From Mumia xiangluensis (GTDB lineage: Bacteria; Actinomycetota; Actinomycetes; Propionibacteriales; Nocardioidaceae), in assembly GCF_010994095.1 (NCBI RefSeq), contig NZ_WJYO01000004.1, positions 1 through 64,000 of the forward strand: DNA of 64,000 bases. Reading direction: 5' to 3'. The translations under genes and the position numbers were made by a program. Of this stretch, positions 1 through 64,000 are shown piece by piece. A model generated the notes under the pieces. The model was not told where the DNA came from and did no database searches. It saw only the letters and a list, made by a program, of their open reading frames with translations. The stretch's first letter is position 1. Every line of letters begins with the position of its first letter.

Positions 1-1
1 C

Positions 2-1063
2 CTGATGGAGCACGGGATCCGGTTCCTGGAGGGTCGGGTGCGGTTGGAGGATCACCACTTCATGGGTCAGGTGTTCGCGTGCGCGCCGGTGGCGTCGGTG
101 CTGGCGTCCTACCCTTGCTACCGCTGGGTCCGTCGTCGCGACGGCACCAACAACTCGAGCAAGGCGGTAGATCCTGACTGGTACTGGGGCTACTACACCG
201 CCGCCCTCGACGTCGCCGACGAGCGTGGCGCAGACCCGGACGTCTCGAGGGAGCTACGGCGCGAAGGCGCGCAGCAGTGCTTCAGCCGTACGTTCATCAA
301 CCGCTTCGACCGCCGACCCCAGGCCGCCCGCCACGCCTACTTCGCGTCGACCGCCGCATTCGTCCGCGGTGCGTTCGGCGAGGAGGTCGACCGCGAGCTC
401 TCCGTCCTGAGAAGGCTGCGGTTCCAGACGCTGCGGGTGGACGACGAGCCCGCGTTCCTCGCCGTGTGCCAGGCACTGAGCAGCCTCCAGCGCCACGTCG
501 ACGTCGAGGAGGTCGGCTGGTCTGGTACGGCTCTGGACGTCCGGCTCCGGGTCCGCGTCCGCAGCGATGACGACCGCATCACGCTCGAGAAGGAGTCGGA
601 CCGGACGATCGCGGCGCTCGCGGCGCCCGGCGGCGTGATCAGCGCCGCGCTGGGGCCGCATGACGTTCCCTGGGGGTCGCTCTCCGTCCGGAGCGTCCAG
701 TCCGGGATCGAGTGGCCGGTGGAGTGCCGCTCGGTCGCCGTGCAGCCGGGCGATGGCGACGGGTGGCTGCAGGAGATCACGATCGACGCGCGGGTGCAGC
801 CCTTCGTCGGGTTCGTCGGTCCCGCGCTCGAGCCCGGGACCTGGCGCCTCCAGGTGCGGAGCAGCTTCTTGGGCGAGCCCGCGGTGCAGGCGCTCCCTCT
901 CGAACCCGACGTCCATGCCGACGTGCTCGCCCAGCGGGTACGGGACCGGAACGGCAGCGAGGTCTTCCGAGCCCGCCTCACGTGCTCGGCGGCGTCATCG
1001 GCGATGCTGCGCATCCGGCAGGCCGGGGACGCTCAGCCTCCGACGGGGAGCGACCGCAGCTGA
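2..1063 (+). CDS. GT2-family glycosyltransferase, C-terminal part (5' end outside window)
   Basis: The reading frame is open at the left edge, so this is the C-terminal 353 residues of a longer protein. The first visible part (FLEGRVRLEDHHF, then a Cys-Trp-containing strand) looks like the end of a GT-A glycosyltransferase domain, with the Glu-Asp pair of GT2 enzymes in RLEDHHF. The remaining 250 or so residues resemble the helical plus beta-sandwich tails of teichoic-acid or capsule-type GT2 enzymes. It probably transfers sugars onto a surface polymer at the inner membrane face. Donor and acceptor cannot be read from this fragment. Its stop overlaps the end of the convergent methyltransferase gene by about 30 nt. 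Confidence 0.7.
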   Translation: MMEHGIRFLEGRVRLEDHHFMGQVFACAPVASVLASYPCYRWVRRRDGTNNSSKAVDPDWYWGYYTAALDVADERGADPDVSRELRREGAQQCFSRTFINRFDRRPQAARHAYFASTAAFVRGAFGEEVDRELSVLRRLRFQTLRVDDEPAFLAVCQALSSLQRHVDVEEVGWSGTALDVRLRVRVRSDDDRITLEKESDRTIAALAAPGGVISAALGPHDVPWGSLSVRSVQSGIEWPVECRSVAVQPGDGDGWLQEITIDARVQPFVGFVGPALEPGTWRLQVRSSFLGEPAVQALPLEPDVHADVLAQRVRDRNGSEVFRARLTCSAASSAMLRIRQAGDAQPPTGSDRS

Positions 1064-1983
1064 TCCCAGAGGTCGTCGAGGGACTCGCCTCCGGCATCAC
1101 GACGCTTCACCAGCTCGTGCCACGCGCCCAGCTCGAGGAGGTCGCGCGCGTTGACGGCTGTCGATCGGTCGAGGTACTCCGGGGGAACCTCCTGGGGGTC
1201 CGGCGTGAGGCAGTATGCGACCTCTGCCTCGTACACAACGTCTCTCAGCGCCGCCCCCGGGTCGAGCCCGGCCACCACCACGGTCCCGGTCGGTGAGGTG
1301 TTCACGAGGAGCACGACGAGGTCGGGCCGTCGCCGGCGCAGCACCTCGGCCACTTTGAAGACGTCGCCGGCCCACTGCACCGTACGCCGGTCGCGTGCGG
1401 CTTCGAGGGAGTTGCGGGGCAGCATGTCGTCGAAGACCACGACGCCGGTGCGCGCCAGGTGGGCCTCGGTGTTGAGGAAGTCGCGCAGAGCGAACTCCGA
1501 GAGGTGCATGCCGTCGATGAACGCCAGGTCGACCGGGACGCCGGCGAAGTGCGCCAGTGGATCCTCGCGGGCGAAGAAGTCGTCGCTCGTTGCGCGGACG
1601 AGCTGCACGTCAGCCTCGATCTCGCGGTCGATGTTGAAAGCTGGGTCGACACCGATCGAACGCGTGGAGGAAAGGCTGAGGCTCTCGCCGTGACGCACGC
1701 CGATCTCCAGATACGTCCGCGGCTGCAGACGCTCGTGCAGACCGGCGAGCAGCTCGTGGCGCGACATCGTGGGCTTCGGGTGAGGGGTGAACGGGTCCGA
1801 CCGTCGCAGCCTGCTGGCGGCGGACCGCCTCCCGGCCTTCCGCTTCTTCGGAGGCGGCGGCGGTGGGGCGATCGCCTTCGCGAGCCGGGTGCGGGCCGCA
1901 CGCTCGGAGCGCACGAGCGACCGGGTGCGTTCCTCCCCGACGACCGACTCGAGGCCGGAGCGGAGGCTGGTCCGTATGCTCAT
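1033..1983 (-). CDS. class I SAM-dependent methyltransferase (Methyltransf_24 type)
   Basis: 316 residues. An N-terminal stretch rich in Arg, Pro and Lys (with PPPPPPKKRK) precedes a Rossmann methyltransferase core. The SAM-binding motif YLEIGVRHGESL is followed by the acidic strand-2 end (SIGVDPAF) and by VDLAFIDGMHL and VVVFDDMLP. These are typical of the Methyltransf_24 family found in surface-polysaccharide and secondary-metabolite clusters. The start has a GAGGAG ribosome site 5 nt upstream. It converges on the glycosyltransferase gene, so a role in modifying the same surface glycan is plausible but inferred. The substrate is unknown. Confidence 0.75.
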   Translation of the reverse strand: MSIRTSLRSGLESVVGEERTRSLVRSERAARTRLAKAIAPPPPPPKKRKAGRRSAASRLRRSDPFTPHPKPTMSRHELLAGLHERLQPRTYLEIGVRHGESLSLSSTRSIGVDPAFNIDREIEADVQLVRATSDDFFAREDPLAHFAGVPVDLAFIDGMHLSEFALRDFLNTEAHLARTGVVVFDDMLPRNSLEAARDRRTVQWAGDVFKVAEVLRRRRPDLVVLLVNTSPTGTVVVAGLDPGAALRDVVYEAEVAYCLTPDPQEVPPEYLDRSTAVNARDLLELGAWHELVKRRDAGGESLDDLWDQLRSLPVGG

Positions 1984-2066
1984 CTGTGCTCCTCGCCTGA
2001 CGTGGCCGACATGAGAGGACTGCGCTGATCCTGCGGGACGGCGATCACGCTACCAGCGAAACTCGT

Positions 2067-2115
2067 GTTCGCTCTCGGTGAACATCGGCCCCGGAGGTGT
2101 TCGCCCTGCGTGAAC
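2067..2115. promoter_or_regulatory. two operator-like repeats upstream of clpC
   Basis: Two imperfect palindromes of the form GTTCGC-N5-GTGAAC lie at 2067-2083 and 2099-2115, 32 bp apart start to start. The 24-nt segments around them (2065-2088 and 2097-2120) match at 20 positions. They sit in the 274-bp divergent region between the methyltransferase gene and clpC. The sequence resembles the CGC-N5-GCG class of ClgR boxes that control clp genes in actinobacteria. That assignment is from memory of the family and not proven. A -10-like TAGCAT lies at about 2211-2216. Confidence 0.45.
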
Positions 2116-2257
2116 AACGGAAGCACGAAGGCCCGCGATCCCTTGTAATCAGGCAAATCCCAGGTGTGCTGGTGGTCCACCGACGTTGGTGGTCGTGACT
2201 AGCATGGGGTGGACAGAGACCCGACCCGCAGAACGGTCTCGGATCAAGGGGAGTTGC

Positions 2258-4795
2258 ATGTTCGAGAGGTTCACCGACCGCGCCCGTCGTGTTGTCGTGC
2301 TCGCCCAGGAAGAGGCGCGCATGCTCAGCCACAACTACATCGGCACCGAGCACATCCTTCTTGGTCTCATCCACGAGGGTGAGGGAGTCGCTGCCAAGGC
2401 GCTGGAGAACCTGGGCATCTCGCTCGAGGCCGTGCGCGAGCAGGTCGAGGAGATCATCGGCCAGGGTCAGCAGGCGCCCAGCGGTCACATTCCCTTCACC
2501 CCGCGCGCCAAGAAGGTCCTCGAGCTCAGCCTCCGCGAGGCGCTGCAGCTCGGCCACAGCTACATCGGCACCGAGCACATCCTGCTCGGCCTGATCCGCG
2601 AGGGCGAGGGTGTCGCCGCGCAGGTCCTGGTCAAGCTCGGAGCCGACCTCAACCGCGTCCGTCAGCAGGTCATCCAGCTACTGAGCGGCTACCAGGGCAA
2701 GGAGACCGCGGCGGCAGGCGCCCCCGCGGGCGAGTCCGCCCCGAGCAGCTCGCTCGTGCTCGACCAGTTCGGCCGCAACCTCACGCAGGCTGCCCGCGAG
2801 GGCAAGCTCGACCCGGTCATCGGGCGTGAGAAGGAGATCGAGCGCGTCATGCAGGTGCTGTCGCGCCGCACCAAGAACAACCCGGTCCTCATCGGTGAGC
2901 CGGGCGTCGGCAAGACGACGGTCGTCGAGGGCCTCGCGCAGGACATCGTCCGCGGCGACGTCCCCGAGACGTTGCGCGACAAGCAGATCTACACGCTCGA
3001 CCTCGGTGCGCTCGTCGCAGGCTCGCGCTACCGCGGCGACTTCGAGGAGCGCCTCAAGAAGGTCCTCAAGGAGATCCGCACCCGCGGCGACATCGTGCTC
3101 TTCATCGACGAGATCCACACGCTCGTCGGTGCCGGCGCAGCCGAGGGCGCGATCGATGCCGCCAGCATCCTCAAGCCGATGCTGGCCCGTGGTGAGCTGC
3201 AGACCATCGGTGCCACCACGCTCGACGAGTACCGCAAGCACTTCGAGAAGGATGCCGCGCTCGAGCGCCGGTTCCAGCCGATCCAGGTCGCGGAGCCGTC
3301 GATCGCGCACACGATCGAGATGCTCAAGGGTCTGCGCGACCGCTACGAGGCCCACCACCGGGTCACGATCACGGACGAGGCGCTCGTCTCGGCCGCGACG
3401 CTCGCCGACCGCTACATCTCCGACCGGTTCCTCCCGGACAAGGCGATCGACCTCGTCGACGAGGCCGGTTCGCGTCTGCGGATCCGCCGGATGACCGCTC
3501 CGCCGGACCTGCGCGACTTCGACGAGAAGATCGTCGACGTCCGCCGCCGCAAGGAGAATGCGATCGACGTCCAGGACTTCGAGTCCGCGGCGGCGCTGCG
3601 CAACGAGGAGCGTGAGCTCCTCACGGCCAAGACCGACCGCGAGAAGCAGTGGCGCGCGGGCGACATGGACGAGGTCGCCGAGGTCGACGAGGAGCTGATC
3701 GCCGAGGTCCTGGCGCTCGCGACCGGCATCCCGATCGTGAAGCTCTCCGAGGAGGAGTCGACTCGACTGCTCAACATGGAGCAGGAGCTGCACAAGCGGG
3801 TCATCGGCCAGGACGAGGCCATCAAGGCGCTGTCACGGGCGATCCGCCGCACGCGTGCCGGCCTCAAGGATCCGCGCCGCCCGGGTGGCTCGTTCATCTT
3901 CGCCGGCCCGTCCGGCGTCGGAAAGACCTGGCTCTCGAAGGCGCTCGCCAACTTCCTGTTCGGCGACGACGACGCGCTCATCCAGCTCGACATGAGCGAG
4001 TTCTCCGAGAAGCACACCGTCTCCCGCCTGTTCGGCTCGCCTCCGGGCTACGTCGGCTACGAAGAGGGCGGCCAGCTCACCGAGAAGGTCCGTCGCAAGC
4101 CGTTCTCGGTGGTGCTGTTCGACGAGGTCGAGAAGGCCCACCCGGACATCTTCAACTCGCTGCTGCAGATCCTCGAGGAAGGTCGCCTGACCGACTCGCA
4201 GGGCCGGGTGGTCGACTTCAAGAACACCGTCATCATCATGACGACGAACCTCGGCACCCGGGACATCGCGAAGGGCGTCAACCTCGGCTTCAGCCAGGCC
4301 AGCGACGTCGCAGGCTCGTACGACAAGATGAAGGCGAAGGTCTCGGAGGAGCTGAAGCAGCACTTCCGGCCCGAGTTCCTCAACCGTGTCGACGAGATCG
4401 TGGTCTTCCCGCCGCTGACGCAGGACGAGATCATCGACATGGTCGACATGATGCTCGACTCGGTCGAGAAGCGGCTCAAGGACAAGGACATGGCGCTGGA
4501 GCTCACGTCCGCCGCCAAGAACCTCCTGGCGAGCCGTGGCTTCGACCCGGTCCTCGGTGCGCGACCGCTGCGGCGCACGGTGCAGCGCGAGATCGAGGAC
4601 ACGCTCGCCGAGAAGCTGCTGTTCGGTGAGGTCCGTCCTGGCCAGATCGTGCTGGTCGACGTCGAGGGCGAGGGTCCGAGCGCGACCTTCACCTTCAAGG
4701 GCGAGCCGAAGGCCGAGCTCCCGGACACGCCGCTGGAGGCCGCCGCCGGCACCACCAACGGTGGGACGACCGGGGACGCGTCGGCAGCAAGCTGA
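2258..4795 (+). CDS. clpC: ATP-dependent Clp protease ATPase subunit ClpC
   Basis: 845 residues, the normal length for actinobacterial ClpC. The ATG at 2258 is chosen because it follows an AAGGGGA ribosome site and begins with the family N-terminus [11 protein letters not shown]. Order: a double Clp-N repeat (1-145), AAA-1 with Walker [10 protein letters not shown] near 213, a UVR-like coiled segment near 421-455, and AAA-2 with Walker [10 protein letters not shown] near 549. The second P-loop has Trp where Glu is usual. ClpC unfolds substrates and feeds them to ClpP1P2 in the cytoplasm. Two operator-like repeats precede it and a strong hairpin terminator follows the stop. Confidence 0.97.
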
Positions 4796-4825
4796 CCGCC
4801 GCTGCGGGCCTGACCCGCAGAGCAC

Positions 4826-4861
4826 GAGAAGGGCCCGCGACCTCGGTCGCGGGCCCTTCTC
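4826..4861. terminator. bidirectional intrinsic terminator between clpC and mutY
   Basis: A perfect 16-bp stem pairs 4826-4841 with 4846-4861 around a CTCG loop. The stem is GC-rich in its centre (gggcccgcg) and flanked by A-rich and T-rich ends. It lies just after the clpC stop and overlaps the mutY stop codon (4860-4862), so it can serve both convergent genes. A smaller hairpin at 4801-4820 (ctgcggg/cccgcag) precedes it. Confidence 0.85.
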
Positions 4862-5774
4862 ACGTCCCGGGAAGTGCGTACTCGTCGTCGCCGACGTTCA
4901 CCACGAGCCCGTCGTCGAGCAGGCTGTCGAGGGCCCGCTCCCGCTGGGTCGCGTCGTCCCAGACCTGCCGCAGCGCCGACCCGGGTACGGCGCCCTCGGC
5001 GTCGCGCAGCACCGCGAGGAGCCGACCTCGGCACTGCCGGTCCGTGCCGGCGTAGGTCTGACCGCGCCGGGCCGGGCCGTCGTACGCCGGTCGCCCGGCC
5101 GCGTGCCACCGGCACCCGTCGCGGATGGGACAGACCGAGCACGCCGGCGCCCGGGCGGTGCACACGAGGGCGCCGAGCTCCATCAACCCGATCGACCACC
5201 GTGCGGCGGTCGCGGTGTCGGCCGGAAGCGCCGACCGGGCGCGCTCGCGCTCGGCGACCGACATCGTCGCAGCGGGCAGCGCGTCGCCGCCCAGGACGCG
5301 GCCGAGGACCCTCCGGACGTTGGTGTCGAGCACCGCGTGCCGCTGGCCGTACGCGAAGACGGCCACGGCGGCCGCGGTGTACTCGCCGACGCCGGGGAGC
5401 GCGCGGAGCGCCTCGAGATCGCGCGGCACCTCGCCGTCGTGGCGTTCGCAGATCGCGGTCGCGCTGGCGTGGAGCCGCAGGGCACGCCGCGGGTAGCCGA
5501 GGCGACCCCACGCGCGTACGGCTTCCCCCGGGGCCACCTCTGCGAGCGCGCGCGGCGTGGGCCAGCGAGCGATCCACTCCTCGTAGACCGGGGCGACCCG
5601 GTCGACCGGGGTCTGCTGCAGCATGACCTCCGAGACGAGGACGTGCCACGCCGTCGTCGTCGGGCGACGCCAGGGGAGGGGACGAGAGCTAGCGGCGTAC
5701 CAGTCGCAGACGGCGTCGTGCAGCCCGTCGAGGGCGGTGCCGGCGACAGGTTGCGGTGACGTGGGGAGGACCAT
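4860..5774 (-). CDS. mutY: A/G-specific adenine glycosylase MutY
   Basis: 304 residues. Removes adenine mispaired with 8-oxoguanine in base excision repair. Catalytic Glu49 lies in SEVMLQQT, the helix-hairpin-helix LPGVGEYTAAAV is at 126-137, and catalytic Asp150 is in VLDTNVRR. The 4Fe-4S cluster cysteines C205-x6-C212-x2-C215-x5-C221 are all present. The C-terminus is short compared with E. coli MutY, with only a reduced recognition domain, which is usual in actinobacteria. It is convergent with clpC and shares the hairpin terminator. Confidence 0.95.
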   Translation of the reverse strand: MVLPTSPQPVAGTALDGLHDAVCDWYAASSRPLPWRRPTTTAWHVLVSEVMLQQTPVDRVAPVYEEWIARWPTPRALAEVAPGEAVRAWGRLGYPRRALRLHASATAICERHDGEVPRDLEALRALPGVGEYTAAAVAVFAYGQRHAVLDTNVRRVLGRVLGGDALPAATMSVAERERARSALPADTATAARWSIGLMELGALVCTARAPACSVCPIRDGCRWHAAGRPAYDGPARRGQTYAGTDRQCRGRLLAVLRDAEGAVPGSALRQVWDDATQRERALDSLLDDGLVVNVGDDEYALPGT

Positions 5775-5820
5775 GGCGAGTCGATCCTGTCACGGCGCCG
5801 CGGGAAGTTAGTTTGAGGGC

Positions 5821-6588
5821 GTGAGCTCGGTGATGCGGCCTGCGGGCAAACTCCCCCCGGGGGTGTACTGGCGTCGCCGTCTCCTCCTCCTCGCGATCGT
5901 GCTCCTGCTCGGCTGGTTCGTGGTCCGCGTGGTCGGAGGCGAGGGCGATTCGTCCGCCAAGGAACCGGAGGCGACCGAGCCGACGCCCACCGCTGCCACG
6001 TCGGCGACCGCTCCCGCCCCCGCGCAGAAGCCGCGCAAAGCGAAGGACGTCCAGGTCGACGTACGGTTCGCGCCGGTCCAGGGCGCCTGCCCTGCCGAGG
6101 CCGTGACGGTCTCGCCGTCGGTCCGGGCAGGCGCGTACGCCGGGCGTGCGGTCGCCGTGACCCTGCGCGTCGTCAGCGTCTCGCCCCAACCGTGCACGGT
6201 CCGCATCGATCCCTCGACGTTCGTGCTGGGCGTCAAGGGTGACGACGGCGCGGTCTGGAGCACCCAGACCTGCGAGGGCGTCGAAGCCCGCACGGTCGAT
6301 GTGCACCCTTCGTGGGCCACCGTGGTCGAGGTCGCGTGGAACGGACGAGCCGACGCCGACTCCTGCGACGACAAGGGGGAGTTCGTGGCGCCGGGGGGCT
6401 ACACCGCCCAGGCGGCCCTGCTCGGCGGCGACCCGGTGAGCGCAGAGTTCACGCTGACGCCCGCGCCGACTCCGACCCCGACGCCGCCGACCGCGAAGCC
6501 CGCACCGCAGGGCACAGGAGGTCCGACACCGAGCACCCCGGCGTCACCGAAGCCGGGAAGCACGCCCACGACGAGCACGTCGCCCTGA
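5821..6588 (+). CDS. membrane-anchored protein with Pro/Thr-rich linkers, unknown function
   Basis: 255 residues. A single N-terminal transmembrane helix (LLLLAIVLLLGWFVV, about residues 21-38) follows a basic Arg-rich stretch. Then come a Glu/Pro/Thr/Ala-rich linker, an extracytoplasmic beta-rich domain of about 140 residues with four cysteines that could form disulfides, and a C-terminal tail of Pro-Thr-Ser repeats. The GTG start lies 6 nt after a -10 hexamer TAGTTT (5809-5814), so the transcript is probably leaderless. It sits between mutY and disA, as similar actinobacterial proteins often do. I do not recognise a defined function. Confidence 0.8.
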   Translation: MSSVMRPAGKLPPGVYWRRRLLLLAIVLLLGWFVVRVVGGEGDSSAKEPEATEPTPTAATSATAPAPAQKPRKAKDVQVDVRFAPVQGACPAEAVTVSPSVRAGAYAGRAVAVTLRVVSVSPQPCTVRIDPSTFVLGVKGDDGAVWSTQTCEGVEARTVDVHPSWATVVEVAWNGRADADSCDDKGEFVAPGGYTAQAALLGGDPVSAEFTLTPAPTPTPTPPTAKPAPQGTGGPTPSTPASPKPGSTPTTSTSP

Positions 6589-6593
6589 CAGCG

Positions 6594-7682
6594 TCAGACG
6601 TAGCGCTCGAGGATGCTCGACTCGGCGAGTCGGGAGAGGCCCTCACGGACCGTGCGAGCGCGCAGCTCGCCGACTCCGTCGACCGTCTGGAGGTCCTCGA
6701 TGCTCGCGGCGAGGAGCTTCTGGAGCGTGCCGAAGTGCTCGACCAGGCGTTCGATGACCGCATTGGGGAGGCGAGGGACCTTCGCGAGGAGCCGGTAGCC
6801 GCGCGGCGACACGGCTGACTCCAGGTGCTCGCCCGTGCCGAGCCCGAGCGCGCGAGCCACGGCCGCGAGATCGACGAGGTCGCCGGACACGATCTGAGAG
6901 AGGTCCTCCAGGACGTCTGCGGGGGGCTTGCCGCGTCGACCGCCCGGGGCGTAGTCGCGCACGATCAGCTCGCGCTCGCTCTCGACGCCGGTGACGAGCT
7001 CGTCGAGCTGCAGCGAGAGGAGACGTCCGTCCGTGCCGAGCTCGAGCACGTAGTCCTCGATCTCGGCCGCGATGCGGGTGACCATCTCGAGGCGCTGCGC
7101 GACGGCGGCGACGTCACGCACCGTGACGAGGTCCTCGATCTCGAGAGCCGACAGCGCGCCCGAGACCTCGTCGAGGCGGAGCTTGTAGCGCTCGAGCGTG
7201 GCGAGCGCCTGGTTCGCTCGTCCGAGGATGGCTCCGGCCTCCTCGAGGACGCGGCGGGTGCCGTCGACGTAGAGGGCGATGATGTGCATCGACGCGGACA
7301 CCGAGATCACCGGGACGTTCGTCTGGCGTGCGACACGGTCGGCGGTGCGGTGACGGGTGCCGGTCTCCTGCGTGGGGATCGACGGGTCGGGCATCAGGTG
7401 GACGCCCGCCTGGAGGATCCGGGTCGCGTCCTTGTCGAGGATGATCGCGCCGTCCATCTTCGCGAGCTCGCGGAGCGCCGTCGGGGTGAAGGGCACGTCG
7501 AGGGTGAACCCGCCCGTGGACAGTGCGTCGATGTCCTTGTCCTGGCCGAAGACGATGAGGGCGCCGGTGCGGCCGCGAAGGATGCGTTCGAGGCCCTCAC
7601 GCAGCGCTGTGCCGGGTGCGACGGACGCGAGAGTGGCCCTGAGGATCGAAGGCGTCCCGCCCGCCCGATCGTTGATCGACAC
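6594..7682 (-). CDS. disA: DNA integrity scanning diadenylate cyclase DisA
   Basis: 362 residues. Makes c-di-AMP from two ATP while scanning DNA for branched or damaged structures. The DAC domain occupies about 10-150, with the catalytic D77-G78-A79 and R110-H111-R112 motifs. A long helical spine follows, then C-terminal helix-hairpin-helix DNA-binding motifs (NAVIERLVEHFG and VDGVGELRA). The GTG start is preceded by GGGGG. A -10-like TACACT lies about 38 nt further upstream on the minus strand. It is followed closely by radA on the same strand, the usual neighbour order. Confidence 0.97.
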   Translation of the reverse strand: MSINDRAGGTPSILRATLASVAPGTALREGLERILRGRTGALIVFGQDKDIDALSTGGFTLDVPFTPTALRELAKMDGAIILDKDATRILQAGVHLMPDPSIPTQETGTRHRTADRVARQTNVPVISVSASMHIIALYVDGTRRVLEEAGAILGRANQALATLERYKLRLDEVSGALSALEIEDLVTVRDVAAVAQRLEMVTRIAAEIEDYVLELGTDGRLLSLQLDELVTGVESERELIVRDYAPGGRRGKPPADVLEDLSQIVSGDLVDLAAVARALGLGTGEHLESAVSPRGYRLLAKVPRLPNAVIERLVEHFGTLQKLLAASIEDLQTVDGVGELRARTVREGLSRLAESSILERYV

Positions 7683-7730
7683 CAGTGGCCCCCGCGTTGG
7701 TCGGTTCGATGACTCAGAACAGTGTAGTGG

Positions 7731-9131
7731 CTAGGCGTCCGGAACCATCGTGCTCACGGCGGTGATGGCGCGGTGGATGGTGGCGACCTCGATCACCTGC
7801 GCCTTGAGCCCAGCGAGGGGCACCTCCTCGCGGGTGCCGCTGGGCACCAGGATGCGTCGGTAGCCGAGCCGGTCCGCCTCGCGGAGGCGCTGACCGACCA
7901 TCGTGACTCGCCTGATGTCTCCCGACAGCGAGACCTCGCCGATGGCGGCGAGGTCCAGCGGGAGCGGCCTCCCGCTGGCGGCCGACGCGATCGACAGGCA
8001 CACCGCGAGATCGCTCCCAGGATCGTTGGACCGCATGCCGCCGACCGTCGCCGCGAAGACATCCATGTCGTGGAGCCGCACCCCGGCGACGCGCTCGGTG
8101 ACGGCGATCAGCATCGAGACGCGCGAGGAGTCGAGCCCGCTCACCCCACGGCGGGGGTTGGGTGCGTTCGTCGACGACACCAGGGCCTGCATCTCGGCGA
8201 TCATCGGGCGCCGGCCCTCGGCGGTCACGGTGATGCACGTGCCCGGGACCGGCTGGTCCCGGATGCCGCGGAAGAGCCCGCTCGGGTCGACGACCTCGGT
8301 GAGGCCGTCGTCGGTCTGCTCGAAGCAGGCGACCTCGTCCGCGGGCCCGAAGCGGTTCTTGACCGCGCGCAGCAGCCGCAGCGGGGTGTGCCGGTCGCCC
8401 TCCATCGACAACGTGGTGTCGGCGACGTGCTCGAGCGCGCGGGGGCCAGCCACGTTGGAGTCCTTGGTGACCTGACCGACCAGGCAGAACGGGATGCCGC
8501 GCGCCTTCGCCAGCCGCGTCAGCGCCGTCGCGACCTCCATGACCTGCGTGACGCCGCCCGCCCTGCCGTCCACGTCGGACGAGGCGATCGTCTGCACCGA
8601 GTCGACGATCACCAGAGCGACGTCCTGGCCGAGGGCGTCGAGGTGGCCGATCGCCTCCCCGAGGTCGTTCGTGTCCGCGAGGTAGAGGTGCTCGCTCGTC
8701 GCGCCCACCCGGCGGGCGCGGGTCGCGATCTGCTGGACGGACTCCTCGCCCGAGACGTACAGGACCGGCCGGCGGGTGGCTGCGGCGACGGCGTTCGCGC
8801 AGGCGAGCAGCAGCGTGGACTTGCCGGCACCCGGCTCGCCGGAGAGCAGCAGGACCTGACCGCCCACGAGGCCGCCGCCGAGGACGCGGTCGAACTCCTT
8901 GATGCCCGTGCTCAGGCGGGCGCCGACCTCGTCGTCCCTGATCTCCGAGACGCGGCGAGCCGGCCGGCGTGGCGCCGACCCCTGAGACGAGGCCTTGAGC
9001 CCGGTCTCCTTGGCGACGGTCGCGCTCTCGGCGACCGTGCTGAACTCCTGGCACTTCGGGCAGCGTCCGTACCACTTGCCGAACTCGGCCCCGCAGCTGC
9101 TGCAGGAGAAGGTCGTCCGGGCTCTGCTCAC
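7731..9131 (-). CDS. radA: DNA repair protein RadA
   Basis: About 466 residues. RadA is a hexameric branch-migration ATPase acting in recombinational repair. The N-terminal zinc finger uses C10-x2-C13 and C24-x2-C27. Walker A GEPGAGKST is at 98-106, the RadA signature KNRFG lies about 255, and a Lon-protease-like domain forms the C-terminus. Two in-frame GTG codons are possible. I choose the second (9131) because a minus-strand -10 hexamer TAGCGT occupies 9138-9143, leaving 6 nt, the leaderless arrangement seen at many genes here. The GTG at 9137 would abut the hexamer. Confidence 0.95.
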   Translation of the reverse strand: MSRARTTFSCSSCGAEFGKWYGRCPKCQEFSTVAESATVAKETGLKASSQGSAPRRPARRVSEIRDDEVGARLSTGIKEFDRVLGGGLVGGQVLLLSGEPGAGKSTLLLACANAVAAATRRPVLYVSGEESVQQIATRARRVGATSEHLYLADTNDLGEAIGHLDALGQDVALVIVDSVQTIASSDVDGRAGGVTQVMEVATALTRLAKARGIPFCLVGQVTKDSNVAGPRALEHVADTTLSMEGDRHTPLRLLRAVKNRFGPADEVACFEQTDDGLTEVVDPSGLFRGIRDQPVPGTCITVTAEGRRPMIAEMQALVSSTNAPNPRRGVSGLDSSRVSMLIAVTERVAGVRLHDMDVFAATVGGMRSNDPGSDLAVCLSIASAASGRPLPLDLAAIGEVSLSGDIRRVTMVGQRLREADRLGYRRILVPSGTREEVPLAGLKAQVIEVATIHRAITAVSTMVPDA

Positions 9132-9198
9132 GTGCACACGCTAGGCGAGAGGTCGGACAGGACGGCGGGGGCTCGCCCGGAGCGCGTCGGGCGGGTGT

Positions 9199-9645
9199 CT
9201 AGATGCGGCCGCGCCAGGAGCGTACGGCGGCGTCCTCGCGTCGGCTCTCGAGGTGCGCGTGGACGGCGGCGTAGATCGGGATCCACGTGCTCGGAAGGAG
9301 CAGGACGAGCGCCCCGACCGCGGGGGCGACCGGGTCGGTGGCTCCTCGGGTCGCGTGCTCGCTGACCAGCAGCCCGGCAGCGAGGACGGCGGCCAGCCCG
9401 GGGAGGTAGCCCCACAGCGCCGGTCGCAGGCACCCGGTCAGACGGAGCAGCGCGATCGCGCCGGCGAAGCAGCAGAGCGCGATGCCGCCGGCCGCCACCG
9501 CGGCGGCGAGGTAGCCCGCGCGCGCAGGGCTCGTCGTCAGCAGGACGTTGATGCCCGTTGCGCCGAGCACCGCGGTCGCCGCCATCGAGATCACGACGAC
9601 GGTCGCCTCGCTGGGGTGCCCGGGGATCCGCAGGACGCTGCTCAT
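9199..9645 (-). CDS. small four-helix membrane protein, unknown function
   Basis: 148 residues, largely hydrophobic, with about four transmembrane segments (ATVVVISMAATAVLGATGI, YLAAAVAAGGIALCCFAGA, ALWGYLPGLAAVLAAGLLV, APAVGALVLLLPSTWIPIY). The short cytoplasmic tail is Arg-rich. No catalytic motif is visible and I do not recognise the family. It stands alone between radA and the repeat-flanked lyase segment, on the same strand as both. Confidence 0.65.
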   Translation of the reverse strand: MSSVLRIPGHPSEATVVVISMAATAVLGATGINVLLTTSPARAGYLAAAVAAGGIALCCFAGAIALLRLTGCLRPALWGYLPGLAAVLAAGLLVSEHATRGATDPVAPAVGALVLLLPSTWIPIYAAVHAHLESRREDAAVRSWRGRI

Positions 9646-9737
9646 CCGTCCAGGGTGGATCGTCGACGCCCTCCGGGCATCCGCACTAGTACTCAGTTCA
9701 ACTATTCATCGGGAGAATTCCGGCAAGGCGATCGCAA
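9646..9737. other. AT-rich intergenic patch next to the left direct repeat
   Basis: No gene is visible. The stretch 9691-9720 has only 12 G or C of 30, while neighbouring host genes run above 70 percent in samples I counted. It abuts the outer side of the left 33-bp repeat. It may be the old intergenic region or a leftover of transferred DNA. Confidence 0.4.
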
Positions 9738-9770
9738 CCCGGTCAGATGCGGACGTCGCCTGTCGGCGTC
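9738..9770. repeat. left copy of 33-bp direct repeat
   Basis: Identical over 33 bp to 11895-11927. Its last two bases supply part of the lyase stop codon (complement of 9769-9771). Beyond the repeat the two flanks diverge at once on the right. On the left only CAAC is shared, offset by one base. Confidence 0.9.
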
Positions 9771-11832
9771 ATTGCTCACGGAACAGAAGGGGCGCGGCAA
9801 AGCCGAAGGTCTCGAAGTCGAACCGCGCGCCCGTCGGCAGGGAGCCGTCTTGACGAGCGATCACGGCGGCCAGGGACGAGCCGCCGTACTGGCGTGCCGC
9901 GATCTCCCACAGGGCGCCGTCGGAGAGTTGGCGGCTCTCCGGCTTATCCATGCTGTAGTAACCTGTGTAGCTGGGGTCTTCGATGAGGTCGCTGCTGTAG
10001 AACGGCGCGTAGAAGAGGAACGCATCCTTCAGTGAGACTCCTTTCGAGGTGGTGATCTCGAAGATGCCAGGGTCGTATCGACTCTTCGTCGCCATCTCGG
10101 CCAGGAGCGTTAGCTCCCTCAGGCTGTGCACGGCGTAGTAGAGCCCGTGGCCCTCGTTTCCGTACCAGGACCTGTACCGGTCGTACAGCTCGCCCTTGCG
10201 CGTGGCGGGCTTGCCCCCGCCCTGGTAGTACGTGAAGTCTTTGTCGTGCAGCTCGCTCGCGGGTGCGTTCGCGCGCAGCAATGCCCCTTCGAAGAGCACG
10301 CGCATCCGGTCGCGGTTGTTCACGAGTGCTTCGTCGATCATCGCGCGATCATCGAGGGCGAGCCCGATCGCCAGCCGTCCCATGGTGTGCGCGATCGTCT
10401 GGTTGTCGAAGGTCTGGACAGTCCACCGCTCGTGGCTGACGGCGATCTGTCGCGACAGTTCCCGCAGCCAAGCCTCGACACGGACTCGCTGCTCGGGAAG
10501 GAACGAGCCGAATGCGACGGCGTACGCATTGGCAAAGTTGACCGCCGCGCGCGAGATGATCATCCCCGCCCGTCGCTTGAGCAGCTCCGCCTCAGCAGCG
10601 GGTCTGGTGGGATCGGTGGTGGCGATCCTGTCACTCATCTCGGGGTCGTCAGCCCATGCCAGCATAAGGTCGACCAGCTTCTCGCCGGCAAGCTCCCGGG
10701 TCGCTGAATCACTGTCGATGCGAGAGACGAGTGCTAAGTCGCGCGCATATCCTGCCTCGCGCCGGGCAAGGTTCTTGTACCTCTCATACTCCGGCCCCTG
10801 ATACGGCGATGCTGGGACGTAGGTCGCCAGGTCCGGGATCGGCGGGGACACTGCGGACCGTACGCATGTGTACCCGGCTGCGCTCCCCGGCACGAATGTC
10901 TCTTTGAGGCACGCGTAGCTGCGGGCGAATGGTTGAACGCCTTCGGACACCTGCGCCCTTGCGCGAGCAAGTTCCTCGCTCGATGTCCACACGGTCGGCT
11001 TCGGATACCTGAACGAGACCTCGCCCTCCATCGACCACGAGGTGCCGAGCCGAAGGCCGAATGACGACAGGGGTTGCGTCGCTGACACGGACCCCGCGAT
11101 CGGAGCTCCGCACGGATCTCCCCACACATGTGGGGACGTGCCAGTGCCGTCGTCCTTTCGGATGATCCAGCTGTTTTCCGCGGGGCGTCGCAACGCGATC
11201 GTGTCTTTGCCGCTGGTCAACCAATGCCCCGCGAGGGGGATGTCGGATGCGGTGCCGAAGGTAAACGTCGCGTACGAGGAAGTTGGGAGATTGTTCGTGA
11301 CGTTGGCGAGGTGGTCACCTGCGCTGAGAAAGAAGGAGTTCGGGAGGCGGTGCAGTCCGATCGTGTCGTGACCGTCGCCGTCCCAATCTCCGACCACGAC
11401 GTTGTCCGTCGCTCTTCCCCAGGAGAAGGCGATGGGGGACGCTGACGTTGAGTCGTACAGCAGAAAGTAGACGTTCCCCCGCTTCACTCCCGGCGTGTCG
11501 ATTCCGTCGCCGTTCCAGTCGCCGACCAGCGGAGTGTCGGAGGGGGTCCCGAACGGGATGTCGTGGGCCCATTCGCTGGTTCCCAGAAAGTCGCTGAGGA
11601 GGAATGATCGTCCGCGTCGGATGCCGGGTGTGTCGATCCCGTCGCCATCCCAGTCGCCCAGGAAGGAGGGATCGGTGGTGATGTCCGACGTCGTACAAGG
11701 TGTCGTCATGGCATCAGCCGAAGTCGACGCAGGGAGCCACAACGGCGCGACGCCGAGGAGTGTGACGATCAGCGTCAGCGTGATCGGGATACGTGACCGC
11801 GACAATTGTCTGCCCTCTCGGTTCAGATCCAT
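9769..11832 (-). CDS. secreted alginate-lyase-superfamily-like protein with N-terminal Ca-binding repeats
   Basis: 687 residues from the ATG at 11832, chosen because GGAG stands 5 nt upstream and it gives a clean signal peptide (hydrophobic core at about 15-34). Four FG-GAP/VCBS-like repeats of the form G-D-W-D/N-G-D-G follow at about 58-74, 102-118, 147-162 and 200-216. The fourth is degenerate. The remaining 420 or so residues are helical and resemble the alginate lyase alpha/alpha-barrel superfamily, with DNQTIAHTMGRLAIG and GNEGHGLYYAVHSL as likely active-site regions. It probably cleaves or binds an acidic polysaccharide outside the cell. The substrate is not shown. GC is clearly lower than in its neighbours and it is bracketed by direct repeats, so recent acquisition is likely. 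Confidence 0.75.
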   Translation of the reverse strand: MDLNREGRQLSRSRIPITLTLIVTLLGVAPLWLPASTSADAMTTPCTTSDITTDPSFLGDWDGDGIDTPGIRRGRSFLLSDFLGTSEWAHDIPFGTPSDTPLVGDWNGDGIDTPGVKRGNVYFLLYDSTSASPIAFSWGRATDNVVVGDWDGDGHDTIGLHRLPNSFFLSAGDHLANVTNNLPTSSYATFTFGTASDIPLAGHWLTSGKDTIALRRPAENSWIIRKDDGTGTSPHVWGDPCGAPIAGSVSATQPLSSFGLRLGTSWSMEGEVSFRYPKPTVWTSSEELARARAQVSEGVQPFARSYACLKETFVPGSAAGYTCVRSAVSPPIPDLATYVPASPYQGPEYERYKNLARREAGYARDLALVSRIDSDSATRELAGEKLVDLMLAWADDPEMSDRIATTDPTRPAAEAELLKRRAGMIISRAAVNFANAYAVAFGSFLPEQRVRVEAWLRELSRQIAVSHERWTVQTFDNQTIAHTMGRLAIGLALDDRAMIDEALVNNRDRMRVLFEGALLRANAPASELHDKDFTYYQGGGKPATRKGELYDRYRSWYGNEGHGLYYAVHSLRELTLLAEMATKSRYDPGIFEITTSKGVSLKDAFLFYAPFYSSDLIEDPSYTGYYSMDKPESRQLSDGALWEIAARQYGGSSLAAVIARQDGSLPTGARFDFETFGFAAPLLFREQ

Positions 11833-11894
11833 CGACGCTCCGTGGCTCGGATGGCCATCGGCCGCGCGGGTGAACCGCACAGTAGCGGATCAAC

Positions 11895-11927
11895 CCCGGT
11901 CAGATGCGGACGTCGCCTGTCGGCGTC
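11895..11927. repeat. right copy of 33-bp direct repeat (3' end of VOC gene)
   Basis: Identical over 33 bp to 9738-9770. On the minus strand it encodes the VOC protein's final residues TPTGDVRI plus stop and 5 nt beyond, as expected for an attachment site placed at a gene end. Confidence 0.9.
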
Positions 11928-12538
11928 GCGAACGTGGCGGCCACGATGCCCGGCATCCCGTTCGGCGCGACCCACTGCACGTCGACGTCGGTGAGCGCGT
12001 CGAGTACGGACTCGCCGAGGTAGGTCGTGACGCGGTCCGGTGACCCGGCGATCTCCAGCGAGCGGAGAGCAACGGTGGCCCCGGCTGCTCGCGAGGGGTG
12101 CTCGCTGTCGGGAACCTCCCACTGGACCACGAACGGCAGCTGCGGGTCGGCCTGCGTCCCGCGCACCCCGATCTGCTTCCACTCCAGGTTGTAGCCGTCG
12201 GGCCGCCGGCGGTTGCCCGGGACCGCGTGCCGGCCCATCCGGCGCTCGACGGGGTCCATGTCGTCCACCCGCACGACCCAGCCGAGCCAGCCGCCGCCGA
12301 GCTCGGTGCGAGCGCGGACGGCCTGTCCGAACGGAGCCTTGTCGGAGGCGGGGTGGTCGAGGACGCTGACGACCTCGACGTACTGGTCCCTCGCGAGCGG
12401 GAGCACCATGTTGCGGGTGCCGAACCGGGGGTGGTTGCCCCCGTCGACGAAGGGGGATCCGAGAGCGTCGCTCAGGCGGGCTGTGGTCGCGGCGAGACCG
12501 TCAGGCCCGGCCGCGAAGGAGAGATGGTCCAAGCGCAT
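11900..12538 (-). CDS. VOC-family (glyoxalase-like) protein
   Basis: 212 residues. It begins MRLDHLSFAAGPDGL and has paired beta-alpha-beta-beta-beta halves in the style of the Glyoxalase_3 subgroup of vicinal-oxygen-chelate proteins. His5, His36 and Glu55 (in QYVEVVS) are candidate metal ligands in the first half. The substrate is unknown. A weak -10 CACAAT lies 6 nt before the ATG on the minus strand. Its last nine codons are duplicated downstream as the left direct repeat. It follows the cysteine-rich gene by 43 nt on the same strand. Confidence 0.75.
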   Translation of the reverse strand: MRLDHLSFAAGPDGLAATTARLSDALGSPFVDGGNHPRFGTRNMVLPLARDQYVEVVSVLDHPASDKAPFGQAVRARTELGGGWLGWVVRVDDMDPVERRMGRHAVPGNRRRPDGYNLEWKQIGVRGTQADPQLPFVVQWEVPDSEHPSRAAGATVALRSLEIAGSPDRVTTYLGESVLDALTDVDVQWVAPNGMPGIVAATFATPTGDVRI

Positions 12539-12581
12539 GCCGCCATTGTGACCTGAGCCACATCGCGTCCTGCGGGAGGGG

Positions 12582-13328
12582 TCAGGCGCCGGGGTCCGCG
12601 CGGTGGCGCGTCCGGTGATGGTCGGCCGCGAGCCGCTCCTCGCACAGCGTGACCAGCTGCGCGTACGCCGCGGGTCCCATCAGCGCGGTCAGCTCGTCGG
12701 CGCTCGACACGTAGACCGGCTCCCTGCCGACGTGGGCCTCGGTGTTGGCGGAGCAGTACCAGTCGAGGTCGTGGCCGCCGGGGCCCCACCCGGCGCGCGT
12801 GTACTCGCCGATGGCGACCTCGGTGTACGAGGTGCCGTCGCCGCGCTCGACCTCACGGAACTGGCGGCGGATCGGCAGCTGCCAGCACACGTCCGGCTTC
12901 GTCTCGACGAAGGAGATGCCGCGGTCGAGAGCGAGCTTGTGCAGGGCACATCCCGTGCCGCCCTCGAAGCCCGCACGATTGTGGAAGATGCACGCGCCCT
13001 CGTACGTCCGGGTCTTGAGCTCGCCGTCCTCGTCGGTCTCCGTCCAACCGCGCTTCTTGCCCTCGGCGCGGTGCTGCCAGTCCTCCGGCCCGAGCTGCTT
13101 GACGTACTTCTTCACCCGCCGGTAGTCGTCGTCGTCGGAGAAGTGGGCGCCCAGGGTGCAGCAGCCGACGTCGGGCGCGTCGGCGTAGATGCCGCGGCAT
13201 CCCTGGCCGAAGATGCACGACCACCGCGAGGTCAGCCAGGTGAGGTCGCAGCGGAAGACCTGGTCGTCGTCGGCGGGGTCGCGGAACTCCACCCACGCTC
13301 GCGGAAAGTCGAGCAGAACCTCGGGCAC
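12582..13328 (-). CDS. conserved cysteine-rich protein, possible metal or Fe-S binder
   Basis: 248 residues. Ten or so cysteines include CIFGQGC, a GCC pair, and CIFHNR followed by GCALHKLA. This spacing recalls cysteine-cluster proteins of the DUF3109/YkgJ kind, but I cannot assign the family with certainty. The rest is soluble and acidic, with no signal peptide. The GTG start lies 6 nt after a minus-strand -10 TAGAGT (13335-13340), suggesting a leaderless mRNA. It is divergent from ppx/gppA, with only 48 nt between the two starts. Confidence 0.65.
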
Positions 13329-13376
13329 GCCCTCACTCTAGACCGCTGCGACGAACCCGGTGGGTACGCTCGAACC

Positions 13377-14300
13377 ATGCGTATCGGAGTCCTCGACATC
13401 GGCTCGAACACCGGGCACCTCCTGGTGGTCGACGCCTACCGGGGTGCCCCGCCCCTGCCTGCGTTCACCTACAAGGAGCCCTTGCGCCTCGCCGAGCACC
13501 TCGACGCCGAGGGAGCCGTGGACTCGCGCGGGGTCAAGGCGCTGGTGCGGTTCGTCGACGAGGCGCGCGCCGTCGCCGCCGACAAGGGCTGCTCCGAGGT
13601 GATCGCGTTCGCCACCTCGGCCGTGCGCGACGCCGTCAACGCGGACGCTGTTCTCGCGAAGGTCGAGTCGCAGACCGGCGTACGCCTCGAGGTCCTCGCC
13701 GGCGACGAGGAGGCGAGGCTCACGTTCCTCGCCGTACGCCGATGGTTCGGGTGGTCCTCGGGCCGCCTCGGCGTCTTCGACATCGGCGGCGGCTCCCTCG
13801 AGATCGCGACCGGCCGCGACGAGACGCCTGACGTGTGCACGTCGCTCCCGCTCGGTGCCGGGCGCCTCACCCGCGACTGGTTCCCCGAGGGGGTGCCGAC
13901 CGACGCCGAGTACGACGCGCTGCGGCTGTTCGTCCGCCAGCAGATCGCCGGCAACGTCGGTGCGCTGCGCCGCGGCGGCGACTTCGACCACGTCGTCGCG
14001 ACCAGCAAGACCTTCCGCTCGCTGGCGCGCCTGTGCGGCGCGGCGCCGTCGGAGGCCGGCCCGTACGCCCGCCGGGCGCTGCGTCGCGACCTGCTCGGCG
14101 CCCACCTGGACGAGCTGCGCACGCTCTCGGTCGCCGAGATCGCCGAGCGGCCGGGTGTCTCCCCGACCCGCGCGCACCAGATGGTCGCCGGGGCCGTCGT
14201 CGCGGACGCACTGATGGACCTGTTCGACCTCCCGGAGCTCGAGATCTGTCCGTGGGCGCTGCGCGAGGGCGTGCTGATCGAGCGCCACGACCACATGTGA
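13377..14300 (+). CDS. Ppx/GppA-family exopolyphosphatase
   Basis: 307 residues, the length of short actinobacterial Ppx1-type enzymes. The ASKHA phosphate-binding loops are MRIGVLDIGSNTGHLL at the N-terminus and VFDIGGGSLEIATG in the middle. It likely hydrolyses polyphosphate or (p)ppGpp-related substrates. Which of these it uses cannot be read. The ATG at 13377 is chosen because a -10 TACGCT (13365-13370) lies 6 nt upstream. The frame also stays open far upstream, but those codons oppose the cysteine-rich gene. The next gene is the TIM-barrel isomerase, as in M. tuberculosis Rv0496/Rv0498. Confidence 0.9.
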   Translation: MRIGVLDIGSNTGHLLVVDAYRGAPPLPAFTYKEPLRLAEHLDAEGAVDSRGVKALVRFVDEARAVAADKGCSEVIAFATSAVRDAVNADAVLAKVESQTGVRLEVLAGDEEARLTFLAVRRWFGWSSGRLGVFDIGGGSLEIATGRDETPDVCTSLPLGAGRLTRDWFPEGVPTDAEYDALRLFVRQQIAGNVGALRRGGDFDHVVATSKTFRSLARLCGAAPSEAGPYARRALRRDLLGAHLDELRTLSVAEIAERPGVSPTRAHQMVAGAVVADALMDLFDLPELEICPWALREGVLIERHDHM

Positions 14301-14324
14301 GCACGCCCCCGTAACCTTGGTTCC

Positions 14325-15164
14325 GTGTCCGCGACCGACTCCGACCTCCCCGTCTCCGTGCCGTCCGCACGGGTGACCTTGTCGACGTCGTCGGTCTATC
14401 CGGAGCCGACGGAGGCGGGCTTCGAGCTCGCGAAGCGGCTCGGCTACGACGGCGTCGAGGTGATGGTCGGGACCGACGCGACGAGCGCCGACATCGAGGC
14501 CGTCGTGGGGCTCCAGGAGCGCTACGACATCCCGGTGCTGTCCATCCACGCGCCGTGCCTGCTGATCACCCAGCGGGTCTGGGGGACCGACAACTGGGTG
14601 AAGCTCGAGAAGAGCGCCGAGATGGCGAAGGCGTGCGGTGCCGGCCTCGTCGTCGTGCACCCGCCGTTCCGCTGGCAGCGCGAGTACGCCCGCGCGTTCG
14701 AGGCCGGCGTCGCCGGGCTCGAGGAGAGCGCAGGCGTCGTGTTCGCGGTGGAGAACATGTACCCGTGGCGGACCGGCAAGCGAGAGTTCCAGGCCTACGC
14801 GCCGGGGTGGGACCCGGTCGCGTTCGGCTACGAGCACGTCACGCTCGACGTGTCGCACTGCGCGACGTCGGGCAGCGACCCGGTGGAGATGGCGGTGGAG
14901 CTCGGCCACCGTCTCGCCCACGTCCACCTCGGTGACGGCACGGGCTCGGCGCGCGACGAGCACCTGGTGCCGGGTCGAGGCCACCAGCCGGTGGGCGAGC
15001 TTCTCGGGCTGCTGGCCGAGGGCGGCTACGCGGGCGACATCGCCGTCGAGGTCACGACCCGCAAGGCCGCCGACCGTGCACAGCGCGAGGCCGACCTCGC
15101 CGAGGCGCTCGCCTTCACCCGTCTCCACCTGGCCGCTGCCGCGCAGGCCGCTCCGGACGCGTGA
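14325..15164 (+). CDS. sugar phosphate isomerase/epimerase-family TIM-barrel protein
   Basis: 279 residues of the xylose-isomerase-like TIM barrel type (AP_endonuc_2 superfamily). Barrel strands with metal-ligand candidates are visible: VLSIHAPCLLI, VVVHPPF, FAVENMYPW, TLDVSHCA, AHVHLGDG and IAVEVTTR. The Glu, Asp, His and Glu set for a divalent metal is present. The substrate is unknown. The GTG start is 7 nt after a -10 TAACCT (14312-14317), so it likely has its own leaderless promoter although it lies 24 nt downstream of ppx. Confidence 0.85.
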   Translation: MSATDSDLPVSVPSARVTLSTSSVYPEPTEAGFELAKRLGYDGVEVMVGTDATSADIEAVVGLQERYDIPVLSIHAPCLLITQRVWGTDNWVKLEKSAEMAKACGAGLVVVHPPFRWQREYARAFEAGVAGLEESAGVVFAVENMYPWRTGKREFQAYAPGWDPVAFGYEHVTLDVSHCATSGSDPVEMAVELGHRLAHVHLGDGTGSARDEHLVPGRGHQPVGELLGLLAEGGYAGDIAVEVTTRKAADRAQREADLAEALAFTRLHLAAAAQAAPDA

Positions 15165-15240
15165 GCAGCCGGGCAGACATCTCGGTCGCTGTTTGAACAA
15201 CCTTCCGTCACGACCCGCGAGCGGTCGTACTCTTCCGCTT

Positions 15241-15834
15241 ATGGCTGGCAGGCGCCCTGGCGCACCCGATACCCGTGGCGAGATCCTCGCCGCTGCGCGC
15301 GCGGAGCTCGCGCAGCACGGATACGACGGGACATCGCTGCGCGCCGTGGCCCGCCGAGCCGCTGTCGACCCAGCGCTCGTCCACCACTACTTCAAGGACA
15401 AGCAGCGTCTGGTCACCGCCGCGCTCTCGCTGCCGGTCGCCCCGTCCGAGGTCCTGGCGCCGGTTCTCGTCGCCGCCTCGGACGACGTCGGCGGTGCTCT
15501 CATCCGGGCGCTCGTCACGTCGTGGGACGAGCCGGTCAACCGGGAAGCCGTCATCGCGATCTCGCGCAGCGGCCTCGGCACCGCCGGCCAGGGCGACATC
15601 GTGCGCGACTTCGTGATGCGCGAGACGATCGGCGAGGTGCTCCAGCGTCATCGCCCCGACGCGCCGCCGGAGGTCGCGGCACTGCTGCTCGCCATGATGG
15701 TCGGGCTGGTGTCGGCGCGCTACCTCCTCGAGGTGGAGCCGCTGGCGTCGATGCCGGTGGACGAGGTCGTCGCGCTGGTCGGCCCGGTGGCCCAGCAGCA
15801 TCTCGACCTCGCCCGGGTCGCCGACACGGTCTAG
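15241..15834 (+). CDS. TetR-family transcriptional regulator of the adjacent ABC exporter
   Basis: 197 residues. The N-terminal TetR helix-turn-helix reads LRAVARRAAVDPALVHHYFKDK (given here only as a motif region, about residues 35-56). A helical ligand-binding domain follows. The ATG at 15241 lies 7 nt after a -10 TACTCT (15228-15233). An ABC ATPase and permease follow 9 nt downstream on the same strand, the usual arrangement of a self-regulated drug or lipid exporter. The inducer is unknown. Confidence 0.9.
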   Translation: MAGRRPGAPDTRGEILAAARAELAQHGYDGTSLRAVARRAAVDPALVHHYFKDKQRLVTAALSLPVAPSEVLAPVLVAASDDVGGALIRALVTSWDEPVNREAVIAISRSGLGTAGQGDIVRDFVMRETIGEVLQRHRPDAPPEVAALLLAMMVGLVSARYLLEVEPLASMPVDEVVALVGPVAQQHLDLARVADTV

Positions 15835-15843
15835 CATCGCGGC

Positions 15844-16569
15844 ATGGCGAGGACGGAGCTCCCGGCGGTCGCAGTCGAGCAGCTCCACGTCGTCCGCGGC
15901 GGACGTGTGGTCATCGCGGGCCTCTCGTGCACGGTGCGGTCCGGCCGCATCACCGGTCTCCTCGGGCCGTCCGGCTCCGGCAAGTCGACGTTGATCCGCG
16001 CGATCGTCGGGGTGCAGGCGGTCGCGGGCGGTGCCGTGCGGGTGCTCGGCGAGCCCGCCGGGTCACCAGTGCTGCGGGACCGGGTCGGCTACGTGACCCA
16101 GTCGCCGAGCGTCTATCCCGGTCTGACGGTCGCCGAGAACGTCCGGTTCTTCGCCTGCGTCCTCGGTGTCTCGCTCCAGGACGTGGACCGGGTGCTGGAG
16201 GTCGTCGACCTCGCCCGGTACGCCGACACGATGGTCGGCCGTCTCTCCGGTGGCGAGCGGAGCCGGGTCTCCCTGGCCTCCGCGCTGCTCGGCTCGCCGA
16301 GGCTGCTGGTGCTCGACGAGCCGACCGTCGGGCTCGACCCCGTGCTCCGGGTCCGGCTGTGGGACCTGTTCGCCGCGCTCGCGAGCGAGGGCATCTCGCT
16401 TCTCGTGTCGAGCCACGTGATGGACGAGGCCGAACGGTGCGACGACCTCCTCCTGCTCCGAGACGGCGCGCTGCTGGCCGAGGACACGCCGGCCGGTCTG
16501 CTCGAGCGGACCGGCACCGACGACGTCGAGGCCGCGTTCCTCGCCCTGATCGACGAGGGTGCGGCGTGA
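15844..16569 (+). CDS. ABC transporter ATP-binding protein (DrrA-like)
   Basis: 241 residues. Walker A GPSGSGKST, Q-loop in YVTQSPSVYP, signature LSGGERSR, and Walker B LLVLDEPTVGLDP are all present and intact. It most resembles ATPases of ABC-2 type exporters. The ATG lies 6 nt after TAGCAT (15832-15837), a -10 hexamer that overlaps the TetR stop codon, so an internal promoter is possible. It is translationally coupled to the permease through a GTGA overlap. Confidence 0.92.
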   Translation: MARTELPAVAVEQLHVVRGGRVVIAGLSCTVRSGRITGLLGPSGSGKSTLIRAIVGVQAVAGGAVRVLGEPAGSPVLRDRVGYVTQSPSVYPGLTVAENVRFFACVLGVSLQDVDRVLEVVDLARYADTMVGRLSGGERSRVSLASALLGSPRLLVLDEPTVGLDPVLRVRLWDLFAALASEGISLLVSSHVMDEAERCDDLLLLRDGALLAEDTPAGLLERTGTDDVEAAFLALIDEGAA

Positions 16570-17303
16570 CCGGACGCATCACGGCGGCGATCGCGGCCCG
16601 CGTCCTCGGTCAGCTGCGGCACGACCACCGGACGATGGCGCTGATGCTCGTGGTGCCGTGCGCCCTGATCACCCTCCTGTGGTGGGTCTACTCCGGCAAC
16701 AGCGACCTCTTCGACACGATCGGGCCTCAGCTGCTCGGCGTGTTCGGGCTCGTGGTGATGTTCCTGGTCACGTCGATCACGACGCTGTCCGAGCGCACCT
16801 CAGGCACCCTGGAGCGCCTCTTCACCCTGCCGATGGGCAAGCTGGACTTCCTTCTGGGCTACGCGCTGGCGTTCGGGGCGGTCGCGCTCGTCCAGGGGTT
16901 CCTCGCGGCGGGCCTCTCGGTGTGGGTGCTCGGCCTCGACGTGCGGGGCGGCGTCGGGCCGCTCGTGCTGGTGGCGGTGCTGTCGGGCGTCCTCGGGACG
17001 GCGCTCGGCCTGCTCGTGTCGGCGTTCGCTGCGACGGAGTTCCAGGCGGTGCAGTTCATGCCGGCATTCGTGCTGCCGCAGCTGCTGGTGTGCGGGCTGC
17101 TCGTCCCGCGCGACGAGCTGCCCCAGGTGCTCGAGTGGGTGTCGTACGCGACACCGCTGTCCTACGCCGTCGACGCGACGACGGAGGTGACCTTGCACGC
17201 CCAGTGGACGACCGCTCTCACCTGGGACGTCGTCGCGCTGCTCGCCTTCACCGTCGGTGGCCTGCTGCTGGGCTCGGCCACGCTCCGCCGCCGTACGCCC
17301 TGA
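16566..17303 (+). CDS. ABC-2 type transporter permease
   Basis: 245 residues with six transmembrane helices of the ABC-2 (DrrB/NodJ) fold. The segment SITTLSERTSGTLERLFTLP is the family motif between helices 2 and 3. The GTG start at 16566 overlaps the ATPase stop codon. With the ATPase it forms a half-size exporter, probably homodimeric or with this permease paired to itself. The cargo is not evident. Confidence 0.9.
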   Translation: MTGRITAAIAARVLGQLRHDHRTMALMLVVPCALITLLWWVYSGNSDLFDTIGPQLLGVFGLVVMFLVTSITTLSERTSGTLERLFTLPMGKLDFLLGYALAFGAVALVQGFLAAGLSVWVLGLDVRGGVGPLVLVAVLSGVLGTALGLLVSAFAATEFQAVQFMPAFVLPQLLVCGLLVPRDELPQVLEWVSYATPLSYAVDATTEVTLHAQWTTALTWDVVALLAFTVGGLLLGSATLRRRTP

Positions 17304-17353
17304 GGCGGTCGCCGACGACCGAGGGCGCTCGTCGCCTCCCCTATCCTCGGACC

Positions 17354-18151
17354 ATGAGCACAGTTGCGGTGGTCGGGGCCGGTGCGATGGGGGAGGCGAT
17401 CGTCTCCGGGATGCTGGCCAAGGGCTGGTCCCCGGACGATCTCGTCCTGGCCGTGCGACGCGAGGAGCACGCCGCGGCGCTGCGCGCGTCGTACGCGGTC
17501 GAGGTGACCGATGCCGTCTCGGCGGCCGCGAAGGCGGACGTCGTCCTCGTCGGCGTGAAGCCGGTCGACGTCCCAGGGCTGCTCGGGCAGATCGGTCCGC
17601 GCCTGCGCCCAGGTGCGCTGGTCGTCTCGCTCGCGGTCGGTCTCACCACCAGCTCGCTCGAGGCGGCGCTGCCCGGCGGCACCCCGGTCGTGCGCGTCAT
17701 GCCCAACACGCCCGCCCAGGTCGGTGCCGGCGTCTCCGTGATCTCGGCGGGGAGCTGCTGTGACGACGCCCAGCTCGCGGTCGTCGAGGACATCATGAGC
17801 GCGGTCGGCACGGTCGTACGCCTTCCCGAGAAGCTCCAGGACGCCGCTGGTGCGGTCTCCGGGTCGGGACCGGCGTACGTCTTCCTGGCGATCGAGGCCC
17901 TGACCGAGGCGGGCGTCCACCTCGGCCTACCGCGGACGACGTCCACCCAGCTCGCCGTGCAGACCTTCGTCGGAGCCGCGCGGCTGGCCGCCGAGACCGG
18001 CGAGCACCCCGCCGTGCTCCGTGAGCGCGTCACCTCTCCGGGGGGCACGACGGCGGCGGGACTCCGGCAGCTCGAGGAGCGTGGCCTGCGTGCCGCGTTC
18101 CTCGCCGCGACCGAGGCGTCGCGCGACCGTTCGCGTGCGATCGGCGGCTGA
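17354..18151 (+). CDS. proC: pyrroline-5-carboxylate reductase
   Basis: 265 residues. Catalyses the last step of proline synthesis, NAD(P)H-dependent. Rossmann motif VAVVGAGAMGEAIVSGML opens the protein. The signature VSGSGPAYVFLAIEALTEAG and the C-terminal SPGGTTAAGL region are diagnostic. The ATG at 17354 lies 6 nt after -10 TATCCT (17342-17347), a leaderless arrangement. It stands in the same place as proC (Rv0500) of M. tuberculosis. Confidence 0.96.
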   Translation: MSTVAVVGAGAMGEAIVSGMLAKGWSPDDLVLAVRREEHAAALRASYAVEVTDAVSAAAKADVVLVGVKPVDVPGLLGQIGPRLRPGALVVSLAVGLTTSSLEAALPGGTPVVRVMPNTPAQVGAGVSVISAGSCCDDAQLAVVEDIMSAVGTVVRLPEKLQDAAGAVSGSGPAYVFLAIEALTEAGVHLGLPRTTSTQLAVQTFVGAARLAAETGEHPAVLRERVTSPGGTTAAGLRQLEERGLRAAFLAATEASRDRSRAIGG

Positions 18152-18188
18152 GCGAGACCTGCATCACCTGCGGGCTACGCTGGGTGGC

Positions 18189-19379
18189 ATGGATCACGGA
18201 GCCGGCCCCGCGTGCGTCGTCAGCAGCGACAGCCTCACCGGCTACGACTTCGGCCCGTCCCACCCCATGGCGCCCATCCGGGTGGGCCTCGCGATGGAGC
18301 TGGCCGGCGAGCTCGGCGTGGTCGGTGCCGACCTGGTGAAGATCCCCGCCGTCCCGGCCGACGACGACCTGATCGCGACCGTCCACACGCCCGACTACAT
18401 CGCGGCGGTGAAGGCGGCGAGCGACGACCCCACGGCCTCCAACCTCGCGGTCGGGCTGGGCACCGACGACAACCCGACCTTCGCCCACATGCACGCCGCA
18501 AGCTCCCTCATCGTCGGGGCGTCGGTCGAGGCCGCGCGTCAGGTGTGGACCGGCGGGAGGCTTCGCGCGATCAACGTCTGCGGCGGACTCCACCACGCGA
18601 TGCCCGACCGGGCCAGCGGCTTCTGCATCTACAACGACGTCGCGGTGGCGATCCGCTGGCTCCTCGACCACGGCGCCCAGCGCGTCGCGTACGTCGACGT
18701 GGACGCCCACCACGGCGACGGCGTCCAGAAGGTCTTCTACGACGACCCGCGGGTCCTCACGATCTCGCTGCACGAGACCCCGCAGACGCTCTTCCCCGGC
18801 ACCGGGCTCGCGACGGAGACGGGGATCGGCGACGCGGTCGGCGCCTCGGTGAACGTCGCGCTGCCGCCGGGCACCTCCGACGCCGGCTGGCTCCGCGCCT
18901 ACCACGCGGTCGTCCCCGCGATCGTGCGCGAGTTCAAGCCGGACGTGCTCGTCACCCAGCAGGGCTGCGACTCCCACATGGACGACCCGCTGACCAACCT
19001 GATGCTGAGCGTCGACGGCCAGCGCGCCTCGTACCTTGCGCTCCGCGACCTGGCCGACGAGGTCTGCGGCGGGCGCTGGGTCGCGTACGGCGGTGGCGGC
19101 TACGCCGTGACCGACGTCGTGCCGCGCTCCTGGGCCCACCTGATGGCCATCGTGGGCGGCCACGAGATCCACCCGTCGACGCCGACCCCGCCGCACTGGC
19201 GCGCCCACGTGTCGGAGCTCAAGAGCGGCGGCGCCGCGCCGCTGCGGATGACCGACGGCCGCACCCCGTCGTACCGTGACTGGCGCGAGGGCTACGACCC
19301 GGCAAGCTGGCTCGACCGGCAGATCCTGAGCACCCGCAACGCCGTCTTCCCGATGTACGGGCTCGATCCGATGCCCTGA
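18189..19379 (+). CDS. acuC: acetoin utilization protein AcuC / class II-type histone deacetylase fold
   Basis: 396 residues. Zinc-dependent deacetylase of the arginase/HDAC superfamily. The active-site signs are GGLHHAMPDRASGFCIYND (the His-His pair), DVDAHHGDGVQ (zinc Asp and His), and CDSHMDDPL. It probably deacetylates acyl-proteins such as acetyl-CoA synthetase. The ATG at 18189 lies 7 nt after -10 TACGCT (18176-18181). In many actinobacteria a BldC-like gene follows. Here only 122 nt separate it from the bS22 gene. Confidence 0.9.
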   Translation: MDHGAGPACVVSSDSLTGYDFGPSHPMAPIRVGLAMELAGELGVVGADLVKIPAVPADDDLIATVHTPDYIAAVKAASDDPTASNLAVGLGTDDNPTFAHMHAASSLIVGASVEAARQVWTGGRLRAINVCGGLHHAMPDRASGFCIYNDVAVAIRWLLDHGAQRVAYVDVDAHHGDGVQKVFYDDPRVLTISLHETPQTLFPGTGLATETGIGDAVGASVNVALPPGTSDAGWLRAYHAVVPAIVREFKPDVLVTQQGCDSHMDDPLTNLMLSVDGQRASYLALRDLADEVCGGRWVAYGGGGYAVTDVVPRSWAHLMAIVGGHEIHPSTPTPPHWRAHVSELKSGGAAPLRMTDGRTPSYRDWREGYDPASWLDRQILSTRNAVFPMYGLDPMP

Positions 19380-19501
19380 CCTCCCGTCCGCGTCACGGGC
19401 CGGTTCACGTCTTTGCCCGCACTGCCCGTACGCTTGGCGGGGGTTGTCCCACGTCCGGGGCATCTCGCGCCACAGGCTGTGTGAACAAAAGAAGGTGAAC
19501 C

Positions 19502-19603
19502 GTGGGTTCTGTCATCAAGAAGCGCCGCAAGCGCATGTCGAAGAAGAAGCACCGCAAGCTCCTCAAGCGCACGCGCGTCCAGCGTCGCAAGCTCGGCAAG
19601 TAG
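19502..19603 (+). CDS. 30S ribosomal protein bS22 (AURKAIP1/COX24-domain small protein)
   Basis: 33 residues, read directly: it begins GTG and encodes [19 protein letters not shown] and then [14 protein letters not shown]. More than half the residues are Lys or Arg. This matches the tiny actinobacterial ribosomal protein (Rv0500B in M. tuberculosis) that binds the small subunit near the decoding region. A purine-rich AAGAAGG ribosome site precedes the GTG. It lies 15 nt before the SDR gene, as in mycobacteria. It is easily missed because of its size. Confidence 0.92.
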
Positions 19604-19618
19604 CCCAGCAGGCGCACC

Positions 19619-20602
19619 ATGGGTCGCGTCGTCCTGGTGACCGGAGTCGCGCGCGATCTCGGGTCGAGGCTCGCGCGCCGTCTCGCGGTCACGCCAGGCG
19701 TGGACAAGGTGGTCGGGCTCGACGTCCAGCCGCCGACCGGGGACATGCACGGCATCAAGTACGTGCGTGCCGACATCCGGACTCCGGTGGTCGGCAAGGT
19801 CCTCGCAGTCGAGGACGTCGACACCGTGGTGCACACGAACGTCGCAGCGCCGCAGCGCCAGCTCGGGTCGACGAGCGCCGTCAAGGAGATCAACGTCATC
19901 GGGACGATGCAGCTCCTCGCGGCCTGCCAGAACTCCCGCAACGTCGAGCGGCTCGTGGTCGCGTCGTCGACCGCGGTGTACGGCACCTCGGCCCGCAACC
20001 CGGCGATGTTCACCGAGCAGACTCCTGCGCGGTCCGGGACGATGCACGGCTTTCCGAAGGACGCGGTGGACGTCGAGGCGTACGTCCGCGGCTTCGGCCG
20101 TAGGCGGCCCGACGTCGCCGTCGCGACGTTCCGGCTCGGCAACGTCCTCGCCGGAGACGTGCTGTCGCCGTTCAGCGAGTACCTCCGGCTCCCGGTCCTC
20201 CCGGCCGTCCTCGGCTACGACCCGCGGCTGCAGTTCCTGCACCCGTACGACGCGCTGAACGTCCTCGCGCTCGCCGCGACCGGCAACGTCGACGGCACGT
20301 ACAACGTCGTCGGCCCGCAGGTCGTGACGCTGAGCCAGGCGGCGCGCCGGCTCGGTCGGCCGATGCTGCGCCTGCCGTCGGTCGGGTTCAACGGCGTCAC
20401 CCACCGCATGGTGCGGCTGATGAGCTCCGACTTCACGCCCGAGCTGACCCGCCTTTTCATGTACGGCCGGGTGTGCGACGGCTCGAAGCTCGAGCGCGAG
20501 CTCGGCTACGAGGTCCTCTACTCGACACCGCAGACGCTCGACGCGTTCGCCGAGGCTATCGAGCCCGGCCTTCTCTCCGCCCTCGGAGGCACGTATGCCT
20601 GA
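19619..20602 (+). CDS. atypical extended SDR protein (GalE2-like NAD-dependent epimerase family)
   Basis: 327 residues. The Rossmann start is VVLVTGVARDLGSRLA, the strand-2 acid is in VVGLDVQPP, and ASSTAVYG carries the usual active-site Ser/Thr. At the place of the catalytic Tyr-x3-Lys the sequence reads GFPKDAVDVE, so Tyr is Phe and Lys is Ala. The M. tuberculosis homologue Rv0501 appears to share this change, which argues for a family-wide loss of classical SDR chemistry. The gene overlaps the acyltransferase start by 8 nt, suggesting a joint role, perhaps in lipid or cell-wall metabolism. Confidence 0.85.
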   Translation: MGRVVLVTGVARDLGSRLARRLAVTPGVDKVVGLDVQPPTGDMHGIKYVRADIRTPVVGKVLAVEDVDTVVHTNVAAPQRQLGSTSAVKEINVIGTMQLLAACQNSRNVERLVVASSTAVYGTSARNPAMFTEQTPARSGTMHGFPKDAVDVEAYVRGFGRRRPDVAVATFRLGNVLAGDVLSPFSEYLRLPVLPAVLGYDPRLQFLHPYDALNVLALAATGNVDGTYNVVGPQVVTLSQAARRLGRPMLRLPSVGFNGVTHRMVRLMSSDFTPELTRLFMYGRVCDGSKLERELGYEVLYSTPQTLDAFAEAIEPGLLSALGGTYA

Positions 20603-21860
20603 CGCACCGCAGGAGCCCACGGTCCCCCTCGGTACGGGTGGGCGTCCGGGTCGCGGGACCGGGAGCGCCACGCCGTCGTCGGCGGCTCGCTCGCTCGCTG
20701 GTGGCTCGGCGCGACCGGCGCCGAAGGCTGCGCCGAAGCCGGCGCCGGACGCCGAACCTGCTTCGGACCCCTCGGCTCCCGCCGAGGATCCGCGTCCCGC
20801 CGCGAAGACCGTCAAGAAGACCGTGAAGCGCACCACCAAGAAGGCCGCGCCCGCTCCGCCCCCGGAGGGCTCCGCCTCGGAGGACTCCTCCCCCGAGGAG
20901 GCCACCGCGCGGCCCGCGTTCTCGCTCATCGTCAACGACGCCCCCGAGCCTGCCGACGACGAGCGACCCGGTATCCCGCTCTCGGACCTGGTCGCAGCCC
21001 TCGCCCACGGGGCACGCACCGTTCTCGGTGAGGATTGGGAGGGCAAGGCGGCGGTGCTCCTGTCGACCCTGCGGCGACGGCTCACCGGCAGCTACGAGAT
21101 CGACGAGTTCGGGCTCGACCCTCAGCTGCACGCGATCGCGATGGCCGCCCTGCGTCCGATCGCCGACAAGTGGTTCCGGATCGAGGTCCGCGGCGCCGAG
21201 CACATCCCTGCCGACGGCGGTGCGCTGGTCGTCGCCAACCACTCCGGCACCGTGCCGGTGGACGCCCTGATGACGATGCTGACCGTCAACGACCACGGGC
21301 AGCGCACGCTCCGGCTGCTGGGCGCCGACCTGGTCTTCGACCTGCCCTTCGTGGGCGAGCTCGCCCGCAAGATGGGCGCGACGCTGGCCTGCAACGAGGA
21401 CGCCGAGCGCCTGCTCGCCGACGGCCACATCGTCGGGGTCTGGCCCGAGGGCTTCAAGGGCATCGGCAAGCCGTACAGCGAGCGCTACAAGCTGCAGCGC
21501 TTCGGCCGGGGAGGTTTCGTGTCGGCGGCGATGCGTGCCGGGGTGCCGATCGTCCCGGTCTCGATCGTCGGTGCCGAGGAGATCTATCCGCTGGTCGGCA
21601 ACGTCCCGTCGCTCGCGCGCCTCCTCGGCATCCCGTACGTCCCGATCACCCCGTTCTTCCCGTGGCTCGGCCCGCTCGGGCTGATCCCGCTTCCGAGCAA
21701 GTGGATCATCGAGTTCGGCGAGCCGGTGCGCACCGACGCCTACCCGCCCGAGGCCGCGGACGACCCGATGCTGGTCTTCAACGTGACCGACCAGGTGCGC
21801 GAGACGATCCAGCAGACGCTGTACGCGCTGCTGGTCGACCGCGGCCACCCCTTCGTCTAG
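20595..21860 (+). CDS. PlsC/LPLAT-family acyltransferase with disordered N-terminus
   Basis: 421 residues. The first 130 or so are low-complexity (Ala, Pro, Lys, Glu; with VKKTVKRTTKK) and probably unstructured. The acyltransferase core follows, with NHSGTVPVD in place of the usual NHxSxxD, so the His and Asp are six residues apart as in the MGAT-like branch. WPEGFKGIG is the glycerophosphate-site motif. It resembles Rv0502 and likely acylates a glycerolipid or glycolipid at the membrane. It overlaps the upstream SDR gene. Confidence 0.85.
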   Translation: MPDAPQEPTVPLGTGGRPGRGTGSATPSSAARSLAGGSARPAPKAAPKPAPDAEPASDPSAPAEDPRPAAKTVKKTVKRTTKKAAPAPPPEGSASEDSSPEEATARPAFSLIVNDAPEPADDERPGIPLSDLVAALAHGARTVLGEDWEGKAAVLLSTLRRRLTGSYEIDEFGLDPQLHAIAMAALRPIADKWFRIEVRGAEHIPADGGALVVANHSGTVPVDALMTMLTVNDHGQRTLRLLGADLVFDLPFVGELARKMGATLACNEDAERLLADGHIVGVWPEGFKGIGKPYSERYKLQRFGRGGFVSAAMRAGVPIVPVSIVGAEEIYPLVGNVPSLARLLGIPYVPITPFFPWLGPLGLIPLPSKWIIEFGEPVRTDAYPPEAADDPMLVFNVTDQVRETIQQTLYALLVDRGHPFV

Positions 21861-21875
21861 CGGTGGTGCTCGGCG

Positions 21876-22754
21876 TCACTCGTGACGGCGGGCGCGTGCG
21901 GCGGCGAGCCCCGCGCCCGTGAGCGCGCCGGCGACGGCGGCACCGACGAGCCCGGCCTTGGCGGCCTTTCGCCCGGTCCGGTAGTCGTGGATCTCCCACC
22001 CGTGCTTGCGCGCGTGGTCGCGCAGCCGCGCATCGGGGTTGACCGCGCACGGGTACCCGACGAGCGACAGCATCGGGAGGTCGTTGGACGAGTCGGAGTA
22101 CGCCGAGCACCGCTCGAGGTCGTACCCCTCCTGTCGTGCGAGGGCGGTCACCGCCTCCGCCTTCGCAGGTCCGTGCAGCATGTCGCCGACGAGCCGCCCG
22201 GTGTAGACGCCGTCGACCGACTCCGCCACCGTCCCCAGTGCACCCGTCAGGCCGAGGCGACGCGCGATGATGCGGGCGATCTCGGCGGGCGCCGCCGTGA
22301 CGAGCCACACGTGCTGGCCCTCGTCGAGGTGACGCTGGGCGAGCGCGCGGGTGCCCGGCCAGATCCTGTCGGCCATCGTCTCGTCGAAGATCTCGTTGCC
22401 GACCAGCTCGAGCTCGCTGACCGGGTGCCCGGCGATGAACGCGAGCGCGGCGGCGCGTGCCGACTCGACGTGCTCGGGGTCCTCGACGCCGGCGAAGCGG
22501 AAGTAGGCCTGCTTCCAGGCGGCGCCGACCAGCTCGCGGGTCGTGAAGAACTTGCGCTTGTAGAGGCCCCGGGCCAGGTGGAAGATCGACGCGCCCTGCA
22601 TGACCGTGTTGTCGACGTCGAAGAACGCGGCGGCGGTCGGGTCGTGCGGCACCGCGAACGCGGTCTCGACCTCCGCTGCGGCGGCGGACGCCTCGCCCGC
22701 CAGCATCGAGCGTGCCCGGAGGTTGCGCGGCCGGTGGTACTCGTGTGGGTCCAC
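21876..22754 (-). CDS. HAD-IB family phosphatase (SerB-like)
   Basis: 292 residues. HAD motifs: [11 protein letters not shown] (nucleophile Asp), WLVTAAP (motif II), a Lys in GPAKAEAV, and [12 protein letters not shown] (motif IV acids). The helical cap is of the C1 type. A basic tail with a short hydrophobic segment ([17 protein letters not shown]) ends the protein. It matches the SerB1 (Rv0505c) group. Members include phosphoserine phosphatases and lipid phosphatases. The GTG start is 6 nt after minus-strand -10 TAGGCT (22761-22766). It is divergent from the acyl-CoA ligase. Confidence 0.85.
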
Positions 22755-22815
22755 GGGACGAGCCTACAGAGGATGCGGCCTTGCACGGGCGGTCTGCTGT
22801 GCGAGACTCGTCGCC

Positions 22816-24387
22816 ATGACGGTGAACGTCGCGGAGCTCGTCCGGCAGCAGGCGGAGCAGACCCCCGATGGCGTGGCGTTCGTGGAGGGCTACGGCGCGC
22901 GCCGGACCCTGACGTGGGCGGTGCTCGACGCCCAGGTCTCGCGCGCGGCGGCGTGGTTGTCGGCCCAAGGACTCGTCGCCGGCCAGCGGGTGGCGCTCGT
23001 CCTGTCCAACCGGATCGAGCTCCCGGTCTTCTACTTCGCCGCCCTCCGGCTGGGCCTCGTGGTCGTCCCCGCGAACCCGCGCGCGCCGCACGACGAGGTG
23101 ACCGCGCTCTGTGCGACGACCGGCGTACGCGTCGTGGTCTGCGACCCCGAGTGGGCTCCGGCGTTCGCGCGTGCAGGGTTGCTCACGGTGGTCGCCGGTG
23201 ACGCCGCCGACGGCCACGCCAGCGGCGAGGAGCCATCGACGTCGGTCCGGTCGTTCGCCGACGTCCTCCAGGTGAGCCCGGGCCCGCGGGGACTTCCGCC
23301 GGCGCCGCAGGACCCGGAGGCGACCGCCCTCCTGATGTCGACCTCGGGCACGTCGACCGAGCAGCGGATCGTCGTCTTGAGCCACCGCGCGCTCCTCGCG
23401 AACCTCGAGCAGGTCGCGGCGATCGAGCCGCCTGCGATCGAAGCCGACGACGTCGTGGTGGTCATGCTGCCGCTGTTCCACGTGTTCGCGCTGAGCGCGG
23501 TGCTGAGCCAGGCCGTACGCCAGGGGGCCACGTCGGTCCTCGTCGACCGTTTCGACCCCGAGGCCACTCTCGAGGTCATCGCGCGGGAGCGGGTGACCGT
23601 CGTGCCGGTCGCACCACCGGTCGTCGCGGCCTGGAGCGGGCGGCCGGGAGTGCAGGAGGCCCTGGCCGGCGTCCGTGTCGTGCTGAGCGGTGCCGCTCCC
23701 CTCGAGCCCGACCTCGTCGAGGAGTTCAGCGCGACCGCGGGCCACCAGCTCCAGCAGGGGTACGGCCTCACCGAGGCCGCACCCGTCGTGACCACGACGC
23801 TCGGGCGGCCGCTGGTCAAGCCGGGGTCGGTCGGTGCGCCCGTGACCGGCGTCGAGCTCCGGCTCGTCGACAAGGACGGCGAGGACGCGGAGCTGGGTGA
23901 CCCGGGAGAGATCTGGGTGCGGGGCCCCAACCTGCTGACCGGCTTCTGGCCCGACGGCTCCGGCGGTCCGGACGAGGACGGGTGGTTTGCGACCGGCGAC
24001 GTCGGCATCCTTGACGCCGACGGCGACCTCACGCTGGTCGACAGGCTCCGCGAGCTCGTCATCGTGTCCGGGTTCAACGTCTTCCCGCGTGAGGTCGAGG
24101 AGGTGCTCTCGGACGCTCCCGGGGTGATGGAGGTCGCGGTCGTCGGCGTGGAGGACCGCGAGACCGGTGAGGCGGTCCGGGCGTACGTCGTCCCGTCCCG
24201 CCCCGTCGACGAGCCCGAGGCGTTCGTCGAGGGGCTGCGCGAGTTCGCCCGCGGGCGGCTGGCCCGGTTCAAGGTGCCGCGTGAGATCGTCGTCACCGAC
24301 TCGCTCCCGCACACGACGACCGGCGAGATCTCCAAGAGCCGCCTGCGCGCGGCAGAGGCCCGACGAGGAGTGCTGGGACTGCAATGA
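22816..24387 (+). CDS. AMP-binding acyl-CoA synthetase / fatty-acid CoA ligase
   Basis: 523 residues of the ANL superfamily. The P-loop-like motif is LMSTSGTSTEQRIVVLSH, followed by QQGYGLTEAAP (A5) and WFATGDVGILDADGDL (A7). The hinge is DRLRELVIVSGFNVFP. The C-terminal Lys is in TTGEISKSRLR. It activates a carboxylic acid, most likely a fatty acid, by adenylation and CoA transfer. The usual STGTTG is varied to STSGTSTEQ. The ATG at 22816 is divergent from the HAD gene and the stop overlaps the glutaredoxin start. Confidence 0.88.
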   Translation: MTVNVAELVRQQAEQTPDGVAFVEGYGARRTLTWAVLDAQVSRAAAWLSAQGLVAGQRVALVLSNRIELPVFYFAALRLGLVVVPANPRAPHDEVTALCATTGVRVVVCDPEWAPAFARAGLLTVVAGDAADGHASGEEPSTSVRSFADVLQVSPGPRGLPPAPQDPEATALLMSTSGTSTEQRIVVLSHRALLANLEQVAAIEPPAIEADDVVVVMLPLFHVFALSAVLSQAVRQGATSVLVDRFDPEATLEVIARERVTVVPVAPPVVAAWSGRPGVQEALAGVRVVLSGAAPLEPDLVEEFSATAGHQLQQGYGLTEAAPVVTTTLGRPLVKPGSVGAPVTGVELRLVDKDGEDAELGDPGEIWVRGPNLLTGFWPDGSGGPDEDGWFATGDVGILDADGDLTLVDRLRELVIVSGFNVFPREVEEVLSDAPGVMEVAVVGVEDRETGEAVRAYVVPSRPVDEPEAFVEGLREFARGRLARFKVPREIVVTDSLPHTTTGEISKSRLRAAEARRGVLGLQ

Positions 24388-24641
24388 CCACGGGACCCCG
24401 GGCGGCGGAGCGTGTCGTCGTCTACAGCAAGCCGGGCTGCCACCTGTGCGAGGACGCGGTCGCGCTCGTGGCGCAGGTCTGCGACGAGACCGGTACGCCG
24501 TGGCGCGAGGTGGACATCAGCGGCGACGCCGAGCTGATGCAGACCTACGGGGAGCAGATCCCGGTGACCTTCGTCGACGGTCGTCAGCACGACTTCTGGC
24601 GCGTGGACCCTGCGCGACTGCGGCGGGCGCTGGACGCCTGA
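24384..24641 (+). CDS. glutaredoxin-family protein
   Basis: 85 residues, one thioredoxin-fold domain. The redox pair is C19-H-L-C22 in YSKPGCHLCEDA, with the cis-Pro in QIPVTFVDG. It belongs to the short DUF836-like glutaredoxin group, matching Rv0508 upstream of hemA in M. tuberculosis. Its ATG overlaps the acyl-CoA ligase stop (ATGA). Partner proteins are unknown. Confidence 0.88.
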   Translation: MTTGPRAAERVVVYSKPGCHLCEDAVALVAQVCDETGTPWREVDISGDAELMQTYGEQIPVTFVDGRQHDFWRVDPARLRRALDA

Positions 24642-24690
24642 CGGGTCGTCGTGGGTGACCCGAGTCACCCCGCGAGGGCAGCGCTCGATT

Positions 24691-24719
24691 TTGTTCTCAC
24701 GTTCACAAGCTCTTACAGT
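24691..24719 (+). promoter_or_regulatory. rex promoter with Rex-like operator
   Basis: A -35 TTGTTC (24691-24696) and -10 TACAGT (24714-24719) are separated by 17 bp. The inverted repeat TTGT-N10-ACAA (24691-24708) overlaps the -35. Its right half GTTCACAA matches the Rex consensus TTGTGAA-N4-TTCACAA, and the left half is degraded. In Streptomyces, Rex represses rex-hemACD from such a site, so autoregulation by NADH/NAD+ ratio is expected. Confidence 0.7.
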
Positions 24720-24790
24720 GGAGCCGCCGGGTTCACCGGCGTTAACCCCCCAGTAACTTCCGGATTCCGCACCGCGGTGCCAGGAGCAAT

Positions 24791-25504
24791 GTGAACCAGC
24801 TGCGAGCGCAGGCCAACGGCCGCCCCGCCTCTTCGGGGATCCCCGAGGCAACGGTGGCGCGGCTCCCGGTGTATCTCCGGGCGCTGACGGCACTCGGTGA
24901 GTCCGGGCTGCGGACGGTCTCGTCCGAACAGCTCGCCACCGCGGCGGGAGTCAACTCGGCGAAGCTCCGCAAGGACCTCTCGTACCTGGGATCCTATGGC
25001 ACCCGTGGCGTGGGCTACGACGTGGAGTACCTCCGCTACCAGATCGCGCGGGAGATCGGCGTCAACCAGGACTGGGCCGTCGTCATCGTGGGGATCGGCA
25101 ACCTGGGCCAGGCGCTCTCCAACTACGGCGGCTTCCGCTCGCGCGGCTTCCGTATCGTCGCCCTCGTCGACGGCGACGCCTCGCGCGTCGGTGAGATGCA
25201 CGGCGACCTCGCCATCGCCCACATCGACGAGCTCGACCGGCTGGTCGTCGAACGCGGCTGCTCGATCGGCGTCATCGCGACCCCGGGCGACGCGGCTCAG
25301 GCGGTCGCGGACCGGCTCGTCGCCGCGGGCGTCACGAGCATCCTCAACTTCGCCCCGGCCGTGCTCACCGTCCCCGAGGGCGTCGATGTCCGCAAGGTCG
25401 ACCTCTCGATCGAGCTCCAGATCCTGGCCTACCACGAGCAGCGCAAGCGCACACCAGGTGCGGATCGTGAGGGTCTGCCGAGCGAACAGGTGGTCGAGTC
25501 GTGA
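24791..25504 (+). CDS. rex: redox-sensing transcriptional repressor Rex
   Basis: 237 residues. A winged-helix DNA-binding domain (about 20-90, with AAGVNSAKLRKDLSYLG) is followed by a Rossmann NAD(H)-binding domain starting VVIVGIGNLGQALSNYGGF (about 97-115). A swapped C-terminal helix ends the fold. Rex binds DNA when NADH is low and represses respiratory and heme genes. The GTG at 24791 has AGGAG 4 nt upstream. It heads the heme operon, with its stop overlapping hemA (GTGA). Confidence 0.96.
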   Translation: MNQLRAQANGRPASSGIPEATVARLPVYLRALTALGESGLRTVSSEQLATAAGVNSAKLRKDLSYLGSYGTRGVGYDVEYLRYQIAREIGVNQDWAVVIVGIGNLGQALSNYGGFRSRGFRIVALVDGDASRVGEMHGDLAIAHIDELDRLVVERGCSIGVIATPGDAAQAVADRLVAAGVTSILNFAPAVLTVPEGVDVRKVDLSIELQILAYHEQRKRTPGADREGLPSEQVVES

Positions 25505-26832
25505 GCGTCCTGGTCGTCGGAGTCTCCCACCGCAGCGCGCCCGTCTCGGTCCTCGAGCGGGTCGCGCTGGACGGTGACGCGATCGCCAAGGTCGCCCAGA
25601 ACGCGCTCGACGCCGACCACGTGACCGAGTCGCTGGTCGTCTCGACCTGCAACCGTGTCGAGGTCTACGTCGAGGCCGACCGCTTCCACGGATCCGTGGA
25701 GGACATCTCCGAGCTGCTCGTCGCGCACTCCGGGCTCTCCCGCAACGACCTGCTCCGCCACATCTACGTGCACTACGACGACGCGGCGGTGGCCCACCTC
25801 TTCGGTGTCGCCTCCGGCCTCGACTCGATGGTCGTCGGCGAGAGCCAGATCCTGGGCCAGGTCCGTACGGCGCTCCAGCGCGGCCAGGACGATGCGACCG
25901 TCGGTCCGGCCCTCAACCTGCTGTTCCAGCAGGCGCTGCGCATCGCCAAGCGTGGTCACGCCGAGACCGGCATCGACAAGGCGGGGCCGTCGTTGGTCGC
26001 CGCGTCCCTCGAGGCGGTCGCCCGGTCGGGCCACCGGCTCGAGGACATGCGGGTGCTCGTCGTCGGGGCCGGCGCCATGGCGGCGCTCGCCGCGACGACG
26101 GCCGCCCGCCGTGGAGTCGCGCACGTGAGCGTCGCGAACCGGACCGATGCCAGCGCCGAGCGGCTCGCCGCCAGCGTCGGCGGCTCCTCCGTCCGCTGGG
26201 CAGACCTGTCCGACGCCCTCGGCGAGGCCGACCTCGTGATCTCCTGCACCGGTGCCACGGGCACCGTGATCGGGATCGACCAGGTCCGTGCGGCCACCGC
26301 CGGCCGCACGACGCCGTACGTCCTGATCGACCTCGCGCTGCCTCGCGACATCGACGAGGAGGTGGCGGGCCTCCCGGGCGTGATGGTCCTCGGGCTCGCC
26401 GAGCTCCAGGCGATGCTGACCGACGAGCACGGCGCCGCCGACGTCGAGGCCGTTCGCGGGATCGTCGCGGGCGAGGTGGCCGCCTTCCTGTCCGCGCGCC
26501 ACGTCGCGAAGGTGACCCCCACCGTCGTCGCACTGCGCTCGATGGCCACGTCGGTCGTCGACTCCGAGCTCGAGCGCCTCGAGGGGCGTCTGCGCGACGT
26601 GGACCCGCAGGTCGTCGCCGAGCTGCGCCAGACCGTGCGCCGCGTCGCCGACAAGCTGCTGCACCAGCCCACCGTCCGCATCAAGGAGATGGCAGGACGG
26701 CCCGACGCGCTGGCGTACGCGAACGCCCTCGCCGACCTGTTCGCGCTCGACCCGGGGACGGTCGACGCCGTCAGTGCGGTCGACCGGGCAGCCTCGGCCT
26801 CGACCGATGTCGCGGGAGGCGAGCCCTCATGA
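25501..26832 (+). CDS. hemA: glutamyl-tRNA reductase
   Basis: 443 residues. First committed step of the C5 heme pathway: glutamyl-tRNA to glutamate-1-semialdehyde. Catalytic Cys50 is in VVSTCNRVEVY. The NADPH domain carries VVGAGAMAALAA, and a C-terminal dimerisation helix bundle follows. The GTG start overlaps the rex stop and the stop overlaps hemC, so the group is probably one transcript. The last 20 residues are Ala/Ser-rich and look disordered. Confidence 0.97.
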   Translation: MSVLVVGVSHRSAPVSVLERVALDGDAIAKVAQNALDADHVTESLVVSTCNRVEVYVEADRFHGSVEDISELLVAHSGLSRNDLLRHIYVHYDDAAVAHLFGVASGLDSMVVGESQILGQVRTALQRGQDDATVGPALNLLFQQALRIAKRGHAETGIDKAGPSLVAASLEAVARSGHRLEDMRVLVVGAGAMAALAATTAARRGVAHVSVANRTDASAERLAASVGGSSVRWADLSDALGEADLVISCTGATGTVIGIDQVRAATAGRTTPYVLIDLALPRDIDEEVAGLPGVMVLGLAELQAMLTDEHGAADVEAVRGIVAGEVAAFLSARHVAKVTPTVVALRSMATSVVDSELERLEGRLRDVDPQVVAELRQTVRRVADKLLHQPTVRIKEMAGRPDALAYANALADLFALDPGTVDAVSAVDRAASASTDVAGGEPS

Positions 26833-27752
26833 CCCTCCGTGTCGGGACCCGTGCCAGTGCGCTGGCCACCACCCAGTCCTCCCAGGTCGCCGCCCTGCTC
26901 ACCGAGCTGACGGGCGTCGAGACCGAGCTCGTGACCGTGTCGACCGAGGGAGACCGCAACACGCGCCCTCTCGCGGAGATCGGCGGCACCGGCGTGTTCG
27001 TGTCCGCCCTGCGCGACGCGCTGCTGGCCGGCGAGGTCGACGTCGCGGTGCACTCCCTCAAGGACCTGCCGACCGCTGCTGCCGACGGGATCCTCCTCGC
27101 GGCGGTGCCGACGCGCGTCGACCCGCGCGACGCCGTGATCGCCCGCGACGGCCTGACCCTCGGCGAGCTGCCGGCCGGTTCTCGCGTCGGCACGGGTTCG
27201 CCACGCCGTACGGCTCAGCTCAACGCCCTCGGCCTCGGTATCGAGGTCGTCGGGCTGCGGGGCAACGTAGACACGCGGATCTCCAAGGTCCGTGATGGCG
27301 AGCTCGACGCCGTCGTGCTCGCCGCCGCCGGTTTGCGCCGGCTTGGCAGGATCGAAGAGGCGACCGAGCTTCTCGACCCGCTCCAGGTACTCCCGGCACC
27401 CGGCCAGGGTGCCTTGGCGTGCGAGTGCCGATCCGACGACCGCGAGGTCGCCGGTCTGCTCGCCCGCCTCGACGACGGCGCGACCCGTGCCGCCGTCACC
27501 GCAGAACGCAGCCTTCTCGCCTCGCTCGAGGCGGGTTGCTCGGCTCCCGTGGGGGCGTGGGCCGAGGTCGTCGACGACGACGGTTCCCTTCAGCTGTGGC
27601 TGCGGGCCTTTGCCGGAGATCCTTCCGGTGCACCATCCATCCGACTGTCCGCGACCGGATCCGTCCAGGATCCGACCGGGATCGGCGAACGTCTCGCTGC
27701 CGAGATGATCGCCGAGGGCGCTGACTCGCTGATGCGAGCCGACGCCCCATGA
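26829..27752 (+). CDS. hemC: hydroxymethylbilane synthase
   Basis: 307 residues. Joins four porphobilinogen units into hydroxymethylbilane. The dipyrromethane cofactor cysteine is C237 in EAGCSAPVGAWA. The substrate-binding HSLKDLPT and GTGSPRRTAQL motifs are present, as is VLPAPGQGALACEC. The ATG overlaps the hemA stop. 52 nt separate it from the cobA-hemD fusion. Confidence 0.97.
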   Translation: MTLRVGTRASALATTQSSQVAALLTELTGVETELVTVSTEGDRNTRPLAEIGGTGVFVSALRDALLAGEVDVAVHSLKDLPTAAADGILLAAVPTRVDPRDAVIARDGLTLGELPAGSRVGTGSPRRTAQLNALGLGIEVVGLRGNVDTRISKVRDGELDAVVLAAAGLRRLGRIEEATELLDPLQVLPAPGQGALACECRSDDREVAGLLARLDDGATRAAVTAERSLLASLEAGCSAPVGAWAEVVDDDGSLQLWLRAFAGDPSGAPSIRLSATGSVQDPTGIGERLAAEMIAEGADSLMRADAP

Positions 27753-27804
27753 CCACCGACCCCCGTGAGCCCAACACCCCAGAGGCAGACGAGGAATGAG
27801 AACA

Positions 27805-29472
27805 GTGAGCACCACCACCGCCACCCGCAATCGCAAGGTGACCGAGCCGGAGCAGGCCGTGCCTGCCGCGGCCGCCGACGACGCGACCCCGACCGCCACC
27901 GTGCGGCCGATCGGTCACGTCAGCTTCGTCGGCGCCGGACCGGGTGACGCCAACCTGCTCACCCTGCGGGCCAAGGAGCTCCTCGACGCTGCCGACGTCG
28001 TGATCACCGAGTCCGCCGACCAGGCGCACCTCGCACCCGAGGGTGCGGAGGTCGTCGAGGGCGGTCACGGCGAGGACGGCGGGGTCCTGACCCCCGCGGC
28101 GCGCGGCCGGCTCGTCGTCAAGCACGCCAAGAGCGGCAAGAACGTCGTCCGTCTGCTCGTCGGCGACCCCTTCACCTTCGCCTCGGGCCCCGAAGAGGCG
28201 CAGGCCTGCGACAAGGCCAACATCTCGTTCGAGATCGTGCCCGGAGTGTCCTCGGCGTCGGCGGTCCCCGCGTACGCCGGCATCCCCCTGACCACCCGCA
28301 CGCACCGCGAGGTCGCCGTGATCCGGATGGGGGAGACCAAGATCGACTGGGCCCCGTACGCCGGTGACCAGACCCTCGTGCTCCTGAGCGCGGTCAACAC
28401 GATCAAGGACGTCGCGAACGGTCTCATCGAGGCCGGCCGGGACCCGAAGACGCCGGTCGCGATGACCCGTGTCGGCACGACCACCGAGCAGTCCACCCTC
28501 GTGTCGACGCTCGACGCGGTCGCCGCCGACGCCAAGGCCGCCAAGGTGGCCCCGCCGGCCGTCACCGTCATCGGTGACGTCGTCGACCTGCGCGAGACGC
28601 TGTCGTGGTTCGAGACGAAGCCGCTGTTCGGCTGGCGCGTGCTCGTCCCCCGCACCAAGGAGCAGGCGGCGACGCTCGCGAACCGCCTCCGCGGCTACGG
28701 CGCGGTCTCCGAGGAGGTCCCCACGATCTCCGTCGAGCCGCCGCGCAACCCGCAGCAGATGGACAAGGCCGTCCGTGGTCTCGTCGAGGGACGCTACGAG
28801 TGGGTCGCCTTCACGAGCGTGAACGCCGTCAAGGCCGTCCGCGAGAAGTTCGACGAGTACGGCCTCGATGCTCGCGCGTTCTCCGGGCTGAAGGTCGCCG
28901 CCGTCGGTGAGAAGACCGCTGAGGCGATCAGCGCCTGGGGCATCCGCCCCGACCTCGTCCCGAGCGGGGAGCAGTCCTCGCGCGGCCTGCTCGAGGAGTG
29001 GCCGCCGTACGACGAGCTCCTCGACCCGATCAACCGCGTGTTCCTGCCGCGTGCCGACATCGCGACCGAGCAGCTCGTGGCCGGCCTGATCGAGCTCGGC
29101 TGGGAGGTCGACGACGTGACCGCCTACCGCACGGTGCGCGCGGCCCCGCCGCCGGCTCCGACGCGTGAGGCGATCAAGTCGGGCAAGTTCGACGCGGTCG
29201 TCTTCACGTCGAGCTCGACGGTGCGCAACCTCGTCGGGATCGCCGGCAAGCCCCACGCGTCCACCGTGATCGCGTGCATCGGCCCCGCGACCGCGCAGAC
29301 CGCCGAGGAGCACGGCCTGCGCGTCGACGTGGTCGCCCCGTCGCCGTCGGCCGACACCCTCGCGGAGGCGCTGGCGGACTTCGGTGCCCAGCGCCGTCAG
29401 GCGATGGTCGACGCCGGTGACCCGGTGACGAAGCCGTCGCAGCGCACCAAGGGATCGCGTCGCAGGAGCTGA
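27805..29472 (+). CDS. hemD: fused uroporphyrinogen-III C-methyltransferase / uroporphyrinogen-III synthase
   Basis: 555 residues. The N-terminal half (about 35-275) is a CobA-type SAM uroporphyrinogen methyltransferase ([16 protein letters not shown] near the start, and [17 protein letters not shown]). The C-terminal half (about 285-530) is a HemD synthase fold ([40 protein letters not shown]). It links heme synthesis to siroheme or corrinoid branches. I prefer the GTG at 27805 over the ATG at 27796, because the GAGGA at 27791-27795 abuts the ATG but is 9 nt from the GTG. The same fusion is Rv0511. Confidence 0.93.
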
Positions 29473-30449
29473 TGATGGGATTCGGGGAGGTCAGGCCGCG
29501 TCGCCTCCGCACCACGCCGGCGATGCGCCGGATGGTGTCCGAGACGTCGGTGGAGGCGCGCAGTCTCGTGCTGCCGATGTTCGTCGCCGAGGGCCTGACC
29601 GACCCCCGCCCGATCGCCAGCATGCCCGGCGTCGTCCAGCACACCCGCGACTCCGCCCGCAAGGCCGTGGCCGAGGCCGCCGAGCTGGGGTTGGGCGGCG
29701 TGATGCTGTTCGGTGTCCCCGAGCACAAGGACGCCACGGGCTCCGGGGCGCTCGACGAGGACGGCATCCTCAACGTCGCGATCCGCGACGCCCGCGCCGA
29801 GGTCGGCGACGCGCTGGTCGTGATGTCCGACCTGTGCCTCGACGAGTTCACCGACCACGGCCACTGCGGTGTCCTGGACGCCGAGGGTCGGGTGGACAAC
29901 GACGCGACCCTCGAGATCTATGCCGAGATGGCGGTCGCGCAGGCCCGTGCCGGGGCTCACATGCTCGGTCCCAGCGGCATGATGGACGGCCAGGTCGGCG
30001 TCGTCCGGCGTGCGCTCGACGACGCGGGACTCGTCGACACGAGCGTGCTCGCCTACGCCGCGAAGTACGCGTCGGCGTTCTACGGACCGTTCCGCGAGGC
30101 TGTGTCGTCGTCGCTGCAGGGTGACCGGCGGACGTACCAGCAGGATCCCGCCAACGGGCGCGAGGCGCTGCGTGAGGTCGCCCTCGACGTCGCCGAGGGC
30201 GCGGACGTCGTGATGGTGAAGCCGGCGATGGGCTTCCTCGACGTGGTGGCCGCCGTCCGAGCCGCCGTCGACGTGCCGGTCGCCGCCTACAACATCTCCG
30301 GCGAGTACTCGATGGTCGAGGCCGCCGCGGCGCAGGGCTGGATCGACCGGGACGCGGCGATCGCGGAGACCTTGCTGTCGATCCGTCGCGCCGGTGCGGA
30401 CATCGTCCTCACCTACTGGGCGGCCGAGTACGCCGCGCGGCTCGTCTGA
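29472..30449 (+). CDS. hemB: delta-aminolevulinic acid dehydratase (porphobilinogen synthase)
   Basis: 325 residues. Condenses two aminolevulinate molecules to porphobilinogen. Active-site lysines lie in [16 protein letters not shown] and [12 protein letters not shown]. The metal-site region [16 protein letters not shown] keeps two cysteines but not the full zinc cysteine triad, hinting at a magnesium- or mixed-metal enzyme. The ATG overlaps the stop of the preceding fusion gene. An ATG one codon on (29475) is equally possible. Confidence 0.96.
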
Positions 30450-30464
30450 CCTGAAGCCTGCGAC

Positions 30465-31850
30465 TCAGGCAGCAGCGGCGCGGGCAGCGCTCTCGGCTGC
30501 CGCCTCGCCGTCGGCGTACGCAGCGACGTACGCGTCGATGCACGCCGCGCGCACCGCGTCGCTGACCTCGAGCCCGGCGCAGAAGGCTGCTGCCTTCTGC
30601 TGGGCCGAGGGCGGCTCCGTCGTCGGCTCTCCGGACGGCTGCGTCGTCGGATCCGTGGTGGGATCGGTCGGCGTCGGCGTGGGATCGGTGGGCGTCGGGT
30701 CCGTCGGTGTCGGATCCGTCGGCGTGGGATCGGTCGGTGTCGGGTCCGTCGGTGTCGGATCCGTCGGCGTGGGATCCGTGGGGTCTGTCGGCGTCGGCTT
30801 CGGAGTCGGTGTCGGCTTCGGAGTCGGCTTGGGGGTGGGCTTCGGCTTGGGCTTCGTGACGAGCTCGCCCTGGTCGATCGGCTTCGGCGTCGGGGGCTTC
30901 TCGATGCCGATGACCTCCGGCGGCGTCGGCTGCGAGCCGCCTGCTCCCGGTCCGCCCGGCACCGAGCCGAGCGGCGGCTGCGTGCCGATCGGGCCGAGCG
31001 GCGCACCCGGGGTGGTCGGGAACGGGAGGTTCGGGAGCAGCGCGAGCGGGGTCGACGACGCGTACGAGCGTGCGATCGTCAGCACCTGGTCGGCGTACGA
31101 GGTGGACCGGTTGTAAGAGAGGAGCGCTGCTCGCGCTCCGGCGTCGGTGCTCAGGTCGTGGCCACCGACGCACAGGTAGACGGCGGCGCCGAGCGCGGCG
31201 TCGTTCATGTTGTTCGGGTCGGACTTGCCATCGCCGTCGGCGTCCACGCCGACCGACGCCCACGTGGACGGGATGAACTGCATCGGACCCACGGCGCGGT
31301 CCCACTGCGTGTCGCCGTCCCAGGCGCCCTTGTCGGTGTCCGGGATGCTCGCGGTGTTGTTGGTGCCGTTGAGCGGGATGCCGATGATCGCGCGGGTGGT
31401 CGCGCCGGTGCTCGTGACCGTCGAGCCGCCGAACTGGCCGTGGTTGGACTCGACACGACCGATCGCGGCGAGGAGCGGCCACGTCAGCTTGCACTCAGGC
31501 TTCGTGGCGGCCATCACGCTGGCGGCGCGCTGGTACGCGGCGAGGGCGGGCGCCGGGATGTCGGACGGGCCGCTGGCGAGCGCGGGCGTCAGCACGTTGC
31601 TGTCGGCCTGCTTCTCGAGCGGGTCCTGCAGCGGTGAGACCTCGAGCTGAGGTCCGGTGACCGGGACCTCCGGGGACTCCTCGGCGTACGCGGAGTAGGC
31701 GGCGCTGTCGACGGGGCCGGCCTGTCCGGGCATGGCCACGGCGGCGCCCCAGGCACCGGCGATCATGGCGCACGGGACGAGAGCGGCGGCGGTCTGCCAC
31801 CAGCTCGTGCGCTTGGTGGAAGAGCCCACCTTGCGACCGTGCAGCACCAT
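30465..31850 (-). CDS. secreted lytic transglycosylase with Pro-Thr repeat tail
   Basis: About 461 residues. After a basic start, a hydrophobic helix (WWQTAAALVPCAMIAGAWG) acts as signal or anchor. The SLT-like lysozyme domain (about 115-270) has the catalytic Glu in AIGRVESNHGQFGG and the family motif GPMQFIPSTWASVG. Then comes a Pro-rich region, a run of DPTPT pentads from a 15-bp tandem repeat (30661-30787), and a Cys-bearing helical C-terminus. It cleaves peptidoglycan outside the membrane. A TTG at 31862 is an alternative start. It lies opposite the heme genes, 15 nt from hemB. Confidence 0.85.
   Translation of the reverse strand: MVLHGRKVGSSTKRTSWWQTAAALVPCAMIAGAWGAAVAMPGQAGPVDSAAYSAYAEESPEVPVTGPQLEVSPLQDPLEKQADSNVLTPALASGPSDIPAPALAAYQRAASVMAATKPECKLTWPLLAAIGRVESNHGQFGGSTVTSTGATTRAIIGIPLNGTNNTASIPDTDKGAWDGDTQWDRAVGPMQFIPSTWASVGVDADGDGKSDPNNMNDAALGAAVYLCVGGHDLSTDAGARAALLSYNRSTSYADQVLTIARSYASSTPLALLPNLPFPTTPGAPLGPIGTQPPLGSVPGGPGAGGSQPTPPEVIGIEKPPTPKPIDQGELVTKPKPKPTPKPTPKPTPTPKPTPTDPTDPTPTDPTPTDPTPTDPTPTDPTPTDPTPTDPTPTPTDPTTDPTTQPSGEPTTEPPSAQQKAAAFCAGLEVSDAVRAACIDAYVAAYADGEAAAESAARAAAA
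30661..30787. repeat. 15-bp tandem repeat coding DPTPT pentads
   Basis: Six to seven near-perfect 15-bp units alternate between GGATCCGTCGGCGTG-like and GGGTCCGTCGGTGTC-like forms inside the lytic transglycosylase gene. They form a Pro-Thr-Asp wall-spanning spacer. The units are similar enough for slippage, so length may vary between strains. Confidence 0.85.
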
Positions 31851-32102
31851 CTCGTCGATCAACTCCCTGTGAGCCCGAACTCAGAACGGCGACCCGCGGC
31901 GTCTCTGACTCCACGGGTACACCGCCAACCCTAGGCGAGGTGGCGCATTCTGGCCACCAGTCTCACGAACCTCGTCAGGGCTGCTGGATCTCCACCGTAG
32001 ACGCCGCCGGGGTTCTTCGTGGAGTTTGGGCCAGATGTTCGCCTGGACTTCATACGTTCGTCCCAGTGCGCCGTGGCTTGGGTGGTCAGGGAGAATGGCG
32101 GG
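31851..32102. promoter_or_regulatory. divergent promoter region of lytic transglycosylase and hemL
   Basis: 250 bp without a gene. For the minus strand a -10-like TAGGGT is at 31928-31933. Upstream of it an inverted repeat GGTGGC (31939-31944) and GCCACC (31953-31958) with an 8-nt loop could bind a regulator. For hemL a weak -10 GAGAAT ends 6 nt before the GTG at 32103. I looked for a c-di-AMP (ydaO) riboswitch, common before wall hydrolases, and did not see its conserved core. Confidence 0.4.
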
Positions 32103-33416
32103 GTGTCAGGCTCCGAGACCTCCCAGCAGCTCTTCGATCGCGCGCGCGCGGTGTCACCTGGCGGGGTCAACTCGCCCGTCCGCGCCTTCCGCGCCGTCGG
32201 TGGCACCCCTCGGTTCATGCGCGAGGGGAGCGGTTCGACCCTGACCGACGTGGACGGCAACACGTACGTCGACCTCGTCGCGTCGTGGGGTCCGATGCTG
32301 CTCGGTCATGCCCGCCCGGAGGTCATCGACGCGGTCCGTGAGGCCGCGGCCCGGGGCACCTCCTTCGGAACCCCGAGCGAGCCCGAGGTCGCACTCGCCG
32401 AGGAGATCGTCGCGCGCACGCCGGTCGACCTGGTCCGCATGGTGTCGTCGGGGACCGAGGCGACCATGTCGGCGATCCGTCTCGCCCGCGGCTGGACCGG
32501 CCGCGACCTCGTCGTGAAGTTCGCCGGCTGCTACCACGGACACGTCGATGCGCTCCTGGTCGAGGCAGGCTCCGGCGTCGTCACGTTCGGGCTCCCCGGC
32601 ACGCCGGGCATCCCGTCCGCGTCGACGTCCCAGACCCTCGTCCTCCCGTACAACGACCGCGAGGCCGTCGCTGCGGCGTTCGCCGAGCACGGCGCGCAGA
32701 TCGCGTGTGTCATCACCGAGGCCGCGCCGGGCAACATGGGCGCCGTCCCGCCGCTGCCCGGCTTCAACGCCTTCCTCGCCGCGACGTGCCGCGAGCACGG
32801 GGCCCTGTTCATCTCCGACGAGGTGATGACCGGGTTCCGCGTGACCCGGAGCGGTCACTGGGGTCTCGACGGGGCTCAGGAGGGCTGGGCGCCGGACCTG
32901 ATGACCTTCGGCAAGGTCATGGGCGGCGGGTTCCCGGCTGCTGCCTTCGGCGGTCGTGAGGAGATCATGCGTCAGCTGGCGCCGGAGGGCCCGGTCTACC
33001 AGGCCGGCACGCTCTCGGGGAACCCCGTCGCCACCACCGCCGGGCTCACCACCCTGAGGCTCGCGACCGACGAGGTCTACGCGCGGCTCGACACCCTGGC
33101 GATCACGATCCAGGGCCTCGCCACGAAGGCGCTCGACGCCGCTGGTGTGCCGCACGTCGTGCAGAGTGCCGGCAACCTGTTCAGCGTCTTCCTCGGCCGG
33201 ACGGACGCGGTGGTGAACTTCGCCGACGCGCAGGACCAGAGTCCCGAGGCCTACAAGGCGTTCTTCCACACGATGCTGGACCACGGCGTCTACCTGCCGC
33301 CGAGCGCGTTCGAGGCGTGGTTCGTCTCCGACACCCTCGACGCGGCCGCCCTCGACACGATCGAGCAGGCTCTGGCCCCGGCTGCCCGCGCGGCGGCGCA
33401 GGCGATGCAGTCCTGA
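32103..33416 (+). CDS. hemL: glutamate-1-semialdehyde 2,1-aminomutase
   Basis: 437 residues. PLP enzyme turning glutamate-1-semialdehyde into 5-aminolevulinate, right after HemA in the pathway. The PLP lysine is K271 in [17 protein letters not shown]. The N-terminal signature [12 protein letters not shown] and [11 protein letters not shown] are present. The GTG at 32103 gives the family N-terminus. The open frame extends 84 nt further upstream but has no ribosome site. It leads a group with the histidine phosphatase and cytochrome-c maturation genes, as in Rv0524-Rv0529. Confidence 0.96.
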
Positions 33417-33442
33417 CCAGCACGACCGGAGACAATGAAGGC

Positions 33443-34099
33443 ATGAGCGACAGCGACCGTACGATCGTCCACCTGATGCGTCACGGCGAGGTGCACAACC
33501 CCGCCGGCGTGCTCTACGGGCGGCTTCCCGACTACCACCTCTCCGATCTGGGGCGCCAGATGGCCGAGCGTGGTGCCGAGTTCTTCGCCGACGCGGACGT
33601 CACGCACCTGGTCGCCTCTCCGCTCGAGCGGGCCCAGGAGACGATGGAGCCGATCGCCAAGACGCTCGGGCTCAGCGTCATGACCGACCCTCGTGTGATC
33701 GAGGCCGGCAACCAGTTCGAGGGCAAGACCTTCGGCGTCGGCGACGGCTCGCTGCGGCACCCGTCGGTGTGGTGGAGGCTGCGCAACCCGGCGAGGCCGT
33801 CGTGGGGCGAGCCGTACACCCAGATCGCCGCCCGCATGCTCGAGGCGATGGCGGACGCCCGTGACGCCGCACGCGGGCACGAGGCGGTGATCGTCTCGCA
33901 CCAGCTGCCGGTGTGGGTCGCGCGCCTGACCGTGGAGCGCCGGCGCTACCTGCACGACCCGCGCAAGCGGGAGTGCTCGCTCGCCAGCGTCACCTCGGTG
34001 ACCTACGACGGCGACGTGCCGGTCGCCGTCGCCTACAACGAGCCGGCGGGCGACCTGATCCCCGCGAAGCTGCGCAAGAAGTTCGTCGGCGGCGCATGA
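33443..34099 (+). CDS. histidine phosphatase family protein
   Basis: 218 residues of the phosphoglycerate-mutase-like fold. Catalytic motif LMRHGEVHNP near the N-terminus, a second Arg in VASPLERAQET, and VIVSHQLPVW with the second His. It matches Rv0525 between hemL and the thioredoxin-like gene. The substrate is unknown. Its stop overlaps the next start by ATGA, so it is probably cotranscribed with the cytochrome-c genes. Confidence 0.9.
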   Translation: MSDSDRTIVHLMRHGEVHNPAGVLYGRLPDYHLSDLGRQMAERGAEFFADADVTHLVASPLERAQETMEPIAKTLGLSVMTDPRVIEAGNQFEGKTFGVGDGSLRHPSVWWRLRNPARPSWGEPYTQIAARMLEAMADARDAARGHEAVIVSHQLPVWVARLTVERRRYLHDPRKRECSLASVTSVTYDGDVPVAVAYNEPAGDLIPAKLRKKFVGGA

Positions 34100-34677
34100 G
34101 CCGGACGACCCCCCGCCGCCTCGGCGCGCGCCTGATCGCCTCCGTCGCCGCGGTGGCGCTGCTCGCCGGCTGCTCGTCGACGACGCAGGCGGACGAGACG
34201 ACGGGCGGGTACGTCGCCGGCGACGGCAGCATCACCGTCCCGGAGGTGTCCGAGCGCAAGCCCGCACCCGACCTGTCGGGCGAGTCCCTCGAGGGCGAAC
34301 CGGTCGCGCTCTCGGACTTCGCTGGCAAGACGGTCGTCGTCAACGTGTGGGGGTCGTGGTGCGCCGACTGTCGCGTCGAGGCCCCGGCGTTCGCCGCGGT
34401 CGACGCCGACACCGGCGACGACGTGCAGTTCCTCGGCATCAACATCCGTGACTCGCGCGCGGCGGCGCTCGCGTACGACGAGAACTTCGGCATCACCTAT
34501 CCGTCGATCTACGACAGCAGCGGCCAGGCCGTGCTGGGCTTCCGCGACAGCCTCCCGTCGATGGCGGTGCCGACGACGTGGGTCGTCGCACCCGACGGCA
34601 CGGTGGCCGCGCGCGTCCTCGGCTCGGTCGACGAGTCGACGCTCCGCGGACTGATCGAGGACGCGGGGGCCGTCTGA
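34096..34677 (+). CDS. TlpA/ResA-like thioredoxin lipoprotein
   Basis: 193 residues. The lipoprotein signal ends in VALLAGC, placing the protein on the outer face of the membrane. The thioredoxin domain carries W-G-S-W-C-A-D-C, the reductase CxxC, and the cis-Pro in MAVPTTWVV. In System II cytochrome-c maturation such proteins reduce apocytochrome CxxCH thiols using electrons from CcdA, encoded next and overlapping by one base (TGATG). Confidence 0.92.
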   Translation: MSRTTPRRLGARLIASVAAVALLAGCSSTTQADETTGGYVAGDGSITVPEVSERKPAPDLSGESLEGEPVALSDFAGKTVVVNVWGSWCADCRVEAPAFAAVDADTGDDVQFLGINIRDSRAAALAYDENFGITYPSIYDSSGQAVLGFRDSLPSMAVPTTWVVAPDGTVAARVLGSVDESTLRGLIEDAGAV

Positions 34678-35438
34678 TGGGTGACTGGTCGGTCACGGCC
34701 GTCGAGTCCGGCTCCCTGGTGGTGGCCGCAGCGGTGGCGTTGCTCGCCGGCCTCGTCTCGTTCTTCTCGCCGTGCGTCGTGCCGCTGCTGCCCGGCTACC
34801 TCTCGTACGTGTCCGGCATGACGGCCGCCGAGGTCGCGGCCGACGAGAAGTCCGTACGCCAGCGGGGTCGGCTCTTCGCCGGCGCGGCCCTCTTCGTCCT
34901 GGGCTTCAGTGCGGTGTTCGTCTCGTACGGGGTGCTCTTCGGCTCGATCGGCCTCGAGCTGAGGGCGTACGAGCGCCCGATCTCGATCGTGATGGGCATC
35001 GTCGTGATCCTGCTCGGTCTCGCGTTCATGGGGTTCGTGCCGCTGCTGCAGCGCGACGTCCGGATCCACGCGGTGCCGTCGGTGGGCCTCGCGGTCGCGC
35101 CTCTGCTCGGCGTGCTGTTCGCGATCGGGTGGACGCCGTGCATCGGGCCCGCGCTCGGCGCGGTCCTCGGGCTCGCGTACACCGAGGGGACGGCGGGACG
35201 CGGCGCGTTCCTGACCTTCGTCTACTGCGTCGGGCTCGGCATCCCGTTCCTGCTCGCGGCGCTGGCGTTCAGCCGGTTCGCGCGAGCGACGATGTGGGTG
35301 CGCCGCCACCAGCGCGCGATCTCGCTCGTCGGTGGTGGGCTGCTCGTCGTCGTCGGCGTGCTGCTCGTGACAGGGCTGTGGGGGCAGCTGATGGTCGAGC
35401 TGACCTCATGGGTCGGCTCCTTCAGGCCGGTGGTGTGA
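34677..35438 (+). CDS. ccdA: cytochrome c biogenesis protein CcdA
   Basis: 253 residues, six transmembrane helices of the DsbD-beta type. The two redox cysteines are in FFSPCVVPLLPGYLSY and GWTPCIGPALGAVLG. It carries reducing power across the membrane from cytosolic thioredoxin to the TlpA-like lipoprotein. Start and stop codons overlap both neighbours. Confidence 0.95.
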   Translation: MGDWSVTAVESGSLVVAAAVALLAGLVSFFSPCVVPLLPGYLSYVSGMTAAEVAADEKSVRQRGRLFAGAALFVLGFSAVFVSYGVLFGSIGLELRAYERPISIVMGIVVILLGLAFMGFVPLLQRDVRIHAVPSVGLAVAPLLGVLFAIGWTPCIGPALGAVLGLAYTEGTAGRGAFLTFVYCVGLGIPFLLAALAFSRFARATMWVRRHQRAISLVGGGLLVVVGVLLVTGLWGQLMVELTSWVGSFRPVV

Positions 35439-37090
35439 TGGCGGACGACCGACGGGCTCCGACCAACAAGGGACGTGGCGGCGCTGCGCCCGCGCTCTCG
35501 TTCCTCGAGACCCTGCGCTGGGCGTGGCGGCAGCTGACCTCGATGCGCACGGCGCTGTTCCTGCTGCTCCTCCTCGCGCTCGCGGCGGTGCCCGGCTCGA
35601 TCGTGCCGCAGCGCTCGGTCGACCAGCGGGCCGTCCAGGCGTACTTCGAGCGTCACCCCGACCTCGCCCCGGTCCTCGACCGGCTCGGCGCGTTCCACGT
35701 GTACACGTCGGTATGGTTCAGCGCGATCTACATCCTGCTGATGGTCTCGCTGATCGGCTGCATCCTCCCGCGGGTCGCTGTGTACTCCCGCGCGCTGCGG
35801 GCCCGACCGCCCAAGGCTCCCCGCAACTTCTCCCGGCTGCCGGCCTCCGCGACGTACGAGACCGAGGCCGACGTCGAGACCGTGCTGGCCGCCGCGGGCG
35901 CCACGCTCGGTCTCGCCCGCAAGGACACCGTCACCGTGACCGACGACGGCGCCGTGGTGGAGGGCGAGGTCCGCGCCGAGAAGGGCTACCTGCGCGAGTT
36001 CGGCAACCTCGTCTTCCACGTGAGCCTGGTGGTCGTGCTCGTCGGCGTCGCGTCGATGAGCCTGCTCGGCTACCGCGGCAGCGCCATCGTGGCCGAGGGC
36101 AAGGGCTTCTCCAACACCCTGACGCAGTTCGACGAGTTCACGTCCGGCGGGCTGTTCGACACCGACGACCTTCCGCCGTTCTCGCTGACCCTCGACAACC
36201 TCGAGGCGACGTTCGAGCTCGACGGGCCGCAGCGCGGTGCGCCGCGCAGCTTCTCGGCGACCGGCACCGTGATCGACGCGCCAGGGGAGGAGCCGCGCCC
36301 CTTCGAGGTGAAGGTCAACCACCCGCTGCGCGTCGACGGCGCCTCCGCGTACCTCGTCGGCTCGGGGTACGCCCCCGTGATCCGTGTCCGCGACGGCAAG
36401 GGCCGCGTGGTGTTCGAGGATGCCGTGCCGTTCCTGCCGGCGGACGCGACCTACACCTCGAACGGCGTCGTCAAGGTCGCCGACGCACGCCCGGAGCAGC
36501 TCGGCTTCCAGGGCTTCTTCCTGCCGACGGCCGTCTCGTTCGGCGAGGACGAGATCCCGGTGTCGGCCCACCCTGCCGCAGCGAACCCGCTGCTCGGCCT
36601 CTTCGCCTACTACGGCGACCTGGGCCTCGACGGTGGCGAGTCGCAGTCGGTCTACGTGCTCGACAAGGACGGCCTCACGCAGTTCCTGGGCGATGACGGC
36701 AAGCCGCTGCGGCTCATGCTGTCGCCCGGCCAGTCGGCCGACCTGCCCGATGGCATGGGCTCGATCGAGTTCGTGGAGCTGCGGCAGTTCGCGCGGTTCC
36801 AGTTCAGCGCCCAGCCGGGCGTGATGATCCCGCTGTGGGGCGTCTCGATCGGCGTGCTCGGCCTGGTCCTGTCGCTGACGATCCGCCCCCGCCGTACGTG
36901 GGTGCGCGCCCGGCGCCGTGACGACGGCGTGACCGTCGTGGAGATCGCTGCGCTCGACCGGGTGCCGCGCAGCGACGTCGCTCAGAGCGTGGACGACCTG
37001 GCCGCGCGGCTCGCGGAGCGCACGGGGCATACTGGCAACGACTACGACACGGCGTCGGAGGCAGAGCCGCCGAAGAAGGACGAGGGATGA
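35438..37090 (+). CDS. resB: cytochrome c biogenesis protein ResB
   Basis: 550 residues. Three N-terminal helices (including RTALFLLLLLALAAVPGSIVP), a large extracytoplasmic domain of about 330 residues, and a fourth helix (IPLWGVSIGVLGLVLSLTI) before a basic cytoplasmic tail. With CcsB it forms the heme export and ligation complex of System II. The ATG overlaps the ccdA stop (TGATG). Length and topology match Rv0528. Confidence 0.94.
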   Translation: MADDRRAPTNKGRGGAAPALSFLETLRWAWRQLTSMRTALFLLLLLALAAVPGSIVPQRSVDQRAVQAYFERHPDLAPVLDRLGAFHVYTSVWFSAIYILLMVSLIGCILPRVAVYSRALRARPPKAPRNFSRLPASATYETEADVETVLAAAGATLGLARKDTVTVTDDGAVVEGEVRAEKGYLREFGNLVFHVSLVVVLVGVASMSLLGYRGSAIVAEGKGFSNTLTQFDEFTSGGLFDTDDLPPFSLTLDNLEATFELDGPQRGAPRSFSATGTVIDAPGEEPRPFEVKVNHPLRVDGASAYLVGSGYAPVIRVRDGKGRVVFEDAVPFLPADATYTSNGVVKVADARPEQLGFQGFFLPTAVSFGEDEIPVSAHPAAANPLLGLFAYYGDLGLDGGESQSVYVLDKDGLTQFLGDDGKPLRLMLSPGQSADLPDGMGSIEFVELRQFARFQFSAQPGVMIPLWGVSIGVLGLVLSLTIRPRRTWVRARRRDDGVTVVEIAALDRVPRSDVAQSVDDLAARLAERTGHTGNDYDTASEAEPPKKDEG

Positions 37091-38064
37091 CACTCGAGGA
37101 CTGGGCGAACTTCTCCAACAACGCGGTGGCGGCGGCGACCGCCGTCCTCGCGCTCGCCTGGCTGGCGTCGGTGGCGCAGTGGGCGTTCGGCTCGAAGGCC
37201 GTCCGCGTCGAGCGCGCGGTGGCGGCGGCCGAGCCCGCCCTCGTGGGCGGCGGCTCCGCCTCGAGCAACGCTCCCGCGGTCGACGGGCCGTCGAGCGCCG
37301 ACCGGGAGGCGGCCGAGGAGCGTTCCGACCTGTTCGGCAGGATCGCGTTCTCCCTGACCGTGCTCGGCTTCCTCGTGCTCCTCGCGGCGGTCGTGGCGCG
37401 TGGCCTCGCGGCCGAGCGCGTGCCGTGGGGCAACATGTACGAGTTCGCGACCACCGGCATCTGCGTCGTCCTTGGCGGCTACCTGGTGATGGACGTGCTG
37501 ATGAAGGTGCGCTGGCTCGCGCCGATCGTGCTCGGGTTCGCCGTGGTCGTGCTCGGCCTGTCGATGACCGTCTACGTCCCCGCAGGTCCGCTGGTGCCCG
37601 CGCTCGACTCGTACTGGCTGGTCATCCACGTCATCTCCGCGATGGTGGCGGGCGCCGGGTTCCTCGTCGGTGCCGGCGCGTCGGTGCTGTACCTGCTGCG
37701 CACCCGCGCCGACGCGCGGGGCGGTGCCAAGGGCTACCTGAGCCGCCTCCCGAGCGCGGCCTCGATGGACCAGCTCGCGTACCGCGTGACGGCGTTCTCG
37801 TTCCCCGTCTGGACGTTCGCGGCGCTGATCTCGGGGCCGATCTGGGCCGAGCACGCGTGGGGCCGCCCCTGGGGCTGGGACCCCAAGGAGGTGTGGGCGT
37901 TCATCACCTGGGTCGCGTACGCCGGATACCTCCACGCCCGGGCGACCGCCGGCTGGAAGGGCAAGGCCGCAGCGATCCTGTCGCTGATCGCGTTCGCCAC
38001 GTTCCTGTTCAACTTCGTCGGCGTGAACCTGTTCTTCCCGGGCCTGCACTCCTACGCGAAGTAG
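37087..38064 (+). CDS. ccsB: cytochrome c biogenesis protein CcsB (ResC/CcsA family)
   Basis: 325 residues with eight hydrophobic segments. The heme-handling WWD-type motif appears as WGWDPKEVWAFITW. Histidines flanking it (VIHVISAMVAG and AEHAWG) are the likely heme ligands. It presents heme to the apocytochrome. The ATG overlaps the resB stop. A 50-residue cytoplasmic insert rich in Ala/Glu follows the first helix. Confidence 0.95.
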   Translation: MTLEDWANFSNNAVAAATAVLALAWLASVAQWAFGSKAVRVERAVAAAEPALVGGGSASSNAPAVDGPSSADREAAEERSDLFGRIAFSLTVLGFLVLLAAVVARGLAAERVPWGNMYEFATTGICVVLGGYLVMDVLMKVRWLAPIVLGFAVVVLGLSMTVYVPAGPLVPALDSYWLVIHVISAMVAGAGFLVGAGASVLYLLRTRADARGGAKGYLSRLPSAASMDQLAYRVTAFSFPVWTFAALISGPIWAEHAWGRPWGWDPKEVWAFITWVAYAGYLHARATAGWKGKAAAILSLIAFATFLFNFVGVNLFFPGLHSYAK

Positions 38065-38088
38065 CCCCGGCCCGCGGCGTACGGCGGG

Positions 38089-38346
38089 TCAGAGGCCGCG
38101 GAGGAAGTCCGGGTCGTCGTCGGGGCCACGAGCGATCGGGCGCTGCGGACGCGGAGGACCGGCCGGCTTCGTGCGGACCTTGCCGAACACGAGCCACGCA
38201 GCGACGCCGATCGCCGGCACCAGGACCACCAGCACCCACAGCGGCTTCGGCAGGTATCTGACGCGGTCCCGCGGCGTGGCGATCACGTCGAACAACGCGT
38301 ACACCGCGAGCGCGATGACGATGATGATCGGTATCGCCTTCCCCAT
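38089..38346 (-). CDS. small membrane protein with PLD-nuclease N-terminal (PLDc_N) domain
   Basis: 85 residues with two transmembrane helices (IPIIIVIALAVYALFDVIA and LWVLVVLVPAIGVAAWLVFG) joined by the PLDc_N hallmark RVRYLPKPLW. A basic, proline-rich tail follows. Function unknown. The ATG is 6 nt after minus-strand -10 TAGGGT (38353-38358). It is convergent with ccsB and divergent from the dehydratase. Confidence 0.85.
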   Translation of the reverse strand: MGKAIPIIIVIALAVYALFDVIATPRDRVRYLPKPLWVLVVLVPAIGVAAWLVFGKVRTKPAGPPRPQRPIARGPDDDPDFLRGL

Positions 38347-38406
38347 GTCCTCACCCTACCTGCGCGAACGAAGCGACGAGGGCGGACGTCGACCTAGGGT
38401 GGTGGC

Positions 38407-39369
38407 ATGAGCGACTCCCGTGCCCTCGTGTCCGTCGACGACATCCGCGCCGCCGCCGAGCGCATCGCCGCCACGTGCCTGCGGACCCCGGTCGTGCCCC
38501 TGGTGACCGCCGACGGGACCGTCCCGTTCCTGGTGAAGGCGGAGGGCCTGCAGGCCACCGGCGCGTTCAAGCTCCGGGGTGCGACGAACGCCATCGCGCT
38601 CCTCGACGACGACCAGCGGCGCGCCGGCGTCGTGTCCCACTCGTCGGGCAACCACGCCCAGGCGGTCGCGTACGCCGCGAAGGTGGCGGGGGTCCACGCC
38701 ACCATCGTGATCCCCGAGAACGCTCCGGACGTCAAGGTCGACGCGACCGCGCGGTGGGGTGCCGAGATCGTCCGCGTCCCGCCGGAGGAGCGTCTGCAGC
38801 GGGCCGAGCAGATCGCCTCCGACACGGGCGCCGAGCTGATCCCTCCGTACGACGACGCGCGGGTCATCGCCGGCCAGGGCACGGTCGGGCTGGAGATCGT
38901 CGAGCAGGTCGCCGACCTCGACGTGGTCGTGGTCCCGGTCAGCGGTGGCGGGCTCGTCAGCGGCATCGCGGCAGCGGTGAAGGCGCTGCGTCCCGACGTC
39001 CGGGTCATCGCGGTCGAGCCGGAGCTCGCTGGCGACCTCGCCGAGGGATGGGCGGCGGGGGAGCGTCGGGTGTGGCCGGTCGCCGACACGCAGCGGACGG
39101 TCGCCGACGGGCTGCGCACGGACTCGGTGGGGCTGCTCAACTGGGACCACATCGCCGCGTTCGTCGACGACGTCGTCACGGTGTCCGAGGACGAGATCCT
39201 CACCGCCGTCGGCACGGTCGTCCGAGGCGCCCGGCTGGTCGTGGAGGCCAGCGGCGCCGTCGCCGCGGCTGCACTCCTGCACGACCGGGTCGAGGTCGGC
39301 GGCGGGGTCGCGGTGGCGATCGCCTCCGGCGCGAACATCGACCCCGAGGTGCTCGCGCGGCTCGTGTGA
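38407..39369 (+). CDS. threonine/serine dehydratase (PLP fold type II)
   Basis: 320 residues. The PLP lysine lies in ATGAFKLRGATNAI, the phosphate-binding loop is VPVSGGGLVSGIA, and SSGNHAQAVAYAA is the substrate motif. No C-terminal ACT domain is present, so it is the short catabolic or serine-racemase-like type rather than feedback-regulated IlvA. The ATG is 6 nt after -10 TAGGGT (38395-38400). It faces the PLDc_N gene with two mirror-image leaderless promoters. Confidence 0.88.
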   Translation: MSDSRALVSVDDIRAAAERIAATCLRTPVVPLVTADGTVPFLVKAEGLQATGAFKLRGATNAIALLDDDQRRAGVVSHSSGNHAQAVAYAAKVAGVHATIVIPENAPDVKVDATARWGAEIVRVPPEERLQRAEQIASDTGAELIPPYDDARVIAGQGTVGLEIVEQVADLDVVVVPVSGGGLVSGIAAAVKALRPDVRVIAVEPELAGDLAEGWAAGERRVWPVADTQRTVADGLRTDSVGLLNWDHIAAFVDDVVTVSEDEILTAVGTVVRGARLVVEASGAVAAAALLHDRVEVGGGVAVAIASGANIDPEVLARLV

Positions 39370-39429
39370 CGCCGCAGGATCAGACCCTGGTCTGATGGGT
39401 GAGCGGCGGGCGACGCCTACGCTGGCGAG

Positions 39430-40749
39430 ATGAGGACCTGGACAGCGTGGACGCGCACGCACCCGTTCGAGGTCGACGTGATCCTCACGATCGTGCTTGT
39501 CCTCCCGCTCGTCCCCTTCGCGTTGGGGGAGGGCGGCAGCCGCATCGACGCCGCGTACCAGATGCTCATCTTCCTTCCGCTGGCCTGGCGTCGTACGGCG
39601 CCGGTCGCGTCGTTCGCGGCCGTGGCCGCCCTGCTGGCCGGGCAGCTGGTGATCACCGACGTCCCGTACTACGCCGACGTCGCGCTGCTGCTGTCGTTGT
39701 ACGCGATCGCCGCGCACGGTCCGTTGTGGGCACGCCGCGCCGGACTCGGCGTCGGCTTCCTGGGCGCGCTGCTCTCCACCCTCGACTGGTACCGCGACTC
39801 ACCCGAGTCGAGCGCCGTCGCGACCGTCGTCATGATGTGCCTGGTCGTGCTCGCCCCGTGGTCGTTCGGCGCGTACCTGCGGACCCGCCGCGAGTACGTC
39901 GCCGGCCTGGAGGAGCGCGCCCGCCAGCTCGAGCGCGACGCCGCCCAGCAGGCGCAGATCGCGGCCGCCGCCGAGCGTGCCCGCATCGCCCGCGAGATGC
40001 ACGACGTCGTGGCGCACAGCCTGTCGGTGATCGTCGTACAGGCCGACGGTGCGCTGTACGCGTCGCGGACCCGTCCCGAGGTGGCGGCCGAGACGCTGGA
40101 GACCATCTCGCAGACCTCCCGCCAGTCCCTCGCTGAGATGCGGAGGCTGCTCGGCCTGCTGCGCGAGGAGGTGGACGACGGCGACGAGGCGACGCTGCGT
40201 GCGCCGATGCCGACCGCTGCCGACGTCCCGACGCTCATCCAGCAGGTCCGCGACAGTGGTCTCGACGTACGGCTCGAGTCCCACGGCGACCTGGGACGCG
40301 TCGACACGGCGTCGGGGCTCACGGTGTACCGCGTCGTCCAGGAGGCGCTCACCAACACGCTCAAGCACGCGGGTCCCGGTGTCCGCGCCCGGGTCCAGCT
40401 GGCCGTCGCGGGCGACCACGTGCTGGTCCGCGTCGAGGACGACGGAGGCCGGTCCGTCCCGGCGGGGGCGCCCGCGGCTCAGCGCGGTGGTCACGGCATC
40501 CGGGGCATCCGGGAGCGCATCGCGATCCATGCCGGCACCGTCGACGCGGGCCCGCTGACCGGCGGTGGATTCCGTGTGGAGGCCCACGTCCCTATGCAGC
40601 AGAGCCCTATTCAGCAGAGCCCGGCCGCGCCGAACCCGCCCGCGCCGAGCCCGGCGGAGCCGACCCCGCCCGCGCCGAGCCCGGCTGAGCCGAGCCCGGC
40701 GGAGCCGCGCCCTGTCCGACAAGCCCCGTACGACTCGGAGCAGCTGTGA
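39430..40749 (+). CDS. NarL-type sensor histidine kinase with Pro-rich C-terminal tail
   Basis: 439 residues. Four or five transmembrane segments occupy the first 150. Then comes a HisKA_3 dimerisation domain with the phospho-acceptor H191 in REMHDVVAHSLSV. The ATPase domain follows, with GHGIRGIRERI. The last 50 residues are a Pro/Ala/Ser/Glu repeat (PAPSPAEP and variants), unusual for this family. The ATG is 6 nt after -10 TACGCT (39418-39423). It overlaps the response-regulator gene by ATGA/GTGA-type coupling. Confidence 0.92.
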   Translation: MRTWTAWTRTHPFEVDVILTIVLVLPLVPFALGEGGSRIDAAYQMLIFLPLAWRRTAPVASFAAVAALLAGQLVITDVPYYADVALLLSLYAIAAHGPLWARRAGLGVGFLGALLSTLDWYRDSPESSAVATVVMMCLVVLAPWSFGAYLRTRREYVAGLEERARQLERDAAQQAQIAAAAERARIAREMHDVVAHSLSVIVVQADGALYASRTRPEVAAETLETISQTSRQSLAEMRRLLGLLREEVDDGDEATLRAPMPTAADVPTLIQQVRDSGLDVRLESHGDLGRVDTASGLTVYRVVQEALTNTLKHAGPGVRARVQLAVAGDHVLVRVEDDGGRSVPAGAPAAQRGGHGIRGIRERIAIHAGTVDAGPLTGGGFRVEAHVPMQQSPIQQSPAAPNPPAPSPAEPTPPAPSPAEPSPAEPRPVRQAPYDSEQL

Positions 40750-41411
40750 GCACCCTGCGGATCTTCATCGTCGACGACCAGCAGCTCGTCCGGGCAGGGT
40801 TCCGGATGCTCGTCGACTCCCAGCCGGACATGGAGGTCGTCGGTGAGGCGGCCGACGGTCTCGAGGCGGTGGAGCGGCTCTCGGTCACCGCCGCCGACGT
40901 GGTGCTCATGGACGTCCGGATGCCCCGCCTCGACGGCGTCGCGGCGACGCGGGCGCTCACGGCGCGGGGGATCAAGGCGCGCATCGTGGTCCTGACGACG
41001 TTCGACCTCGACGAGTACGTCCACAACGGCCTGCGGGCCGGCGCGTCGGCGTTCCTCCTCAAGGACACCCCGCCCGAGGTCCTGCTGGCCGCGATCCGCG
41101 ACGTGCACCGCGGCGAGGCCGTCGTGGCGCCCAGCGCGACCCGGCGGCTGCTCGACCGGTTCGCCGACCAGCTGCCGGGCGGTGAACCGCCCCAGGAGCC
41201 ACGGCTCGCGACCCTGACCGACCGGGAGCGGGAGGTCCTGCTCCTGGTCGCGCAGGGGCTGACCAACCCGGAGATCGCTGCCCGCCTGGTCGTGGCGGAG
41301 CCGACCGTGAAGACCCACGTGGGGAGGCTGCTCTCCAAGACCGGCAGCCGTGACCGCGTCCAGCTCGTCGTCCTCGCGTACGACGCCGGGCTGGTGCGGC
41401 CGGCGACCTGA
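40746..41411 (+). CDS. LuxR/NarL-family response regulator
   Basis: 221 residues. Receiver domain with acidic pocket near VDDQQ and phospho-acceptor D56 in VVLMDVRMPRLDG. C-terminal LuxR helix-turn-helix LTDREREVLLLVAQGLTNPEIA. The GTG start overlaps the kinase stop. It likely controls the ABC transporter genes 89 nt downstream, though no operator is recognised. Confidence 0.94.
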   Translation: MSTLRIFIVDDQQLVRAGFRMLVDSQPDMEVVGEAADGLEAVERLSVTAADVVLMDVRMPRLDGVAATRALTARGIKARIVVLTTFDLDEYVHNGLRAGASAFLLKDTPPEVLLAAIRDVHRGEAVVAPSATRRLLDRFADQLPGGEPPQEPRLATLTDREREVLLLVAQGLTNPEIAARLVVAEPTVKTHVGRLLSKTGSRDRVQLVVLAYDAGLVRPAT

Positions 41412-41499
41412 CGCGTGCGACCACGGTATGACGTCGCGGCCGCGAGACCGGTCCGCGGGCCGATGCCACCGAGGGGCTGTTCTTCCTAGCGTTGCGGGC

Positions 41500-42261
41500 A
41501 TGATCCCTTCCTCCTTGACCGGCCCGCCCGCCACCGTCGCCACCGCCGCCCGGACCCGTGCCCTGACCAAGACGTACGGCCGGGGGCACGCGGAGGTCCG
41601 TGCGCTCGACGGCGTCGACCTCGACGTCGAAGGCGCCCGGCTGACCGCGATCATGGGGCCGTCCGGCTCCGGCAAGTCCACCCTGATGCACTGCCTCGCG
41701 GGCCTGGACTCGCCGACGTCGGGCTCGGTCGAGGTCGCCGGTGTGTCGCTTGCCGATCTCGACGACACCGCGCTCACGCGGTTCCGGCGCGAGCACGTGG
41801 GCTTCGTGTTCCAGGCGTTCAACCTGCTGCCGACGCTCACGGCGCGGCAGAACATCCTCCTTCCCCTCGAACTCGCCGGCGCAGAGCCCGACTGGCAGCG
41901 TCTCGACACCCTCGTCGACGTCCTGGGTCTCGCGGACCGGCTCACGCACCGCCCGTCCGAGCTGTCCGGCGGTCAGCAGCAGCGCGTGGCGATCGCGCGA
42001 GCGCTGCTGGCGTCGCCCGACGTGGTGTTCGCCGACGAGCCCACCGGCAACCTCGACAGCCGCTCGAGCAGCGAGGTGCTGGGCTTCCTCCGCCGGTCGG
42101 TCGACGAGCTCGGCCAGACGGTCGTGATGGTGACCCACGAGCCGGTGGCGGCCGCGTACGCCGACCGTGTGGTGCTGCTGCGCGACGGGAAGCTTGCCGG
42201 GACCCTCGAGCGCCCGAGCGCCGAGGACGTCGTCGGTGCGATCACCGGGCTGGGTGGCTGA
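41500..42261 (+). CDS. ABC transporter ATP-binding protein (LolD/MacB-like)
   Basis: 253 residues. Walker A GPSGSGKST, Q-loop FVFQAFNLLP, signature ELSGGQQQRVAIARAL, Walker B VVFADEPTGNLD. This is the MacB/LolD/BceA class that pairs with FtsX-type permeases. The ATG at 41500 is 7 nt after -10 TAGCGT (41487-41492). It overlaps the permease gene (TGATG). With the two-component system upstream it may form an envelope-stress or antimicrobial-peptide resistance module. Confidence 0.92.
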   Translation: MIPSSLTGPPATVATAARTRALTKTYGRGHAEVRALDGVDLDVEGARLTAIMGPSGSGKSTLMHCLAGLDSPTSGSVEVAGVSLADLDDTALTRFRREHVGFVFQAFNLLPTLTARQNILLPLELAGAEPDWQRLDTLVDVLGLADRLTHRPSELSGGQQQRVAIARALLASPDVVFADEPTGNLDSRSSSEVLGFLRRSVDELGQTVVMVTHEPVAAAYADRVVLLRDGKLAGTLERPSAEDVVGAITGLGG

Positions 42262-44693
42262 TGCGTACCGTCCTGTGGGGCTCGCTGCGAGCCCATGCCC
42301 GGCGGTACGTGACGGCCGCCGCAGCGATCGTGATGGCGGTCGCGTTCATGGTGGCGGTGAACGCGCTCAGCGGCGCGGCACGTGAGGGTCTGCGTGCCGA
42401 CGTCGTCGCGCAGTACGCCGGCGCCGACCTCGTCGTCGACGTGTCGTCGGACGACCGCGCGACGGCCGGCGAGGTCGGCGAGAGGGTCCGTGAGGTCGAC
42501 GGTGTCGCGGCGGCGGTCGTGAACGCGTCGGGCTATGCCGACGTGGCCGCGGGAACCGGGGAGCGGATGATGAGCGTCGGCACGCTCGCGTCCGACGAGG
42601 CTCTGCGCTGGCAGGAGGTCGTCGAGGGTACGGCGCCGGGCACGCCCGACGAGGCGCTGATCGCGCAGTCGAGCGCGGACCGGTACGGCGTCGCGCTCGG
42701 TGACTCGGTCTCGGTGGCGGGAGAGCAGGTCGTGGTCAGCGGGTTCTCCGCGAGCCCGGGCGGCACGCTCGGCGCGTCGGTGTACGTGTCCGAGGCCGTC
42801 GCGGCTCGGCTCGGCGACGCGCTGATTCCCTCCGACGTCTCGGTCCGCACGGCCTCGGGTGCCGACGAGGACGCCGTCGCGTCCGCGCTCGACGCCGCTG
42901 CGAGCGCGGACGGGCCGCACCCGGTGGCGGACCGCGACGCGTGGGTCGACGCACGGATCCTGGACGCGACCAAGGACGTGGACGTCCTCCAGCGGCTGGT
43001 GCTGGTGTTCGCGGCGATCGCGGCCTTCGTGGGCACCCTGGTCATCGCCAACACCATCACCATCGTCCTCACGCAGCGTCGTCGTGAGCTGGCGCTGCTG
43101 CGCTGCGTCGGTGCGACGCGTCGCCAGATCGTCCGCGCGCTCCGGACCGAGTCGGCGGTCCTCGGCGCCACCGCGGCGCTGGCCGGCGTGCTGCTCGGCT
43201 GGGGCCTCGGCCACGTCGCCGTGGCGGCGCTGAAGGCGTCGGACTCCGGGGTGGCGCTCGGCGCGGTGGCGCTGACGCCGGCGGGGGTGGCGGTTCCGTT
43301 CGTCATCGGCGTGCTGGCCGCGGTCGGTGCGACCGTGCTGCCCGTCCGCAGGGTCTCTCGGCTGGCTCCGCTCGAAGCCCTCCGCCCGCACGAGACGACA
43401 GGGCTGAGCGGGAGGCCGGGTCGGATCCGCGTCGTCTCCGGTGTCGCGCTGGTCGGGCTCGGCGCGGCCGGGCTCGTCGTCGGGACCGGAGACCTCCTGC
43501 CCGTCGGACTCGCCGGAGGCATGGCGGCGTTCCTCGGCGTGGTGGTGCTCGCCCCGCTGCTGGTGCCCGCCGTGCTGCGGCTCGTGGGCCCGGCCGTCGC
43601 CGCCACGGGGGTCGCCGGCAGGCTCGCGTCGGCGAACGTCGTCCGCAACCCGCGCCGTACGGCGTCGACGGCGACCGCGCTCCTGATCGGCGTCACCCTC
43701 ATCACCATGGTGGTGGTCGGCACGGCGTCGCTGCGGACGACGGTCGACCGTGAGCTCGACCGCGACTACGCCCTCGATGCGGCGGTGGTCGCGACCGAGG
43801 AGCCGCTCGCCGACGGGATCGAGGCACGCGTCGCGGACATCGACGGGGTCGGCTCCGTCGCCACCCTGCCAGGGGCCGAGGTCGAGATGGACGGGCACGA
43901 GGTCCTCGTGCTCGAGGTCGGGCCCGCTGCGGCGGGCATCCTCCACGGCGACGCCGCGCTGCCGCGCTCCGGGGAGCTCGTGGTCGGTGGCGAGCTGGCT
44001 GACGCGCTCGACCTGTCGTTCGGGGCGTCGTCGCACCTGCGTACGGCGGCGGGCGAGGTCGCCGTACGACCCCGGTGGGGCGGGTCGCTCGGAGAGGTAG
44101 CGCTGGTCGCGCCGGGCGTCCTCGCCGATCTCGGGGCCTCCGTCGAGCCGCGCGCGGTGTGGGTGCGCGGTGCCGACGGGGCGAGCGGCGACGAGGTCCT
44201 CGCGGACGCGGCGGCCATCGCAGAGCCTGCCGGTGCTGCCGTCGCCGGGAGCCTCTCGCAGCGCTCCTGGATCACCCTCCAGATGGACGTCATGCTCGCG
44301 GTCACGGTCGGGCTGCTCGCCGTCGCGGTCCTCATCGCCGTGATCGGCATGGCGGGGACGCTGAGCCTGTCGGTCCTGGAGCGGTCGCGCGAGAACGCCC
44401 TGCTGCGGGCGCTCGGGCTCACGCGGCGAGGGCTTCGCGGCACGATGGCAGCCGAGGCGCTGCTGATGGCGGGGGTGGCGGCGGTGCTCGGCACAGCCCT
44501 GGGAGGGGTGTTCGCCTGGCTGGGCGTCCGTGCGCTGACGGAGGGCCTGATCGACGACCTGAGCTTCACGGTGCCGTGGTTCCAGGTGGCCGTGGTGCTC
44601 GTCGCCGCGACCGCCACGGGGCTCCTCGCGTCGGTCCTGCCCGCGCGCAGGGCGACGCGGGTCGCGCCCGCCGAGGGGATCGCCATGCTCTGA
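42261..44693 (+). CDS. FtsX-like ABC transporter permease (two MacB-core/FtsX units)
   Basis: 810 residues. The layout is one N-terminal helix, an extracytoplasmic domain, then three helices with the FtsX motif LVIANTITIVLTQRRRELALLRCVGATRRQI. Central helices and a second extracytoplasmic domain lead to a second FtsX unit (GMAGTLSLSVLERSRENALLRALG). This duplicated form is common for actinobacterial exporters. It pairs with the ATPase it overlaps. The motif strings are cited only to locate the repeats near residues 258 and 690. Confidence 0.9.
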   Translation: MRTVLWGSLRAHARRYVTAAAAIVMAVAFMVAVNALSGAAREGLRADVVAQYAGADLVVDVSSDDRATAGEVGERVREVDGVAAAVVNASGYADVAAGTGERMMSVGTLASDEALRWQEVVEGTAPGTPDEALIAQSSADRYGVALGDSVSVAGEQVVVSGFSASPGGTLGASVYVSEAVAARLGDALIPSDVSVRTASGADEDAVASALDAAASADGPHPVADRDAWVDARILDATKDVDVLQRLVLVFAAIAAFVGTLVIANTITIVLTQRRRELALLRCVGATRRQIVRALRTESAVLGATAALAGVLLGWGLGHVAVAALKASDSGVALGAVALTPAGVAVPFVIGVLAAVGATVLPVRRVSRLAPLEALRPHETTGLSGRPGRIRVVSGVALVGLGAAGLVVGTGDLLPVGLAGGMAAFLGVVVLAPLLVPAVLRLVGPAVAATGVAGRLASANVVRNPRRTASTATALLIGVTLITMVVVGTASLRTTVDRELDRDYALDAAVVATEEPLADGIEARVADIDGVGSVATLPGAEVEMDGHEVLVLEVGPAAAGILHGDAALPRSGELVVGGELADALDLSFGASSHLRTAAGEVAVRPRWGGSLGEVALVAPGVLADLGASVEPRAVWVRGADGASGDEVLADAAAIAEPAGAAVAGSLSQRSWITLQMDVMLAVTVGLLAVAVLIAVIGMAGTLSLSVLERSRENALLRALGLTRRGLRGTMAAEALLMAGVAAVLGTALGGVFAWLGVRALTEGLIDDLSFTVPWFQVAVVLVAATATGLLASVLPARRATRVAPAEGIAML

Positions 44694-44748
44694 CCGCGGC
44701 CGGAACCGCAGCGTGTTCGCCTCGTGCCCGTCGACCCTTCACAATGGA

Positions 44749-44778
44749 GGAGGCCATCGTCGCGCGACGATGGCCTCC
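44749..44778. promoter_or_regulatory. 30-bp perfect palindrome before the Ser/Thr kinase gene
   Basis: Fifteen bases of each arm match perfectly with no spacer (left arm ggaggccatcgtcgc). It lies 56 bp after the permease stop and 26 bp before the kinase start. A -10-like CACAAT stands just upstream. There is no T-tract. It could be a tail-less terminator of the ABC operon, a 5'-UTR hairpin, or a regulator site. Confidence 0.6.
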
Positions 44779-44804
44779 GAACGAGGAGAGGCGGTCCGCG
44801 CTCG

Positions 44805-46424
44805 ATGTCGGAGTCGGCGAACGACCGGGTCGGTGAGCTCGTCGACGGGCGCTACCGCTTGTTGGCGCTCGTCGGGCGAGGCGGCATGGCCGACGTCTAC
44901 CGGGCCCGTGACGAGGTGCTCGGACGCACGGTCGCGGTGAAGATGATGCGGGCCGAGGCCGGCGTCGAGTTCGACGACGCCCTGCGCCGCCACGAGATGG
45001 AGGCCAAGATCGGGGCCGGGGTGTCGCACCCCGGCGTCGTGATGGTCTTCGACGTGCAGCCGAGCGGGGACGACCCGCACCTCGTGATGGAGTTCGTGCC
45101 CGGCAAGACCCTGAGCCGCGTGCTCGTGGACGGTCCGCTGGAGCCGCGGGTGGTCGCCGACCTCGGCGCGCAGCTCGCCGACGCGCTCGCGGCGATCCAC
45201 GAGGCGGGGGTCGTCCACCGCGACATCAAGCCCTCCAACGCGATGCTCGTCGAGCAGGGCGACGGCTCGTACCAGGTGAAGCTCACCGACTTCGGCGTCT
45301 CCCGCTATCTCGAGGGGACCCGGCTCACGTCCCCCGACCTGCTCGTCGGCACGGCGCGCTACCTGAGCCCCGAGCAGGCCGTGCTGGACGAGGTCGGCCC
45401 GCGCGCCGACATCTACGCGTTGGGGCTTGTGCTGCTCGAGGCGCTCACCGGCGAGGAAGCCTTCCCGGGCAGCCGCGTCGAGACCCTGTCGGCGCGCCTC
45501 CACCGGCCTCCTCGCATCCCCGCCGACCTCGGGACCGGCTGGGCGCTCGCCCTCGGGGCGATGACGCGACGCGAGCCCGACGAACGCCCCGACGCCGCGG
45601 GCGCGGCGGCGGCGCTGCGGGCCGTGCGCGACGGGGGCGACGTCGCGGCGGCGCTGACGGCCGCAGGCGTCGCGGTCCCGGACCCGGAGGGCGACGCCAC
45701 GGTCGTCGGAGGCACGCCGGTCGAGGACGATCCCACCGTCGCGTCGCCGGTCGCCGCTGCGGGTGCCGTCGCTGCGGGGGCCGCTGCAGGCGTGCTCGGT
45801 GCCGATGCAGCACAGGCAGCGCAGGCCGGCGGCGAGGACACCGCGTCGGCAGCCGAGACCGTCGCAGCGGAGACCGTCGCAGCGGAGACCGTCGCCGCCG
45901 AGACACCCGCGTCCGAGACCGTCGCAGACGACGCTCTGGCCGCCACGCCTGGCGCCGGGACACCTGGCACCGACGACCCGACCGAGGGTGGCGTCGCGGC
46001 GGCCTCCTCCGAACCCTCCCCGTGGGCGAGGCGGGCGCCGTGGATCGTCGTGGCGCTGGTGACGCTGGCGGCCGTCGCCGCTGTGTGGCTCGTGCTCGCG
46101 AGCGTGGAGGACCCGACCGACCCGGTGGACACCCCCACGCCCACGGTCACGACCCCGACGGAGTCCGAGCCGACCACGGTGACGACGACGGACACGACCG
46201 AGCCGACGGACACGGCCACCACACCGACGACGGAGCCGACCACGGAGCCGACCACCGAGCCCACGACGGAGCCCACCACCGAGCCCACGACGGAGCCGAC
46301 CACCGAGCCCACGACCGAGCCGACGACTCCTCCCACGACGGCGACCACTCCTCCCACGACGGAGCCGACGGACGACGGGAACGCGCTGCCCCCGCCGACG
46401 GAGCCCACGGTCGCCGGTCCGTAG
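44805..46424 (+). CDS. membrane-anchored Ser/Thr protein kinase (PknB type, no PASTA domain)
   Basis: 539 residues. Kinase domain at about 15-275 with GRGGMADVYRA (glycine loop), VAVKMM (ATP Lys), HRDIKPSN (catalytic loop) and the DFG region TDFGVSRY. A disordered juxtamembrane region contains three AETVA-type repeats (45851-45900). One transmembrane helix (WIVVALVTLAAVAAVWLVLA) is followed by an outer stalk of TTEP repeats only. The ATG at 44805 is chosen because the domain begins right after it. It may sense wall state but lacks the usual sensor. Confidence 0.9.
   Translation: MSESANDRVGELVDGRYRLLALVGRGGMADVYRARDEVLGRTVAVKMMRAEAGVEFDDALRRHEMEAKIGAGVSHPGVVMVFDVQPSGDDPHLVMEFVPGKTLSRVLVDGPLEPRVVADLGAQLADALAAIHEAGVVHRDIKPSNAMLVEQGDGSYQVKLTDFGVSRYLEGTRLTSPDLLVGTARYLSPEQAVLDEVGPRADIYALGLVLLEALTGEEAFPGSRVETLSARLHRPPRIPADLGTGWALALGAMTRREPDERPDAAGAAAALRAVRDGGDVAAALTAAGVAVPDPEGDATVVGGTPVEDDPTVASPVAAAGAVAAGAAAGVLGADAAQAAQAGGEDTASAAETVAAETVAAETVAAETPASETVADDALAATPGAGTPGTDDPTEGGVAAASSEPSPWARRAPWIVVALVTLAAVAAVWLVLASVEDPTDPVDTPTPTVTTPTESEPTTVTTTDTTEPTDTATTPTTEPTTEPTTEPTTEPTTEPTTEPTTEPTTEPTTPPTTATTPPTTEPTDDGNALPPPTEPTVAGP
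46227..46335. repeat. 12-bp tandem repeat coding TTEP tetrads
   Basis: About eight units alternate CCGACCACGGAG-like and CCCACGACGGAG-like forms in the kinase gene. They encode a Thr-Glu-Pro stalk outside the membrane, possibly O-mannosylated as other Thr/Pro-rich actinobacterial stalks are. Confidence 0.85.
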
Positions 46425-46459
46425 GGGCCCCGCAGCGACAGGCCGGGTACCCTCGAAGG

Positions 46460-46726
46460 GTGAGTCCGTTCCTTCGCTACACCCTCGCCCGGCTCGGTTT
46501 CTTCCTCGTGGCGTTCGTCGTCGTCGGCCTGGTGTCGTCGATCTGGCTCGAGTGGAACTCGGTGACCGGTCTGTGGATCGCGCTCATCGCGCTGGCGATC
46601 TCCGCGGTCGCCTCGTTCATCCTGCTGGGCCGCATGCGCGACGAGGTGGCGATGTCGATGAAGGCACGCGCTGACAAGATGCACGCGCGGTACGAGGCCG
46701 CCCGCAGCGCCGAGGACGTGGACTGA
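46460..46726 (+). CDS. DUF4229 small membrane protein
   Basis: 88 residues with two transmembrane helices (LGFFLVAFVVVGLVSSIWL and LWIALIALAISAVASFILLG) and a charged helical tail rich in Lys, Arg and Glu. This matches the DUF4229 family of actinobacteria. Function unknown. The GTG is 6 nt after -10 TACCCT (46448-46453). Confidence 0.82.
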   Translation: MSPFLRYTLARLGFFLVAFVVVGLVSSIWLEWNSVTGLWIALIALAISAVASFILLGRMRDEVAMSMKARADKMHARYEAARSAEDVD

Positions 46727-46732
46727 CGCCTC

Positions 46733-47815
46733 GTGCCTCGCTCGACTCCGCAGCACCGTGCCTGGGTGGACGAAGCCGTGCGCCGGGTCGACGCCGACGC
46801 CAACCGGAGCGCTGACACCCACCTCCACGTGTTCCCTCTCCCGGGAGCCCCTGGGATCGAGCTGTACCTGAAGGACGAGTCCGTCCACCCGACCGGGTCG
46901 TTGAAGCACCGGCTCGCGCGCTCGCTGTTCCTGTACGCGCTGTGCAACGGCTGGATCGGACCCGGCACCACCATCGTCGAGGCGTCCAGCGGGTCGACCG
47001 CCGTCAGTGAGGCGTACTTCGCCCGCCTCATCGGCGTCCCGTTCGTCGCGGTCATGCCGCGCAGCACCAGTGCCGCCAAGATCCGGCTGATCGAGTGGTA
47101 CGGCGGCCGCTGCCACTTCGTCGACCGCGCTCCGGACGTGTACGCCGAGGCAGCGCGGCTGGCGGCCGACTGCGGCGGGCACTACATGGACCAGTTCACC
47201 TATGCCGAGCGTGCGACGGACTGGCGCGGCAACAACAACATCGCGGAGTCCGTGTTCGCCCAGCTGGCCAAGGAGCGGCACCCCGTCCCGACGTGGATCG
47301 TCGTCAGCGCGGGCACCGGGGGAACGTCGGCGACGATCGGACGCTACGTCCGCTACCAGCGCCACGCGACCCAGGTGATGGTCGCCGACCCCGAGAACTC
47401 GGCCTTCCTCGACGGCTGGGACCTGGACACGTCCGACTACACGACCGGCCAGCCGTCACGCATCGAGGGCATCGGTCGTCCGCGCGTCGAGCCGTCGTTC
47501 GTCGGCGGCGTCATCGACGACATGCTCCGGGTCCCGGACGCGGCGTCGGTCGCGGCGATGCGCTGGTGCACCCGCAGGCTGGGGCGCAGCGTGGGCCCGT
47601 CGACCGGCACGAACCTCTGGGGTGCCCTGACCGTGATCGAGCGGATGCGCGCAGCCGGTCAGGACGGCAGCGTCGTCACGCTGCTGTGCGACTCCGGTGA
47701 CCGCTACGCGACGACCTACTACGACGACGAGTGGCTCGAGCTCCACGGCCTCGGCCTCGCGCCGTACGAGGCTGTGCTGGCCGAGTACGAGGACACCGGC
47801 CGCTTCACCGGCTGA
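46733..47815 (+). CDS. PLP-dependent cysteine synthase-family protein (Cds1-like)
   Basis: 360 residues, PLP fold type II. The PLP Lys is in [14 protein letters not shown] and the phosphate loop in [26 protein letters not shown] is the substrate loop. The best match by motif is the L-cysteine desulfhydrase Cds1 (Rv3684) group, which breaks cysteine to sulfide, pyruvate and ammonia. Cystathionine synthase activity cannot be excluded. GTG start. The stop overlaps the convergent glpD gene by 11 nt. Confidence 0.85.
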
Positions 47816-49334
47816 GGGCGGCCTCGGCGTACGGCACGGCGAGCTCGCGGTCGGCGGCGACCAGCCCGGTGCGCGTACGGCGGTCGAGCAGGTCGTCGAC
47901 GTCGAGCGCGCCCTCGTGGCGCACGGCGAAGCGCAGCTCGGCGGGCACGGTCGGCACGTGGGGTGCGATCGGCTGGAGCATCGCGGGATCTCCGGCGGCC
48001 TCGGCGACGACGTCGGTGGCCTCGGTGCCGTACCGGGCGACGAGCCTCGGGGGTGCGGCGACCGCACCGAGCGATGCCCGGCTCGCGGCGCCGACCAGCG
48101 GCAGGGACGCCGTACGGCACGGGCCTGCGTCGAGCCCGGCCGCGGCCAGGGCCGCGTCGACGGCGTCCTCGGCCATGCGCCGGTAGGTGGTCAGCTTGCC
48201 GCCGACCACGCTGACCAGACCGTCGTCACCGGTGAGCACGACGTGCTTGCGGGACAGGTCGGACGTCTCGCCCTCGCCGGCGTCCAGCAGCGGACGCAGA
48301 CCCGAGAACGTGCCGATCACGTCGTCGCGGGTGAGGGGTCGTTGCAGCGAGAGCGACACCGTCTCGAGGAGGAACGTGATCTCGTCCTCGCTCGCTGTCG
48401 GGACGTCCGGGATCTCGCCGCTCACCTCCTCGTCGGTGAGGCCGACGTAGACGCGGCCGTCTCCGGCCGGGAGGACCAGGAGGAAGCGTGACGAGGTCCC
48501 GGGGACAGGCAGGTTGAGCGCCCCGGTCAGTCCTCCGAGGGTCTCGTCACGCAGTACGAGGTGGGTGCCGCGGCTCGGGCGCATGGTGATGCCGTCGGCG
48601 ACCGTGCCGGCCCACACCCCGGCGGCGTTCACGACGGCGCGGGCGTCCAGCTGGAAGGTGGAGCCGGTGAGCTCGTCGCGCAGCACGGCGCCGGACCCGG
48701 TGACGTCGACGGCCGTCGTCCGGGTCAGGATCCGTGCGCCGAGCGACGCCGCCGTACGCGCGAGCGCCACGACGAGACGGACGTCGTCGACGAGCTGTCC
48801 GTCCCAGAACACGAGGCCGCCGCGGAGCCCGTCGGCGCGCACGGCGGGGGCGTAGCGGCGGACCTCCATGCCGGAGATGCGCCGGGACCGCGGCAGGATC
48901 GTGCCCGGGGTGCCGGCCGCTCGCCGCAGCGTGTCGCCGGCGAGGTGCCCGACGCGGATCAGTGCTGCCGTCCTCGCGGAGACCGACTCGGTCAGCGGGA
49001 AGACGTTGGGAAGGGCCCTGACCAGGTGCGGGGCCGTGCGCTCGATGAGGATGCCGCGCTCGCGTGCGCTCTCGTAGGCGACACCGACGTCGCCGGTCGC
49101 GAGGTAGCGGAGCCCTCCGTGGACGAGCTTGGAGCTCCACCGGCTCGTCCCGAAGGCCAGGTCGTGCTTGTCGACGAGCACGACGGACAGCCCGCGAGCC
49201 GCCGCGTCGAGCGCGACACCCGTGCCGGTGACGCCACCTCCGACGACGAGCACGTCGACGACGCCGCCGGAGGCGAGGGTGTCGAGGTCGCGCGCGCGGC
49301 GAGCGGCGTTGAGGGACGAGGAGGGTGCGGGCAT
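47805..49334 (-). CDS. glpD: glycerol-3-phosphate dehydrogenase (FAD, GlpD)
   Basis: 509 residues. Oxidises glycerol-3-phosphate to dihydroxyacetone phosphate and passes electrons to menaquinone. FAD motif [18 protein letters not shown] is near the N-terminus. [18 protein letters not shown] is the GlpD signature, and the C-terminal domain is of the DAO_C type. It follows the TetR gene by 4 nt on the same strand, so the pair is probably one transcript divergent from the AGPS-like gene. Confidence 0.95.
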
Positions 49335-49338
49335 CGCG

Positions 49339-50001
49339 TCAGTCCTGGGGGGCTTCGGGGGCGAGGTAGCGGTCGAGGGCTTCGGCCAGCTGGCCGTCGA
49401 GCTCGTCGAGGGTCGGTCCGGGAGTGTCGGTCGAGCCCGTCAGCATCGGGGCGGTGATGGTGAACGACCACGCGAGCAGGAGGACCGTACGCGCCTGGAG
49501 CGCGACGTCGAGCGGGCGGATCGAGCCGTCGGCGTGTCCCTCGCGGATGCCGTTCTCGAGGACCTGGATCACGTGCGTGCTGGTGCGGCCCATCCGCTGG
49601 AAGACGTAGGGGACGAGGAACTCCGGGTCGGACTCGACGACCGCCTTCTGGACCGGGTGGACGCGGATCATGGCCGCGGTGCGGACGACGGCGTCCACGA
49701 GCCGGTCGCGGCCGACTGCGATCTCCTCGCGGTTCGCCTCGGCGATGACGGCGACCCACTCGCGGGTGAGCAGCGCGGCGACGACGGAGCGTACGTTCTC
49801 CCACCGCCGGTAGAGCGTCGCGCGGGCCACGCCCGCGCGGGCCGCGATGTCGGCCATCGTGAGGCGGTCGAGGCCGTGCTCGACCAGTCCGTCGGCGGCG
49901 GCGTCGAGGATGTGGTCCTCGGGGATGGCGTTGCCGGCGTCGGCCGGCCGGGCGCGGAGCCGCTGGAGCTCGGAACCCCCACCATTGAAACGTTTGGGCA
50001 T
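49339..50001 (-). CDS. TetR-family regulator of the glycerolipid cluster
   Basis: 220 residues. HTH region MADIAARAGVARATLYRRW, then a helical ligand domain. The ATG at 50001 is chosen since the HTH sits about 45 residues in, as is usual. A basic start (MPKRFNGGGSELQRLRARP) precedes it. It is cotranscribed with glpD and divergent from the AGPS-like flavoprotein, so it likely controls both through the 49-bp gap, which holds a GTGT-N8-ACAC element. Confidence 0.9.
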   Translation of the reverse strand: MPKRFNGGGSELQRLRARPADAGNAIPEDHILDAAADGLVEHGLDRLTMADIAARAGVARATLYRRWENVRSVVAALLTREWVAVIAEANREEIAVGRDRLVDAVVRTAAMIRVHPVQKAVVESDPEFLVPYVFQRMGRTSTHVIQVLENGIREGHADGSIRPLDVALQARTVLLLAWSFTITAPMLTGSTDTPGPTLDELDGQLAEALDRYLAPEAPQD

Positions 50002-50004
50002 GAT

Positions 50005-50020
50005 GTGTTCAACTGTACAC
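50005..50020. promoter_or_regulatory. possible TetR operator, GTGT-N8-ACAC
   Basis: In the 49-bp divergent gap between the TetR and AGPS-like genes, GTGT (50005-50008) and ACAC (50017-50020) form a 16-bp dyad. A minus-strand -10-like TACAGT overlaps it. It is the only dyad I see in the gap, so a TetR site is a reasonable guess. Confidence 0.4.
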
Positions 50021-50050
50021 GACAACGCAGGTGAAGAACGGAGAGTCGAC

Positions 50051-51655
50051 ATGTCGGAGACGGACGTCCCGGTGGTGGACTTCGCGCCGGACCGGTGGGG
50101 CAACCCGGAGCACGCCATCACGCTCCCCGCCGCGACGCAGGCCGCGCTCGACGCGCTCGGCATCCGACCGGGGCAGGCGCCCGTCGCCCCGCAGGACGTC
50201 GCACTCGCCGACGTCGCCGTGCCCGACGAGGCCCGTACGGCGCTGGCCGCCGCGGTCGGCGCCGAGCACGTCAGCGACGCCGCCGTCGACCGCCTCCGGC
50301 ACACCCGCGGATGGTCGACGCCCGACATCCTCAAGCTGCGGGCCGGCGACGCGAGCGACGCGCCCGACCTCGTCGTACGCCCTCGCACGCACGACGAGGT
50401 CGTCGCGGTCCTGCAGCTGTGCTCCGACGCGCGCGTCGCCGTCGTCCCGTACGCGGGCGGCACCTCGGTCGTCGGCGGTCTCGCACCGGAGCGCGACGGC
50501 TTCCGGGGGGTGGTCGCGCTCGACGTCGGCCGTCTCGACGCGCTGGTCGCGCTCGACGAGGTGTCGCGTACGGCGACGCTGGAGGCGGGGATGCGCGGTC
50601 CTCGCGCCGAGGAGCTGCTGAATGCCGAGGGCTTCACGCTCGGGCACTTCCCGCAGTCGTACGAGGGCGCCTCGATCGGCGGGTACGCTGCCGCGCGCTC
50701 GGCCGGTCAGTCCTCGGCCGGCTACGGGCGCTTCGACGACATGGTCGTCGGCCTGGTCCTCGCGACCCCGCGGGGCACGCTCGAGATCGGGACGGCCCCG
50801 AAGTCCGCCGCCGGCCCTGACCTGCGCCAGCTCGTCCTCGGCTCGGAGGGGGTGCTCGGGGTGATCACGTCGGTCACCGTCCGGGTGCGGCCGGTGCCGA
50901 CCGCCCGCGTCTTCGAGGGGTGGCGGTTCCCCTCGTTCGAGGCCGGGGAGGAGGCCCTCCGACGGCTCGTCCAGGACGGCCCGCTGCCGACGGTCCTGCG
51001 CCTGTCCGACGAGGCCGAGACCGCGATCAACCTGTCCGACCCGTCCGGCGGGCCCACCGGCGAGGCGTCGGGCTGCCTGGCCATCGTCGGCTACGAGGGC
51101 GGCACCGACGAGGTCGAGTCGCGGCGTGCGGCGGCGACGGCAGTCCTCGAGGAGTGCGGCGGCGTCTCCGCCGGGACCGAGGCGGGGGAGAAGTGGCGGA
51201 CCGGCCGGTTCCACGGGCCGTACCTGCGCGACCCGCTGCTCGACGCCGGCGCCTTCGTCGAGACGCTGGAGACCGTCACCTGGTGGTCGAACGTCAGTCG
51301 TCTCAAGACCGCCGTGACCGAGGCGATCCAGACCGCGCTCGGGACGCAGGGCACTCCCGCGATCGTGCTCTGCCACATCTCGCACGTGTACGAGACGGGA
51401 GCGTCGCTCTACTTCACGGTCGCGTGCGCGCAGGGCGAGGACGCCCTCGCGCAGTGGGCCGTCGCGAAGGCGGCCGCCAACGCCGCGATTCGCACCGCGG
51501 GCGCCGCGATCTCCCACCACCACGGCGTCGGCACGGACCATCGTGACACCTACGAGGAGGAGATCGGGCCGCTCGGTGTGGATATCCTGCGCGCTGTGAA
51601 GGCGACGCTCGATCCTGCCGGTGTGCTCAACCCCGGCGTCCTGGTGGCGCGGTGA
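50051..51655 (+). CDS. FAD-binding oxidase, alkyldihydroxyacetonephosphate-synthase-like
   Basis: 534 residues, vanillyl-alcohol-oxidase fold. The FAD-binding loop is VVPYAGGTSVVGG and SYEGASIGGYAAARSAGQSS follows. The C-terminus reads SHHHGVGTDHRDTYEEEIG, very like the SHHHGVGK region of alkyl-DHAP synthase (AGPS), whose His cluster is catalytic. It may make an ether bond on DHAP or be a mere 2-hydroxyacid oxidase. The GlpD and lipid-kinase neighbours favour a glycerolipid role. ATG 50051 has GGAGA upstream. GTGA overlap with the kinase. Confidence 0.82.
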   Translation: MSETDVPVVDFAPDRWGNPEHAITLPAATQAALDALGIRPGQAPVAPQDVALADVAVPDEARTALAAAVGAEHVSDAAVDRLRHTRGWSTPDILKLRAGDASDAPDLVVRPRTHDEVVAVLQLCSDARVAVVPYAGGTSVVGGLAPERDGFRGVVALDVGRLDALVALDEVSRTATLEAGMRGPRAEELLNAEGFTLGHFPQSYEGASIGGYAAARSAGQSSAGYGRFDDMVVGLVLATPRGTLEIGTAPKSAAGPDLRQLVLGSEGVLGVITSVTVRVRPVPTARVFEGWRFPSFEAGEEALRRLVQDGPLPTVLRLSDEAETAINLSDPSGGPTGEASGCLAIVGYEGGTDEVESRRAAATAVLEECGGVSAGTEAGEKWRTGRFHGPYLRDPLLDAGAFVETLETVTWWSNVSRLKTAVTEAIQTALGTQGTPAIVLCHISHVYETGASLYFTVACAQGEDALAQWAVAKAAANAAIRTAGAAISHHHGVGTDHRDTYEEEIGPLGVDILRAVKATLDPAGVLNPGVLVAR

Positions 51656-52536
51656 CCACGGCTGCGTTCACCGCGCTGGTGAACCCGATCTCCGGGCAGC
51701 GCCACGCCCCGCAGACCTGGGCGGCGGTGTCCGCGCGGCTGCGCGACGCCGGCGCCGACGTGGAGACCGTGGTCACCGAGAGCGCGGAGCACGCTGCCAG
51801 GGCCGCCGCCGAGCTGGCGCGGGCCGGACGGATCGTGGTCGCGGTCGGCGGCGACGGGATGGTCCGCGACGTCGCCGGCGGTGTCGTGGCCGGCGGCGGG
51901 ACGATGGCGATCGTGCCCGGTGGCCGCGGCAACGACTTCGCCCACAAGGTCGGGATCCCCGACGACCCCGACGGGGTGGCCGGCGTCCTGCTCGGGGGAC
52001 ACGTCCGCGCTGTCGACGTGATGGACGCGAACGGGGTCGTCATCCCGGGCAACGTGTACGTGGGAGTGGACTCGCGGGCGACGCAGCTGATCAACCGGAT
52101 GCGCCGCCTCCCACCGGTGTTCGTCTACCGCGCGGCGGGCCCGCTCGCGATGATCACGTGGCGCGCGCCCACGTTCACCCTGACGACCGACCACGGCACC
52201 CGTACCGTGCGTGCGCACAGCGTCATCGCCGCCAACTCCGGCGGGTACGGCCACGGGCTCAAGATCGTCCCGTCGGCGGAGGTCGACGACGGTCTGATCG
52301 ACGTGCTGATCGCCCGCACGGACGGACTCGGCCGCCGCAACATGGCGGCGTACATGAAGGAGGCCAAGACCGGCCGCCACGTCGAGCGCGACGCGGTCGA
52401 GGTCCTTCGTACGACCAGCGTGACGATCGCGACCGACCGACCGGTCCCGCTGGGTCTCGACGGCGACGAGATCGGGTCCCTCCCGGTCACGGTGCGGCTG
52501 CTCCCGAAGGCGTTGCGGCTCGTCGTACCCGCCTGA
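51652..52536 (+). CDS. diacylglycerol kinase-family lipid kinase
   Basis: 294 residues. DAGK catalytic domain opening with ALVNPISGQRHAPQTW. The nucleotide loop reads VAVGGDGMVRDVAGG where GGDGT..EV is usual, and IVPGGRGNDFAHKVG replaces the common GTGNDFA. The C-terminal half carries GLDGDEIGSLPV. The overall fold is kept, so activity is likely but altered specificity is possible. It is translationally coupled to the AGPS-like gene, hinting that both act on one lipid. Confidence 0.88.
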   Translation: MTTAAFTALVNPISGQRHAPQTWAAVSARLRDAGADVETVVTESAEHAARAAAELARAGRIVVAVGGDGMVRDVAGGVVAGGGTMAIVPGGRGNDFAHKVGIPDDPDGVAGVLLGGHVRAVDVMDANGVVIPGNVYVGVDSRATQLINRMRRLPPVFVYRAAGPLAMITWRAPTFTLTTDHGTRTVRAHSVIAANSGGYGHGLKIVPSAEVDDGLIDVLIARTDGLGRRNMAAYMKEAKTGRHVERDAVEVLRTTSVTIATDRPVPLGLDGDEIGSLPVTVRLLPKALRLVVPA

Positions 52537-52555
52537 TCGGGCGACACTGGTCGCC

Positions 52556-53173
52556 ATGCGGTCCTCACACGGGCTCGACCGGCTCCTCGCGTTCAGCGAC
52601 GCCGTCGTCGCGATCGCGCTGACGCTCCTCGTCCTGCCGCTGGTCGAGATCGTCACCGACACCGAAGGGGCGTCGAGCGTCGCGGAGCTCGTGCGCGACC
52701 ACGACGACGCGTTCGTCGGCTTCGCGATCAGCTTCGTCGTGATCTGGGTGCTCTGGCGCGACCACCACGCGCTGATGGAACACTTCGCGACGTACGACCG
52801 CGTGCTCGTCGCGACGCACTTCGTGTGGCTGCTGACGATCGTGCTGCTGCCCTTCACCACCCAGCTGATCGCCGCTCGGGAGGACCTCGAGGGGGCCGTC
52901 GCGACCTACGTGCTGTCGCTGCTCGTCGCCGTCCTCGCCCTGGTGACCACCGGCTGGTGGGGGCGTGGCCATCCGGAGCTGCTCGTCGACAGCGACGCCG
53001 ACGGCGCGTGGAGGCGGTCGGCGCCGTCCGGCGTGGTCACGGTCGTCCTGCTGGTCGTCGTGCTCGTCGTCGTGCTGCTCTTCCCCGACCTCGGTGCCTA
53101 CCCGTTGCTGATCCTCCTGCTCCAGGCACCGATCGAACGCGTACGCGCGTCGCGCCGGCGGGCGGCCGCCTGA
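52556..53173 (+). CDS. TMEM175-family potassium channel
   Basis: 205 residues. The hallmark FSD motif sits in LLAFSDAVVAIALTLLVLPL at the first helix. Five further helices follow (about six in total), matching one TMEM175 (formerly DUF1211) repeat, which assembles as a tetramer to conduct potassium. A -10-like GACACT lies 7 nt before the ATG. It is convergent with the dienelactone hydrolase gene, 9 nt apart. Confidence 0.88.
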   Translation: MRSSHGLDRLLAFSDAVVAIALTLLVLPLVEIVTDTEGASSVAELVRDHDDAFVGFAISFVVIWVLWRDHHALMEHFATYDRVLVATHFVWLLTIVLLPFTTQLIAAREDLEGAVATYVLSLLVAVLALVTTGWWGRGHPELLVDSDADGAWRRSAPSGVVTVVLLVVVLVVVLLFPDLGAYPLLILLLQAPIERVRASRRRAAA

Positions 53174-53182
53174 CGGTCCCCG

Positions 53183-53905
53183 TCAGCGCAGGTGCTTGTC
53201 GAAGAACGCGCCGATCCGCTCCCACGCCTGCCCGGCGGCGTCGGGGTCGGGACCGATGCCCGCGACGCGCGTGATCGGGCGAAGGATCCGAGGTCCGTCC
53301 TCCTCCTCGTTGAGGAAGGAGTGCCCCGCGCCGGCGTAGACGGTGACGTCGTGGTCGACGTCGGCCCGAGCCAGCGCCGCCTCCAGCCGCTCGGCCCCGC
53401 GGCGGACCACGCGGTCCTCGCTGCCGTACGACGCGACGACCGGGCACGAGCCCACGACCGCGTCGTCGAGGCCCTTCGGGATCACCCCGTAGTTGACGGC
53501 GGCGGCATCGAAGTCGCCGTGCCCGGCGACGAGGATGGCGAACCCGCCGCCGAGGCAGAAGCCGATGACACCCACCTTGCCGTTGGTGATCTCCCGCTCG
53601 ATCAGCCACCGGCGTGCGGCGTCGATGTCGGCGAAGGCGCGGCCCTTGCCGGACGCGAAGGCGCGCGTGGTCGCGACGAGGCACCGCCGTGCTCCGCCGT
53701 CGCTGTACAGATCGACAGCCAGCGTCGCGTACCCCATCTCGGCGAGGCGGTCCGCGTGACGGCGCATCGTCGGCACGAGGCCGAACGCCTCGTGGACGAG
53801 CACCACCCCCGGCCAGGGGCCGGGGGTGGACGGCTCGGCCAGGTAGCCGCGCAGGGTCCGGGACGTGTCGCGAGCGCCGCTGCGGCTCAGGTCGACCTCA
53901 GGCAT
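53183..53905 (-). CDS. dienelactone hydrolase family protein
   Basis: 240 residues, alpha/beta hydrolase. Nucleophile Cys in GVIGFCLGGGFAIL, Asp in YGSEDRVV, and His in YAGAGHSFLNEE make the DLH triad. It hydrolyses lactones or related esters in the cytoplasm. The natural substrate is not evident. The ATG is 6 nt after minus-strand -10 TAACGT (53912-53917). Confidence 0.9.
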   Translation of the reverse strand: MPEVDLSRSGARDTSRTLRGYLAEPSTPGPWPGVVLVHEAFGLVPTMRRHADRLAEMGYATLAVDLYSDGGARRCLVATTRAFASGKGRAFADIDAARRWLIEREITNGKVGVIGFCLGGGFAILVAGHGDFDAAAVNYGVIPKGLDDAVVGSCPVVASYGSEDRVVRRGAERLEAALARADVDHDVTVYAGAGHSFLNEEEDGPRILRPITRVAGIGPDPDAAGQAWERIGAFFDKHLR

Positions 53906-53921
53906 GGCGTCACGTTAGGGC

Positions 53922-55517
53922 CTAGCGGCGGTGCGGCACCAGGGTCTTCGTGAACAGAGCGGCGCCGTCGACGTCGCGGAGCGTGACGGTGAGCTCCTCG
54001 GAGCGTCCGTCGATCTCGACCTCGCCGAAGAACTGGAAGCCTTCCGCCGGTGAGGTGTTCGCGCGCGGCGGGGCCGCGACGAACTCCGCCTTCGGCCCGA
54101 AGGTGGCGTCCAGCGCGTTCGGTCCGAACGCGCCGGCGTTGAGCGGCCCGGAGACGAACTCCCAGAACTGGTCGAAGTCCTGGTACGCCGCGCGGTCGGG
54201 CGAGTAGTGGTGTGCGGCGGTGTAGTGGACGTCCGCCGTGAGCCAGACGTGGTTGCGGATCCCTGCGCGCTTCAACGCGGTGAGCACCGGTGCGATGTCC
54301 AGCTCGCGACCCAGCGGCGCACCCGGGTCACCCTGGGCGATGCCCTCCTGCAGCGGTCCGTCAGGGACCACGAGCCCGATGGGGAGGTCGGCCGCGATCA
54401 CCTTCCACGTCGCCCGCGACCGCTGGAGCTCGCGGATCAGCCACCGGGTCTGCGCGTGCCCGAGGACACCCCCGTCGCGCTCGGTCTCGGAGCTCGCGGT
54501 GTTCGGGTCCTTGTGGGTTCGCATGTCGAGCACGAAGACGTCGAGCAGCGGTCCGAGGTGCAGCACCCGGTAGATCCGGCCGTCGGGGTCGGGCGAGATC
54601 GGGGCCACGGGGATGTACTCGTGGAAGGCCTGCCTGCCCCGTGCGGCGAGCACGTCGACGCTCTTCTCGGTGTAGCGGGCGTCGGTGAGGAGCTCGCCCG
54701 GGTACCAGTTGTTCGTGACCTCGTGGTCGTCCCACTGGGTCACCACCGGCGTGCTCGCCAGGTAGCTGCGCCAGTTGTCGGCCAGCAGGTTGTACTTGAA
54801 CTGTCCGCGGAACTCGTCGAGCGTCTCGGCGACCTTCGTCTTCTCCTCGATGACGAGGTTGCGCCAGAGCGTGCCGCCGGGCAGCGTCACCGTCTCGGCG
54901 ACCGGGCCGTCGGCGTACACGTTGTCGCCGCTGGACAGGAAGAAGTCCGGGTCGCGGCGGGCCATCGCGTCGACGATGCGGAAGCCGCCGTACGCGGGGT
55001 TGACGCCCCACCCCTGGCCGGCGATGTCGCCGGACCACTGGAACCGGATGTCGTCGCGGCGCTGCGACGCCGTACGCAGGCGTCCCGTCTCGGGGGCGCT
55101 GGAGCGCCGCGGGTCGCGCAGGTCGACCGCGCGGATGCGGTAGTGGAGGTCGGTGCCGGACGGGAGCCCGCGCACGGTGAGCTGGCCGGTGAGGTCGGTG
55201 TCGGGAGTCACGACGGGTCCGCGCACGGTGACGGCCCTGCGGAACGACCGGTCGCGCGAGATCTCGGCGACCAGACGGGACGGGCGGTCCGCGCGCGACC
55301 ACAGCGTCGCCTCGCGGGTGAGGACGTCGCCGGCCTGGACGCCGTGGGTGAGGATCGGGCGCCCGCCGCGGACGAACGCGGGCGCGGCGGCGGTCGTACG
55401 GCCGGTGGCGGCGGATGCGGCACCGGAGCCGAGGACGACGGCGCCGGCGCCGACGACGGCGGCACCGCGGAGCAGGGTACGGCGGCCGACTCGGGGGTCG
55501 GGTGAGGTCTCAGTCAT
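53922..55517 (-). CDS. phoD: PhoD-type alkaline phosphatase, Tat-exported
   Basis: 531 residues. Twin-arginine signal (VGRRTLLRGAAVVGAGAVVL), a PhoD_N beta domain with THGVQAGDVL, then the metallophosphatase core (QWSGDIAGQG, SSGDNVYADGP, VTQWDDHEVTNNWY, TADVHYTAAH). It releases phosphate from esters outside the cell using iron and calcium. GTG at 55526 is an alternative start nine bases upstream. Both leave the Tat motif intact. No pho box was recognised. Confidence 0.92.
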   Translation of the reverse strand: MTETSPDPRVGRRTLLRGAAVVGAGAVVLGSGAASAATGRTTAAAPAFVRGGRPILTHGVQAGDVLTREATLWSRADRPSRLVAEISRDRSFRRAVTVRGPVVTPDTDLTGQLTVRGLPSGTDLHYRIRAVDLRDPRRSSAPETGRLRTASQRRDDIRFQWSGDIAGQGWGVNPAYGGFRIVDAMARRDPDFFLSSGDNVYADGPVAETVTLPGGTLWRNLVIEEKTKVAETLDEFRGQFKYNLLADNWRSYLASTPVVTQWDDHEVTNNWYPGELLTDARYTEKSVDVLAARGRQAFHEYIPVAPISPDPDGRIYRVLHLGPLLDVFVLDMRTHKDPNTASSETERDGGVLGHAQTRWLIRELQRSRATWKVIAADLPIGLVVPDGPLQEGIAQGDPGAPLGRELDIAPVLTALKRAGIRNHVWLTADVHYTAAHHYSPDRAAYQDFDQFWEFVSGPLNAGAFGPNALDATFGPKAEFVAAPPRANTSPAEGFQFFGEVEIDGRSEELTVTLRDVDGAALFTKTLVPHRR

Positions 55518-55624
55518 GCCTCCCACGCTGGCGACCCGCGGCGAACGGACGGTGACACCGAGGTGAGGGTCTGGCGACGTCCTGGCGATCCGCGCAACGG
55601 ACTCCGGGCTCGTAGGTTGGATGC

Positions 55625-56176
55625 ATGCCTACCTCATCGATCGAGCTGGGGCGCCCCGTCTCCGGCGACGTCATCGACCTGATCCTGGACGACCACCGTC
55701 GGTTCGAGGACCTGCTGCGTCAGCTGCGCGACGCCACCTCCGACCGCGACGCCGTGCGGCGAGCGTTCGCGACGCTCCACGTCGCGCACGCCGAGGCGGA
55801 GGAGAAGGAGGTCTATCCGACGCTGCGCCGCCGTGACGCCATCAGCGAGCACGAGGAGGAGCACGGCGAGGAGGAGCACGCCGAGGGCAACCAGGCTCTC
55901 CTGGCGGTGCTCGAGCTGAAGGGCACCGACACCCAGACCTTCGACGACGCCGTCGAGGAGCTCGCCCGAGTGGTCAACCACCACCTGACGGAGGAGGAGC
56001 TCACGATCCTCAACCCGGCGCGCGAGGAGGTTGCGGAGCGGACCCGCCTCGCGCTGGGGAAGGCGTTCGCCGACGAGCGCAACAACCAGGTGGACGCCGA
56101 CTGCGGGCGGATCGAGAACGTCCGGGCCATCGTCGCGCGAGCGGAGAAGCGGGGCCTGCTCGACGACGAGGAGTAA
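55625..56176 (+). CDS. hemerythrin (HHE) domain-containing protein
   Basis: 183 residues, four-helix bundle. Candidate diiron ligands are in DDHRRFEDLL, LHVAHAEAEEKEVYP, SEHEEEHGEEEHAEGN and VNHHLTEEELTIL. The stretch HEEEHGEEEHAEG is unusually dense in His and Glu and could bind extra metal. It may sense or carry oxygen or nitric oxide. The ATG is 6 nt after -10 TAGGTT (55613-55618). Confidence 0.88.
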   Translation: MPTSSIELGRPVSGDVIDLILDDHRRFEDLLRQLRDATSDRDAVRRAFATLHVAHAEAEEKEVYPTLRRRDAISEHEEEHGEEEHAEGNQALLAVLELKGTDTQTFDDAVEELARVVNHHLTEEELTILNPAREEVAERTRLALGKAFADERNNQVDADCGRIENVRAIVARAEKRGLLDDEE

Positions 56177-56186
56177 GTGGCGGCCC

Positions 56187-56639
56187 TCAGCCGGTCGTCG
56201 CCCGGGGCGACGAGGCGAACGCGCGGAGCGCCGGGGCGGGCACGGAGGCCCTGTTCGGGTTGACCAGGTACGCGGTGTCGAGGCCGAGGTCGGTCAACGC
56301 CGGGGAGACCTCGAGACGCTCGTCCCCAGTCGTCCGTGCCACGATCTGCACGCTGTCGTACGCCTCGGGCAACGTGCGGCCGACCAGCTCGAGCGTGTCG
56401 CCGAGGACGTCGGCGGTGAGGTCGTCTCCCGTGGTGCGCAGCTCGAGGAGCACGTAGCGCGACAGCCCGTCCGTGCCCTCGTCGACGACGATCTCGTCCA
56501 GGCCCGCCGGCGCATCCCGGACGGCGCCCTGCACCTGCTCCATGGCGTCCGGGTCGGCGGTCCGGAAGCAGCCCGTCGTGGTCGCGAGCAGGCCGACGAC
56601 GGCGGCCGCGACCACGACCGACCGGATCCGCGATCCCAT
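56187..56639 (-). CDS. small probable lipoprotein, unknown function
   Basis: 150 residues. Signal sequence VVVAAAVVGLLATTTGC ends in a cysteine that could be lipidated, though the lipobox (TTGC) is not ideal. The mature part is a small alpha/beta domain without known motifs. The ATG overlaps the menA stop by one base (ATGA over 56637-56641), so it is translated with menA and may act near it. Confidence 0.65.
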   Translation of the reverse strand: MGSRIRSVVVAAAVVGLLATTTGCFRTADPDAMEQVQGAVRDAPAGLDEIVVDEGTDGLSRYVLLELRTTGDDLTADVLGDTLELVGRTLPEAYDSVQIVARTTGDERLEVSPALTDLGLDTAYLVNPNRASVPAPALRAFASSPRATTG

Positions 56640-57511
56640 CAGGCGCCGATGGCGAGGCCGACCGCGATGCCGATCGCGTAGACGAGCTCGGCCAGCCCCG
56701 TGTCGCGCAGCGTCGGAAGCAGGGCCAGCCCCCGCTCGCCGCGAGCGACCGGTGTGGCGGCGCGCAGGGCCCACGGGAACGCGAGGAGGCCGAACAGCGC
56801 CGACGGCGTGTACGACGCGAGCCACCACACCGTGAGCAGGGCGACGACGAGCAGCACGATGAAGAAGGCGCGGGTCCGGCGGTCGCCGAGCACGACCGCG
56901 AGCGTGCGCTTGCCGCTGACCGTGTCGGTCGGGATGTCGCGGAGGTTGTTGGCGACGAGGATCGCGCACGCCAGGGAGCCGACGCCGATCGCGGCCGCGA
57001 GGCTCGGCCAGGTGAACGCGCCGACCTGGACGTAGGTGGTGCCGAGCACGGCGACGAGCCCGAAGAACACGAAGACGCTGACCTCGCCGAGCGCGCGGTA
57101 GCCGTACGGCGTGGAGCCACCGGTGTAGAACCACGCGGCGGCGATCGCGGCGACGCCGACGACGAGCAGCCACCAGCCCGAGGTCGCCGCGAGGACGAGA
57201 CCCAGCGCGCCGCCGATCCCGAAGCACGTGAACGCGGCCCGCTTGACGGCGCCCGCGCTCGCCGTACCCGACCCGACGAGCCGCATCGGCCCGACGCGGT
57301 CGTCGTCGGTGCCCTTCACGCCGTCGGAGTAGTCGTTGGCGTAGTTCACGCCGATCTGGAGCGCGAGCGACAGGATCAGGCAGACCGCAGCCTTCCACCA
57401 GACGGCGCCGTCGGCGAAGAGGGCCGCGCCCGTACCGGCCACCACCGGCGCGACGGCGGCCGGGAGCGTACGAGGGCGTGCTCCTGCGATCCACTGCGAT
57501 GCTGTTGCCAC
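56639..57511 (-). CDS. menA: 1,4-dihydroxy-2-naphthoate polyprenyltransferase
   Basis: 290 residues, eight to nine transmembrane helices. The prenyl-diphosphate motif is NYANDYSDGVKGTDDDR and the second Asp-rich site is NNLRDIPTDTVSGK. It attaches the isoprenoid tail in menaquinone synthesis. The GTG at 57511 (MATASQWIAG) is chosen; AGGA lies 9 nt upstream. It is divergent from menE across a 108-bp region that holds a 13-bp inverted repeat. Confidence 0.94.
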   Translation of the reverse strand: MATASQWIAGARPRTLPAAVAPVVAGTGAALFADGAVWWKAAVCLILSLALQIGVNYANDYSDGVKGTDDDRVGPMRLVGSGTASAGAVKRAAFTCFGIGGALGLVLAATSGWWLLVVGVAAIAAAWFYTGGSTPYGYRALGEVSVFVFFGLVAVLGTTYVQVGAFTWPSLAAAIGVGSLACAILVANNLRDIPTDTVSGKRTLAVVLGDRRTRAFFIVLLVVALLTVWWLASYTPSALFGLLAFPWALRAATPVARGERGLALLPTLRDTGLAELVYAIGIAVGLAIGA

Positions 57512-57553
57512 GGTCGCCCATCCTGTCACCTGCTGGTGGACGCCAGGTCGACG

Positions 57554-57595
57554 GACTCGACATTCCCGCTGTCCGAGCACCAGGAATGTCGAGTC
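57554..57595. promoter_or_regulatory. 13-bp inverted repeat between menA and menE
   Basis: gactcgacattcc (57554-57566) and its exact reverse complement (57583-57595) are separated by 16 nt. The dyad is centred in the divergent menA/menE region, 13 nt before the menE -10 TAGCGT (57608-57613). It may be a shared operator or a transcript hairpin. Confidence 0.6.
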
Positions 57596-57619
57596 TCCTG
57601 CAGGGCATAGCGTGGGCCT

Positions 57620-58660
57620 GTGAACAGTGGCACCCTGCGCCCCGTGACGGGCACCGCGCGCGAGGTCGAGGCGGCGATGCGCGGGTGGCTCGCCGCGGAG
57701 CAGGAGCCGCGCGCGCTCGCGATCCGCACGTCGGGCTCCACGGGACACCCGAAGGACGTGCTCCTGTCGCGTCGAGCCGTCACGTCGAGTGCGCGGGCGA
57801 CGCACGCGCGGCTCGGAGGACCGGGCCAGTGGCTGCTCGACCTCCCCGCGAACTACGTGGCCGGGGTGCAGGTGATCGCGCGCTCGATCCTCGCGGGGAC
57901 CTCACCGGTGGTCACCGCCGAGCACGGCGGGCTGGACGAGGCGGTCGCGGCGATGACGGGGGATCGCCGGTATGCCTCGCTCGTCCCGACGCAGCTGCAC
58001 CGACTGTCCGAGGCAGGGCGGTTCGACGTGCTCGCCTCGCTCGATGCGGTCCTCGTCGGGGGAGCCGCGCTCGACCCGGCGCTGCGGGCCCGTGCGGTGG
58101 ACGCGGGCGTCCGGATCGTGCGCACGTACGGCATGAGCGAGACCGCGGGCGGGTGCGTGTACGACGGCGTGCCGCTCGACGGTGTGGCCCTGCGGATCGA
58201 CGTCGAGCAACGGGTGTGGCTGGCGGGCCCCGTGCTGTTCGACGGCTACGCCGGCGACCCGGAGGCGACCTCCGACGCGCTGCGCGACGGCTGGCTCCGG
58301 ACCCACGACCTCGGCCGCCTCGACCCCGACGGTCGTCTGCAGGTCCTCGGACGCAGCGACGACGTCGTGATCTCCGGTGGCGTGAACGTCGTGCTCCCAC
58401 GGGTCGCCGCGGCGCTGAGGGGGCTCGACGGGATCACCGACGCGGTGGTCGTCGGGGTGCCTGACGCGGAGTGGGGCCAGCTCGTGGTCGCCGTGGTCGC
58501 GGGCACGCCGCCGGGGACTCCTGAGGTCCGCGACGGCGTCGAGGCCGCGGGCCTGCCACGCAGCTGGGCCCCGCGTCGTGTCGTGGCGGTGGAGGCGATC
58601 CCCCTGCTCGAGCACGGCAAGGTCGACCGCCAGGCCGTACGCCGGTTGGCGGGGGCCTGA
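57620..58660 (+). CDS. menE: o-succinylbenzoate-CoA ligase (short MenE)
   Basis: 346 residues, shorter than the 450-490 of Bacillus or E. coli MenE because the N-terminal part is reduced, as in other actinobacteria. AMP-binding loop RTSGSTGHPKDVLLS, A5 RTYGMSETAGG, A7 LRTHDLGRLDPDGRL, and the C-terminal Lys in LEHGKVDRQAVR. The GTG is 6 nt after -10 TAGCGT (57608-57613). It ends 2 nt from the convergent formylglycine-generating enzyme gene. Confidence 0.9.
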   Translation: MNSGTLRPVTGTAREVEAAMRGWLAAEQEPRALAIRTSGSTGHPKDVLLSRRAVTSSARATHARLGGPGQWLLDLPANYVAGVQVIARSILAGTSPVVTAEHGGLDEAVAAMTGDRRYASLVPTQLHRLSEAGRFDVLASLDAVLVGGAALDPALRARAVDAGVRIVRTYGMSETAGGCVYDGVPLDGVALRIDVEQRVWLAGPVLFDGYAGDPEATSDALRDGWLRTHDLGRLDPDGRLQVLGRSDDVVISGGVNVVLPRVAAALRGLDGITDAVVVGVPDAEWGQLVVAVVAGTPPGTPEVRDGVEAAGLPRSWAPRRVVAVEAIPLLEHGKVDRQAVRRLAGA

Positions 58661-58662
58661 GC

Positions 58663-59592
58663 TCAGGCGTCGACGACGCAGCGGAAGCCGATGTGGCCGG
58701 TCGTGCTGTGGACCTCCTGCCCCTGGCGTGCCGCGGGGCGGTAGCGGTGGCAGTACGACGGCGCGCACAGGTGGGAGCCGCCCTTCGTCACGAACCTCGT
58801 GCCCTCGACGGCGGGCGTCGCCGGGGCGACCGGGGCACAGCAGCTGGCCATCGGGAGACCCGGACGCCCTGACGGCTCCGGCGCGTGGTGCTCCGCGTGG
58901 GACGCGGACCACGGCGACCGCGTCCACTCCCAGACGTTGCCGGTCATGTCGAACAGCCCGTAGCCGTTCGGGGCGTACGAGCCGACCGGCGTCGTGAGCC
59001 CGTGCTTCTTGGGGATGTCGTTGCGCCACGGGAAGTCCCCGTGCCACGTGTTGGCCATCACGCGGCCCTTGGGCATGAACTCGTCGCCCCACGCGTAGGT
59101 GGCGCCGGCCAGGCCGCCCCGGGCCGCCCACTCCCACTCGGCCTCGTCCGGCAGGCGCATCCCCGCCCAGGCGGCGTACGCGAGAGCGTCCTCGTGCGCG
59201 ACGTGGACCACGGGATGCTTGTCGCGGCCGTCGAGGCTGCTGCCGGGGCCCTCGGGGTGCCGCCAGTCGGCGCCGGGCTGCCAACGCCACCAGCGCTGCC
59301 ACTCGTTCAGCGGGACGGGCCCGCTCGTGGGCGTGAACACGAGCGATCCCGGCACCAGGTCTGCAGGGTCGGCGTCGGGGAGCTCGGCCGCGTCGGGAGC
59401 CTTCTCCGCGACGGTCACGTGGCCGCTGTGCTTCACGAACCTGCGGAACTGCGCGTTGGTCACGGCGTGCCGCATCACCCGCACCGGACCGACGGCGACC
59501 TCGCGGACGGGCTGCTCCTCCGGGTAGAACTCGGTGCTGCCCTGCAGGAGGGTGCCGCCGGGCACCAGCGCCATGTCGTGCCTGGCTGTCAT
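58663..59592 (-). CDS. formylglycine-generating enzyme (FGE-sulfatase family)
   Basis: 309 residues. Begins MALVPGGTLLQGSTEFYPEEQP and has the family DMTGNVWEW. The copper-binding cysteines are both present in GGSHLCAPSYCHRYRPAAR, so this is a true oxygen-dependent FGE rather than a generic SUMF1-domain protein. It oxidises a Cys in a CxPxR motif of a sulfatase to formylglycine. No sulfatase is encoded in this window. The ATG is 7 nt after minus-strand -10 TACGCT (59600-59605). Confidence 0.9.
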   Translation of the reverse strand: MTARHDMALVPGGTLLQGSTEFYPEEQPVREVAVGPVRVMRHAVTNAQFRRFVKHSGHVTVAEKAPDAAELPDADPADLVPGSLVFTPTSGPVPLNEWQRWWRWQPGADWRHPEGPGSSLDGRDKHPVVHVAHEDALAYAAWAGMRLPDEAEWEWAARGGLAGATYAWGDEFMPKGRVMANTWHGDFPWRNDIPKKHGLTTPVGSYAPNGYGLFDMTGNVWEWTRSPWSASHAEHHAPEPSGRPGLPMASCCAPVAPATPAVEGTRFVTKGGSHLCAPSYCHRYRPAARQGQEVHSTTGHIGFRCVVDA

Positions 59593-59640
59593 GGCCGTCA
59601 GCGTACGGGGTGGGGTCGACCTCGGGATAACGTGGCGGAC

Positions 59641-60609
59641 GTGACCGAACCCGACCTCGCCTGGCTGCCGTACTCGATCCCGATGAGGACCCGTTTCCGC
59701 GGGATCACCGTGCGGGAGGGGCTGCTCGCGCGCGGCGAGACCGGGTGGATCGAGCTCAGCCCCTTCTGGGACTACGACGCCGCGGCGTCGCGCCCCTGGT
59801 ACGACGCCGCCGCCACCGACGCCGTACGCGTGTGGCCGACGCCGGTGCGCGATGCCGTGCCGGTGAACTGCACGGTGCCCGCCGTCGGGCCCGAGCAGGC
59901 GCAGGCGATCGTGCGCGGCGGCCACGGCTGCCGTACGGCGAAGGTGAAGGTCGCCGAACCCGGCCAGACCCTCGCCGACGACGAGGCGCGGGTCGCGGCC
60001 GTACGCGACGCGCTGGGGCCTGACGGTGCCGTCCGGGTCGACGCCAACGGGGCATGGTCGGTCGACGAGGCGTTCGAGGCGCTCGCGGTGCTGGACCGGG
60101 CCGCGGGAGGCCTGGAGTACGCCGAGCAGCCGTGCCGCACGGTCGAGGAGCTGGCGACGCTGCGCCGTCGTACCCCCGTGCCGATCGCGGCCGACGAGTC
60201 GATCCGCCGCGCCGAGGACCCCTACCGCGTGGCCGAGCTCGGTGCCGCGGACATCGCGGTCCTCAAGGTGCAGCCGCTGGGCGGCGTCGCAGCGTGCCTG
60301 GAGATCGCCGAGCGCATCGGACTCCCGGTCGTCGTGTCCAGCGCTCTGGAGACGTCGGTCGGCATCGCGGCCGGTGTCGCGCTGGCCGCGGCACTGCCGG
60401 AGCTGCCGTACGCGTGCGGGCTGGGGACGGTGTCCCTGCTGGAGCACGACGTGGTGGACGCCCCGCTGGTGCCCCGGGGTGGCGTGCTCCCGGTCGTACG
60501 CCCCGAGCCGTCGGCGGCGTTCCTCGCGACAGCGCCCGACCCCGACCTGGTCGCGCGCTGGGCGGCGCGGCTGGAGGAGATCCGTACGGTCCGGGCGGTG
60601 GCCCGATGA
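59641..60609 (+). CDS. menC: o-succinylbenzoate synthase
   Basis: 322 residues, enolase superfamily. The Lys pair is in AKVKVAE. Metal ligands lie in RVDANGAW, EYAEQPC and AADESIRR. The second active-site Lys is in VLKVQPLGG. It dehydrates SHCHC to o-succinylbenzoate in the menaquinone pathway. The GTG at 59641 is 7 nt after -10 TAACGT (59628-59633). It overlaps menD (ATGA). Confidence 0.93.
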   Translation: MTEPDLAWLPYSIPMRTRFRGITVREGLLARGETGWIELSPFWDYDAAASRPWYDAAATDAVRVWPTPVRDAVPVNCTVPAVGPEQAQAIVRGGHGCRTAKVKVAEPGQTLADDEARVAAVRDALGPDGAVRVDANGAWSVDEAFEALAVLDRAAGGLEYAEQPCRTVEELATLRRRTPVPIAADESIRRAEDPYRVAELGAADIAVLKVQPLGGVAACLEIAERIGLPVVVSSALETSVGIAAGVALAAALPELPYACGLGTVSLLEHDVVDAPLVPRGGVLPVVRPEPSAAFLATAPDPDLVARWAARLEEIRTVRAVAR

Positions 60610-62300
60610 ACCCGTCGACCGCGCTCGGCCGCGTCCTCGTCGACGAGCTCGTGCGCTCCGGCGTCCGTGACGTCGTGCTGTCGCCCGGCTCACGCTCCGC
60701 GGCGCTGGCACTCGCGCTGCACGCCGCCGACGCCCACGGCGACCTGCGGCTGCACGTCCGCATCGACGAGCGGAGCGCGGCGTTCCTCGCGCTCGGCCTG
60801 GCGAAGGGCTCGCACCGGCCGGTCGCCGTCGTGACCACCTCCGGCACCGCCGCCGCCAACCTGCACCCCGCGATCCTGGAGGCGTCGCACGCGCGCGTGC
60901 CGCTGATCGCGATCACCGCCGACCGACCCGTGGAGCTGCGGGGGACCGAGGCCAACCAGACGACGGACCAGGTGAAGCTGTACGGCGACGCGGTGCGCGC
61001 CTACGTCGAGGTCGCCGCTCCCGACGTCGTGCCGGCGAGCCCGGCGGCCTGGAGAGCTGCCGTCGCACGAGTCGTCGCGGCGGCGGTCGGGCGTACGGGC
61101 GAGGGCCCGATGGCGCGACCGCAGGGTGGCCCCGTGCACCTGAACGTGGCGTTCCGTGAGCCGCTGGTGCCCGGCGCCGACGAGGTCGGGGGCGACCTGT
61201 CCGCCGAGCTCGTCGGTCGGCCGGACGGCGCGCCGTGGAGGCGTCCGGCCCCGGTCACGCCGGAGCCGGCCTCGACGCTGCCCCTCGGTCCCCGCACGGT
61301 CGTGGTCGCCGGAGACGACGCGGGTCCGGCCGCACGGTTGCTCGCCGAGGAGGCAGGGTGGCCGCTGCTCGCCGAGCCGACGTCCGGGGCGCGCAACGGG
61401 ACGCAGCCGATCGCGACCTACCGGCTGCTGCTCGGTCTCCCCGAGCTCGCCGACCGGATCGAGCGGGTGATCGCCTTCGGGCACCCGACGCTGTCGCGTC
61501 CGATCACCCGTCTGCTCTCGCGCGACGATGTCGAGATCGTCGGTGTCGGCGCGGCCCCGTTCTCGGATCCCGGCAACCGGCTCGCAGCGACGTACCCGTC
61601 CGTGCGCGTCGATGGCGCCGACGATCCCTCGTGGTTCGAGCAGTGGACACGCGCGGACGCGGCGACGCTCGCGGCTGTGGAGGAGATCGTGCTCGGGGGC
61701 GACACGCTCACCCCGTGGCTGGTGGCCCGTGCCGTGTCGCAGGCGGTCGAGCCGGGCGGGCAGCTGGTGGTCGGCTCCTCGAACCCCGTACGCGACCTCG
61801 ACCTCATGGCCGTGCCGTACCAGGTCGGGCAGCGGCGGATGATCACCGCCAATCGAGGGCTGGCCGGCATCGACGGCGTGGTGTCGACGGCGATCGGCGC
61901 TGCGCTCGGGCGCCGGTCCGGCGAGAGGACGCTGGCACTCATGGGTGACCTGACGTTCCTCCACGACAGCAACGGCCTCGTGATCGGCCCGTCGGAGCCC
62001 GTGCCTGACCTCACGATCGTCGTGGCCTCCGACAACGGCGGAAGCATCTTCTCGACGCTCGAGCAGGGTGACGTGCCGTACGCCGCTGCGTTCGAGCGGG
62101 TCTTCGCGACGCCGACCGGCGTCAGCATCGGCAGGCTCTGCCAGGCGATGGGGGTGGAGCACCGCCTCGCCAGGACGAGCGACGAGCTGCAGGAGGCTCT
62201 CGCGACAGACGGCGGGCTGCGCGTCGTCGAGGCTGTCATCGACCGGACCGACCGGCGCGAGATCGACCGGAAGCTCCGCGGCGCTGCACGGTTGCATTAA
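60606..62300 (+). CDS. menD: SEPHCHC synthase (MenD)
   Basis: 564 residues, thiamine-diphosphate enzyme. It joins 2-oxoglutarate and isochorismate in menaquinone synthesis. N-terminal SPGSRSAALALAL and the conserved glutamate region in RIDERSAAFLALGLAKG are diagnostic. The ThDP/Mg motif is ALMGDLTFLHDSNGL. The stop TAA is 1 nt from the operator of the AurF promoter, so readthrough into the next gene is likely limited. Confidence 0.94.
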   Translation: MNPSTALGRVLVDELVRSGVRDVVLSPGSRSAALALALHAADAHGDLRLHVRIDERSAAFLALGLAKGSHRPVAVVTTSGTAAANLHPAILEASHARVPLIAITADRPVELRGTEANQTTDQVKLYGDAVRAYVEVAAPDVVPASPAAWRAAVARVVAAAVGRTGEGPMARPQGGPVHLNVAFREPLVPGADEVGGDLSAELVGRPDGAPWRRPAPVTPEPASTLPLGPRTVVVAGDDAGPAARLLAEEAGWPLLAEPTSGARNGTQPIATYRLLLGLPELADRIERVIAFGHPTLSRPITRLLSRDDVEIVGVGAAPFSDPGNRLAATYPSVRVDGADDPSWFEQWTRADAATLAAVEEIVLGGDTLTPWLVARAVSQAVEPGGQLVVGSSNPVRDLDLMAVPYQVGQRRMITANRGLAGIDGVVSTAIGAALGRRSGERTLALMGDLTFLHDSNGLVIGPSEPVPDLTIVVASDNGGSIFSTLEQGDVPYAAAFERVFATPTGVSIGRLCQAMGVEHRLARTSDELQEALATDGGLRVVEAVIDRTDRREIDRKLRGAARLH

Positions 62301-62319
62301 TACATCAGCGATGTAACAT
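62292..62319 (+). promoter_or_regulatory. promoter of the AurF-type gene with palindromic operator
   Basis: -35 TTGCAT (62292-62297) and -10 TAACAT (62314-62319) are 16 bp apart. The perfect dyad TACATC-AGC-GATGTA (62301-62315) fills the spacer and touches the -10. This placement fits repression, most likely by a TetR-family protein encoded outside the window. The region is distinctly AT-rich against its surroundings. Confidence 0.7.
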
Positions 62320-62354
62320 AAGGCCCGTCACGTCATCGGAGACTGGAGGGCCAC

Positions 62355-63260
62355 ATGACCGCCGCCACCGCGTTCCGCGAGCGCACGACGATCGACGACG
62401 TCACTGCGCGTCTCCTCACCTCGTCGGACGAGCTGTCGTACGACCCGCAGACCGAGGTCGCGTGGGACCAGCCGATCCCCGACGACCACTACGGGCTCAA
62501 CCCCGAGTGGAGCACGCTGTACGGCACGCGGCTGTGGGACGAGATGAGCGAGGAGCAGCGCGTCCTCCTCACCCGCCACGAGGTCGGCTCGATCATGCAG
62601 ACCGGCATCTGGTTCGAGATGATGCTGCAGCAGCTGATCCTGCGCGACCAGTACGCGAAGGATCCCGCCGCCACCGAGTTCCGGTTCGCGCTGACCGAGA
62701 TCGCCGACGAGTGCCGCCACTCGCTGATGTTCGCCCGCACCTGCGACGTCCTCGGCATCCCGAAGTACCTTCCGCCCCGCCTCACGATCGAGCTCGCCCG
62801 GCTCATCAAGACGACGGCGCGCGCCGAGCAGGCGTACGGACCGATCCTCATCGCCGAGGAGATCCTCGACGTGATGCAGCGCGACTGGATGCGTGGCGAG
62901 AACGTCGTCCACATCGTCCGGACCACCAGCAAGATCCACGTGGTCGAGGAGGCGCGCCACATGAAGTTCGCGCGCGCCGAGATCATGGACGGCCTCGAGC
63001 ACGCCAGCCGTTTCCGGCGGGAGCGCTCGGCCATGCTCTTCGCCGGTGCCGCCTACTTCATCGTCCGAGCGATGGTCAGCCCCGAGGTCTACACGAACGT
63101 CGGACTCGACAAGGAGCGCGCGCTCGCGGAGGTACGGACCAACCAGCACCGCAAGGCGATGATGCGCCTGTCGTGCGTGCACCTCATGGACTTCCTCGCC
63201 GACGCAGGTCTTCTGACCAAGCGGGCGATGCGGGTCTACCAGTCCGTCGACATGATCTGA
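62355..63260 (+). CDS. AurF-family diiron oxygenase
   Basis: 301 residues of the p-aminobenzoate N-oxygenase (AurF) fold. Candidate iron ligands match AurF spacing: E88, E119-x2-H122 (DECRH), E168 or E169, and H195-x3-E199-x2-H202 (HVVEEARH). The family oxidises aryl amines to nitro or nitroso compounds or modifies fatty substrates. This substrate is unknown. GGAGGG lies upstream of the ATG. A ferredoxin-reductase fusion follows 13 nt after the stop and could supply electrons. Confidence 0.88.
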   Translation: MTAATAFRERTTIDDVTARLLTSSDELSYDPQTEVAWDQPIPDDHYGLNPEWSTLYGTRLWDEMSEEQRVLLTRHEVGSIMQTGIWFEMMLQQLILRDQYAKDPAATEFRFALTEIADECRHSLMFARTCDVLGIPKYLPPRLTIELARLIKTTARAEQAYGPILIAEEILDVMQRDWMRGENVVHIVRTTSKIHVVEEARHMKFARAEIMDGLEHASRFRRERSAMLFAGAAYFIVRAMVSPEVYTNVGLDKERALAEVRTNQHRKAMMRLSCVHLMDFLADAGLLTKRAMRVYQSVDMI

Positions 63261-63273
63261 GCGAGGACCTCGA

Positions 63274-64000
63274 TGGCATACGCGGTCACGCAGAGCTGCT
63301 GCAACGACGCCACCTGCGTGTCGGTCTGCCCGGTCAATTGCATCCACCCCACCCCCGAGGAGCGTGCGGCCGGTGCCGCCGGCGGCTACGCGAGCTCGGA
63401 GATGGTCTTCATCGATCCGGTCGGCTGCATCGACTGCGGGGCGTGCGTCGACGCGTGCCCGGTCGGAGCGATCACCCCGGTCGACCTGCTGCGAGGGCCG
63501 GACACGGTCTTCGCGGACCTCAACCGTGACTACTACGCGGCGCACCCCGAGTCGGCGACCTGGGACGCGTTGACGTTCCCGACGACGGTGCCGCAGGGGT
63601 CGGGTGACCTCCACGTGGCGATCGTCGGCACCGGCCCCTCCGCCGCATACGCAGCCCGCGCACTGCTCACCGGCACTCCGGCGACCCTCACGATGATCGA
63701 CCGGCTGCCGGTCGCGGGCGGCCTGCTCCGCTCCGGCGTCGCGCCGGACCACCCGGACACCAAGCGCATCGAGGACACGTTCGCCTGGACGTACGCCCAT
63801 CCGCGCGTCACCGTCGCGCTCAACGTCGACGTCGGCCGGGACGTCACGCACGAGGAGCTGCTGGAGCACCACCACGCCGTGGTGTACGCCGTCGGTGCGA
63901 GCGCGGACCGGCGGCTCGGGATCCCCGGCGAGGACCTTGCAGGGAGCGTGCCGGCGTCCGAGCTGGTCGCCTGGTACAACGCGCAGCCCGACCGCGTCGC
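63274..64000 (+). CDS. ferredoxin fused to FAD/NADPH reductase (FprB-like), 3' end outside window
   Basis: 242 residues visible, open at the right edge. The N-terminal ferredoxin domain has two clusters: C9, C10, C15, C19 and C23 around CVSVCPVNC, then CIDCGACVDACPVGAI. The adrenodoxin-reductase-type flavoprotein domain starts at LHVAIVGTGPSAAYAARALL near residue 113. It resembles FprB (Rv0886). It begins 13 nt after the AurF-type gene and is likely its electron donor, moving electrons from NADPH through FAD to the diiron site. Confidence 0.88.

Follow-up and report, generated by a model that had tools for sequence, protein, structure and literature searches.

A single lyase gene framed by identical 33-bp direct repeats at the 3′ end of a VOC gene in Mumia xiangluensis

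A lyase-like gene has been inserted precisely at the 3′ end of a VOC gene in Mumia xiangluensis, on a 2124-bp segment framed by two identical direct repeats of 33 bp (Table 1). The insertion is real, and it is probably recent, because the same place is empty in the congeners, the nearest of them (G002) keeps a single copy of the repeat, and over 384 kb no other simple indel between the two genomes has a junction repeat of more than 14 bp. Single genes are often gained or lost between close bacterial species, mostly without leaving a telling scar. In this case the scar survives together with the precise ends and the empty site, so that the route by which the cargo gene entered can be tested directly. 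Tentatively, and with a little under even confidence, the segment is read as a one-gene passenger placed by site-specific recombination at the VOC 3′ end, with a recombinase that acted in trans or has since been lost. The window referred to below is the whole stretch of DNA analysed, 64,000 nucleotides in length, and G000 is the genome it comes from.

The repeat pair and its empty site

The two copies of the repeat were recovered by a repeat search of the window in direct orientation, exactly where the first-pass annotation had placed them and identical at 33/33 positions. By arithmetic from base composition, about 1e-8 chance pairs of this length would be expected in 64 kb. In the whole 4.62-Mb assembly of G000 the 33-mer occurs in these two copies only, even with up to three mismatches allowed (a control pattern gave 0), and the fear that it might be a common dispersed repeat was therefore not realized. 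The right-hand copy had been described as the last nine codons of the VOC gene plus its stop. It does contain the end of the gene and the stop codon, but the 25 coding nucleotides make up eight codons and one base. As had also been claimed, insertion at the 3′ end left the host gene unchanged, with its reading frame whole. The distal copy is intergenic and precedes the next native gene.

Table 1. Features of the insertion locus (window positions)
Feature	Position	Strand	Remarks
Small hydrophobic protein gene	9199..9645	-	native neighbour of VOC in 6/6 genus genomes
Distal copy of the 33-bp repeat	9738..9770	.	native intergenic DNA adjoins, continuous with flanking sequence that G002 shares
Lyase gene, 687 aa from ATG	9769..11832	-	GGAG 5 nt before the ATG; 703 aa if read from a GTG at 11880
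Inserted unique segment, 2124 bp	9771..11894	.	absent at the same place in G002; gene absent from 5/5 congeners
Alginate_lyase domain (PF05426)	9994..10689	-	E 2.1e-8, above family cut-off
N-terminal repeat region (DWDGDG...), approximate	11085..11679	-	shared with many actinobacterial proteins
62-bp leader between VOC-side repeat and lyase ATG	11833..11894	-	
VOC-side copy of the 33-bp repeat	11895..11927	.	final 25 coding nt of VOC, its stop and the next 5 bp
Host VOC gene (Glyoxalase_3, PF13468)	11900..12538	-	intact; 3′ end is the target

Six genomes of the genus were compared, namely G000 and five congeners. All six carry the VOC gene, the other five proteins being 80–92% identical to that of G000, and in all six the order is VOC, small hydrophobic gene, radA. 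The distance from VOC to the radA match is 571–667 bp in the five congeners, versus 2763 bp in G000. When G002 is aligned to the window with blastn, one block ends at 9770, the other begins at 11895, and the two overlap by exactly 33 bases; G002 therefore holds an empty site with a single repeat copy, just what a check of relatives had been proposed to look for. In the other four congeners VOC is followed directly by the same next gene, with no lyase between. The lyase is thus found in 0/5 congeners, and the case of relatives carrying it with the same flanks, which would have spoken against insertion, did not arise. The single copy in G002 differs from the 33-mer of G000 at 5/33 positions, the VOC genes overall having 89% DNA identity.

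A separate observation concerns radA itself (window 7731–9137). The genes of G000 and G002 are 93% identical and form a lineage apart from those of the four other congeners, which are at the same place with 51–54% identity to G000; the radA of G003 and G004 resembles the others of that group at 83–95%. When 66 RadA sequences are placed in a tree, the gene of G000 and G002 groups with those of G025 and G018 on long branches, a join that may be unsure according to a program warning. It looks like a replacement in place or an old paralogue.

The lyase gene and its relatives

By eye the segment contains one likely gene, the lyase, which shorter mechanical ORFs overlap. GC content in 500-bp windows is 63–65% inside the segment, versus 69–78% in windows clear of it between 5 and 17 kb, and GC3 is 0.79 in the lyase versus 0.92–0.95 in three neighbour genes. 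Together with the PF00589 and PF07508 searches given below, these values bear out the earlier picture of some 2.1 kb enclosing one lower-GC lyase-like gene and no recombinase. The TGA of the lyase is made up of the last base of the element and the first two bases of the distal repeat, so that the left copy takes in the end of the ORF. This 3′ end looks complete: of three homologues in another genome of the class (G542), two stop, like the lyase, within about 10 residues of a shared conserved leucine, and the third (L136) runs on at its C-terminus into the same kind of repeats. The N-terminus resembles a secretion signal by eye and is followed by DWDGDG-type repeats, which we take to be FG-GAP/VCBS-like, and then by the PF05426 domain. 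The protein is probably secreted, and alginate as its substrate would be a family-based guess.

The lyase starts 67 bp past the VOC stop on the same strand, and no promoter-like or terminator-like site was seen in the leader by a crude consensus scan, which found no promoter anywhere in 9600–12100; its expression is therefore likely to depend on the VOC transcript. The leader has no second full copy in the six genomes, where only short matches at chance level were found.

The N-terminal repeats are common in related bacteria and the catalytic part is rare. In the family, 88/294 genomes match the lyase, G000 included. Among the matches listed, and leaving aside its own genome, the region covered is residues 48–309 of the 703-residue query (N-terminal repeats and linker), except in G255, which has a weak partial match at residues 424–537 (E 2.4e-4). 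In genome contigs, the best 80 of 271 lyase relatives, representing 77 loci, all match within residues 5–281, again in the N-terminal region. The catalytic part is matched in 3/394 genomes of the class, these being G000 itself, G634 and G542. The G634 match was rejected as a low-complexity ORF (E 5.5e-4), and the three paralogues of G542, at about 24–33%, are the only convincing relatives among the 394. No relative of the lyase was found in viral contigs or plasmids, nor DNA similar to the element in phages or plasmids; comparison of the lyase with NCBIfam, PHROGs and PADLOC models and with PDB sequences gave no match.

Recombinases, indels and other repeats

Tyrosine-recombinase (PF00589) matches number 11 in G000 (10 over cut-off) versus 3–6 in the congeners, and none of the 11 falls in the window. 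The serine-recombinase family PF07508 has no match in the G000 genome, and a large serine integrase, to which an identical block of 33 bp is unsuited, was dropped for want of such a match. Nothing resembling the core was seen in nine recombinase regions of G000 (best 21–23/33, ungapped), and no words of 9–12 bp common to the surroundings of both junctions could serve as arm candidates. The segment lacks terminal inverted repeats, its best end-to-end score being equalled by 6% of random pairs.

The search was widened to 65 relatives, made up of all five congeners (about 6–7 kb each) and 60 other family genomes (4.7–12 kb each), the latter chosen for their large contigs from 227 with VOC among the matches listed. 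In none of the 65 is the VOC end repeated downstream over more than 15 bp, chance words of 14–15 being all that was found. Since radA lies within 7.4 kb of VOC in 65/65, there is no larger island between the two. A strict degenerate core pattern run against 341 family genomes hit 9, among which G000 alone has two copies. The 33-bp core and the VOC-side junction are both absent from the viral contigs searched, and the proposed hunt for the 33-bp sequence beside other cargo came back empty-handed.

Two regions of contig C2 of G000 deserve mention in their own right. At about 854.2–858.6 kb (L233:6220–10574), a 36-bp repeat of a tRNA-Met end frames 4.3 kb with a tyrosine recombinase. This is probably a small tRNA-targeted island, and it suggests that integration of such a kind occurs in G000. 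At C2:415505–425550 (L227, L228), a stretch of 10 kb holds three matches to the tyrosine-recombinase family, of which one falls short of the family cut-off; two of them (424052, 425035) are adjacent, and short 28-bp tandem repeats lie nearby.

How unusual is such a junction? Simple indels, defined as at least 250 bp on one side and at most 120 on the other, were collected between G000 and G002 along C4 1–384 kb. There are 15, with the extra DNA in G000 for 8 and in G002 for 7. The junction repeat is 33 bp for the lyase insertion, and 14, 13, 12 and then at most 9 bp for the 14 others (lengths under 8 are below the resolution of the comparison). Opposite window positions 4858–4867, 57533–57636 and 59605–59621, G002 has 1132, 1508 and 972 bases; each of these three extra stretches holds a mechanical ORF of 310–436 aa, with junction repeats of at most 9 bp.

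Direct repeats were also scanned for pairs 300–20,000 bp apart, skipping words with more than four copies. Pairs of at least 22 bp number ten in C4 1–384 kb, and 6 of these have similar flanks (at least 27/40) on at least one side, as for paralogous coding repeats. The pairs on this contig include one of 22 bp at 270593/272303 and one of 23 bp at 315420/316568. They also include a 35-bp direct repeat (C4:90942–90976 and 91979–92013, L250), nearly perfect over about 49 bp and with a nested palindrome, which frames one gene, presumably AbiEi/DUF559-like. As another insertion this pair was rejected, the stretch aligning through in G002. Eight pairs were found in C1 1–340 kb, of which three lie where the contig begins and three belong to a single repeat cluster at 86 kb; of the other two, one is of 32 bp with its copies 18.8 kb apart and one is of 22 bp. 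Near the start of C1 there is also an 8.7-kb repeat in two near-adjacent copies (2204–19690). No pair of at least 24 bp occurs in the 712,594 bp downstream of VOC in the 60 family genomes.

Possible origins and comparison with known systems

How, then, did one gene come to lie exactly behind another? If an integrase was responsible, the 33-bp block would be a shared att core, of which one copy completes VOC and the other joins the native downstream DNA. Since the element has no recombinase, the enzyme would have acted in trans, or would have come with a larger element that later shrank to a very small CIME-like islet; we infer both the att nature of the repeat and the missing recombinase. A block that straddles the stop codon and restores the gene has the usual geometry of integrase islands, which are described as restoring their target gene on integration (PMC12884075). 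The lack of terminal inverted repeats and the exact empty site in G002 agree with this, as do ends that respect the gene: its ATG is preceded by 62 bp with a Shine-Dalgarno-like GGAG, and its stop falls at the repeat. G000 is moreover richer in tyrosine-recombinase matches than its congeners, one of them sitting in the tRNA-Met-framed segment. What weighs against an integrase is the lack of a recombinase inside the segment, of an integrase-bearing element at the VOC end in 65 relatives, of visible arms, and of a similar core in the nine recombinase regions. The copies, too, are identical although the block differs from G002 at 5/33 positions; a core brought in from a different species would be expected to carry mismatches, unless the element was already circulating in this one. 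Of the attachment-site shape first proposed, insertion at a gene's 3′ end has stood, while a recombinase, an arm motif, a second cargo and a phage or plasmid relative were not found, and the perfect match of the two copies suits a duplicated target no less than an att core.

It is the identity of the copies that speaks for a possible, though less favoured, explanation in which the VOC end was cut with a 33-bp stagger, a foreign fragment was ligated to it and the gaps were filled, through end joining at a break or a transposase in trans. Both copies would then be host DNA, matching each other at 33/33 positions versus 28/33 to G002, whereas a core as diverged as that of G002 would by arithmetic match perfectly about 0.4% of the time. 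Target duplication also fits the failure to find a recombinase or a core-bearing relative. Ku is present in 6/6 genus genomes, and Dupuy is said to have described in 2019 the acquisition of heterologous DNA through bacterial NHEJ. Target duplications of 24–29 bp are reported for the IS1202 group (PMC10045372). Terminal inverted repeats are nevertheless missing, a repaired overhang of 33 bp would be long, the close fit of the ends to the gene is not what a random fragment would give, and the 14 other simple indels have no comparable repeat. Cas1, the other maker of repeat-sized duplications considered, is absent from all six genus genomes (0/6), and off-target Cas1 integration or a casposon was dropped. 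Retro-insertion of a transcript was another route considered and set aside. Insertion by integrases at gene ends is a common and well-described process, and on this ground site-specific recombination is held to be somewhat more likely than target duplication. Rather unlikely is a gene-capture route that is neither an integrase island nor a known transposon, in which a single gene-precise, apparently promoterless unit with no terminal repeats and no enzyme was inserted behind the host gene and about 33 bp of target were duplicated.

As a sub-case of the integrase reading, an island may have lost everything except one gene and its att sites. The geometry would be the same, the cargo is low in GC, and att-only remnants are described as CIMEs (PMC5704250). 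Such decay is nonetheless unlikely: the 2124 bp hold no recombinase match and, by eye, no other likely gene, both ends are tight on an apparently intact gene, no parent island was found in 65 relatives, and because the copies are identical there has probably been little time for decay. It is very improbable that the gene and its flanking repeats are old and that the congeners lost the gene by recombination between the repeats. Loss between 33-bp repeats would yield exactly the structure of G002, but with 5/5 congeners lacking the lyase several losses would be needed versus one gain, none of the matches listed from 294 family genomes covers the catalytic domain except its own (that of G255 being weak and partial), and the GC content of the lyase has not adjusted. 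Scarcely credible, too, is an assembly artefact in which a foreign contig was joined through a 33-mer. Common assemblers do use 33 as a k-mer size; the site, however, is inside a 494-kb contig, and a foreign piece could be joined in only if it carried the host 33-mer at each end, which itself implies insertion.

Returning to site-specific recombination, the nearest known kind of element would be the CIME, or cis-mobilizable element, a recombinase-less att remnant described as an island with attL and attR (PMC5704250). Like a CIME, the segment has two att-like repeats, keeps the 3′ end of a gene and lacks integration and transfer genes. It differs in being one gene of 2.1 kb, in having no parental ICE/IME or partner found at the site, and in a core that perfectly matches the host's own gene end. 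Among the features of islands and CIMEs, a direct repeat at both ends with one copy restoring the target gene is present, as is a single-copy empty site through which G002 aligns; an integrase-bearing relative at the same att site was seen in 0/65 relatives. Having no PF00589 or PF07508 match, the segment does not qualify as an autonomous island; this would accord with a CIME, whose recombinase has been lost. In the titles and starts of abstracts searched among open-licence literature, neither this site nor one-gene islets of the same form are described, which is weak evidence of absence.

Other small elements offer partial likenesses. An integron gene cassette also has one gene, a very short leader and a recombination-like block at the stop codon, but here the block is host gene sequence on both sides and is not at attI. 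Integron cassettes are bounded by GTTRRRY core sites; by eye none bounds the segment, and the 33-mer alone folds in an attC-like manner no better than shuffles (z -0.5 and -0.3). The pdif (Xer) modules of Acinetobacter likewise have single genes between recombination sites with the recombinase in trans, but the repeat here, unlike a dif site, is the end of a protein gene, and the genome has no further copy of it. Both Xer modules and integron cassettes serve as analogies rather than as classes to which the segment belongs. Mobile insertion cassettes are passenger genes between transposon ends, with no transposase. They share with the segment a passenger without its own enzyme, but not its lack of terminal inverted repeats or its much longer target repeat; for lack of such inverted repeats, a mobile insertion cassette or DDE transposon was rejected. 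If the repeat is an att core, the lyase segment would be an unusually small islet relying on a recombinase located elsewhere; should the repeat be a target duplication instead, the segment would point to a capture process unmatched by the known element families tried here.
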